A stretch of 39,570 bases of DNA, taken from contig NHHW01000008.1 of assembly GCA_002172185.1 (NCBI GenBank), positions 1 to 39,570 of the forward strand. Reading direction: 5' to 3'. Below, in pieces: positions 1 through 39,570 of this stretch (the first letter of the stretch is position 1; every line of letters starts with the position of its first letter). The DNA is from Euryarchaeota archaeon TMED173. GTDB taxonomy: Archaea > Thermoplasmatota > Poseidoniia > Poseidoniales > Thalassarchaeaceae. The notes under the pieces are model-generated. The model worked only from the letters and a program-made list of their open reading frames with translations. It did not search any database and was not told where the DNA came from. The position numbers and the translations under genes are program-made.

Positions 1-708
1 CCACATGTACGAGCCACAGATCTGCTCCGTTACGTCAGTCAGCTGGTGAGTAATCGTGTTGTAGCAACCCGTAACATTCTGTCCAGCAACTTCGTAGTCG
101 ACTACGTAAACGAAAGCCATGCAGGTCGCATAGTCTGCTCCTGCCACGATGGTATGTGTTGCTATGTTGTAGCAAATATCTCCTGCAGGTGGCTGATCGA
201 CTGGAGGAAACAGGACCTTGTCGATAACGTGTATGACCCCGTTTGAAGCCATTACGTCTGCTAGAGTAACATTCGCCTCGCCTATCTTGACAGTGCCATC
301 TGCTGCGACGGTGAAGGTCGCCTCATCGCCGTTCAGCATTGTGACGGTCATGCCATCGGTGACTGCAGACGACTGGACGGACCCCGAGTAAACGTGGTAG
401 GTGAGGATGTCAACCAGAGTGGCGTTCTCCTCGTCCGTGTCGAAGGTGGTCAGGTCGATCCCAGCAGCTGCGAAGGCCTCGTCTGTGGGTGCGAAGACCG
501 TGAACGGGCCGTCGGCCTGCAGGGCAACGACTAGGTCTGCATGTTCTAATGCGGCGACCAGGGAATCATGCATGTCCGTAGCCTGAGCGTTCGTTGGTAT
601 ATTTTCAGAATCATCGGCCGCGACAATTGGGGTTATGGACATCGCTGCGATAGCGAATGACACGTAAACTCCAACGATCAGTGGCATGATCATTTTTGTG
701 TTCATCAT
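1..708 (-). CDS. Secreted fasciclin (FAS1) domain protein, 3'-truncated by the window edge
   Basis: Reading from an ATG at 708, the frame stays open to base 1 (236 residues) with no stop, so the C-terminus lies outside the window. Residues 1-31 form a signal peptide (hydrophobic stretch, then Ala-rich cleavage region). Residues about 42-168 are one FAS1 domain: the H1 motif FTVFAPTDEAFAA and the H2 motif GVIHVIDKVLFPP are both present. FAS1 domains are extracellular adhesion or ligand-binding modules; the ligand cannot be told. After the domain come two short Cys-containing units that both start CYN-x2-TH and end with C-x2-[FY]. An in-frame second ATG lies directly after the first. The gene has its own TATA-like box (764-770) and a GGGAG ribosome-binding sequence, so it is probably a monocistronic or operon-leading unit, downstream of the regulator gene at 809-2173. 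Confidence 0.88.
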   Translation of the reverse strand, partial: MMNTKMIMPLIVGVYVSFAIAAMSITPIVAADDSENIPTNAQATDMHDSLVAALEHADLVVALQADGPFTVFAPTDEAFAAAGIDLTTFDTDEENATLVDILTYHVYSGSVQSSAVTDGMTVTMLNGDEATFTVAADGTVKIGEANVTLADVMASNGVIHVIDKVLFPPVDQPPAGDICYNIATHTIVAGADYATCMAFVYVVDYEVAGQNVTGCYNTITHQLTDVTEQICGSYMW

Positions 709-763
709 AGTCTCCCGCTCGTCCATCGACTAATGAAAGGGTGTATCAAAAACCGATTTTCAC

Positions 764-770
764 GTATATA
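764..770 (-). promoter_or_regulatory. TATA-like box of the fasciclin gene
   Basis: On the minus strand the sequence reads TATATAC, about 56 bases before the ATG at 708. With the usual archaeal TATA-to-start distance of about 25 bases, transcription would begin near 738 and leave a leader of about 30 bases that contains the GGGAG ribosome-binding sequence. It is the clearest TATA element in the 100-base gap 709-808. A run of five T (minus strand, 748-752) lies just downstream of it and has no clear role. Confidence 0.5.
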
Positions 771-808
771 CTTGTGTGTGCCGAATCGAGGAGTACGAAG
801 ATTGTGAA

Positions 809-2173
809 TTAAGCCATTATCAGATTGTACTTATGCAGCCCTTCTGGCTCCCTAGATACTACTTCCCTGGCGACTTTTATCTCGCTACCCTCAGGATAGC
901 GAGCCTGAAGGGCACCTTCTATGATTCCGTCATCTAGTGACCATATCGGAAGTCCTTCTCCTTCGGGAAGATCTGCAAACTGCACTTTGATGTGGAATTC
1001 TGGTTCAAAGTCGTAGCTGAGTGTACCCATTCCAGCATGCTCCCACCAGTCCATCATCTCGTTAAGGAAGTCGATTTCCTGCTCTACCCCCCTTAGACTG
1101 AATGCTAACTCCTGACCCACCCTGTTCCCAACCTGCCTCATTAGCGAAGTCAAATCTATTCCGAAGGCCTCTAGACTGCCAATCCCCCCTTGGTTGAGTT
1201 TCTTTCTTGCATCGCTTATCTCCAGACCGGATGCCATGAAGGCCTCTAGATTGAAGGGGGTATCATCCTCAGGTAGCTCTGCCTCGATCATTAGTACGTC
1301 CCTTATTTTCTCAAGGAATGATCCCTCATTGAGTGTCAACCTCAGTGGATCGGTTATCTTCTCTTCTGTATACCTCTTTGAGGCGGTCTCGAACGGTATC
1401 GCTTCCTCCCAAATAGCCTCTATCAGATTCCGCTGACTTTCCGCGAACTGGCTGGACTCTATCACCAAAGCCGCATCGTTCTTTCCCTTTCCTACTGGGT
1501 TCTCGTCTGAGCTAAGATATTGTATTACCTCGCTATTGTCTTTGACGACGCCCTGAGCGTCCAGGTCATCAGAATGTCTCACCTCGATTGACTGGTGAAT
1601 GTCCCTGTAGAACCTGATTGTTCTCCGATCCAGCTGAGCTAGAATCCTGACTCGGGCGCCCCTCTCCGCAGCATCGTTTATCGATTGGATCGTATTGCCT
1701 CTGAATATTGGCAATATACCGAACTTGCCGAGTATTAGAACCATATCCTCCTCGGTATTCTGGGCCATTTTCTCAAGTCTGTTGAGGATTCTGACCCTCT
1801 CCTTGAGTATGGTGAACTTAGGATTCTCGAGATCAGGTGTATCCTCTGGAACGAAGTTAGACTTCTCAATAGATGACTGAATCTCGTTGAAGCTCCTCTC
1901 TATTCTGGAGAGTTGGCCTCGACGAATATCTATCAGATGCTCCACGGCTTTGTCTATTCTAGGACAGGAGAACCTCATAGGCCTATCAGCAATCACCGAT
2001 ACTAGGCCTATATCCTGAAGCTCTTCTAGCGACTTGTAAGCCTCCAGTCTTGTTGTCCCTAGTTCCTTCGCCACCTCACTAGCCCTCATGTTGGACTTTC
2101 CTGACAGTGCACCAATAACTGCTATTTCCCTCTCTGCCAGTCCGGAATCGCTGAGAATCTGGTTCCAATCCAT
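809..2173 (-). CDS. TrmB-family transcriptional regulator with V4R-like C-terminal domain
   Basis: 454 residues. Residues about 8-70 are a winged helix-turn-helix of TrmB type (ASEVAKELGTTRLEAYKSL, then LEELQDIGLVSV). Residues about 120-270 match the PLD-like effector region of TrmB regulators, including the KNDAALVIES...LIEAIWEEA pattern. Residues about 335-454 look like a V4R (4-vinyl reductase) ligand-binding fold: VGNRVGQELA, an AGMG turn, a GIIEGAL helix and a terminal REPEGLHKYNLIM strand, but without the Cys residues some V4R proteins have. The fold call is by pattern only. The ATG at 2173 is preferred over a TTG at 2179 because GGGGTGA lies 7 bases upstream of the ATG. It starts 2 bases after the peroxiredoxin stop and is surely co-transcribed with it, which suggests a link to redox or ligand sensing. 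The target genes are unknown. Confidence 0.82.
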   Translation of the reverse strand: MDWNQILSDSGLAEREIAVIGALSGKSNMRASEVAKELGTTRLEAYKSLEELQDIGLVSVIADRPMRFSCPRIDKAVEHLIDIRRGQLSRIERSFNEIQSSIEKSNFVPEDTPDLENPKFTILKERVRILNRLEKMAQNTEEDMVLILGKFGILPIFRGNTIQSINDAAERGARVRILAQLDRRTIRFYRDIHQSIEVRHSDDLDAQGVVKDNSEVIQYLSSDENPVGKGKNDAALVIESSQFAESQRNLIEAIWEEAIPFETASKRYTEEKITDPLRLTLNEGSFLEKIRDVLMIEAELPEDDTPFNLEAFMASGLEISDARKKLNQGGIGSLEAFGIDLTSLMRQVGNRVGQELAFSLRGVEQEIDFLNEMMDWWEHAGMGTLSYDFEPEFHIKVQFADLPEGEGLPIWSLDDGIIEGALQARYPEGSEIKVAREVVSREPEGLHKYNLIMA

Positions 2174-2175
2174 GT

Positions 2176-2640
2176 TCAATTCACCCCCGACTCCGAGAGA
2201 GCTGAAATTATCTGAGCGACATGCTTCCTAGGTCTGAATAGCCAATCGTACACGTGTCTGACAGTATTTTCTGGGCCCAGTACGAAAGAAGACTTCGCTG
2301 GGAAGATTCCGAGGTGAACCGGGACCCCAAACTGATTCGCTACCTCCCTATCTGGGTCTGATAGTAGTGAGAAGGGCAGGCCAAGTTCATTCTTGAATTC
2401 ATTATGCTGTTCCACCGAGTCCTGACTGACTCCGATTACTTCTACAGGAGGGGATAGTGATCTGAACAGCTCGTACTGTTCCTTGAAGTTTAGACACCCC
2501 CTTTTGCAAGTCGGTGATCCGCTCTTGGCATAGAAGAATACTATCTTCCACTGTCCGTCGAGATCACTGAGTTTAAATTTCTCACCCTCGCTGGTCTGTA
2601 ATTCGAAATCCTTGGCTTTTTCCCCTAGTTGAAGCGTCAT
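2176..2640 (-). CDS. Peroxiredoxin (AhpC/TSA, PrxQ/BCP-like)
   Basis: 154 residues, normal length for the thioredoxin-fold PrxQ/BCP group, which reduces H2O2 and organic hydroperoxides in the cytosol using thioredoxin-like donors. N-terminal LGEKAKDFELQTSEG and the FFYAKSGSPTC active-site strand place the peroxidatic Cys at residue 45. The second Cys follows as C-x3-C (TCKRGC), not the C-x4-C typical of BCP; this spacing was checked in the DNA. The later DPDREVANQFGV segment is family-typical. The usual Thr of the PxxxT active-site motif is replaced by Ser-Pro. It has a GGGAGAG ribosome-binding sequence upstream of the ATG at 2640 and is followed at 2 bases by the TrmB-type regulator. A 44-base gap separates it from the ribA stop. 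Confidence 0.9.
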   Translation of the reverse strand: MTLQLGEKAKDFELQTSEGEKFKLSDLDGQWKIVFFYAKSGSPTCKRGCLNFKEQYELFRSLSPPVEVIGVSQDSVEQHNEFKNELGLPFSLLSDPDREVANQFGVPVHLGIFPAKSSFVLGPENTVRHVYDWLFRPRKHVAQIISALSESGVN

Positions 2641-2684
2641 CTAATTTTCTCTCCCGTTACTTATAGTTTTGAATCTTACACTAA

Positions 2685-3302
2685 CTATCCTATATTGAGG
2701 ATATGGCCCATTCTTTCGTTCTTGGTTCTAAGATACTCGATATTTTCTGCAGATATTCCGCTGATATGAGGAAGGCGGAAGTTGACCTTGATGCCATGCT
2801 CCTCCAAACCCTTCACTTTGAGTGGGTTGTTAGTCATCATCCTTACAGATTCTACTCCAGCATCCTTTAGCATTCTGGCAGCAATTCCGTAAGTCCTCGC
2901 ATCAGCTGGTAGTCCGAGAGCAAGGTTTGCATCCAGGGTATCGAAACCCTTGTCCTGAAGTGCGTAAGCTTGAATTTTGGAGTGAAGACCTATGCCCCTC
3001 CCCTCCTGCCTGAGATAAACTACGGCTCCGCATCCTTCCTCTTGGATCATCTTCAATGAAGCTTGCAGCTGGGGGCCGCAGTCGCACTTCATCGACCCGA
3101 ATGCATCTCCCGTCAAACACTCTGAGTGAATTCTGATTAGAGGTGATTCCTCACACGCTAAGTCCCCGACATACACTAGGCAGTGCTCGAGTCCATCGTC
3201 GTCTACTGTGACTCGAATCCTGAAGTTGCCGCTTTCCGTTGGAAGGAATGCATCGGCGTCGACATTTGTGGGTTCTTTTGGCAATTTAACATGCATGGTC
3301 AT
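2685..3302 (-). CDS. ribA: GTP cyclohydrolase II (RibA)
   Basis: 205 residues, the length of stand-alone bacterial RibA. The enzyme opens GTP to 2,5-diamino-6-ribosylamino-4(3H)-pyrimidinone 5'-phosphate, formate and pyrophosphate, the first step of riboflavin synthesis. The zinc site HSECLTGDAFGSMKCDCG (C62, C73, C75; C-x10-C-x-C) is intact, as are the RQEGRGIGL loop (99-107), the ADART segment and TNNPLKV; the C-terminal MGHIL is family-typical. No DHBP synthase domain is fused. Most archaea use the unrelated GTP cyclohydrolase III (ArfA), so this is a bacterial-type enzyme. Two ATGs (3302, 3296) are possible; no Shine-Dalgarno sequence is visible and a TTCATAAG element about 25 bases upstream of 3302 would fit a leaderless transcript. 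Flavin supply fits a respiratory lifestyle. Confidence 0.95.
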   Translation of the reverse strand: MTMHVKLPKEPTNVDADAFLPTESGNFRIRVTVDDDGLEHCLVYVGDLACEESPLIRIHSECLTGDAFGSMKCDCGPQLQASLKMIQEEGCGAVVYLRQEGRGIGLHSKIQAYALQDKGFDTLDANLALGLPADARTYGIAARMLKDAGVESVRMMTNNPLKVKGLEEHGIKVNFRLPHISGISAENIEYLRTKNERMGHILNIG

Positions 3303-3358
3303 ATTATAAGGCTCGTCGGTCTACTTATGAATTGATGTTTATCGATTGTCGCAAATGC

Positions 3359-4060
3359 CTACTCATTAGATTGCATTTTTATTCTTGGATTCAAACCGTA
3401 GGAGGCTCCAAAGGCAATGAGCATCCAATAGATTCCCGGACGCATTTCAAAGAATCTCAAAGGGTATTCCCAAATCGGATAGTTTCCAGAAATAGTAAAA
3501 ATTAGTAAGTCCATCAGGATTAGGGCTAACACGAAATATCGAAGGTTCCTATGGGCTTTCTTCCCTCTCTGCCTAATCTCGAAGGAATCCTCCTTCAAGT
3601 TCCTAGACTCCAAGAGGTTGCTTCCGTAAAGGAAGGAGGCGAAGAAAATCAAGGGGGTGACGTCCCAAAGAGCCCAAGATAACATCAATAGAGGGGAATT
3701 TATAGGCTCGGGAGTCATTAAACTCATCTCCCCCAGCCAGATGTATGTATTGGGCCATTCTAGGATTGCGTGGATGCTCCAGAACATTGCGGCGAACCCA
3801 TTCGAGCCATCCCACCACCAGTCGCCAACAAGGAAAGCGAATAGGAAGATCCCAATGGCTTGTGCCTTCTGCTTGGAATAAGAGGACCATTCAATTGGTC
3901 CTGACTCGGATACTGCACCTCCTTGCTGTTCAACCTCATGCTTCCGTGGTTCTGCGGATACCTCATGACCTGTTATCTGAATGGACAGAGGAGAAACGGG
4001 GTCGCCCTGATTAGTATCTTCAGGAGTGACTTGCCACCAGTTCTCGGCCTCTTGAGTCAT
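3359..4060 (-). CDS. Hypothetical multi-pass membrane protein
   Basis: 233 residues, family not recognised. Residues 1-65 are hydrophilic and acidic and probably cytosolic. Hydrophobic segments lie at about 66-82, 122-146, 173-191 and 207-223; a less hydrophobic, Trp-rich stretch (80-110, including GDWWWDG) may be re-entrant or a further helix. A basic loop (RQRGKKAHRNLR, 163-174) between the second and third clear segments suggests a cytosolic side by the positive-inside rule. The ATG at 4060 is the only good start; no strong ribosome-binding sequence precedes it. It sits between the biotin carrier gene (61-base gap) and ribA, and nothing in the context fixes its role. Confidence 0.72.
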   Translation of the reverse strand: MTQEAENWWQVTPEDTNQGDPVSPLSIQITGHEVSAEPRKHEVEQQGGAVSESGPIEWSSYSKQKAQAIGIFLFAFLVGDWWWDGSNGFAAMFWSIHAILEWPNTYIWLGEMSLMTPEPINSPLLMLSWALWDVTPLIFFASFLYGSNLLESRNLKEDSFEIRQRGKKAHRNLRYFVLALILMDLLIFTISGNYPIWEYPLRFFEMRPGIYWMLIAFGASYGLNPRIKMQSNE

Positions 4061-4121
4061 GTATTCATCATTGGAGAATTACGTCCACGAATGAACTTGT
4101 CCCCGGAACAGTAGAAGTCTT

Positions 4122-4619
4122 TCAGTCATCTATCTCCGCGAGTGAGGAACCCATGTCGACCCTATCTCCCTCTGAGAAGTGAACCTTGGTTATCTCCCCG
4201 GATTTTGTAGCTAGTATCTTGTGCTCCATCTTCATTGCCTCCAGTGTCATCAGGTGCTGTCCCTCACGTACCCTCTGACCCTCCTTGGCCATGACTTGTA
4301 GGACTGTACCGGGCATTGGAGCCTTCAGACTGCCCTCGTTGGCCGATGCCTTGCTTCCCTGCTCGTGGAAGACCAACTCATGGGTCCTTCCGTCTAGGTG
4401 GACCCACCAAGTGTCCCCAGTCCTGGTCACATGGGCCTGCTTTTCCTCTCCCCCGACGCTGATAGTGACCCTCCCGGGCTTCCCAGCAGCTTGGACAAGT
4501 GTCTCGGGAACGTCGATCGGCGTTCCATCCCTCGTTACAGAGGTCAGGGTTACCGAGCCATCTCCTTCCTGCAAGGAGATTCGGTACCTCTCGTTCTCAT
4601 TAGGGAAGCTCCACTCCAT
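4122..4619 (-). CDS. Biotin carboxyl carrier subunit of acyl-CoA (methylcrotonyl-CoA) carboxylase
   Basis: 165 residues. The C-terminal 70 or so are a biotinyl domain with APMPGTV and the biotinylation motif LEAMKMEH (biotin on K130). Residues 1-85 (WSFPNENERYRISLQEG... WWVHLDGRTHEL) resemble the BT (biotin carboxylase-transferase linking) domain found between the biotin carboxylase and carrier parts of the usual single-chain MCC or PCC alpha subunit. The ATG at 4619 follows the biotin carboxylase stop by 9 bases and has a strong AGGTGAT ribosome-binding sequence in that gap, so it is a true separate gene, not a broken one. It shuttles carboxybiotin between the biotin carboxylase (4629-6185) and the carboxyltransferase (7053-8612), and ends the operon. 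Confidence 0.92.
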   Translation of the reverse strand: MEWSFPNENERYRISLQEGDGSVTLTSVTRDGTPIDVPETLVQAAGKPGRVTISVGGEEKQAHVTRTGDTWWVHLDGRTHELVFHEQGSKASANEGSLKAPMPGTVLQVMAKEGQRVREGQHLMTLEAMKMEHKILATKSGEITKVHFSEGDRVDMGSSLAEIDD

Positions 4620-4628
4620 AGCATCACC

Positions 4629-6185
4629 TCAGGGGAATATCCTCCCTAGTGTTCTGAAGGGGTCCCCTTGATGACCCGTGTGGCTATCAGAGAAATCTGA
4701 GATTTCACCCTGCAATCTGTCGATTCCTAGCCTCTTTGCCGAGGCTGCCACGGCCACGAGTATAGTGTGGTTCGGCTCGGGACCGAAGAGCTCGCTGGGA
4801 TCGGTTGAGTCGAGGAAGTCCGTGTCAATGATCCCCCTGATGAACGAGTGGTGAGCGAGGGCGTTCCGCAGGAAGCCAATGTTCGTCCTTACTCCGAGCA
4901 CCACGAAGGAGGACAGTGCGTTGTCCATCCTCCTTATCGCCGACTCCCTATCAGGAGCGTGGACTACCAGCTTCGCCAGCATTGGGTCAAACTCTATACT
5001 CACAGAGTCACCTTCTCTGGACCCTGAGTCGACCCTAATGCCCGGTCCGGAGGGAGGTCGCCAAACTGCTAGGGTACCCGTGGAGGGGAGGAAGCCACTT
5101 TTAGGGTCCTCAGCGTAAATCCTAGCCTCGATGGAGTGCCCGTTCTGCAACACATCATCTTGCGAAATTCCAAGGGGAAGTCCGGCAGCGACCTCAAACT
5201 GCTTCTGCACAAGGTCGATCCCAGTAGTCATCTCCGTCACCGGATGCTCGACCTGTATCCTGGTATTCATCTCGAGGAAATAGAACTCTCCATTGCTGGC
5301 CAGGAGGAACTCCACTGTCCCGGCACCGACGTATCCCACAGACTCGGCGGCGGTTAGTGCAGCCTTTCCCATCTCATCCCTTGTCCTGCTGTCCACCGCA
5401 GGGGATGGTGCCTCCTCTATCACCTTCTGGTACCTCCTCTGAAGTGAGCAGTCTCTCTCGTTCAGATGGATTGATGTGCCCATCGAGTCGCAAAGTATCT
5501 GGATTTCGACATGCCTTGCTCGCTTCAGGAGACGCTCAATGTAAACTGTTCCATCCCCGAATGCGGCTGATGCCTCCCTTGCAGCGGCCTCGAACTCCGT
5601 ACGGAGATTCTTAGGGACAGAGACAGATCTCATTCCCTTCCCTCCTCCCCCGGCACTAGCCTTGATCAGTAGCGGATATCCGATCTTGGCCGCAGCGCTT
5701 GCGAGGGCACCAAGGTGATCAGCTCCGTCCTCAACTGGGATCTGCTCTCCAGGGATTACTGGCACCCCAGATTGTATCATCAGCGATCTGGCCGAGATCT
5801 TGTCGCCCATAGTCTCGATTGCATCGGCAGGAGGCCCGATCCAGCGAATTCCCGATGATTCGACTTCCCTGGCGAAGTCTGCCCTCTCAGATAGGAACCC
5901 ATAACCAGGATGAATAGCATCGGCCCCGGTTGATCTCGCTGCCTCTATTATCGCTGCTCCGTTGAGGTATGTCTCCTCTAGGCTGTCACCCTCTAGAAAG
6001 AAGGCCTCATCGGACATCTCCACGTGGAGTGAGCTCGAGTCTGACGAGGAGAACACGGCTACTGAGGATAATCCTGCCTCTCTTGCAGCCTGGATTACCC
6101 TAACGGCGATCTCCCCCCTGTTCGCCACGAGAACCTTCGAGAAAGGGCTTGTAGCCTCCGCTATCCAGCTCGGTGGCATTTTCAT
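4629..6185 (-). CDS. Biotin carboxylase subunit of methylcrotonyl-CoA carboxylase
   Basis: 518 residues from the ATG at 6185, which overlaps the crotonase stop as ATGA; an upstream in-frame TTG (6209) is less likely. The protein carries out ATP- and bicarbonate-dependent carboxylation of biotin. Seen: FSKVLVANRGEIAVRVI at the N-terminus, HPGYGFLSERADFA, the ATP-grasp loop KASAGGGGKGM (about 175-185), NERDCSLQRR (about 242-251) and EMNTRIQVEHPVTE (about 305-318). The last 70 residues (from about 450) match the start of the tail of LiuD-type alpha subunits and stop at DPFRTLGRIFP, just where the BT domain would begin; the BT and carrier parts are in the next gene. PCC- or ACC-type function cannot be excluded from this subunit alone; the assignment to MCC comes from the beta subunit and crotonase. 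Confidence 0.92.
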   Translation of the reverse strand: MKMPPSWIAEATSPFSKVLVANRGEIAVRVIQAAREAGLSSVAVFSSSDSSSLHVEMSDEAFFLEGDSLEETYLNGAAIIEAARSTGADAIHPGYGFLSERADFAREVESSGIRWIGPPADAIETMGDKISARSLMIQSGVPVIPGEQIPVEDGADHLGALASAAAKIGYPLLIKASAGGGGKGMRSVSVPKNLRTEFEAAAREASAAFGDGTVYIERLLKRARHVEIQILCDSMGTSIHLNERDCSLQRRYQKVIEEAPSPAVDSRTRDEMGKAALTAAESVGYVGAGTVEFLLASNGEFYFLEMNTRIQVEHPVTEMTTGIDLVQKQFEVAAGLPLGISQDDVLQNGHSIEARIYAEDPKSGFLPSTGTLAVWRPPSGPGIRVDSGSREGDSVSIEFDPMLAKLVVHAPDRESAIRRMDNALSSFVVLGVRTNIGFLRNALAHHSFIRGIIDTDFLDSTDPSELFGPEPNHTILVAVAASAKRLGIDRLQGEISDFSDSHTGHQGDPFRTLGRIFP

Positions 6186-7048
6186 TCGTCCTTTTCCCGG
6201 TCCAGCCAATCGGGATCCCGACCTTCAAGGAAGGACGAGAGGCCCTCCTGTCCCTCGCGCGAGCCTCTCATCTTGCTAGTTAGGTCCAGAGTCCATGACC
6301 TTAGAGACTCGTCGTCTCCCTGCCACATGTCCAGATCTGCTACCATCCTTTTGGCAGAGGTTACAGCAAGCGGTCCAGAAGACAAGGCCTCTGAGGTAAC
6401 TTTGGAGATGGCCCCCTCCATGGCATCCGCAGACTTCGCTAATTCGTCTACGAATCCGACTCTTAGAGCCTCTTCGGCATCGATTCTGGAGGCCAGCATA
6501 GCAAGTCTCCTGAAGTCGGCGCTTCCCAGTCTCCTGTGAACGTACGGACCGATAACCGCGGCGGAAATCCCTAGCTTTGCCTCAGAGAGGGCGATCTTAG
6601 TCAGGGGCTCTGCGATTACGTGGTCTGAGCATGCTACGATTCCAGCCCCGCCGCCTAGAGCCACGCCCTGCACTTTGGCAATTGTGAAGCATGGGTGAGA
6701 CCAGAGTCCGTGGAAAAACCTGTCTAGAAGCTCTGAGTCCTCTCTGTTCTCTTCTGGAGTCTTGCTCCCCCCATCTCGCATCATGTTGATGTCGGCCCCA
6801 GCGCAGAAGTGCTTGCCATCCGATCTTATTACCAAGACTCGGAAGTTTGGTTTCCCTCCCTCTGATAGTAGTTCTCCGGTGGAGCCGACTGACCTCGCGG
6901 TGGTCCATTCAAGAATCTCCGTCATCTCCGAGATAATCTGCTCGTTTAGAGCATTGAAGACCTCAGTCCTCTGAAGTGTGATATTGGCGACAGCCCCCTT
7001 AACATCGAGTCTGCAAAGTTCGGTATTAGGCATGTTATCCGTTGTCAT
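6182..7048 (-). CDS. Enoyl-CoA hydratase/isomerase family protein, probable methylglutaconyl-CoA hydratase
   Basis: 288 residues from ATG 7048, chosen over a TTG 75 bases upstream that would overlap the MCC beta gene; AGGATGTGA precedes it. Crotonase fold: the oxyanion-hole segments KHFCAGADINMM (about 79-90) and GVALGGGAGIVACSD (about 128-142) are intact, and the catalytic Glu is in LSEAKLGI (E156). The following AAVIGPYVHRRLG matches the (V)PAVISPYV pattern of bacterial LiuC/AtuE methylglutaconyl-CoA hydratases, which hydrate 3-methylglutaconyl-CoA to HMG-CoA after MCC acts. Its place between the beta and alpha subunits of MCC supports this role. A segment at about 50-72 (SVGSTGELLSEGGKPN) is longer than usual for a crotonase and looks like a surface loop. 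Other crotonase activities remain possible. Confidence 0.88.
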   Translation of the reverse strand: MTTDNMPNTELCRLDVKGAVANITLQRTEVFNALNEQIISEMTEILEWTTARSVGSTGELLSEGGKPNFRVLVIRSDGKHFCAGADINMMRDGGSKTPEENREDSELLDRFFHGLWSHPCFTIAKVQGVALGGGAGIVACSDHVIAEPLTKIALSEAKLGISAAVIGPYVHRRLGSADFRRLAMLASRIDAEEALRVGFVDELAKSADAMEGAISKVTSEALSSGPLAVTSAKRMVADLDMWQGDDESLRSWTLDLTSKMRGSREGQEGLSSFLEGRDPDWLDREKDE

Positions 7049-7052
7049 CTGG

Positions 7053-8612
7053 TCACATCCTGAACACGCCATAGCGCGTTTCCGGCATCGGGGCGTTGAG
7101 GCTGGCGGAAATAGATAGCCCAAGCACGTCTCTGGTGTCCCTTGGATCTATGACCCCATCGTCCCATAGCCTGGCCGATGAGTAGTAGGGGCTGCTCTCT
7201 CGCTCGTACTTGGCGCGAATCTCCTGGGGGTCTTCGTTTCCGACGGTAGAGAGGACGCTAGCTGCCTGTTCACCTCCCATGACGCTGATCCTGGCATTTG
7301 GCCACATGAATAGGAACCTCGGATCATACGCCCTTCCGCACATCCCGTAGTTCCCTGCTCCATGGGAGCCACCTATGATTACGGTGAACTTAGGAACTGG
7401 GACGCAGGAAACTGCAGTGACGAGCTTTGCCCCATCCTTGGCTATGCCGCCGGACTCGGCCTCCCTACCGACCATGAAGCCTGTGATGTTCTGCAGGAAG
7501 ACCAGCGGGATTCCCCTCTGGCCGCACAGCTCTACGAAGTGGGCTCCCTTCATGGAAGACTCGGAGAAGAGAATCCCATTGTTGGCTACTAAGCCAACGG
7601 GGTAACCATGAATCCGCGCGAATCCACAAACGAGTGTGTTTCCATACCGACTCTTGAACTCGTGGAACTTGGAACTGTCCACCACCCTGGAGATTACCTC
7701 CCTAACGTCGTAGGGCGTCCTGTTGTCTGTGGGTATTATGCCCATCAGCTCATCTACTTCGTATGCCGGTGGCTCCGGCTGAGTCGAGTCTAGTCTATGC
7801 TTCGGAGGCACATTGAGGTTCTCAATAACGTTTCTGACCGTTCTAAGTGCCTCTTCCTCGTCCTCAGCATAGTGGTCTGCGACACCAGACTTTGCTGTAT
7901 GGACTTCTGCTCCTCCGAGGTCCTGGGCTGATACCTCTTCGCCCGTCGCTGCCTTGACCAGAGGAGGTCCTGCCAGGAAGATGGTACCATTACCCTTCAC
8001 GATGATCGACTCGTCTGACATGGCTGGGATGTAGGCTCCGCCTGCCGTACAGGAGCCCAACACTGCTGCTACCTGAGGGATTCCCTTGCTGGAGAGGATG
8101 GCCTGATTGCGGAATATCCTGCCGAAGTGAAGCTTGTCTGGGAATACCTCATCCTGCATTGGCAGGAATGCTCCCCCAGAATCGACCAGGTAAATGCATG
8201 GGAGGTTGTTCTCCTCGGCTATCTCCTGCGCTCTGATGTGCTTCTTTACCGTCATTGGGTAGTATGAGCCGCCCTTTACCGTAGCGTCGTTGGCCACGAA
8301 CATACATTCCTTACCGTGAACGACGCCTATGCCTGTGACAATTCCCGCGGACCGGGCTCGGCCGTCATAGAGTCCGTCGGCAGCTAGAGCGGAAGTCTCC
8401 AGGAATGGTGATCCGGGATCGCAGACTTCCGCAATTCTCTCTCTAGGGAGTAGCTTTCCTCTGTCCCTGTGCCTCTGGAAGTGCTGCTGGTCGCCGGCGA
8501 TTCTGACCGAGTCGAGTTTCGACTTCAGGCCCTCTGCTAGTGAGAGGTTCCTCTCACTCCTTTCCGAGAATTCAGAGCTCCCCGTTTCGACCCCGCTTGG
8601 CAGTCTCTCCAT
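7053..8612 (-). CDS. Methylcrotonyl-CoA carboxylase beta (carboxyltransferase) subunit
   Basis: 519 residues from the ATG at 8612, which has GAGCGAGGA just upstream and gives the usual family N-terminus; a longer TTG-initiated frame would overlap the DUF63 gene by about 60 bases. The enzyme transfers CO2 from carboxybiotin to 3-methylcrotonyl-CoA in leucine degradation. Seen: [84 protein letters not shown], and [20 protein letters not shown]. These are the signatures that separate MCC beta (LiuB) from propionyl- and acetyl-CoA carboxylase beta subunits. It is the second gene of a five-gene operon, 64 bases after the DUF63 stop and 4 bases before the crotonase start. Confidence 0.95.
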
Positions 8613-8676
8613 GTTCCTCGCTCTTCGAGAGAGCAGGCGAGACTTCAATGATGGGGCGGGACCTCTGATAGCAGGG

Positions 8677-10002
8677 TTATACTCCGAGGGTGAGTCTGCC
8701 CACATCCCTGAGTCCTGGAGCCATTCCAACCACAAGCATAGCGAGACCGATAAGTAGCCTGAGGTGCCTCTCCCTGCTCTCGAAGTTCAGATTGTAGAAT
8801 ACGTAGTATATCATTCCGGCAAGGGCTACCTTCACTATCGCGAAGAGCCAAACCCCTTCATCGAGAAGTCCGTGGGTGATGCCTAACTTCTCGTTGACCC
8901 AAACTCCAGCGTCGATGACCCTCTGGGAGACCACATGCTTCTCTCCCAGGCCGGGGAAGCCGTCGATTCCTATCCAGGTAGCGAGGCCGTCCATAACCTG
9001 CCCCGCTACAGCTAGGAAGACGATCGGTTGCGCCATCACAGCTCTGGCTCTTAGTGGCTCGATTATATCTCTGTCAGGGTATTTCGAGTTCCTGTAGTCA
9101 TCGTCTGAGAATCCAGGCGATAGTACTCCGGCTACAATTCCCCTTGATGCGAGCTCCTGCGCCGCTTCCTTTCCGTAAGAGTACATCCAGTATGAAATCC
9201 CAATAGGGACTCCGATCACTATCACTAGAGGCCAGACTCGATCAGCATCTGGTGGATCATGAATTGCATAGGATGCGAGGGCCCCGAAGAAGATCAGCGA
9301 CCCCCCCACGCCAGACAGGTAAACCATCCTCTGAACATTTGAAAATGCACCTTCCATCCAGCCTGACCCCCAAGCGAATGCTACTGCGACTATTAGGGAT
9401 ACTGCCATCGGCCACAGAGGGATCTCGGATCCGGACTTCCCTGAGATGGAGGAGGCGTAGAATACGAACTGCATGATGATGAGTCCGGTAGCAACTATCT
9501 CCAGGTCGGCTTTCTTCTGAGATCCCTCTCTCTGTGCTCGGTCCAGAGATAAGCCCAAGGCTCCCGCAAGAATCACCCAAGCCGCGGCCTGGAAGTGTAT
9601 CCCGGGACTCACGAAGTAAGGAGCGAGTCCTGCACCGAACATCTCAGCATCCTCGGCCACTTCCCCAAACGCTGCCCATGTGATGAATGGGAGGAGGGCG
9701 AGGATGCTGGAATCACTGGGGTCTACGCCGATTCCCCTGAGCCATGCAGAAAGGGACAGGACGAACAGCCCCAGAACAACCGCGTAGGTCATCGTATTGA
9801 CAGGGTTGTATCCGGAGTCACCCGTGGACTCCCCCCTGATCGGGTCGATGAAGTACTCGAAAAGACCGTCTGATAGAGGATTCTGAACCTCAGCCCACTC
9901 CAGGCCAAGGCCCAGCAGGATCAGTAGGAAAATCGCGACGAGTCCGTTAGTGGCCCATCTCTCGTAGTCGTGAGGCTCGTCCAGGGGGTTGTTCACGGAC
10001 AA
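8677..10002 (-). CDS. DUF63-family integral membrane protein
   Basis: 441 residues with roughly nine to ten hydrophobic segments spread over the whole length, so an integral membrane protein. The N-terminal region LFEYFIDPI followed by [11 protein letters not shown], and the later [20 protein letters not shown], match the pattern of the archaeal DUF63 family, whose function is not known. The start is not ATG: a TTG at 10002 or a GTG at 9996 are both possible and neither has a clear ribosome-binding sequence. It lies between the KH protein stop (35 bases away) and the MCC beta gene, which it precedes by 64 bases, so it may be co-transcribed with the leucine-catabolic genes. Whether it is functionally linked to them is unknown. 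Confidence 0.82.
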
Positions 10003-10037
10003 ACGAGAAGAGTGCCCCGCTTATGCGTGACGGTCTC

Positions 10038-10715
10038 TCACTCCTCCTCGAAAGCGATACTCTCGCCCTCTTCTAGTTCGACAGAAGCCTTCATTCTGGC
10101 CTCTGAGAACCCGGGAACCATATTCTCGAAGGAGTCCGATTGGGAGGAGCTCTTGTCTCTGAATGTCTCTAGGTTCTTTGAACGCAGCCTCTGCCTCCTC
10201 TTGTCCTGCTCTATTCCGAACAGGACAGTGCTGTGCTCCGAACCCCCAAGAATCCCCTCTATTGCTGGAGTGGCCAATGACAGCCCTTCATTATCCCCGA
10301 TAACCGAAACGGTAGATCCGTAGACTGCGATCTGACAAGACGACATCTCCTCTAGCAGTGTCCTTATCCTCCCGTTGGTGCCGATTAGCCTACTCCTCAT
10401 CCTCCTAGTCTGGTTTGGCTGGCGTCCCACCCACTCCCTGATGTCATACATTCTCAGGAATACCTCGTCGTCTACAAGCTGAATCGCACGCTCGGGGGAG
10501 AAACCTCTAGCTATTGCAGTGATTACGTCAGGGGCTTTCATCCTCCTGACAGGGTCTGGTTTATCCTCCCAATAAATTGACACATCGCCAGTTTGCGAGT
10601 CTATACTCAGCTTTCCCCCTAACGCCTTCTCCATCTTCTTCTTGGTCTTGCCGGACTTCCCGATGAGCACTGCTATACGGTCCTTGGGAACCCTACTGAG
10701 GTGCTCCATGGCCAT
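10038..10715 (-). CDS. KH-domain RNA-binding protein, archaeal Dim2/Pno1-like
   Basis: 225 residues. Two KH domains: the first begins VPKDRIAVLIGKSGKTKKKM (GKSG loop, about residues 9-70), the second RSRLIGTNGRIRTLLEEM with a QIAVYGSTVSVIG strand (GTNG loop, about 107-142). This arrangement and the gene order aIF1A, RIO1, KH identify the archaeal homologue of eukaryotic Dim2/Pno1, which binds the 3' end of small-subunit rRNA during ribosome maturation. Residues about 165-225 form a charged, low-complexity tail ending in an acidic run, longer than I expect for archaeal members. Two nearby ATGs (10715 and 10709) are possible. It starts 19 bases after the RIO1 stop. Confidence 0.88.
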   Translation of the reverse strand: MAMEHLSRVPKDRIAVLIGKSGKTKKKMEKALGGKLSIDSQTGDVSIYWEDKPDPVRRMKAPDVITAIARGFSPERAIQLVDDEVFLRMYDIREWVGRQPNQTRRMRSRLIGTNGRIRTLLEEMSSCQIAVYGSTVSVIGDNEGLSLATPAIEGILGGSEHSTVLFGIEQDKRRQRLRSKNLETFRDKSSSQSDSFENMVPGFSEARMKASVELEEGESIAFEEE

Positions 10716-10734
10716 ACCAAGCGGTAGTGTCGCT

Positions 10735-11613
10735 TTAATCCACGCTTGTGAGGTCTGGCACGGGTCCGTCGAGAACTCGTACTAGGCTATCAGCGACCTG
10801 GGCATCGCCACCCTGGCGCCCGTACCACTCCGTCAGCCTCGTCACGTCCCTGACTAGGAACTCCTTGGCACTGGGGTGCCTAGTTGTTACAGCCTGTCCC
10901 GCATCGATTACCCATGGAGAACCCTCGTGCCACAGGACGTTGTACTCGCTGAAGTCGGCATGCACCAAGTCGCAATCTTGCCAGATTACCGCGGCTATCT
11001 CTAGAAGATCCTGGAAGACTTCAGAGGGATTGTCCACTCTCACGTCCTTCAGCCTAGGACTAGCCGACTGCTCGTCTCCAATGAACTGCATGACGAGTAC
11101 GTTCTTCAGGTTCATCATTGGTTCCGGGACCCTCAGGCCGCTCTTCCTCATCCTCTTTAGATTCCTGAACTCCTTCCTGACCCATATGTTAACCAACTCT
11201 CTGTGTCTCCTGGAAAGACCGGAGAATCTCGGGTCTCCGTCGATATATTTCGAGAGCCCTTTGAATACTGCGTTTGTAGTGTGAAAGATCTTGACAGCCA
11301 GCGGACCTCCTGCACTAGAAGTAGCACGGAATACATGAGCTTCCTTTCCCCTAGCAATGGGATAGTCGATTGTCTCTATTTCGCCCTGCTGCATGATCTT
11401 GTGTAGGGCGAGAAGCGTGGATCGATCGAATACCTGATCGAAAACCCTCCTATCTACCCATTCGAATCGCCCCTTGCCCATGACTCCCTGCAGGGAGTAC
11501 TCGATATCCTCGAACATTCGCTTGTACTTGGGCTCGGATATCCACTCGTGCTTACGCTCAGACCTCATCATCATGTCTAGGTCTGGCTCCTCCCAGTCCT
11601 CTTCAGAAGGCAT
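10735..11613 (-). CDS. rio1: RIO1-type serine/threonine protein kinase
   Basis: 292 residues. Atypical RIO kinase acting in 40S/30S subunit maturation. Visible elements: nucleotide-binding loop ARGKEAHVF (87-95; usually STGKEA in the family), the ATP-contacting Lys in LAVKIF (K108), the RIO-specific region KGLSKYIDGDPRFSG (118-132), the hinge LVMQFIGD, the catalytic loop LVHADFSEYNVLWH (D220, N225) and the metal-binding Asp in VIDAGQAVTTRHP (D237). These are RIO1 rather than RIO2 features, and no N-terminal winged helix is present. The ATG at 11613 is 4 bases after the aIF1A stop with GGGTGA just upstream, so translation is probably coupled. Confidence 0.95.
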   Translation of the reverse strand: MPSEEDWEEPDLDMMMRSERKHEWISEPKYKRMFEDIEYSLQGVMGKGRFEWVDRRVFDQVFDRSTLLALHKIMQQGEIETIDYPIARGKEAHVFRATSSAGGPLAVKIFHTTNAVFKGLSKYIDGDPRFSGLSRRHRELVNIWVRKEFRNLKRMRKSGLRVPEPMMNLKNVLVMQFIGDEQSASPRLKDVRVDNPSEVFQDLLEIAAVIWQDCDLVHADFSEYNVLWHEGSPWVIDAGQAVTTRHPSAKEFLVRDVTRLTEWYGRQGGDAQVADSLVRVLDGPVPDLTSVD

Positions 11614-11617
11614 CTTT

Positions 11618-12133
11618 TCACCCGAAGAAGGAGTCTATGTCGTCTTCCTGATCATCGACTGGAGTAGGGGCCTCCTCAGGGGGCTCCTCTTCTGCTTCTT
11701 GTTCAATAATCTCCGGATCCTCCTCAGTTCTGGATTCTGACTCCTCCCGATCCTCGACCTCGCTGTCTCTTTTCATCCCGAACAAATCGACTATCTCTGG
11801 TAGGACACCCTTTCTGGATAGGTACAGAGACTGGGTCTTGGTATACCTCATGCAGACGTTTGCCTTCTCGTCCTGGAACTCCCATGGCTGGATTACAATT
11901 AGGTCACCCTCCCTCACCCACTGCCTCCTTCTCATCTTCCCGGGAATCCTGGCAAGTCTGGTCTCTCCGTCCTCGCATATTGAGCGGACCCTCCTACCAC
12001 CGAGTATCTGGTCCGCAATGGCGAACATTTCGTTCACCTTCCGCTTAGGTAGCGGTACCCTGATCCTGTTCCCACTCCCTGATTCCATCTGGGCAAGGAG
12101 CTCGGTGTCGACTGCTTCCTCTCTGCGTGCCAT
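11618..12133 (-). CDS. Translation initiation factor 1A (aIF1A) with long acidic C-terminal tail
   Basis: 171 residues; archaeal aIF1A is usually about 100-115. Residues about 22-105 are the S1-like OB fold: RVPLPKRKVNEMFAIADQIL, GGRRVRSICEDGETRLARIP, GKMRRRQWVREGDLIVIQPW. It binds the A site of the small subunit and works with aIF1, aIF2 and aIF5B in start selection and subunit joining. Residues 122-171 are extremely rich in Asp and Glu and end DDQEDDIDSFFG, recalling the acidic C-terminal tail of eukaryotic eIF1A that ends DIDDI and contacts eIF5B. No Shine-Dalgarno sequence is visible before the ATG at 12133; a TATA-like TTATAG about 40 bases upstream suggests a separate promoter downstream of nuoN. 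First gene of the aIF1A-RIO1-KH cluster. Confidence 0.95.
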   Translation of the reverse strand: MARREEAVDTELLAQMESGSGNRIRVPLPKRKVNEMFAIADQILGGRRVRSICEDGETRLARIPGKMRRRQWVREGDLIVIQPWEFQDEKANVCMRYTKTQSLYLSRKGVLPEIVDLFGMKRDSEVEDREESESRTEEDPEIIEQEAEEEPPEEAPTPVDDQEDDIDSFFG

Positions 12134-12170
12134 TGGTCGTCGGGCATGGGCTGCATATGTGAAGTTGAGC

Positions 12171-12178
12171 CTATAATC
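12171..12178 (-). promoter_or_regulatory. Putative promoter (TATA-like) of the aIF1A-RIO1-KH cluster
   Basis: On the minus strand, GATTATAG begins in the nuoN stop codon and lies about 40 bases before the aIF1A ATG. With a 25-base TATA-to-start distance the leader would be about 15 bases. The 43-base gap is one of the wider ones in this part of the window and marks a change from respiratory to translation genes. Support is by position and sequence only. Confidence 0.35.
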
Positions 12179-13865
12179 AGGACATCAGGGCCACTGCGGC
12201 ATCTTCTGCGAGACCGATTAGGAGCTCGCTAGAGGGGCCGATCCCGAAGGCTAGAGAAAGGATAGCCATCGTCACCACGACTCCCCGCACCATCGGGCTT
12301 ACCGGTGAGCCCGAGTCCCCTTCGTCTGGCTCGAAGAACATCACCATCCCGATTCTAAGGTAGTAGAACATCGAGAGGGCGCTGTTAAGCACGACCGCGA
12401 CAGCTAGCCAGAAGACTGGTTCGACGCTGGTTGCCCAGGAAAGTACAGTGGAAGCCCCCCCGGTTCCTGCGGAGACGCTAACGATCCCGTTGATCATGAG
12501 AAGCTTTGACAGGAACCCGGAGAAGGGCGGGACCCCTGCTAGTGAGAGCATGAAGACGAACATGGAAGCCGCTAGGAGAGGGTCTCTGCTGGAGAGGCCA
12601 TTCAGACCGGAGACGTTGTGACTGCCTCCCTCCCTCTCTATTGAGGAGAGCACCATGAATGGCCCCATCTTGAACAGGACCAGCACGCATAGGTGGAACA
12701 GGACTGCGGTAAGGATCATTTCAGTGCCAGCCTGTCCAGCGAGGCCTGATCCTATCGCCGAGATAGCGGCAAGCATGTAGCCCGCATGGGCGACGCTCGA
12801 GTATGCAAGTACCCTCTTCGGATTGTCACTGGAGAGGGCAGCGAGGTTTCCCCATGTCATTGTTATCACCGATATCCCTCCGAGTGTTACGAACCAGAAG
12901 GCCTCGCCCGAAACTGGCATGGCTATTGTCACTAGTAGCCTTATCAGTGCTGCGAATCCCATGGCTTTCGAGGCGGTGGCGAGAACTCCCGCCACCATCG
13001 AGGAAGCTCCTGAATAGGCGTCCGGTATGGCCAGGTGGAATGGTGCGGCGCCGACCTTGAAGCCGAAAGCGACCAGCATCAGCCCCACGCCTGAAGCTGC
13101 GATTGGGTCGAGTGTTTCCATTGACTTCCAAGATTCGGAAAGATCCTCGATAGCAAGGCTACCGTTCCATAGGTATAGCAATGACATGCCGTAAATCCCC
13201 GCTGCGGATGCGACCGATCCTACGATAAAGTACTTCATTCCAGCTTCCCCTCCTGCACCTGTCTCCTTGTGGAATCCGACCAGAACGTAGGAGGAGAGAG
13301 AGGCGAGCTCGAGGCAAACGAAGAGCATGAACAGGTGTGTAGACTTGGCCATAAGGGACATTCCCAGACCTAGCGTCAGTAGCAGGATATGGAAATCTGC
13401 CTGCCTCCTGTTGTCGTAAAGAGCAGTGGTCTTCTCCGACTCAGACTCTTCATCGTCTTCCTCGGTGGGTATCGGGGCACTATTGTCGGCAGGTAGCCTC
13501 TGAGCGGCTGAAATGGTGCAAAGGATCAGTACGGCAAGGAAAACGTTCGTGAGCAGAATACTGAACTGATTGACCTCAAGGGAGCTCCCAATCGATCCGG
13601 ACTGCGGAGGGTCGAAAAGGGCCAGAAGGGAGGCTAGAAGCGAGGTTCCAAGGGTGGCTAGGGCGATCCTATTGGGAACCCGCGGATCCCTGGTTGCGGC
13701 GAATCTGGTACCGCCAATCAGTACCGGGACACGGAAACTAGTAAGAGGGATCCTGAACCTTGCGTCACCTAGGTTTGGGAAGATAATTATTGCCAATAAT
13801 CCGATGGTCATGATTAGCTCAGGGAGAAGCAGCTGGACGTCTATGCCATCCAATTCCGAAGTCAT
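12177..13865 (-). CDS. nuoN: NADH-quinone oxidoreductase-type subunit N
   Basis: 562 residues, an antiporter-like proton-pumping subunit of the membrane arm of complex I. Many hydrophobic segments are visible; family landmarks include CLELASLSSYVLVGFHK (Glu of TM5 and the helix after it), VAFGFKVGAAPFHLAIPDAYSGA (Lys of TM7 and the broken helix), and KRVLAYSSVAHAGYML. A hydrophilic, acidic insertion (about 125-150, EEDDEESESEKT) sits in a loop between helices. The ATG at 13865 overlaps the nuoM stop as ATGA. Last gene of the nuo operon, followed after 43 bases by the translation cluster. Confidence 0.95.
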   Translation of the reverse strand: MTSELDGIDVQLLLPELIMTIGLLAIIIFPNLGDARFRIPLTSFRVPVLIGGTRFAATRDPRVPNRIALATLGTSLLASLLALFDPPQSGSIGSSLEVNQFSILLTNVFLAVLILCTISAAQRLPADNSAPIPTEEDDEESESEKTTALYDNRRQADFHILLLTLGLGMSLMAKSTHLFMLFVCLELASLSSYVLVGFHKETGAGGEAGMKYFIVGSVASAAGIYGMSLLYLWNGSLAIEDLSESWKSMETLDPIAASGVGLMLVAFGFKVGAAPFHLAIPDAYSGASSMVAGVLATASKAMGFAALIRLLVTIAMPVSGEAFWFVTLGGISVITMTWGNLAALSSDNPKRVLAYSSVAHAGYMLAAISAIGSGLAGQAGTEMILTAVLFHLCVLVLFKMGPFMVLSSIEREGGSHNVSGLNGLSSRDPLLAASMFVFMLSLAGVPPFSGFLSKLLMINGIVSVSAGTGGASTVLSWATSVEPVFWLAVAVVLNSALSMFYYLRIGMVMFFEPDEGDSGSPVSPMVRGVVVTMAILSLAFGIGPSSELLIGLAEDAAVALMS

Positions 13866-15433
13866 GGCCTTACCCCCTCTGACTGCATCGCCTCGATGAG
13901 GAGGTCGACCATCACCTCAGTGCTCCAATGAGACATCATGTCCCAGAAGAAGAAGGGCAGTATTCCAAACAGTATCGTTAGTGCCCCGAGTATGATCATG
14001 CCGGCGTTTTCGTGCCATGTAATGTCCCTGGGTTCGTGATGCAGTGTGTCGGGCATCTGACCCTCGTGTGGGTCATTGGACTCGAAGATGGTTCTCTGCA
14101 TGGATGTGAGGTAGTAAACTGCGGTGATAATCAGAGTTAGTGAAGGTATCATTACCCACCATCCGAAAGTCATCCAGAAGGCTATGAGGATTGCCACCTC
14201 AGCTACGAAACCAGCCATCAGGGGAAGACCTAGGCTGGCCATCCATCCTAGCATCATGTGTCCTGCCAGCCATGGACTGTGATGGGCTATCCCCCTCATC
14301 GAACCTATTTCCAGTGTGTGGTAGTGATGCTTGAAAGCTCCAGCGACGGCGAAAAGCAGGGGGCTGATTATACCGTGTGCGAACATCATGAACAGCGCTC
14401 CTGCGATGCCGAGCGGTTGCATAGTGGCGATTCCCAGGAAGATCAGCCCCATGTGGGAGACGGATGAGTATGCTACCATTCTCTTGAGGTTGGACTGGCC
14501 CATACAGACCCAAGCGCCGTACGCTAGACTGGCCATACCCAAGGCAACTAGGAGAGGCGTGAAAACGACGGTTGAGCCCGGGAAGGTGGTAACGGCTACC
14601 CTGAGGAATCCGTACGCTCCCATTTTCAGCATCACGCCAGCTAGGATCATCGATCCGGCGGTGGGAGCCTGAACATGCGCGTCAGGCAGCCAGGTGTGGA
14701 CCGGTACACTAGGCATCTTGGTAGCGAATCCTATAAGCAGCAGGAACCAGACTAGATGTCTTAGACCCTCGGTCATAGAGTCCCCAGACTCGAGCATGAC
14801 AAGCATGTCGAACGTCCTCTCGGAGAGAGAAGATCCGGTGTTGAAGTACATCACCAGGATTCCGATCAGCATTAGGACGCTAGCTGTGAAGGTGTAGATG
14901 AAGAACTTCATCGCCGCATATCGCCTGTCATCCCCTCCCCAGACGAGAATCAGGAAGAACATCGGTATCAGCGTCATCTCCCAGAAAACATAGAACACGA
15001 ATAGATCCAAAGAGACGAAGACTCCGATCATGGCTCCTTCCATGACCAGTAGAAGCGGGTGGAAGTAGTGCCCCTTCTTGGCATCCCATTCGACAAGCAT
15101 CGAAAGTGGAACTACCAAGGCGGTGAGCCAGATCATCGGTAGTGACAAGGCATCCGCCCCGACGTGCCATGATACACCTATCTGTGGGATTAGAGATACA
15201 GGTGAGTTCATCAACTCGAAATCTCCTAAGTCGAGGGACAACCAGTCAAGATCGCTGAAGGATGTAGTGGCAGCCCAAGTTGAAATTGCAAGTAGTGCAA
15301 GGGAGACTCCCATACAGATGTTCCTTGATATGCTCTTCACCTGCTCAGAGGCAGGTCCCGGTAGCATGTGGGGTAGTGCCATCAGCAGTAGTCCAACTGC
15401 AATGGGGCTGAGTGTGATAATGGTGAGTATCAA
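13862..15433 (-). CDS. nuoM: NADH-quinone oxidoreductase-type subunit M
   Basis: 523 residues, antiporter-like proton-pumping subunit. The start is a TTG at 15433 overlapping the nuoL stop as TTGA, with GGGGTGA 4-5 bases upstream. The open frame runs 142 codons further upstream, but those residues are an Arg-rich shadow of nuoL, not protein. The chosen start gives a hydrophobic N-terminal helix (ILTIITLSPIAVGLLLMAL) as expected. Landmarks: FYVFWEMTLIPMFFLI (TM5 Glu), ATKMPSVPVHTWLPDAHVQA (TM7 Lys and broken helix), SILAGVMLKMGAYGFLR, KRMVAYSSVSHMGLI. nuoN follows with an ATGA overlap. Confidence 0.95.
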   Translation of the reverse strand: MILTIITLSPIAVGLLLMALPHMLPGPASEQVKSISRNICMGVSLALLAISTWAATTSFSDLDWLSLDLGDFELMNSPVSLIPQIGVSWHVGADALSLPMIWLTALVVPLSMLVEWDAKKGHYFHPLLLVMEGAMIGVFVSLDLFVFYVFWEMTLIPMFFLILVWGGDDRRYAAMKFFIYTFTASVLMLIGILVMYFNTGSSLSERTFDMLVMLESGDSMTEGLRHLVWFLLLIGFATKMPSVPVHTWLPDAHVQAPTAGSMILAGVMLKMGAYGFLRVAVTTFPGSTVVFTPLLVALGMASLAYGAWVCMGQSNLKRMVAYSSVSHMGLIFLGIATMQPLGIAGALFMMFAHGIISPLLFAVAGAFKHHYHTLEIGSMRGIAHHSPWLAGHMMLGWMASLGLPLMAGFVAEVAILIAFWMTFGWWVMIPSLTLIITAVYYLTSMQRTIFESNDPHEGQMPDTLHHEPRDITWHENAGMIILGALTILFGILPFFFWDMMSHWSTEVMVDLLIEAMQSEGVRP

Positions 15434-17733
15434 CCGCTCACCCCCCAAGCCAGAGCGAATATGGAGAGGGCACCTATAGCCGCCATGAGTATGTAATCGC
15501 TTGCCCTCCCAGTGGTGATTCTCCTGATCTGGACGGATCCCAAGACCGAGTTCGACTCGACCCTCCTGATGATGCCGTCGATAACCCGCTTGTCGAACCA
15601 TGCAGCCAGTGCGGCTAATGGTATCACCGTCTTGGAGAGAGCCAGTTCGTAGTAGTGGTCGAAGTATAGGCGATTCTGCAAAGCCTCTGATAGGCTGGAC
15701 TCGGACATCTCCTTGACGTCCTGAGAGCCGAACTTTCCTGACAGGGTGACTAACCAGGAGATTAGTGGGTTTGCTCGCTGGCCTTCGGCAAGACCTCCTC
15801 CATGTACCCTGGCCGCGAAAATTGGTCCGATCACGAGGGATAGGAGGATTGTGGTCCATCCTACTATCCTGAGATTAGGATCATCCGGAAGGAAGGCGTG
15901 CTCGAGTTCGTAAACTACCTGCTCGATTACAGATTGCTCGTTAATTCCTAGGTCGTAACTATACGGCTTGGCAAGCCACTTTACTATCCCGAGCACTGAA
16001 AGAGCGAACCCACCCAGCGCGCTTACCACAGAGAGTATCACTAGGGGCTCCTTGATCCATGGGGTAGACTCGTGTACATGCTCGACGACCTGGTGCTTAG
16101 GCTCCCCTGCAAACGTCATTAGCCACATCCTGGACATATAGAAGCCTGTCATGCCAGCTGTTAGGAGGACCAGGATAGCAGGACCCATCATTAGAGGCTC
16201 GTAGTCCAGTGAGGCCTTCCAGGTCTTGGCTACAATAGCCTCCTTAGACCAGAAGCCTCCGATTAGGGGTATTCCGATTATAGACATCGATCCGATCAAC
16301 ATCGCAGTCGAGGTGACAGGCATCTTGGATGCCAGCCCTCCCATGTTGCGCATATCCTGCGGATCGAAGTCGTGATCGTCGTGCCCATCATCGTCCTCGT
16401 GTAGATGGTCATGGGCATGGTGAACCTCATGAATCACGGATCCGCTGGCCATGAAGAGCATGCCCTTGGCCATTGCATGGTTGAAGAGATGAAACATTGA
16501 ACCTCCGAAAACTAGGGTCGCAGCATCGGTTTTGCCATGATTGTAGAACCATAGAGATACTCCGAGTCCAGTGAAAATATATGCTAGCTGGCTCATAGTC
16601 GAGTATGCCAAGACCTTCTTGATGTCGTTCTGGACGAATGCTATGGAGGCTGCCATAAATGCAGTGATCCCTCCAATGTAAGCAACGACCAGGCCGAGGT
16701 CATCGAGACCTGCTACCCCGTTGCCTCCTAAGTCCACGAATGGTACCATTCTTGCTACTAGGTACAGTCCGGCATTGACCATCGTGGCAGCATGAATCAG
16801 AGCGGAAACAGGAGTAGGGCCCTCCATCGCATCAGGAAGCCATACATGTAGGGGGAACTGTGCCGACTTGCCCACTGCACCGATGAATAGCATGATCAGG
16901 GCCCAAAATAGCTTGTCAGAGTCTACTGTCCCCCCTATTGAAGGGTCATCGAAAATTATTGAGAACTCGAGCGATCCGTAGATATCGTATAGTATGAAGA
17001 GGCCGATCATAAGGAACACGTCGCCAATTCTGGTGGTGAGGAAGGCCTTCTTGGCCGCGTAGGCGGCGCTTTCCTTCCAGAAGTAGAATCCGATTAGCAG
17101 GTAAGAACACAGGCCCATTATCTCCCAGAATATGAATAGCCAGAGGAAGTTGTCAGCGAGGACCATTCCGAACATCCCCATTGCGAAAAGTACGAATTCG
17201 GCGTAGAATCGGTGGTTACGATTCTCGTTTATGGGGTCGGTGTTCATGTATCCTAAGCTGAACCAACAGATCAGGAAGCATAGGAAGGTGGCAACGAATA
17301 AGAGCATCAGTGTTACCGAGTCGATCCAGATGCCGACTCCGATCACCCTTTCAGAGCTCAGGGTGTAGTCTGATAACAGAACGTCGAATGATATCCAATC
17401 CCCCCAAGAGGCAGCAGTCCTCCCGCTGGCGTCCTTCGTGATATCCCTAGCACCCCTGATGTAGTCGACGACTATCCACAGAGACGTCGTTAGTGATACT
17501 AGTAGAGCAGACAGGCCGATCAACCCGCCCTCCTTGAGACTATTCTTCCAGGTCTTGTTCCCGTTGTAGACCTGTCCCGAGATTAGGATAATAGGGAAAG
17601 CGATGAGCGGGGCGAGTACAATTAGGAATGCGGCGTCTACAGATTCGATTCCAGCTAGGGCTAGAGCCGGTACTATCAGTAGGGCTGGAATCAACGGCAT
17701 TAGCAGTCTGTACTCATTTTCGGACCCGCCCAT
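15430..17733 (-). CDS. nuoL: NADH-quinone oxidoreductase-type subunit L
   Basis: 767 residues, the longest antiporter-like subunit, carrying the lateral helix at its C-terminus. Landmarks: FIFWEIMGLCSYLLIGFY (E204), GAVGKSAQFPLHVWLPDAME (K289), TPVSALIHAATMVNAG, IKKVLAYSTMSQLAYI, and GSMFHLFNHAMAKGMLFMASG. Between residues 435 and 454 there is a loop with 9 His and 7 Asp in 20 residues, directly before the conserved DMRNMGGL; a short His-containing loop is normal here but this one is strongly enriched. The ATG at 17733 has AGGTGAT just upstream, 8 bases after the nuoK stop. The C-terminal part (about 590-767) contains a hydrophilic stretch and a final helix. Confidence 0.96.
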   Translation of the reverse strand: MGGSENEYRLLMPLIPALLIVPALALAGIESVDAAFLIVLAPLIAFPIILISGQVYNGNKTWKNSLKEGGLIGLSALLVSLTTSLWIVVDYIRGARDITKDASGRTAASWGDWISFDVLLSDYTLSSERVIGVGIWIDSVTLMLLFVATFLCFLICWFSLGYMNTDPINENRNHRFYAEFVLFAMGMFGMVLADNFLWLFIFWEIMGLCSYLLIGFYFWKESAAYAAKKAFLTTRIGDVFLMIGLFILYDIYGSLEFSIIFDDPSIGGTVDSDKLFWALIMLFIGAVGKSAQFPLHVWLPDAMEGPTPVSALIHAATMVNAGLYLVARMVPFVDLGGNGVAGLDDLGLVVAYIGGITAFMAASIAFVQNDIKKVLAYSTMSQLAYIFTGLGVSLWFYNHGKTDAATLVFGGSMFHLFNHAMAKGMLFMASGSVIHEVHHAHDHLHEDDDGHDDHDFDPQDMRNMGGLASKMPVTSTAMLIGSMSIIGIPLIGGFWSKEAIVAKTWKASLDYEPLMMGPAILVLLTAGMTGFYMSRMWLMTFAGEPKHQVVEHVHESTPWIKEPLVILSVVSALGGFALSVLGIVKWLAKPYSYDLGINEQSVIEQVVYELEHAFLPDDPNLRIVGWTTILLSLVIGPIFAARVHGGGLAEGQRANPLISWLVTLSGKFGSQDVKEMSESSLSEALQNRLYFDHYYELALSKTVIPLAALAAWFDKRVIDGIIRRVESNSVLGSVQIRRITTGRASDYILMAAIGALSIFALAWGVSG

Positions 17734-17741
17734 CTAATCAC

Positions 17742-18044
17742 CTAGTTCCTCAGCTCCCTGGCTGCATCCAGGGAGATGGTTCCCTGGGTACTATACAGGG
17801 ATAGTAGAATCGCCAGTCCGATGGCGACCTCGGCAGCTGCTATCGCTATGGCAATGGCAGTGAACACCCAACCATTGACGTCACCGTAATGTAATGCGGC
17901 TGCCACGAAGTTAAGGTTCGCAGCGTTTAGCATCAGCTCGATGCACATTAGCACAACGATCGCATTCTTGTGGTAGAAGGTCCCTAGTAGTCCCACACCG
18001 AAAAGTATCGCACCAAGTGCTGCTACCCAGCTTGGCTCAATCAT
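17742..18044 (-). CDS. nuoK: NADH-quinone oxidoreductase-type subunit K
   Basis: 100 residues, exactly the family length, with three transmembrane helices. The two membrane-buried Glu residues needed for proton translocation in E. coli NuoK are at the same numbers here: E36 (VLMCIELMLNAANL) and E72 (AAAEVAIGLAI). The ATG at 18044 overlaps the nuoJ stop as ATGA, so translation is likely coupled. It belongs to the membrane arm between subunits J and L, as in bacterial operons. Confidence 0.95.
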   Translation of the reverse strand: MIEPSWVAALGAILFGVGLLGTFYHKNAIVVLMCIELMLNAANLNFVAAALHYGDVNGWVFTAIAIAIAAAEVAIGLAILLSLYSTQGTISLDAARELRN

Positions 18045-18580
18045 TCCTCTGCCCCCATGTCCCAGAGTAGGTTAATCAGTCTCTCGTCCCTTACCAAGTA
18101 GGATGACCCGACCATAGCCATCGCTAGCAGTGCTCCAAGGATCACCGTGGCCATCGTCCAGTCATTGAAGATCGCATCAGCGAATTCAATAGTGGTGGGT
18201 GATCCAGAAGTCTCATCCTGCCACATGGAGTGCTCCATTAGGCTCCTGACCAAGACTAGTATGAGTGCGAAGACGCCGATGCCGGATACTGCCGAAAGGG
18301 CGTTAAGTGTCGGCAGTGACTCTACGTCCTGGATACGTCTTCTTGTCAGCATGACCCCAAACTGTACGACTAACATCACGGAACCGAGGTAAACCAATAT
18401 CTGGATCGCGGCGAGCATCTCAGCGGCAGCCATGAGGAAGGCTCCCGCAACTGCGAAGAAGGTGAACATCAGCCATAGCAGCGAGTGTGCAACCCTTCCC
18501 GAGAAGACGCACCCGATGGCTCCGGCGACTGCGGCTCCCGAGACGATGACGAATAGCACTGTCTCCAGGTCTAGGGCCAA
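18041..18580 (-). CDS. nuoJ: NADH-quinone oxidoreductase-type subunit J
   Basis: 179 residues from a TTG at 18580, 4 bases after the nuoI stop; GGAGG ends 9 bases before it. An in-frame extension to 18754 exists but is a basic, non-hydrophobic shadow of nuoI. The protein has five hydrophobic segments, including the family pattern ILVYLGSVMLVVQFGVML (TM3, the helix with a pi-bulge important for coupling). A polar loop (about 118-140) separates helices 4 and 5. It sits between nuoI and nuoK in the canonical order. Confidence 0.9.
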   Translation of the reverse strand: MALDLETVLFVIVSGAAVAGAIGCVFSGRVAHSLLWLMFTFFAVAGAFLMAAAEMLAAIQILVYLGSVMLVVQFGVMLTRRRIQDVESLPTLNALSAVSGIGVFALILVLVRSLMEHSMWQDETSGSPTTIEFADAIFNDWTMATVILGALLAMAMVGSSYLVRDERLINLLWDMGAEE

Positions 18581-18584
18581 AGAA

Positions 18585-19538
18585 TCATGCCTCCGCCTTA
18601 GCTGCCTTTCTAGCCCTCTTGTCCTTCTCTTTCTGAGCCCTTTTGGCCAGTTCCATGTCAACCCTCTCCTTGTGGACTGAAGGGAGAACCCTAGTTCTGC
18701 TGGCATCCATCCAGAGTTCCTCCCTGGAGAAGCCGGACATTCCGTCGTACTCATTGGTCATGAAGAATGACTCGAAGGGGCATGATTCCATGCACAGGCC
18801 GCAGAACATACATCTTCCGAGATCAATTCTGCCTGAGACGATGTCCTGCTCCGCTGGTCTGATCGAATTGATGTCTATGTCCTCCATTCCAGAACCGTTC
18901 ATCCACTTGACCGTGGCAATATCGCCCGTGATGTCTATCACCTCGGCGAAATCGTACTGCTGTGGAGCATCCTCATGGTGGTTGACTAGGTCGTGAGACT
19001 GCTCTATTTCGATGAAGTCTTCACGGGGTTTCGCCGCTAGACCGCCCACCTCTATCTCGCTACCATAGCCATGCCACTGATGATCCTCCTCCGCTGTGTC
19101 GAGGACATTCACCCGGACTTCCGACTCCATGTGCAGACAGTCATTTGGGCATGCCCTGACGCAGGCCTTGCAGGCAGTGCAGGTCTCCCAGATTACTCCT
19201 ATCCTACCATTGTAGTTCCCGGGTACGAATAGCCATGGTTCGAGGTCCTCTAGCCTCTCATAGGGGTACATTACAGTCACAGGTCGCTCTACGAAGGGCA
19301 TGATCTGGCTAGTCTCCCTGTCAGCTGAGAAGTGCTGCTGAGCGCTTGGGTGATCATTGCCCACCCTCCTTGCCGTTTCGGAATCTATCATGTCTGCAGA
19401 CTGAGCGTGGTAGCCATTCTTGAGGAATTTCAGCTTACCTAGGAAAGGTACTGTCCTGAGAGCAGTCTTGAGTGTGATCCACATCGGCCTTACGACCAGA
19501 TTACGGAAGCTAGGAGTACCATGTGGGTGGTAGCTCAT
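18585..19538 (-). CDS. nuoI: NADH-quinone oxidoreductase-type subunit I, enlarged (two 4Fe-4S clusters)
   Basis: 317 residues against about 160-200 for typical NuoI. Two ferredoxin motifs for clusters N6a and N6b: CTACKACVRACPNDC (C120, C123, C126, C130) and CMFCGLCMESCP (C243, C246, C249, C253). The two motifs are normally about 29-35 residues apart; here the gap C130 to C243 is 113, so about 80 residues are inserted. Part of the insert (about 196-228, AEVIDITGDIATVKWMNG followed by a D/I-rich turn) looks like a small SH3-like barrel. The N-terminal part before the first Cys (119 residues) is also long. The C-terminus is Lys/Arg/Ala-rich. It passes electrons from the donor side to NuoB. The ATG at 19538 overlaps the nuoH stop. 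Confidence 0.93.
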   Translation of the reverse strand: MSYHPHGTPSFRNLVVRPMWITLKTALRTVPFLGKLKFLKNGYHAQSADMIDSETARRVGNDHPSAQQHFSADRETSQIMPFVERPVTVMYPYERLEDLEPWLFVPGNYNGRIGVIWETCTACKACVRACPNDCLHMESEVRVNVLDTAEEDHQWHGYGSEIEVGGLAAKPREDFIEIEQSHDLVNHHEDAPQQYDFAEVIDITGDIATVKWMNGSGMEDIDINSIRPAEQDIVSGRIDLGRCMFCGLCMESCPFESFFMTNEYDGMSGFSREELWMDASRTRVLPSVHKERVDMELAKRAQKEKDKRARKAAKAEA

Positions 19539-21202
19539 GATCCCGCCTCCTTCTCTGATCCCGGAGGATTAGAAGCAGCCTTGGCTGCCGAGTAGGATGA
19601 GAACTGGCTCTGTAGTTCCTCGATCTTTTCATCCCTGTGGCTGCCGGGGTAAGCCTTGGACAGAGCGTAGGTGCTGTAAGGCCTCCTCATGGTCTCTAGC
19701 GCCTCCTTGTCCTCATCGACGACTAGGATCACCAATCCTAGGACTCCAGTCAGAATCATGATCACAGGGGCGATCAAGCCCCAGCCATCGTCCCAGACCC
19801 AGACCCTGAGGAACATTGCTATCGCCAGGTTAACTATCGATAGTGGGAGTAGCCACTGCCATCCGAACTCGAGGATTTGATCGGTCCTAACTCTATGGAG
19901 GGACGCTCTGATCCATACGAAAACGAAGAATAGCGCCCATGCCTTAAGCAGAATGAGTGCGATTCCTGGAACTAGAGAAAGGAGGAACTCCAGAGGTCCA
20001 CCGAGGACAGGAAGTGACTCTAGTGTTCCCTGGAAAGGGACCTCCCACCCCCCTAGGAAGAATAGAGCGAAGAGGAGGCAGGCGGCGTAACATCTCATGT
20101 ACTCAGCCATAAACATGAAGCCCCATCTGAGGCCTCCATACTCTGTCCACCATCCTTCCACTAGCTCTGCCTCAGCCTCAGGCATGTCGAACGGTATCCT
20201 CTCGACCTCAGCGATCATCGTGATGAAGAAGAGGGCTGCTCCCAGTGGCATCATGAAGAGGTTCCAGACGTTAGACTCCTCTATTTGGAAGTCTACTATC
20301 TCAATCACGTTGAATGATCCGCTAATCACGCAGACTCCGAGTACAGTGATGAGAAGTGGGATCTCGTAGGCAGTCAGCTGGGCCGCTGACCTCATTCCGC
20401 CGATAAGAGTGTACTTGTTGTTGGAGGCCCAACCTGCGAAGAACACTCCCAGCGGAGCTACGCCGAAGATGGCCATCATGAACACGGCCGATAGTTCGGC
20501 GTTGGAGACATAAAAGTGTGGACCGAATGGGATGAATGCGAAAACTAGGATAGTGGTCGAGATGATGATTACCGGAGCCACTTCGTACACGGTCTTATCC
20601 GCCTCCTTGGGTACAATATGCTCTTTTCCAGCAAACTTCGTGAAATCTGCGAATGCCTGGAAGAAACCTGGCAGAAGGAACCAGTAGCCGTGATAGCCCC
20701 TATTATTGACTCTGGAGACAGTCTCGAGCTCGTGGTCGTTGCCCCAGATCGAGTTTAGCGTCCTGTTGAGCCAGCCTATCGGAGCACCCATTCCGAAGGG
20801 TAGTTGTTTCCACCACTCGCCAGCTGTGGCCCCGCTCTCCCCTATCCAGAGGCTCCTGAGGGTAGTTGTGGCTCCTATCCTGTCCATCAGACGACCGATG
20901 AACTTCCTCTCGATATACGGGATGGGGAGGATGGTAAGCATCAGAGTTGTGAATACTACAGTACAAATCATGGTTGAAGAAAAGAATGCCTCCAAAGAGG
21001 GTTGCATTTCAGCAAATCCTGATTGTAGGTTCACGACAGGGCCTAGTACTATGTCCTCGGGCCAGATACCTCTTGGAAGTGAGATTGTTACACTCAGGTC
21101 AAGATCATCCGAGGGTAATGTGTCATGCACATTGTCCATCGACCACCCGACAAGTCCCTCTATCCAACCCCTGAGGTTCAGCCAGTCGCTCGTAGCCATC
21201 AT
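19535..21202 (-). CDS. nuoH: NADH-quinone oxidoreductase-type subunit H, enlarged
   Basis: 555 residues against about 325-400 usually. NuoH forms the quinone entry channel and links the peripheral arm to the pumps. Conserved parts: IPYIERKFIGRLMDRIGA (about 94-111 in this numbering), FFQAFADFTKFAGKEHIVPK (about 180-199), EVAPVIII, GMRSAAQLTAYEIPL, IPFDMPEAEAELVEGWWTEY. Two additions: an N-terminal extension of about 65 residues before helix 1, and an insertion of about 60 residues between RIGA and FFQAFAD, a cytosolic loop that in other complexes is about 8 residues. The C-terminus carries a further soluble tail of about 60. ATG 21202 (or 21199) lies one base after the nuoD stop with AGGTGA immediately upstream; a TTG at 21223 is less likely. 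Confidence 0.93.
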   Translation of the reverse strand: MMATSDWLNLRGWIEGLVGWSMDNVHDTLPSDDLDLSVTISLPRGIWPEDIVLGPVVNLQSGFAEMQPSLEAFFSSTMICTVVFTTLMLTILPIPYIERKFIGRLMDRIGATTTLRSLWIGESGATAGEWWKQLPFGMGAPIGWLNRTLNSIWGNDHELETVSRVNNRGYHGYWFLLPGFFQAFADFTKFAGKEHIVPKEADKTVYEVAPVIIISTTILVFAFIPFGPHFYVSNAELSAVFMMAIFGVAPLGVFFAGWASNNKYTLIGGMRSAAQLTAYEIPLLITVLGVCVISGSFNVIEIVDFQIEESNVWNLFMMPLGAALFFITMIAEVERIPFDMPEAEAELVEGWWTEYGGLRWGFMFMAEYMRCYAACLLFALFFLGGWEVPFQGTLESLPVLGGPLEFLLSLVPGIALILLKAWALFFVFVWIRASLHRVRTDQILEFGWQWLLPLSIVNLAIAMFLRVWVWDDGWGLIAPVIMILTGVLGLVILVVDEDKEALETMRRPYSTYALSKAYPGSHRDEKIEELQSQFSSYSAAKAASNPPGSEKEAGS

Positions 21203-21203
21203 C

Positions 21204-22340
21204 TCACCTGTCTGTTTCTCCAATACAAGGGTCGAACGAACCCATTATTGCCGGGATATCAGCAACCTTGTAGCCTATCATGCACTTTGATGCGTATGGG
21301 ATAGTGATGAACATAGGAGAACGGATTGATACCCTGTAAGGATATTTACCCCTCCCCTCGCCACCACCGGCTAAGTAGAACATAGACTCGCCACGACTAT
21401 CCTCGAAGTGATGGAAGCCGGAAGTTCCCTCTTTTGATCTACTTGGGGCCTTGGCTAAGATGGCCGGGTCTCCGGGCTCGTGGTAGGTATCAGCGCCTCC
21501 TGGTATCTTATCGAGAGATTCGAGGACCATCATTGCGCTTATTCGCATTTCCTCAACTCTGACTCTGTATCTGTCGTAGCAGTCTGCTCCCTTTATCGAT
21601 GGTCTTTCTACCGGTGGCTCCCAGTCTAGCTCACTGTAGACTGAGTATGGGTGGGCGGTCCTGACGTCATAGTTCACGCCTCCAGCTCTCAAGTTGGGAC
21701 CAGACACTCCGTGATTGACCATCTCCTCCGCCTTCGAGTACCCAACACCTTGCGTTCTGATGAGGAAGATGGTGCTCTCGTCGAACAAGGCCTCGTACTC
21801 CTGTATCCTGTTGAGGAAGAGGCTGACCTTCGCCCTAGCCCTCTGGGCAAACCCATGTGGGAGATCTCTCTTCACCCCGCCTACTCTTGGAAAATTGTAG
21901 TGCATCCTGGATCCACCCAGCTCTTGGAGTAGGTCCATCATCATCTCTCGCTCCCTGAGACACCATACCATGATCGAGAGATTTCCTATGTCCGGACCAT
22001 AAGCACCAAGCCACATCAGATGAGAGGCTATCCTCTGTAGCTCCACGGCAATGAGTCTGATGTATTCGGCTCTCTCTGGGACCTCGACTTCTAGGAGGTC
22101 TTCCACTGCATAGATGTATGAGTGGGACCATGTATTGGCGCTAGCGTAGCAGAGCCTGTCGCAATATGTTGTTATCTGGGTGAAGTCCCTAGACTCGCAG
22201 ATCTTTTCCACCCCCCTGTGGATGTATCCCAGATCGGGCTCAGTGTCAACCACCGTCTCGCCATCGACCTTGACCTTGAGAGTCCACAATCCGTGTGTCA
22301 TGGGGTGTTGGGGGCCCATTGAAATCCACATCTCTGCCAT
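21204..22340 (-). CDS. nuoD: NADH-quinone oxidoreductase-type subunit D
   Basis: 378 residues, normal for a separate NuoD (49-kDa type). It forms the quinone-reduction pocket with NuoB. The N-terminal GPQHPMTHG loop with the pocket His (H16) and the Tyr in RLCYASA (Y65, equivalent to the quinone-binding Tyr of Nqo4) are present. Other landmarks: DLGYIHRGVEKICESR, ELQRIASHLMWLGAYGPDIG, TQGVGYSKAEEM and SGPNLRAGG. The residue before the Tyr is Cys where most homologues have Asp. The metal-binding Cys of related NiFe hydrogenases are absent, as expected. GAGGT precedes the ATG at 22340, 10 bases after the nuoC stop. Confidence 0.96.
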   Translation of the reverse strand: MAEMWISMGPQHPMTHGLWTLKVKVDGETVVDTEPDLGYIHRGVEKICESRDFTQITTYCDRLCYASANTWSHSYIYAVEDLLEVEVPERAEYIRLIAVELQRIASHLMWLGAYGPDIGNLSIMVWCLREREMMMDLLQELGGSRMHYNFPRVGGVKRDLPHGFAQRARAKVSLFLNRIQEYEALFDESTIFLIRTQGVGYSKAEEMVNHGVSGPNLRAGGVNYDVRTAHPYSVYSELDWEPPVERPSIKGADCYDRYRVRVEEMRISAMMVLESLDKIPGGADTYHEPGDPAILAKAPSRSKEGTSGFHHFEDSRGESMFYLAGGGEGRGKYPYRVSIRSPMFITIPYASKCMIGYKVADIPAIMGSFDPCIGETDR

Positions 22341-22350
22341 TTTCTTAACC

Positions 22351-23010
22351 TCACTTGACCTTGCCAGCGTCTGATGGCTTCCTCAGAAAGCCTTGAGCGT
22401 CATCATACATTTCCTGGAAGTCATGGTACCTGAGTTTGTGCTGCTTCTGTAGAGGATGGAACCCGACAGGGGTCTCGTGAGGCTGGAGAACTCTCCTCAT
22501 TCCGACATGTCCCTCGAAGTCAATTCCCACTAGGTCCCATGTCTCCTTCTCGTTCCAGTCTGCGCCTACCCAGATATCTTGGACGGAAGGTACGGTAGGC
22601 TGCCTTGTTTCGGTAATGGCTATCCTTACTTCAATCTCAAGAGGCACGGATTTGCCTGTAACTTTCATGGGGTCAGTGATGATTGGCTCAATCATCCCAT
22701 CAACTACGGGGGGGTCGATAACTCCCATTCTGAGGAAATGGTAGATGACCTCCCAGTTCTTGTCCAATCCTCCCTCTGGCCAGTGAATTCCCGTAATCAT
22801 CGAGCAGTAGTCAACCCCGTGGTCATCTCTTAGTGACTCAGCTAGCTCCCTCCAGCTCACTGGGGGGCAGTCTACCGATACTACGCTCCTGGAGCTTGTT
22901 CCGCTGTTTCTCTCAGAAACCTCGGCGGATACTCCGTCGATAGCAGATATGTGTCCACACATATCTTCAGCTGCCTGCTTTTGAACCGATGTAGAAACTG
23001 TCTTCCCCAA
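22351..23010 (-). CDS. nuoC: NADH-quinone oxidoreductase-type subunit C
   Basis: 219 residues, 30-kDa type subunit of the peripheral arm. Landmarks: WNEKETWDLVGIDFEGHVGMRRVLQ and the following HETPVGFHPLQK, and the central strand pattern DYCSMITGIHW. Residues 1-50 are a poorly conserved leader. The start is most likely the TTG at 23010, preceded by GAGGGGGT at good distance and 12 bases after the nuoB stop; the next ATG (22962) would remove 16 residues. NuoC and NuoD are separate here, not fused as in E. coli. Confidence 0.92.
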   Translation of the reverse strand: MGKTVSTSVQKQAAEDMCGHISAIDGVSAEVSERNSGTSSRSVVSVDCPPVSWRELAESLRDDHGVDYCSMITGIHWPEGGLDKNWEVIYHFLRMGVIDPPVVDGMIEPIITDPMKVTGKSVPLEIEVRIAITETRQPTVPSVQDIWVGADWNEKETWDLVGIDFEGHVGMRRVLQPHETPVGFHPLQKQHKLRYHDFQEMYDDAQGFLRKPSDAGKVK

Positions 23011-23022
23011 CTAATTACCCCC

Positions 23023-23619
23023 TCAATCGTCACCAATTATAATCGGATTCTTCGATTCTGACGCGCCGTCGTTAGGAAGTGCGCCTATCCTGATTATCTT
23101 CTGCCTGAGTTTGTCGAATCCGTCTATCAATGCTTCGGGACGGGGGGGGCAGCCAGGGATGTAAACGTCAACTGGGATGACTGTGTCTACTCCCTCAAGG
23201 ATGTTGTAAGACTGGAAGTATGGTCCTCCCGAGATTGCGCACTCGCCCATCGCTATGCACCACTTTGGCTCTGGCATCTGCTCCCAAAGTCTGACTATCG
23301 GGTCTGCGAACTTCTTGCTAATCGGACCATTAACCAAAAGGACATCGCACTGTCGCGGACTGGATCTGAAGAAGACTCCAAATCTTTCCGCATCGAATCT
23401 GCTTGCCCCTGCAGCTGCCATCTCCAAGGCGCAGCACTTGATTCCAAGGTGGAGAGGGAACAATGACTTTCTCTGGCTCCAGTTGAAAACTCGGCCGACG
23501 AGAACGCCTATGACGTCCTTGATCTTACTAGCCTTGAGTGCGTCATCGGTAATGTCGCCGACAGTATCCACTAGCATCCTGCTGTTGAATACAGAGTAGT
23601 TCTGGCCGTCTTCCTGCAA
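23023..23619 (-). CDS. nuoB: NADH-quinone oxidoreductase-type subunit B
   Basis: 198 residues. It carries cluster N2, the last 4Fe-4S centre before quinone; all four ligands are present: C62 and C63 (GIKCCALEM), C127 (AMGECAISGG) and C157 (YIPGCPPRPEAL). The family segment RFGVFFRSSPRQCDVLLVNG is clear. The start is a TTG at 23619 with GAGGG 6 bases upstream, 9 bases after the nuoA stop; no ATG is available before the conserved region except at codon 15. Canonical position between nuoA and nuoC. Confidence 0.96.
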   Translation of the reverse strand: MQEDGQNYSVFNSRMLVDTVGDITDDALKASKIKDVIGVLVGRVFNWSQRKSLFPLHLGIKCCALEMAAAGASRFDAERFGVFFRSSPRQCDVLLVNGPISKKFADPIVRLWEQMPEPKWCIAMGECAISGGPYFQSYNILEGVDTVIPVDVYIPGCPPRPEALIDGFDKLRQKIIRIGALPNDGASESKNPIIIGDD

Positions 23620-23628
23620 TGAAATCCC

Positions 23629-24180
23629 TCAGATGTATATTCTTCCTCTCTTTCTGAAGACGTGCCAGACTCCGAGACTCATTAGAATGATGAAGACCGT
23701 CATCGTAAGTAGTGCGTTGATAATTGCACCGTCAGCCAGATTGGTATCTCTACCCTTCTGAATAGCCATGACTCCACCAAAAGCTAGGAACATGAACGCT
23801 ATATCGAACACTAGGAATACAATCGCATACCAGTAGTACTGGAAGTGGAAGTTGATGTCAGCATCCCCCAATGGATCTGATCCACACTCGTATGTAGAGT
23901 CCCTCCTGACATATAGGCTGTGGTCCACCTCATATCCAGGAAGAAGTATCGATCTCGTCTTGTTGGGATCCGACCCCTTTGTGGTCGGCCTGAGGAACCT
24001 CGTGGCGAAGAAGCTGAATACCGGGAAGCCTATTCCAACTAGGGTCATTACGGCTACTGGAAGATACATCTCTGACACTGTACTGATGGAATCACCCCCG
24101 GTCCCGTAGGGACCGCTAGGTACCTCCACGAAAATTCCGGACATAAGCGTATCCGAACGGAGCCTTGCAACCCTAGTCAT
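23629..24180 (-). CDS. nuoA: NADH-quinone oxidoreductase-type subunit A
   Basis: 183 residues, longer than the usual 120-150 because of about 35 residues before helix 1. Three transmembrane helices with the loop pattern YECGSDPLGDADINFHFQYY. Helix 2 reads AIVFLVFDIAFMFLAFG where most homologues have FD-x-E-x-x-x-x-x-P-W: the Asp is kept but the conserved Glu is Ala and the YPW is replaced. The codons were checked. The ATG at 24180 follows GGAG and lies inside the last codons of the upstream CARDB-repeat gene (8-base overlap), so nuoA translation may be coupled to it; ATG 24141 is a weaker alternative. First gene of the nuo operon. Confidence 0.93.
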   Translation of the reverse strand: MTRVARLRSDTLMSGIFVEVPSGPYGTGGDSISTVSEMYLPVAVMTLVGIGFPVFSFFATRFLRPTTKGSDPNKTRSILLPGYEVDHSLYVRRDSTYECGSDPLGDADINFHFQYYWYAIVFLVFDIAFMFLAFGGVMAIQKGRDTNLADGAIINALLTMTVFIILMSLGVWHVFRKRGRIYI

Positions 24181-26854
24181 CAAGCTCCAGATACACGTCC
24201 TCAGACATAATCCGATTCTGAGTTCTGTTTCTCATGAAGAGGAGGAGGATTGAGAGAGCTCCTAGTATGATGATTCCTATGGCAATCATCTGCTGAGATT
24301 CGGTTGAAAGAGAGCCTGAAGCAAGTGTAGACTCCACTGATAGGTCCAGTGGCTCGCCCGCAACCGGGAGTCCCTTTGGCTGGACAATTACGGTAAAAGA
24401 GTACTCGTCGTCGGAGATCATGTCGCTCGGAGGGGTTACTCGGACGGTTACCTCTCTAGTATTCCCTGGCTGCAGCTTGAACTCATCCGATATTACGTCT
24501 ACTGACCAGCCTCTGAGAGAGTCACTGGTCAATACCTCGATTTCCTCCTCTATATTCCCGTTATTGGTTACGAAAATCTGGAACTCCGTATTTTCGGGAT
24601 ATGCTGTCTTCTTCGAAGTTTCGGATTCAATTGTAACGCCCAGATCGTGGATGGCTCGGATGTCTACGACTAGATCAAGGAAAGAGGCCGCTTGACCAGT
24701 ATTCTTCTTTGAAGTAACCCCGACCTTGATGATCCCGGAAGTACCACTGTCAACCTCTAGGACATCGAAGTCTATCTGTACGTTTATCTGTCCATTTGCC
24801 GGGATTGGTATCGCACTCCCATCTACTACCTGCCCGTCAACACTGATGATCCTGACTACTGACGAATCCATGCCTGAGACCGAGACGACTGCTTCGTCTG
24901 CACCTCCGTCTCCGGTGTTAGAGAGTATGAATGATAGAGATGAGGATCCTCCGGGAGGCAAGGCGACGATCATCTGAGATGGGTCTTCTTCAGGGCTCTC
25001 GAAGGCTACAGCGATACTGTAGTTGAAATTAGAAACGGTGACTGTGACCATCCTAGTGAGAATGGTGTCTGTTCCAATTATCCCTACCCTGCCCTCGAAA
25101 TCCTCTGAGTTGTTATTGATATTATCCGAAACAAGAACCTCCATGGATACTGTTGCAGTTTCCTCAGGTTGGATTATTAGCTGAGCAATCTCATTGCCCT
25201 CGGAGTCTTTGAACCTGGAATCCCACTTAGTCTCCTCGCAAGAGTCAGAGATGTCTGGATCGCAGGACGCAAGGGCGAAGCTATCCTGAATATTTCCTGT
25301 GTTCGTTATTGACAGTGGGAATGAGACCCATTGTCCGAACCTGCCCGTCTGGGAGTCTGAAGGAACGGATATTTTACCGCCATGGATAGGTGAAACGGTG
25401 ACCTTTAGAGTAATCTCGTCCAAGGTTGAGCCCTGGGAGTTGACGTAGAATATGATAGGATACTCCACTCCAGCTCTTGCATTCTCAGGTGCGGAAACCT
25501 GCATTTCGACACTCCTCCTGTCGCAGTTAGAGGAGGTGGTGCAATGCTTTCCATCTATGGTGATGTATGTCTCTGAGAACTCAACCTGCCAACCCGGGGA
25601 AAGTTGTCTATTGCCAATGGCAAAGTTATCCTGTCCATTCCCAGTATTTGTCACCATTAAGGAGGTGGTTGCTGAGGATCCGGGGTCGACATTGTTGAGG
25701 GTGGAGCTAGAAAGAGTGATTGCAGCATCGTGGACCTGTCCCAGATTAATTCTCAAGAGTGTTTGACAGCCAATACTGCTACCAGCTCTACCCTGGATGT
25801 ATACATCCACAGTTCCCGGCTCAACGGTGTCGTCGGGATTGATATCGAAATTGAAAGAGGCGGTATCACCCTGTTCGTTGGGCTTCTGGAGTAGTGCGTT
25901 ATTAGGAGAGAAGGAAAACCAGTCAGAAACATCTACTCCATCAGCCATAGCCATGACCTGTACCGTCCAACCGGTGTTTCCTGTGTTAGTGGTGGTGAAG
26001 GAATTTGATTCTGACTCACCCGGATCTAATGTGTGGGATGGCTTCTGAAGCTCAGAATCGCAAGTCTTCACTTCTGGGATTCTGAGGTCCAGCTCGATGC
26101 TGTCGTTGGCTTGGTCTATTGTGTTGGGGTCATTCGATACACTGGCCTCGAGAACGAAGCAGTGATCGCCAGACTCGGTGCTGCTACCGTCCTCGAGCGT
26201 CACCGATATTGTTGCTTCCTCAGAATCCTCGGAGTCCAGGTTCATTTGTTGTGGGTCGACAGTCGCGTCCAAGCCATTCGAGTCGCACTGGGAGGATGAT
26301 GCTATCGATAGTTGGACCGTGGCCTGGTTCTCTCCGGTGTTCTCAACGTCCACTGTCCACTCGACCTCGTCACCATCGCCATCGTAGGTGACTTGCCCAT
26401 TGTTTGGTACCTTGTAAGACAGTTTTACTGAGTACTGTCCCCCTCCCTCGGCAGTAGTTGTCACCGTGATATCGTCCTGCGCGTTATCGGACGGGTTTGT
26501 GCCGACTCCGTTGGCGTTGACAGTCGTCTCGCACTCACCGGAAGCCTGGTCGTTGATGCTTACAGTAAGAGTTACTGACTCGCTCTCCCCCTGTCCAACG
26601 TTAGCCACTGAGCTATCCAGATTGGAGGTGAATCCGTTGCAATCAGCTGCTTGGGAGGTGCTGAGAGTTACTGTGAGGTCCTCGTCTCCATCGTTTAGTA
26701 TCGTGATCGTGTATTCTGCAGGGTCGTCGGTAGTTGCAGACTTGGCCATGGAGTCGGAAGAGAGCGAGATTGAGGCTGCTGCAGAAACGGGCAGGGAGAC
26801 GAAGGAGGCCAGTAAAAGAGCAGTGAGCAAAACTGCTGTGTTGGTGGTTCTCAT
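24173..26854 (-). CDS. Secreted, membrane-anchored protein with seven CARDB/NEW3-like repeats
   Basis: 893 residues. Signal peptide at 1-26 (LLTALLLASFVSLPVSAAA), C-terminal transmembrane helix at about 855-873 and a 20-residue cytosolic tail (RNRTQNRIMSEDVYLELDD). The exterior is a chain of beta-sandwich domains of about 110-130 residues, each with an N-[DTN]-G-[DN] turn: ILNDGDED, VENTGENQ, TTNTGNTG, VTNTGNGQ, ITNTGNIQ, LSNTGDGG, VTNNGNIE. Such CARDB/NEW3-type domains serve in surface display and adhesion; no enzymatic domain is seen. Several Cys pairs near the N-terminal half may form disulfides. It follows the subtilase gene after 62 bases and overlaps nuoA by 8 bases, so it is probably in the same transcript as nuo. 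Confidence 0.9.
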   Translation of the reverse strand: MRTTNTAVLLTALLLASFVSLPVSAAASISLSSDSMAKSATTDDPAEYTITILNDGDEDLTVTLSTSQAADCNGFTSNLDSSVANVGQGESESVTLTVSINDQASGECETTVNANGVGTNPSDNAQDDITVTTTAEGGGQYSVKLSYKVPNNGQVTYDGDGDEVEWTVDVENTGENQATVQLSIASSSQCDSNGLDATVDPQQMNLDSEDSEEATISVTLEDGSSTESGDHCFVLEASVSNDPNTIDQANDSIELDLRIPEVKTCDSELQKPSHTLDPGESESNSFTTTNTGNTGWTVQVMAMADGVDVSDWFSFSPNNALLQKPNEQGDTASFNFDINPDDTVEPGTVDVYIQGRAGSSIGCQTLLRINLGQVHDAAITLSSSTLNNVDPGSSATTSLMVTNTGNGQDNFAIGNRQLSPGWQVEFSETYITIDGKHCTTSSNCDRRSVEMQVSAPENARAGVEYPIIFYVNSQGSTLDEITLKVTVSPIHGGKISVPSDSQTGRFGQWVSFPLSITNTGNIQDSFALASCDPDISDSCEETKWDSRFKDSEGNEIAQLIIQPEETATVSMEVLVSDNINNNSEDFEGRVGIIGTDTILTRMVTVTVSNFNYSIAVAFESPEEDPSQMIVALPPGGSSSLSFILSNTGDGGADEAVVSVSGMDSSVVRIISVDGQVVDGSAIPIPANGQINVQIDFDVLEVDSGTSGIIKVGVTSKKNTGQAASFLDLVVDIRAIHDLGVTIESETSKKTAYPENTEFQIFVTNNGNIEEEIEVLTSDSLRGWSVDVISDEFKLQPGNTREVTVRVTPPSDMISDDEYSFTVIVQPKGLPVAGEPLDLSVESTLASGSLSTESQQMIAIGIIILGALSILLLFMRNRTQNRIMSEDVYLELDD

Positions 26855-26905
26855 CGAATGACCGAGACAACCGCCCCTCTAAGGGCTTCGGGCTCCAAGT
26901 GCGTC

Positions 26906-26910
26906 AAAAA
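26906..26910 (-). terminator. Possible T-run terminator after the subtilase gene
   Basis: Seven bases after the subtilase stop, the minus strand has a run of five T. Archaeal termination can occur at T-runs without a hairpin. No inverted repeat is evident. The run is short, so partial readthrough into the CARDB gene is as likely as termination. Confidence 0.25.
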
Positions 26911-26916
26911 CCTTGG

Positions 26917-29900
26917 TTATTGGTGTGTTTGGCGCTCTTCGGAATCCTCTTCATTGTGAACGTTGGGATCTGCGACCCACTCCTCATTAACCGGGTCCCA
27001 GAGCCATCCGGGGTATTCTGAGAATTTCTGTAGCTGGGTACTCGCGCTTTCTAGTTGCGATTTTACTTCTGATTGGATTGATTGATTATATGTCGCCTGT
27101 GGGGTAACCATGGATCCCTTTGAGGGTTCTGAACGATCGCCTCGGAGAGATCCTAAGACGGTGCTAATATTCCTACCTGAACGGGAAAATGCCAATGCTG
27201 CAGTCACAGAACTCAGTAACAAAACTACCCCGCCAATAACGAAAATAAGTGTCCAGATTCCAGATCCACTGGATGTGGACTCGACCTCTATTTCTACTGA
27301 TTTGGAATGGCCGGAGATATATTCTGCGTCCCCCAGCATTACAGTTAACAGCCCATCTGATCCCGAGTTTGGAGTGAATTCCACCTGAACTGACCTAACC
27401 TCCCCTGGCTGTAGGGTCACCATGAATCCATCCAGAACCCTGATTATCCACCCATTCGGACCGTCCGTAACTATTCTGTTTGATATCGGCGTATTCCCAG
27501 AATTTGTTAGTTCGAAGTATAGGACTGAGGGTAGGTCCTCAAATGCCTCGTTATAGTTGGCCAGCGTCCATTCGACTTCCATGACTGTATCCACCAGAAG
27601 GGAGATCGGTGTCCTGATCTCCAGTCCGTCACCCTCCATCGTGAGCGTGACGGTTGGCTCCGATCCAGCAGGTTCGCTGATAGGTATGGTGATAGTACAC
27701 CAGACTTTGGAAAGGGCACCAGGGGATATCCTTGCGGGGTTTATGCTACAGTCAGTGAGCCAGTCTTGGCTCGGGACCTCCATAGTGACGCTTGGCTCCC
27801 ATATTGATGAGCCATCGTTCCCGACTTCCCAACCCATATCGAACGACCTCCCGACTGGGTGTGGCCCTAGTCCTAGAGGGGAGTCGGACGATTCGATGGA
27901 TTCGCCATCGAAGATTACTACCTCCGAGAAGGAAACGCTTGGTTTAGCCCCCGATACTGCATCTAAGGTTGCGTTCCAATCGAAGAAGGCGCCGCCCTCT
28001 ACGAGGAACCTTATTTCCACGGGGCCGCTGACTGCCAGTCCGTTTCCCTGAATGTTGAACGACCAAGTGACTGAGGATCCCATTGGAACTACTATCTTGT
28101 CCAGTCCCCCGATTATGGACCAGCCTCCGGGCAGGGATCTAGCAATTGGAGTGAGATTAAGCTCTCTGTTTCCTTGATTTGAGATTTGGATGTCTATCTT
28201 CTTTTGGGAGTCTGCGGCAACATCACCTAGACTATCTCCTGAGCTAGGGGAGAATTCTGCGGAGTCGATTGGCTTAATCTCGAGGGGTAGCGGGAACGTC
28301 CAGATTTCAGATCCGACCCTGGAGGTAAGGTGAATTGAGGCTTCGAAAATGGTCCCGGCTTGGAGCAATACCCCCGGAGGGGACACAGCAATCCCAACTG
28401 AGATAGATCCATCCTTCTCCAAGGTCCCAGAGGATCCCTGTCTGGACCCAAGGAATGGACCTAGTTCTAAAAGCCCTACATCCCATCCAGCTGGCGGAAA
28501 TATCTCGATATCGTATGTTTGGGCTCCATTACCCCTGTTAAAGAGATCCACCGAGGTATTCATGCTCTCGAATGAGTCGACCCAGATAGTCTCGGAAGGG
28601 AGGATCAGATCTGGTTGTCCAAGTACAGGGACGTCGAAGAAAATCTCCAACTGAGACTCGACGTCGAAATCCTCGTCAATGGCTGTTATTGTCATTGAGT
28701 AAGTACCAGGTTGAGGAGAAGGAGGGTGGACTAGTGTCAGGTTGACTGTGGTAGATTCTGCTGGTCCAAGCTCGACGTAGATTCTGTCAAAGCTCCTGAA
28801 CCAGTTCTGCTCTTCCCCATCGGCAATTCTAGTTGGATACGAAATCTGGATGCTCGCATTGGTGTCGAATAGCGCTAGGTTAGTCATCAAGACCGCCCAG
28901 CTAGCGGTCGTGCCCGTGGCATCCTCTAGCGTGACCCACTGCGTATCGGTGGATGGCTGTATTCCGGGAGCACTGACCTCGATTGTCTGTATCAGGAGAT
29001 TGTTATCCTCGTACAGCTCGTCGAATTGATCACTGGGATCTATCTCTATCCTGATCTCTGTGGGTCCTTTATCTGAGGTTTCTGGAGTCCAGTACCACTC
29101 TAACAGGATCTCCTGACCAGGAGTCATCGATATTGACTTTGTTTCCAATAGGTTGCTGTTGATGTGCGCACTGACGAACAGGTCCGATAATGACCCAGAG
29201 CCCTGATTAATGACCGATGCTGAGAAGCTTGTCTGCTCCCCGACTTGTGGTATTAGTGTAGAGATTGCGAATGATTCCGGTACAAAGCTTGGATCTGGTG
29301 TTAGGTCATTCACATTAACACCTCTGACTGCGATCGCGAAGGGTTGGTTGGACCTGCTACCACCATGTGAGTAGTCCTTGACTTTGACGTTCCATATCCC
29401 TGTCGATGCCGAGTCGATTAGGACGACCTCGACATTATTTTTACTGTCCGCTGCCCCTCCTGTCGTGGATCTCCCATTGGAGAAGTCGTTCCCGATGTAA
29501 GTTATGCTCCCGTCTGGAGAAGATACCTCCAGGTTGAGGTCGTTCCTAAGTTGGGTGTTAGAGAATGCCGATCCTGGATAGTCGGACCATGCTAGGACTA
29601 TCTTCAGAGGCTCGCCAGATCTGGTTACGTCGAAGTTGTATGAAGCCTCTTGTCCGCTCGAAAGTCGGGATCTATCATCCACGAAGATCCCCACATCTCC
29701 GACTTGGCTATCTGGGAGTAGCGAGTTCACCAGGTTAAGCCTGCCCCAGCCCTCATTGTTGTTTGGGATATCCCTTGTACCCATGTCTTCCGCCCCCAGA
29801 ATCAGCATTGCCTTCACCAGAGCCCCTTGGGGTTCGGGCCTCTCGGCTATCTCCATTAGATACTCCCTCACAATGGCTGATGCGCCTGCAGCCGCGGGGG

Positions 29901-31428
29901 TCGCCATTGAGGTACCACTGTACTCAACGTACCATTGATCGTTTAGGTTGTCTGGAGCCTCAGATGCCTCTTGCGCTTTACATGATCTGACGTAGTCTCC
30001 AGCTGCGACAATATCAGGCTTTATCCTACCGTCATCGGTAGGGCCACGACTGCTCCAGTAGTACATCTCATCAGCGGGGTTGCTGCTGTATCTATTCACG
30101 TGAGCACCCACGGTAATTACATTCTTGGCAGTCCCTGGTGGTGAGACTCCGTCGTCCCTCTCGTTTCCAGCCGCGAAGAGGACAGTCATACCATCGTATG
30201 TCCAGTACTGGTCCCAGGTGGAGGTCCTGTCATCGGCATCTTCGGACTGAGTCGAGTATTGGCCACCCGAGTTATAGCTACCCCAGCTGTTTGTATGTAT
30301 CCTTGCGCCGCCGCTACTGTATGCGGAGTTGAGGAGTGTGTACACACCGGGCCCGGAGAGAGCCCCAGAGTCATCATCCTCCATTGCCTGCATGTACAGC
30401 TCGGCCTCAGGAGCTATTCCCTGGTAGGTCCCGCTACTTCTGCTTCCAGACCCGAGGACTGTGCAGGCAACATGTGTACCATGGCCGTCGTTTGTGTCGG
30501 CTGTAGATTGGTCGTTAGCCACATCTACCCTACCAACAATCCTCGTCCCAAAGTCACCATGATCATGATCAATACCTGTATCTGCCACTGCTACCCTCTG
30601 ATCACTTCCATTGAGACCTGTGAAGAAGTAGTCCTCCACAGAGCCGAGTTCCATGTGGGATCCTGCAAGATTGTTCCAAGTGGTTAGCTCAGGTACTGGG
30701 GCCAGAAATGCGACTTCTGGCCTATGAGCTATCTCTGAGATCAGAGTATGGTCGACGGTTCCGAAATTAATCCCCTCCGATGGGGACCACAGATCTTCCA
30801 AGAATTCCTCTGCCGTGGACGATAGTGATCCCTGTAGGTCCATTCCGGGTGAATCGAGCCTTAGTAGCTCATCATCCTTCCAGCCTATCATCTCGATAAA
30901 TTGGTGATTTTCTCTCTCCCAGAGAAGATCATCAATAATCATAGCAATTGGAACGGAATGGCTGGATTGGATGAACGGCAGTTCTCTAGTCTTTTGGAGT
31001 TCATACATGGGGCCTTGGACAATGAATCCTGAAGGCGGAATTGTACTTCTTATGGCCACTTCGGATGCTTCAATAATCTGCATCCTAGCATCCCAAAGCC
31101 CTGTATTGGACTCTATCACGACTACTATGAGATCCTGTCTTGGTTCCAAGAGTTGTCGTGGTACGCTCTTGGACAGAAGAAGACCGTCATCTGAGAAGAT
31201 GCCGATTGAAGAGTCCGCTCTGGGATCCCTAGTCCCCTCCTCGCCTTCAGAGATCAGTGGACGTCCGAGATCTCTTATGCTGTTAGGATCGGGAGAAATC
31301 TCAATCCTATTTGTCTCAAGAGTTAGAGTTTCCTCGACATTTGCCGAATCGTTATCGGTATGATGCTGAAAGTTGAGTGTGGAAGAAAGCAGAATGATCA
31401 GAACTAGTGTAGAGATCTGTTTTCTCAT
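26917..31428 (-). CDS. Secreted subtilase (peptidase S8, KP-43-like) with CARDB-like repeats and membrane anchor
   Basis: 1503 residues from ATG 31428, which has GGGGGAG 6 bases upstream and leads straight into a signal peptide (MRKQISTLVLIILLSS); an ATG 42 bases earlier lacks a ribosome-binding site. Residues about 25-255 look like a long propeptide region. The catalytic triad is D283 (VAVADTGIDHDHGDF), H316 (NDGHGTHVA) and S507 (YSGTSMATPAAAGA), with oxyanion N422 (AAGNERDDG). Residues about 575-705 are the beta-sandwich that follows the catalytic domain in KP-43-type subtilases (KIVLAWSDYPGS, NDLNLEVSSPDG). Then come about five CARDB-like repeats with NxGN turns, a transmembrane helix (about 1391-1414) and an 84-residue cytosolic tail that ends with a YPGWLWDPVNEEWVADP motif. 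It would act on extracellular protein while tethered to the cell. Confidence 0.95.
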   Translation of the reverse strand: MRKQISTLVLIILLSSTLNFQHHTDNDSANVEETLTLETNRIEISPDPNSIRDLGRPLISEGEEGTRDPRADSSIGIFSDDGLLLSKSVPRQLLEPRQDLIVVVIESNTGLWDARMQIIEASEVAIRSTIPPSGFIVQGPMYELQKTRELPFIQSSHSVPIAMIIDDLLWERENHQFIEMIGWKDDELLRLDSPGMDLQGSLSSTAEEFLEDLWSPSEGINFGTVDHTLISEIAHRPEVAFLAPVPELTTWNNLAGSHMELGSVEDYFFTGLNGSDQRVAVADTGIDHDHGDFGTRIVGRVDVANDQSTADTNDGHGTHVACTVLGSGSRSSGTYQGIAPEAELYMQAMEDDDSGALSGPGVYTLLNSAYSSGGARIHTNSWGSYNSGGQYSTQSEDADDRTSTWDQYWTYDGMTVLFAAGNERDDGVSPPGTAKNVITVGAHVNRYSSNPADEMYYWSSRGPTDDGRIKPDIVAAGDYVRSCKAQEASEAPDNLNDQWYVEYSGTSMATPAAAGASAIVREYLMEIAERPEPQGALVKAMLILGAEDMGTRDIPNNNEGWGRLNLVNSLLPDSQVGDVGIFVDDRSRLSSGQEASYNFDVTRSGEPLKIVLAWSDYPGSAFSNTQLRNDLNLEVSSPDGSITYIGNDFSNGRSTTGGAADSKNNVEVVLIDSASTGIWNVKVKDYSHGGSRSNQPFAIAVRGVNVNDLTPDPSFVPESFAISTLIPQVGEQTSFSASVINQGSGSLSDLFVSAHINSNLLETKSISMTPGQEILLEWYWTPETSDKGPTEIRIEIDPSDQFDELYEDNNLLIQTIEVSAPGIQPSTDTQWVTLEDATGTTASWAVLMTNLALFDTNASIQISYPTRIADGEEQNWFRSFDRIYVELGPAESTTVNLTLVHPPSPQPGTYSMTITAIDEDFDVESQLEIFFDVPVLGQPDLILPSETIWVDSFESMNTSVDLFNRGNGAQTYDIEIFPPAGWDVGLLELGPFLGSRQGSSGTLEKDGSISVGIAVSPPGVLLQAGTIFEASIHLTSRVGSEIWTFPLPLEIKPIDSAEFSPSSGDSLGDVAADSQKKIDIQISNQGNRELNLTPIARSLPGGWSIIGGLDKIVVPMGSSVTWSFNIQGNGLAVSGPVEIRFLVEGGAFFDWNATLDAVSGAKPSVSFSEVVIFDGESIESSDSPLGLGPHPVGRSFDMGWEVGNDGSSIWEPSVTMEVPSQDWLTDCSINPARISPGALSKVWCTITIPISEPAGSEPTVTLTMEGDGLEIRTPISLLVDTVMEVEWTLANYNEAFEDLPSVLYFELTNSGNTPISNRIVTDGPNGWIIRVLDGFMVTLQPGEVRSVQVEFTPNSGSDGLLTVMLGDAEYISGHSKSVEIEVESTSSGSGIWTLIFVIGGVVLLLSSVTAALAFSRSGRNISTVLGSLRGDRSEPSKGSMVTPQATYNQSIQSEVKSQLESASTQLQKFSEYPGWLWDPVNEEWVADPNVHNEEDSEERQTHQ

Positions 31429-31495
31429 TACTATCTCCCCCTTACTGCTTGCTTTGATACTATGGGTCATTCATTTTTGAGATGATTAAATTGTG

Positions 31496-32059
31496 TCAGA
31501 ATACCTCGAATGTAGTCTGATCAACGAATGCCTCTCTAGTCCAATCTCCAACATCGTGGTTCCAAGTTCTAGGACCCTTCTGACCGTCGTAGTAAGTGTA
31601 CTCGATGGTTACCTCGATAGTGTACTGTTCCCAAACAGACTGACCCAAAACCACCATCTCGAGATCCTCACCAGGGGTATTGGAGATGGAGCTATGAGCT
31701 GACAGTTTCTCTAGATAAAAGTCTAGTCTATCTATCTCCAATCCCTCTGAGTCTAGGAACCTGATAGTCAGACTTACGTCTTCTATCGTCCTGCTACCTT
31801 TATTGTCCAGCTCTGCCAGAACAATGTGTCCAGAACCTGACTGCATGTATACTACTTCAACATCGACATTGTCATACGGTATCACCCAGATGAGGGTGAA
31901 CAAAGAAACGAGAGCTATCAGTAGCGCTGAGATAGATGCGAACACTACTCTCCGAGGAGTCACTACTTGGGACGCATCACCAAGCTTTTCTAGGATCACA
32001 TGGGCAGTATCAGAGTCTCGCTCTGTTACCTTTCCAAGAAGACCACCCGATCGTGACAC
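31496..32059 (-). CDS. Small single-pass membrane protein coupled to the 1467-residue exoprotein
   Basis: 187 residues, not recognised. Residues 1-37 are polar and probably cytosolic, 38-60 are a transmembrane helix (VVFASISALLIALVSLFTLIWVI region), and 61-187 are a beta-rich domain (AELDNKGSRTIEDVSLTIRF resembles a CARDB/late-embryogenesis-like strand pattern) that would lie outside. The start is a GTG at 32059 that shares one base with the TAG stop of the upstream gene; GGGGTGA lies 8 bases before it, so termination-reinitiation coupling is likely. The very tight link suggests that the two proteins work as a pair. The subtilase gene follows after 67 bases. Confidence 0.75.
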   Translation of the reverse strand: MSRSGGLLGKVTERDSDTAHVILEKLGDASQVVTPRRVVFASISALLIALVSLFTLIWVIPYDNVDVEVVYMQSGSGHIVLAELDNKGSRTIEDVSLTIRFLDSEGLEIDRLDFYLEKLSAHSSISNTPGEDLEMVVLGQSVWEQYTIEVTIEYTYYDGQKGPRTWNHDVGDWTREAFVDQTTFEVF

Positions 32060-35000
32060 TAGGAAATCACCCCCAATGTAGCTGCCACTGTCAGTATACC
32101 TGATGATACTGGCTCAGGTGCCATCCAATGACTAGTTGAGCCAGAGAAGCCTGGGATTTTATTCAGAAGTGATAGGTCGGATGCAAATCCATTTACTCCC
32201 AATGTAGTTCCTGACGGTATCCCTCCTGTTATCTGCGCGTCAAGCATCACACCACGGATATCCACGTCAATTCCATTGATCTGCGCAGTTGCTCTGGCTG
32301 AGATAATGATTCGTCCTCCTTGAACATCAGAGACTTCGACAATCGTATAACCGGGAAGAAGCACGTTGATTCTACCTATCTCATGGATGTGGATGTTGGC
32401 GCTCTTGAGCCCTACTCCCAGGGCTTCCATTTCTTCCAGAGTAACAGGAGGAAGTGTTGGGATATTTGATGATCGGAAATAAAGCCTCTCCACACCGTCG
32501 CCGCTGGATCTGATATTCAGACCATACGAGTCTGTGGGCTTAATCGATAGTCTATCAGCCAGTCCCTCGGCCATTAGGACAACGTCCCCCTTGCTGTTTA
32601 CAGCCCTTCCTTTGGCCTCGATATACAGTGACATCCCATCGGTCGATGCCGAGAAGTCCAGAATCGGCAGGCCCTGGAAAGCCAGGTTCTGAGTGATATC
32701 GAAGTTCAGATCGGGCTCGGTAGTTAGATTCATTGATCCGGGGATATCTGTAAGGAACATTGTAGCTGGCCACCATGCATAGCCCTCTGGCCCCTCCATC
32801 CACTGCATCTGCTGGATCATGATGGATCCGACACCAATCTGTCCATTCCTGAACTGGTCGGGTACAGTCACATCCATGGAGATGGCGTTTCCTAGGCTGG
32901 CCTGAATCTCCACTGACTCTGGTATATCCTGGACCATCATCTCTGTCCTACTTCCGGCCTGCCTGTCCAATAGTAGTGCATGGAACCAATCAAGTCTATT
33001 TGACATCGAGTAAAGCGTTGTTGTAGAAGTCTCGGTTATACCTCCGATCTCCTGTGTTCGGAATTCCGAGTCGATCAGAACGGAGGTTGCTTGTCCGATT
33101 TGTAGCCCTTCAATTGTAAAGAATACATCTTGCCCATTAACTCCCTTGGATGCAATGACGAACTCTGAATTGAGTGGTTCCCATCCTTCCATTCCAAGGG
33201 TTAAATCCCATGACTCTCCATTAGAGATCGAGCTTCTGGATACTGAAATATCGACCATTGGAGGGAGGTTAGGGATCCAAGTCTTGAGGTGGAATCCCTC
33301 AGTAATTCCAGATGGTGCGGAATTCATAACTATTCCGTGGACCCACTCGGGCTCTTCGACTGAGCTATTGCCCATTTGAGATTCGGCAATCAGATCGAAA
33401 CCAGAATCAGCCTCCAGACCCAATGAGAACGAAAAGTTTCCATCACCTGAAGAGGAACCCGTTGAAATATCAGAGGTTATTCCCGACATTATTCCGTTTA
33501 CAGACCTGCCTAAGTCAGAGAATCCATCGATGAAGTATGCCACACCAGAGACCCCGAGTGATGAGTTGAAATCGGGAATTTCCAAGGAGGTGCCATCCTG
33601 GGAGCCAGTCGGAATCTGTACTGATAAGCTCGAGGGGAGTGGATTAACCTCGGCCAGAACAGAAAAGGGGAGATGTTGGTTAGATGGGGCATTGTCTACA
33701 TTTATTCTAAGTGGATTACGTCCCTCAATTGTGGCAAATGCCGTTCCCATTCCCGCATTTCCTGATGCTCCTTCCTCCAGTGGAGGAATCCATCCCAGCT
33801 CGCTCACCCCAGTGACGGTAGTCGAAAGCGATGAGCTATTGTTTACTGGATCATGATGGAAAAGGAAGTGATCGCCATCCATAGATAGTGGAGATTCAGA
33901 ATCGCTAATTTGGGCCTCAATAAGTCCGATAGCCGAGTCCGAACTCCATGAAGTCATCGATCCCGAAGTGGTTGAGAATGATTGAGGGAATCCTGATATC
34001 CGCACAGCCTGTCGATGTGAGTCATCAAATCCTGTGTAGACTATGGATCCAATCTCTGAAGATGCTGAGTAGTCCACCCCACTGGGAGAAACAGTAATAC
34101 TGATCTCATCAGGTAGATCTGAGAACATTGCCGATTGGTAATCCATACCCTCCAGAGTACCTGGTTGATGACCTACGAAGGCGAGTAAAAGTTGCTCTTC
34201 TGAAATCGTACTCAAGGATAAATCCTGAGAGTCGGAGGAGTTTGAGCCCATAAGAGAAAACGACTGTAGTCCAGAGAAGTCAATACTTGCTGCAACAGGA
34301 ACCAACGGATCCATCAGACCTTGATTGGTTTGGATTTTTCCAAGGCCCCTATCCAATGATAGCAGTACGTGGTCTCCTGAATATACTGGATGGGTCGATG
34401 AGCCTATTTGCATTCTTAGGAGTGGTACTGGCATCTTAGAGCGAGAGGTAAGCCAATTATCTGTCATCAGGACATGTAGCTCTCTAGAATTGAGTTCTCC
34501 GGTCGAGCTGCTGCCGCTAATGAGATCAACTACAGTTGAAGGGATTTCATTGAGGATGTTTCCCACATCCAGGAAAACGTCGACCAGATTTAGAATTACC
34601 GAGTCCACTATCTTGGAGACGAAGTCTAGGTTTACACCGGAATCTAGCGTATCATTGGATTCTGGAGAGCCACCTAGTCCGAAGGACCCGAATACTGCTA
34701 CCGAAGTCGGGATTGAATCTGCGTAAACGTGAATCCGTCGGTGATCTTCAGAGTTTCCAGCTCTGGAGAACCAAGAGGTATAGTCTATGGCTTGGAGCGG
34801 TTGTACAGATCTGAGAATTACCAGACTCTCGGGAGGATCAGCGGGATTGATTGGTAGAGTTGGGTCGTTTACATTCTCACTTGAGTCTCTGGTGAAGTTC
34901 TTGATCCCAATAATCATCCCTAGCCTATCCGGAATTGATCCCGGCAGTTCGGGCTGATCGGCGGAGCCCATCATCCTGAAAATCCTCTGAATCTCATCCT

Positions 35001-36462
35001 GTGAAAGCGATCCCTCAGGCATCCCTCTCAGGAATCCCAGAGAATTGGTTGAGTTGCCGAAGTCCCCATCTGACTCGGACTCAGGTAGATTTGACCTGTC
35101 TTCGTGGAAGTGGAGATGTAGGTCGGATCTTCTGTCCGCCCAATATTCTAAAGAAGTGAGGCTTCTCTCTCCTTCTAGGCCTGTAGCAGTGGGAAGGACA
35201 CTATCTGTCCGAACCACCAGTTCGGCAAAAGAGGGCAGCAGTGTAGAGTCTCCATGAGGATGGAATCGGGCTTCAATGTAGGCCAGTTCCCACATTTCTC
35301 TGTCATTATCCCCATCTGGCGGTGAATAGTGGATGTAGCCAAAGCCGGCTGAGACTCCACAGGATATTTCCAGAGATGTTTTGTTGAAAAGTTCAGCTGG
35401 ATCGTAACCAAGACTACACTGATCCTGGCCCCCATTATCAAATCTTAGTGAGTATGGCGAAGAGATAGATGCGAAGGTTATGCCTGATTCATCAGGAGGA
35501 TCAATGATGCCGAATGGATCGGCGATTGCCGAAATTAGGGTACTGATGAAATCCTGTCCTGTTGATGCGAGGTCGAAATAAAGCCTTTCTATTCCGACCT
35601 CGAATTTGAAGTCGTTGGGAGGCATGGTGAATCTAGAGTCGATCACCCAGACATACGACTCTCCTCCGCCGAGATTCAGGAGTGTGCCCGAATCTGAGTA
35701 AGAGAATGCCTTGATCAATGAAACATGTAGAGACTCCATCTCGAGCCAATCCGGGTCCGAGGCGCTATTACCGACTTCTTTTACTGTGAACTCTACTCCT
35801 GGCTCTAACCATAGTGTGCCATCCTCAATACCCCAGCCACCGATAAATTGGAGATCTACTTTGAGCCCTACCTGAATATCGTCATCTCCATCTCCATCCA
35901 CATCCATGGAGTGAAGAAGAGCGTCAGTATTGGTATTCAGTATTGAGAACAGGGATGCGCTGAATGAAACCACCTCGAAGCTATCTATCATTTCTCCATT
36001 CTGATTCTCATACTGCGTCCAAATTACGTAGTCTGTAATATTGAAGAGAGTCTGCCAGATATTGTCAACCATTCCAGGGTTGGTTCCACCGTTAACCAGG
36101 AGATCGTATGGTGCAGGGTGTATGGTTTCAGGAGGAAAAGTGGTCACCATTGAGAGTCCTTCAATAGCAGGTCCAGCTACTGAAATTGGACTAGATTGAT
36201 CAGAGGAGATTAGTGAATCCTGGATAGATTGGATTTGATTTTCCGCTAGAGGTGAAACAGAGTTCGAAGTAACGAAGGAATCCCTCTCACTTAGCATCTC
36301 GCTTAGTTCTTCAAGAACTCCGAAGTCACTAGACTCTATTCTAGGCTCACCATGTACGTTCGTGAAAGGAAGGAGAATCGGCAAGGCAACGACTATTGCC
36401 AGAAATACTGAGATTTTTGAAGGGGCTTTCCGAACACCGGGGTCGCCTTGTTCTCGGGCCAT
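32059..36462 (-). CDS. Very large exported protein of unknown function with degenerate internal repeats
   Basis: 1467 residues; I do not recognise the family. An N-terminal signal sequence or anchor lies at 17-37 (ISVFLAIVVALPILLPF) after a basic start. Residues 186-196 (MDVDGDGDDDI) are a DxDxDG calcium-binding-type loop. The rest is Ser/Gly/Asp-rich and beta-rich. From about residue 580 a short motif [ILF]P-x-S/E-hydrophobic-x-hydrophobic recurs at about 583, 782, 824, 941, 1065, 1179 and 1239; several spacings are near 58 or twice 58. The C-terminus ends in a hydrophobic run of about 13 residues (GILTVAATLGVIS) cut off by the stop codon, too short for a membrane helix. The ATG at 36462 is preceded by GAGGTGAG, which is part of a hairpin (36473-36487). 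Probably an envelope protein acting with the small membrane protein downstream. Confidence 0.85.
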   Translation of the reverse strand: MAREQGDPGVRKAPSKISVFLAIVVALPILLPFTNVHGEPRIESSDFGVLEELSEMLSERDSFVTSNSVSPLAENQIQSIQDSLISSDQSSPISVAGPAIEGLSMVTTFPPETIHPAPYDLLVNGGTNPGMVDNIWQTLFNITDYVIWTQYENQNGEMIDSFEVVSFSASLFSILNTNTDALLHSMDVDGDGDDDIQVGLKVDLQFIGGWGIEDGTLWLEPGVEFTVKEVGNSASDPDWLEMESLHVSLIKAFSYSDSGTLLNLGGGESYVWVIDSRFTMPPNDFKFEVGIERLYFDLASTGQDFISTLISAIADPFGIIDPPDESGITFASISSPYSLRFDNGGQDQCSLGYDPAELFNKTSLEISCGVSAGFGYIHYSPPDGDNDREMWELAYIEARFHPHGDSTLLPSFAELVVRTDSVLPTATGLEGERSLTSLEYWADRRSDLHLHFHEDRSNLPESESDGDFGNSTNSLGFLRGMPEGSLSQDEIQRIFRMMGSADQPELPGSIPDRLGMIIGIKNFTRDSSENVNDPTLPINPADPPESLVILRSVQPLQAIDYTSWFSRAGNSEDHRRIHVYADSIPTSVAVFGSFGLGGSPESNDTLDSGVNLDFVSKIVDSVILNLVDVFLDVGNILNEIPSTVVDLISGSSSTGELNSRELHVLMTDNWLTSRSKMPVPLLRMQIGSSTHPVYSGDHVLLSLDRGLGKIQTNQGLMDPLVPVAASIDFSGLQSFSLMGSNSSDSQDLSLSTISEEQLLLAFVGHQPGTLEGMDYQSAMFSDLPDEISITVSPSGVDYSASSEIGSIVYTGFDDSHRQAVRISGFPQSFSTTSGSMTSWSSDSAIGLIEAQISDSESPLSMDGDHFLFHHDPVNNSSSLSTTVTGVSELGWIPPLEEGASGNAGMGTAFATIEGRNPLRINVDNAPSNQHLPFSVLAEVNPLPSSLSVQIPTGSQDGTSLEIPDFNSSLGVSGVAYFIDGFSDLGRSVNGIMSGITSDISTGSSSGDGNFSFSLGLEADSGFDLIAESQMGNSSVEEPEWVHGIVMNSAPSGITEGFHLKTWIPNLPPMVDISVSRSSISNGESWDLTLGMEGWEPLNSEFVIASKGVNGQDVFFTIEGLQIGQATSVLIDSEFRTQEIGGITETSTTTLYSMSNRLDWFHALLLDRQAGSRTEMMVQDIPESVEIQASLGNAISMDVTVPDQFRNGQIGVGSIMIQQMQWMEGPEGYAWWPATMFLTDIPGSMNLTTEPDLNFDITQNLAFQGLPILDFSASTDGMSLYIEAKGRAVNSKGDVVLMAEGLADRLSIKPTDSYGLNIRSSGDGVERLYFRSSNIPTLPPVTLEEMEALGVGLKSANIHIHEIGRINVLLPGYTIVEVSDVQGGRIIISARATAQINGIDVDIRGVMLDAQITGGIPSGTTLGVNGFASDLSLLNKIPGFSGSTSHWMAPEPVSSGILTVAATLGVIS

Positions 36463-36472
36463 AGTTGAAACT

Positions 36473-36487
36473 CACCTCATAGAGGTG
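36473..36487 (-). promoter_or_regulatory. Hairpin masking the Shine-Dalgarno sequence of the 1467-residue protein gene
   Basis: On the minus strand the leader reads CACCTC, loop TAT, GAGGTG: a perfect 6-bp inverted repeat with a 3-base loop. The right arm is the Shine-Dalgarno sequence (GAGGTGAG), about 10 bases before the ATG at 36462. If it forms, the stem would block 30S binding, so it could be a translational control element (temperature, protein or antisense responsive). Chance occurrence of a 6-bp stem is possible. Confidence 0.45.
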
Positions 36488-36520
36488 CGCTATAGGGTAT
36501 TGCCCTACAGGATACTGGGA

Positions 36521-36527
36521 ATATACA
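36521..36527 (-). promoter_or_regulatory. TATA-like box upstream of the 1467-residue protein gene
   Basis: On the minus strand TGTATAT lies about 59 bases before the ATG at 36462, in the 78-base gap after the PKD/zinc-ribbon gene. A start about 25 bases downstream would give a leader of about 30-35 bases that still contains the Shine-Dalgarno hairpin. Supported only by sequence and spacing. Confidence 0.4.
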
Positions 36528-36540
36528 ATTATGGAGTATT

Positions 36541-38748
36541 CTACTTATGGCTGATTCTTTGTTCATAATCGCAATAGGGACAGTTAGTATAGGCCTCATC
36601 TACTCCTTCAGGAAGTGAAATCTGGAATTCCCTTGAGCAACTCTCGCAAGACTTCCTAACTGTTCTATGGTCGATGTAATCATCACGCTTTGGCGAATCT
36701 TGCAGATCCCCCAACAGATTCTGCTCGAATTCATCCTTTTCAGGCTCTGGTTGTGGCTTCTCTACTCCCAGCATATCGAACAGATTGGGATCGGCAGACG
36801 GTTGCGGTTCATCCTGAAATGACTGTTGGAAGGGAGAATAACCCGAATCAGCTCCCCACATCTGCTTCTGCATCTCCGAGGTAGGGGGGGGTGTGGGTGC
36901 TACTGACTCTACTTCCTCTTCAGTAACATCAAACTCCGACATCTTCCTACTCACAGCATAGCTGTAGGCCATGAATGAAACGATTGAGAGTATTGTGATC
37001 AGGAGTACAATAATTCCTCCTATTGCGATAATTCCTAAGCCGCTTTCGTCTTCTTCCTCTGAAACTATCACCAGTATCTCGAGATATGAAGTCAGACCAG
37101 CATCGTTTTCCACGATGAGTACAACATTCTTGGTGCCTTCCGATTGGAATTCGTAGAAAACCTGGGGCTCACTATCAAGTAACTGAATCTCGTTCTCTGA
37201 CCCCTGATCGATTATCCATGTGTATTCTAGATCTGCAGATTCGTTATCCTGGGCGAAATTTTGCAGGAATATCGTTTCACCAACTATTGCCTCAATGATT
37301 GAGGTGTCCGGAATATCGATCTCCGGAGCTGTGACATCAATGAAGTTCACTAAAACGTCCTTCTGCGATGATTGGTCGGACTTATCTGTAACAACTAAAG
37401 ATACTATGTGCTGACCAGCTGAGAGCTCATTAGTGATCTCCAAGGTTAGGGTGGAGTTAGTCTCAGACACCTCGTAGTTTGAGTCAATAATCTCTCCATC
37501 AAGCATCCAATCTAGTCTACTTACCCCCCAATTATCAGAGAATGACGCCCTGACCTCGAGGGTATCTCCGAATCCCTTGGTGATTTCATTGGAGGTTTCC
37601 ATTGAAATCTCAGGAGCTGAGAGGTCTGAGACTGTGATAGTTCTGCTCGAGTCTTCGCCTCTAGAATCAGTTGAGATCCCATATAGGGTTACTGGGAAGC
37701 TTCCGGGTTCGTTCCAAACGTACTCAATGGTCTGTTCTGATCCATCGGGATTCCCATCTCCGTCCATATCCCAAGTGAACGAGTTCTCCGAGAATTGCCC
37801 AGATCTGTTAGGCGTCTCTAAGGCTGAAAAGGTTACTAGTTCCCCTACGTCTACGGAATCTAGATTTGTCACGCTAGATATTCTTGGATCTAGTATTGGA
37901 GTTAGTGTGACGGTAACTGTGACTGCTGCATCTTGGGTTCCTGCTCCCCCATTACCAGGTCCAAGTCTATTATCTACGATGATGTATAGAGGATCTTCGT
38001 ATTCATCATTAACCATCCATGGAAAGTATCTCTCATCATTCACGAAAAGCATATCTGCAGAAGCTATCCTCAGAGAAGAAGACCAGTTCGAACTTGGAGA
38101 ATAGTAAGAAAATGCGGTCTCGGTCATAACGAAAATATCAGGATTCCCTGCCATTGTTCTCGCATAGATATTTACGAACGTACCTTCGTCTACGTAGAAG
38201 GGGCCGTGGACTATTGAGTAGTCATCTGGATCCACTCTGTGTATTGAGTCTGATAGGGTGAACTGGTCCGTGATAATCTCTCCAGCATTAAGAGATATAT
38301 CTGAGTCAAACCCTCCTTGGGATCCTTGCCCGGAATCCTGGGGGTGGGCCAGATTATCGATTACAAGATACCATCGTGTTTTGGCCCTATCAGTTGGGAC
38401 CTCCCAGTGCCACTCTCCCGAGCCGCTGAAAGCTTCGAAGACTGATTCACTAATCCAAACTGAGTCGGATCTGTAAGAGCTCTCGCTCTGGTAAACTTCT
38501 ATATTTGAAGCTGGAAAGAGAAGGATGTCGATTTGGTTATCAGAAGAAATTTCGAAGAACATCGTACTTCCGGGTTCTCTTTCTCCCAAATCTACCCTCA
38601 GACAAGATTGGTCAGAAATGCTCCAGTCCCCAGGAAGTGAGTCTATAGAAGCGTTAGAGCATGTAATAATGCCCTTAGTAGTAATTGCCCCCACCTGAGT
38701 AGTCGATGCCAGGATGATCGTGATTACGAGAATAGGGGCCAATCGCAT
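36541..38748 (-). CDS. Membrane-anchored PKD-domain protein with cytosolic zinc ribbon
   Basis: 735 residues from ATG 38748, chosen because a signal peptide (MRLAPILVITIILASTT) starts there; a TTG 39 bases upstream is less likely. Outside: two related domains of about 110 residues (about 30-135 and 165-270), each ending in a [LI]-[VI]-[IV]-D-N-x3-P-x3-G-x-G motif, resembling PPC domains; then a PKD domain (about 295-375, FTWDMDGDGNPDGSEQTIEY) and two more beta-sandwich domains (380-475, 476-565). A transmembrane helix lies at about 571-595. The cytosolic tail of about 140 residues is Pro/Glu/Gln-rich and ends in a zinc ribbon, CESC-x18-CPYC. No enzyme domain is seen; the layout suggests a surface receptor or an anchor with a cytosolic partner. 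First gene of the envelope cassette. Confidence 0.88.
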   Translation of the reverse strand: MRLAPILVITIILASTTQVGAITTKGIITCSNASIDSLPGDWSISDQSCLRVDLGEREPGSTMFFEISSDNQIDILLFPASNIEVYQSESSYRSDSVWISESVFEAFSGSGEWHWEVPTDRAKTRWYLVIDNLAHPQDSGQGSQGGFDSDISLNAGEIITDQFTLSDSIHRVDPDDYSIVHGPFYVDEGTFVNIYARTMAGNPDIFVMTETAFSYYSPSSNWSSSLRIASADMLFVNDERYFPWMVNDEYEDPLYIIVDNRLGPGNGGAGTQDAAVTVTVTLTPILDPRISSVTNLDSVDVGELVTFSALETPNRSGQFSENSFTWDMDGDGNPDGSEQTIEYVWNEPGSFPVTLYGISTDSRGEDSSRTITVSDLSAPEISMETSNEITKGFGDTLEVRASFSDNWGVSRLDWMLDGEIIDSNYEVSETNSTLTLEITNELSAGQHIVSLVVTDKSDQSSQKDVLVNFIDVTAPEIDIPDTSIIEAIVGETIFLQNFAQDNESADLEYTWIIDQGSENEIQLLDSEPQVFYEFQSEGTKNVVLIVENDAGLTSYLEILVIVSEEEDESGLGIIAIGGIIVLLITILSIVSFMAYSYAVSRKMSEFDVTEEEVESVAPTPPPTSEMQKQMWGADSGYSPFQQSFQDEPQPSADPNLFDMLGVEKPQPEPEKDEFEQNLLGDLQDSPKRDDYIDHRTVRKSCESCSREFQISLPEGVDEAYTNCPYCDYEQRISHK

Positions 38749-38784
38749 GGGTGTCCGTTCGCCATTACCTTTTGAACGGTATCG

Positions 38785-38792
38785 CAATAAAG
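38785..38792 (-). promoter_or_regulatory. TATA-like box of the PKD/zinc-ribbon protein gene
   Basis: On the minus strand CTTTATTG, preceded by CCGAA that could serve as a BRE, lies about 37-44 bases before the ATG at 38748. Transcription would start near 38760, leaving a very short leader. It lies in the 58-base gap after the PRC-barrel gene and may separate the envelope cassette from the ribosomal-protein transcript. Confidence 0.4.
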
Positions 38793-38806
38793 TTCGGTGG
38801 ATTATC

Positions 38807-39088
38807 CTAAGGGTTTCTCGGAACTGGAGTCTGTGGAAACCATCTCAGAAGAATAACATCACCCACCGATCTTACCCAATTCCAAGGTACTGCAACATGA
38901 GTCCTCCCCTCCACAAGAGATTCTGGCGGGTCTGAAACAAAGATGTGAGTACATGACCAATTGTTGACATCTATTACAGAGTCGTGTACCGTTCCTAGTA
39001 GCCTACCATCGGGTATGATAACAGGTAGTCCCCGTATCTCAGATGCTTGGCGATCCGCCATGTATAGCCGCCACTCCCCATGTGGCAT
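38807..39088 (-). CDS. PRC-barrel domain protein
   Basis: 93 residues from the ATG at 39088; an internal ATG at 39061 (MADRQASEIRGLPV) would give an 84-residue protein that starts like typical archaeal PRC-barrel proteins, and the choice is uncertain because neither has a clear ribosome-binding site. The domain pattern is visible: SEIRGLPVIIPDGRLLGTVH, a central DVNNWSCTHIFVSDP strand and a HVAVPWNWVRSVGDVILL closing strand. PRC barrels occur as RimM C-terminal domains in ribosome maturation and as stand-alone archaeal proteins of uncertain role. It follows the L15e gene by about 20 bases and is probably co-transcribed with it, which suggests an RNA or ribosome connection. Confidence 0.8.
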   Translation of the reverse strand: MPHGEWRLYMADRQASEIRGLPVIIPDGRLLGTVHDSVIDVNNWSCTHIFVSDPPESLVEGRTHVAVPWNWVRSVGDVILLRWFPQTPVPRNP

Positions 39089-39108
39089 CAATATGACGGA
39101 GAGAACGA

Positions 39109-39570
39109 TTACTTTCCTCTATTCTTGTTCGCCTTTAGACTTGGTCGGAGCTTCTCAGCCCCCTTGCCCTTATTGAGGAGTCCACGGCCCTTCTTTCCTG
39201 CTCCTGTCTTCCCTCTGAATGCCCTTCCACGATGGCTGGTTCCTGAAGCAACCCACCCGAGATCCTTATCTGACTTGATTGCGGGATGTGAGGGGTCAAT
39301 CATAATGACCTCGTAGAATTTATTCTTTCCATCCTCCCCTACCCAGTATGAGTTCAGTACCTCCATGTTGGGATAACGCCTTGCGGTTCTCTCTTCTGCA
39401 ATCCTTTGAATTGATTTTGCCATTGTGATCTTCTTTATTCCAGCCTTAGATGGTTTCCTCTTCATGTGAATCTTACCCTTCCTAAGACCACCGCGTCTAA
39501 CTCTAGTTCGAATCACAACAATGCCTTGCTTAGCCTTGTATCCTACTCTTCGAGCAGCATCCAGTCTGGT
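39109..39570 (-). CDS. rpl15e: 50S ribosomal protein L15e, 5'-truncated by the window edge
   Basis: The frame is open from the stop at 39109-39111 to base 39570, so 153 C-terminal residues are visible and roughly 40 N-terminal residues are missing. The visible start [20 protein letters not shown] is the conserved L15e region, not a start codon region; an internal ATT at 39516 is not a true start. Further landmarks: [57 protein letters not shown] and [20 protein letters not shown]15e is found in archaea and eukaryotes but not bacteria, and binds 23S rRNA in the large subunit. Confidence 0.96.

Follow-up and report, generated by a model that had tools for sequence, protein, structure and literature searches.

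Five consecutive genes for surface proteins, designated here P5, P4, P3, P2, and P1 in the order of transcription, stand in the same sequence throughout the archaeal order Ca. Poseidoniales (Marine Group II), to a degree beyond chance, and their products probably make up a hitherto undescribed portion of the cell envelope. Among them, P4 and P3 are the older core of the cassette, a closely coupled pair found across Thermoplasmatota, and P2, P1, and P5 are neighbors of this pair specific to Poseidoniales; the finding gains when attention is restricted to P4-P3 and the comparison is extended to the whole phylum. The explanation that we prefer, tentatively and with somewhat less than even confidence, is a constitutive cell-envelope operon in which a P4-P3 scaffold is combined with a membrane-anchored subtilase (P2) and stalk proteins (P5 and P1), in a manner resembling the probably unrelated tetrabrachion-STABLE complex.

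Layout of the gene block

The analyzed stretch of 39,570 nucleotides (the window) corresponds to a single contig (C8) from a genome that is 45% complete and that is assigned, on the basis of gene content and its close relatives, to the family Thalassarchaeaceae of Ca. Poseidoniales. All window features described below lie on the minus strand, where the order is rpl15e, a gene encoding a PRC-barrel protein, P5, P4, P3, P2, P1, and then nuoA to nuoN. The ribosomal protein L15e gene (39109..39516; Pfam, 6e-52), which runs past the end of the window, and the PRC-barrel gene (38807..39091; Pfam PRC, 1e-7), found in order in all locus sets, form the conserved upstream flank, and the complex I genes nuoA-nuoD (21204..24183; Pfam and locus comparison) the conserved downstream flank. 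In the order of transcription, the five open reading frames (ORFs) encode 748, 1467, 187, 1517, and 893 amino acids. Spacing is short at most junctions of the block, with gaps of 19, 78, -1, 25, 62, and -11 nt from the PRC-barrel gene through nuoA. Only 17 nt separate the PRC-barrel gene from rpl15e, and 19 nt from P5; cotranscription of the surface genes with rpl15e, which encodes a ribosomal protein, is therefore possible. No RNA families or tRNAs were found in the window.

An earlier note, made from the letters of this DNA, had described five consecutive genes for exported or membrane proteins with beta-sandwich exteriors. The five consecutive minus-strand ORFs are where it placed them, and each of the five proteins has a signal peptide or a membrane helix. 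The description of the exteriors holds for P1, P2, and P5, which carry Ig-like domains recognized by Pfam; for P3, a CARDB match exceeding the cut-off was limited to a distant homolog, and P4 is predicted to be all-beta but shows no recognized sandwich. The three C-terminal membrane helices followed by distinct tails are also present, namely a Cys4 zinc ribbon in P5, a WLWDP motif in P2, and a short acidic tail in P1.

Conservation of the block in Poseidoniales

The arrangement rpl15e-PRC-P5-P4-P3-P2-P1-nuoABCD was collinear in 20/20 loci, each from a different genome and together representing both families; L15e and PRC preceded the block and nuoA followed it wherever the stretch extended far enough. 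Collinearity was seen again in 80/80 further loci, all of them Thalassarchaeaceae-like and some from the same genomes as the first 20. Strand and order of the five genes held in 100/100 locus extractions, a number that includes some contigs counted twice. These comparisons across related genomes contradict the possibility, allowed for in the earlier note, that gene order is not conserved beyond this strain. According to profile searches, on which all genome-wide counts given here are based, P4 is present in 114 of the 116 genomes of the order, including all 30 near-complete ones, and nearly always as a single copy. Order and close spacing are kept across the two families at only ~25-40% identity of the five proteins, and the loci inspected showed P4, P3, and P2 uninterrupted by genes of other types.

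General genome synteny was considered as a cause of the fixed order and rejected on the basis of a control in which ~60 kb around the block was compared. Upstream of rpl15e, only 3, 10, and 1 of 18 genes recurred in the compared stretch of three Poseidoniaceae genomes, and of the genes farthest downstream, beyond nuo, five had a counterpart in another Thalassarchaeaceae genus, but none of these was seen in Poseidoniaceae. The block itself was complete in every stretch compared; since synteny falls away outside it, general synteny is insufficient to account for the fixed order. The earlier reading of the five genes as a unit is thus upheld in that they form one conserved block. In the papers searched, which cover the literature in part, no description of the five-gene unit was found.

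In most genera of both families, a gene encoding a protein of ~330-405 amino acids with a metallo-beta-lactamase fold (Pfam) lies between PRC and P5 (examples: L017:843-1910, L024:18393-19568, and L033:767-1906); it is absent from this spot in the genus of the window and several others. Two contigs labeled Gammaproteobacteria (MED698; L080 and L092) bear P4 and its neighbors at 44-45% identity and look like wrongly binned archaeal contigs.

The giant protein P4

P4 (32059..36462) is a giant protein of 1467 amino acids with a signal peptide, predicted to form a long all-beta meander. No Pfam match was obtained for the window protein, 20 orthologs, or four distant homologs, and a sequence-profile search gave no match in the PDB. 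AlphaFold2 was run on 51-sequence alignments in two overlapping halves, and the resulting models are of moderate confidence (residues 30-700: pLDDT 70.9, pTM 0.70; residues 540-1467: pLDDT 76.8, pTM 0.65). Together they show a succession of ~70 short strands, along with two long helices and, at the C-terminus, a short one; the first long helix, predicted to be amphipathic, spans residues 614-649 (34516..34623) and the second residues 971-1000 (33463..33552). Foldseek searches against the PDB and viral models yielded no credible fold match, and weak similarities to PCNA, beta-barrel proteins, DDB1, and ApoB were dismissed as the background expected of any beta-sheet protein (TM ~0.1). Internal repeats are limited to one convincing pair, residues 651-780 versus 781-910 (probability 84%).

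An acidic DxDxDGDxD-x-V-G motif (35863..35904), conserved in most of 20 sequences, is a candidate calcium site. Invariant columns throughout the phylum are confined to Pro, Trp, Gly, and Gln; residues that could act as acid, base, or nucleophile are absent from them, which would suit a structural rather than a catalytic role. At the C-terminus, the 20 orthologs and the distant homologs have a P-x-P motif and, after it, a brief hydrophobic segment that lacks a basic tail (32062..32130). This arrangement resembles PEP-CTERM/archaeosortase sorting signals, in which a similar motif precedes a hydrophobic stretch, but P4 lacks the basic cluster, its hydrophobic part comprises only ~12-16 residues, and the motif is degenerate in the phylum. 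Since the tripartite signal (motif, membrane helix, and basic cluster) is thus incomplete, P4 was rejected as a candidate archaeosortase substrate. S-layer-like models did not match P4 either, and P1 reached 35.8 bits against NF033506, for which the cut-off is 110.

We also considered whether P4 might be a beta-sheet protein binding lipids or other hydrophobic ligands, similarly to LptD or ApoB, with P3 as its membrane partner. The ~70 short strands, the long amphipathic helices, and the presence of LptD and ApoB100 among the weak Foldseek neighbors would be in keeping with such a function, as would the significant in/out alternation in hydropathy of the strand residues (2.33 versus 1.50 +/- 0.13 in shuffled sequences). 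However, alternation is expected of any sheet with one buried face, the Foldseek matches in question have TM-scores near 0.1 and probabilities of at most 0.2, no PDB match reached E <= 0.001, and a single-membrane archaeon offers no obvious bridge for such a protein to span. We therefore regard lipid binding as quite improbable.

P3 and the older P4-P3 pair

P3 (31496..32059) is a small membrane protein whose gene overlaps the stop codon of P4. It is predicted to have a single N-terminal membrane helix (31889-31945) and a small beta exterior of CARDB/FxLYD-like character. The gap between P4 and P3 is at most 9 nt in 95/95 Poseidoniales loci, with a median of -4 nt, and this overlap suggests translational coupling.

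The pair extends well beyond the order. The P4 profile matched 87 of 243 genomes, and the relatives include archaea of MGIII, which is the second group within the class, as well as 18 other Thermoplasmatota genomes in nine family groups; most of the remaining Thermoplasmatota genomes gave no P4 match in the profile search. P3 follows P4 directly in 16 of the 17 distant Thermoplasmatota loci, and in genome G153 it is located elsewhere. The P3 profile is strong in 84 of the 87 P4-bearing genomes, and matches of comparable strength occur in only three of the 156 genomes without P4 (G163, G166, and G185). The 17 distant loci have a different neighborhood, in which both the rpl15e-nuo context and the cassette are absent, and the subtilases and PKD proteins of the distant genomes belong to multi-copy families encoded mostly away from P4-P3.

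The linkage of P2, P5, and P1 to P4-P3 only in Poseidoniales counts against a cell-envelope operon of all five genes. It is rather unlikely, in our estimation, that P4-P3 is the only functional unit and that P5, P2, and P1 are unrelated surface genes kept in place by a long transcript shared with rpl15e and nuo, although several observations fit this explanation: P4-P3 is the sole linkage surviving outside the order, outgroup homologs of the S8 and PKD proteins lie mostly elsewhere, and rpl15e and nuo on either side keep their positions just as well, so that shared transcription alone could hold the block together. Against it stand the preservation of order and spacing over two families at the low identity given above, which the outside neighbors do not share, the surface character of all five proteins, and the finding that P4, P3, and P2 are not split by a gene of another type.

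The membrane-anchored subtilase P2

P2 (26917..31470) combines a subtilase domain (Peptidase_S8, 8e-45) with CARDB and NEW3 domains and a predicted C-terminal membrane helix (residues 1408-1426; 27193-27249), beyond which lies the putatively cytosolic WLWDP motif (26962..27018). Its Peptidase S8 score is 153.8 bits, above the cut-off of 21.8, and the catalytic residues D297, H333, and S521 are identical in 16/16 aligned sequences; judged by these residues, P2 is a member of peptidase family S8 with an intact active site. Compared with typical members of the family, it adds ~900 residues of Ig-like domains, the C-terminal membrane helix, and an exchangeable tail predicted to be cytosolic. In genome G142 (contig C14:26886-27425), the genome behind locus L128, a weak match to the P2 profile lies inside an open frame of 25,796 codons, which is extremely long for a prokaryotic gene and could be real or an assembly artifact.

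A protease at this site raises the question of whether the five genes encode a feeding apparatus, in which surface proteins would capture dissolved protein, P2 would cleave it, and the tails would report on peptides or pass them to transporters. Marine Group II lives on protein, and P2 appears to be an intact exported subtilase; moreover, all metagenome-assembled genomes (MAGs) of one Marine Group II study encode 1-4 extracellular S8 subtilisins (PMC6864105), and a subtilase is among the highly transcribed Marine Group II proteases (PMC9723583). Nevertheless, we consider this function unlikely. The block contains no peptide transporter or peptide-binding domain, it is universal, single-copy, and located beside housekeeping genes, unlike the clade-variable degradative peptidases (PMC6336850), and in other members of the phylum the P4-P3 core mostly lacks a neighboring subtilase.

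The stalk proteins P5 and P1

P5 (36541..38787) is predicted to be an exported protein with a signal peptide, PKD (PKD_4, 5e-14) and Big_7 domains, a membrane helix (residues 585-603; 36979-37035), and a cytosolic tail; judged from its sequence, the N-terminal part probably consists of two all-beta repeats. The longest ORF begins with TTG at 38787, but the ATG at 38748, where the earlier note had placed the end of the cassette, corresponds to a methionine (M14) invariant in the family alignment and is the likely start. The tail contains a zinc ribbon of the form C-x2-C...C-x2-C (36571..36648), with C714, C717, C736, and C739 invariant in 16 aligned sequences, and a profile search found the ribbon in P5 of 6/6 genomes tested.

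P1 (24173..26854) is a putative surface protein with NEW3/HYDIN-like repeats (Pfam), a membrane helix at residues 856-874 (24233-24289), and the short acidic tail (24176-24208). With 86.9 bits against a cut-off of 70, it is classed by score as a member of NCBIfam NF041740 (choice-of-anchor T), and a set of five P1 sequences from both families gave 86.9, 85.4, 80.4, 89.1, and 77.2 bits; the part of P1 covered by this model is only ~200 residues long, and no function is attached to the model. The acidic character of the P1 tail, reported earlier for the window, is confirmed there but does not extend to many relatives, in which the tail is short and often basic.

Exchangeable cytosolic tails

The tail of P2 varies with genus. 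In the tail census, a C4HC3 zinc finger was present in 60 loci, WLWDP in 21, and a third, short tail in five, and no P2 had two of them. The WLWDP tail described in the earlier note is therefore correct for the window but limited to a few genera, and in most others the C4HC3 zinc finger takes its place. This finger has eight ligands and resembles RING/PHD fingers, with Prok-RING_1 as the best Pfam match (3.5e-4). However, no ubiquitin-type gene occurs in the P5-P1 block, and the scores of the fingers from relatives (20.9 and 18.5 bits) lie below the gathering cut-off of 29.1, so the P2 tail was not assigned to Prok-RING_1.

Tails of these kinds, zinc ribbons included, are also present on other surface proteins. 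The P2-type zinc finger gives a strong match about once per genome, on P2, and 59 of 60 genomes tested contain WLWDP, one to four times each, on large surface proteins. One such protein, of 1436 amino acids and carrying the PGWLWDP tail of P2, is encoded in the genome of the window (C1, L141:15628-19938), and a protein of about this size with the PGWLWDP motif was seen in nearly all Poseidoniales genomes tested. Another tail motif, LPxxGLPEGWTMEQWxxYG, observed at L142:4308-9089 and in the genomes of five relatives, ends one to eleven giant surface proteins per Poseidoniales genome, among them a second subtilase of the window's own genome; this tail, with its core GLPEGWTMEQW, belongs to no Pfam family.

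The earlier note had also proposed that the set captures, cleaves, and senses proteins, with a receptor-like zinc-ribbon protein as one of its parts. That part of its reading of the unit finds no support as it stands: the tails are swapped between lineages and are carried as well by unrelated surface proteins elsewhere in the genome. With one of three tails on P2 and never two, no single tail defines a receptor, and a zinc-ribbon receptor was rejected as the defining feature of the set. Since such tails are widespread on Poseidoniales surface proteins, tail choice is a general theme rather than a receptor special to this cassette. The exchange of a zinc finger, WLWDP, and a third type on one orthologous protease suggests an unstudied adaptor system at the inner face of the membrane.

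Proposed role and significance

The nearest working analog of the five-gene block appears to be tetrabrachion-STABLE of Staphylothermus marinus, a beta-rich surface scaffold with a bound subtilisin-family protease and a 70-nm coiled-coil stalk, for which precursor cleavage and peptide supply for feeding have been proposed as roles (PMC5744192). P4 is predicted to be all-beta and exported and might form such a scaffold, and P2 is its putative subtilase partner, linked here through gene position. In contrast to tetrabrachion, the P4 models contain no long coiled coil (no helix in either half exceeds ~36 residues), and in contrast to STABLE, P2 has a membrane helix and cytosolic tail of its own, as predicted; as P4 lacks the long coiled coil, the comparison may be drawn as one of analogy only.

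In the cell-envelope operon that we prefer, P4 would serve as a scaffold with a structural or binding function. Its attachment to the membrane would depend on the short hydrophobic C-terminus, the insertion of which is predicted from sequence only, and on P3, whose helix would cross the membrane and whose Ig-like domain would contact P4. The P2 subtilase and the stalk proteins P1 and P5 would join this scaffold in Poseidoniales. P2 may cleave proteins that are held at the surface layer or form it, in the course of maturation, turnover, or use as food, and the exchangeable tails of P2 and P5 would dock partners in the cytosol. A bolder version, which we put forward as doubtful, is that P4 and P3 form a hitherto undescribed surface complex, tethered to the membrane and possessing a large beta fold of a new type, which was already present in the ancestor of much of Thermoplasmatota and is a main structural component of the Marine Group II and III envelope; in Poseidoniales it would have been extended by a membrane-anchored protease with interchangeable cytosolic adaptor tails.

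One study reports 199 families associated with Poseidoniales, two of which are new families of peptidases (PMC9258230). In the papers searched, which cover the literature in part, no description of the Marine Group II envelope was found. No archaea are more abundant in the surface ocean than Marine Group II, and to our knowledge the group has no cultured member. A universal, usually single-copy surface block with a giant orphan protein is hence a target for studying how the cell surface of Marine Group II is made up and how these archaea encounter dissolved protein, and the P4-P3 pair carries the envelope question to other Thermoplasmatota.
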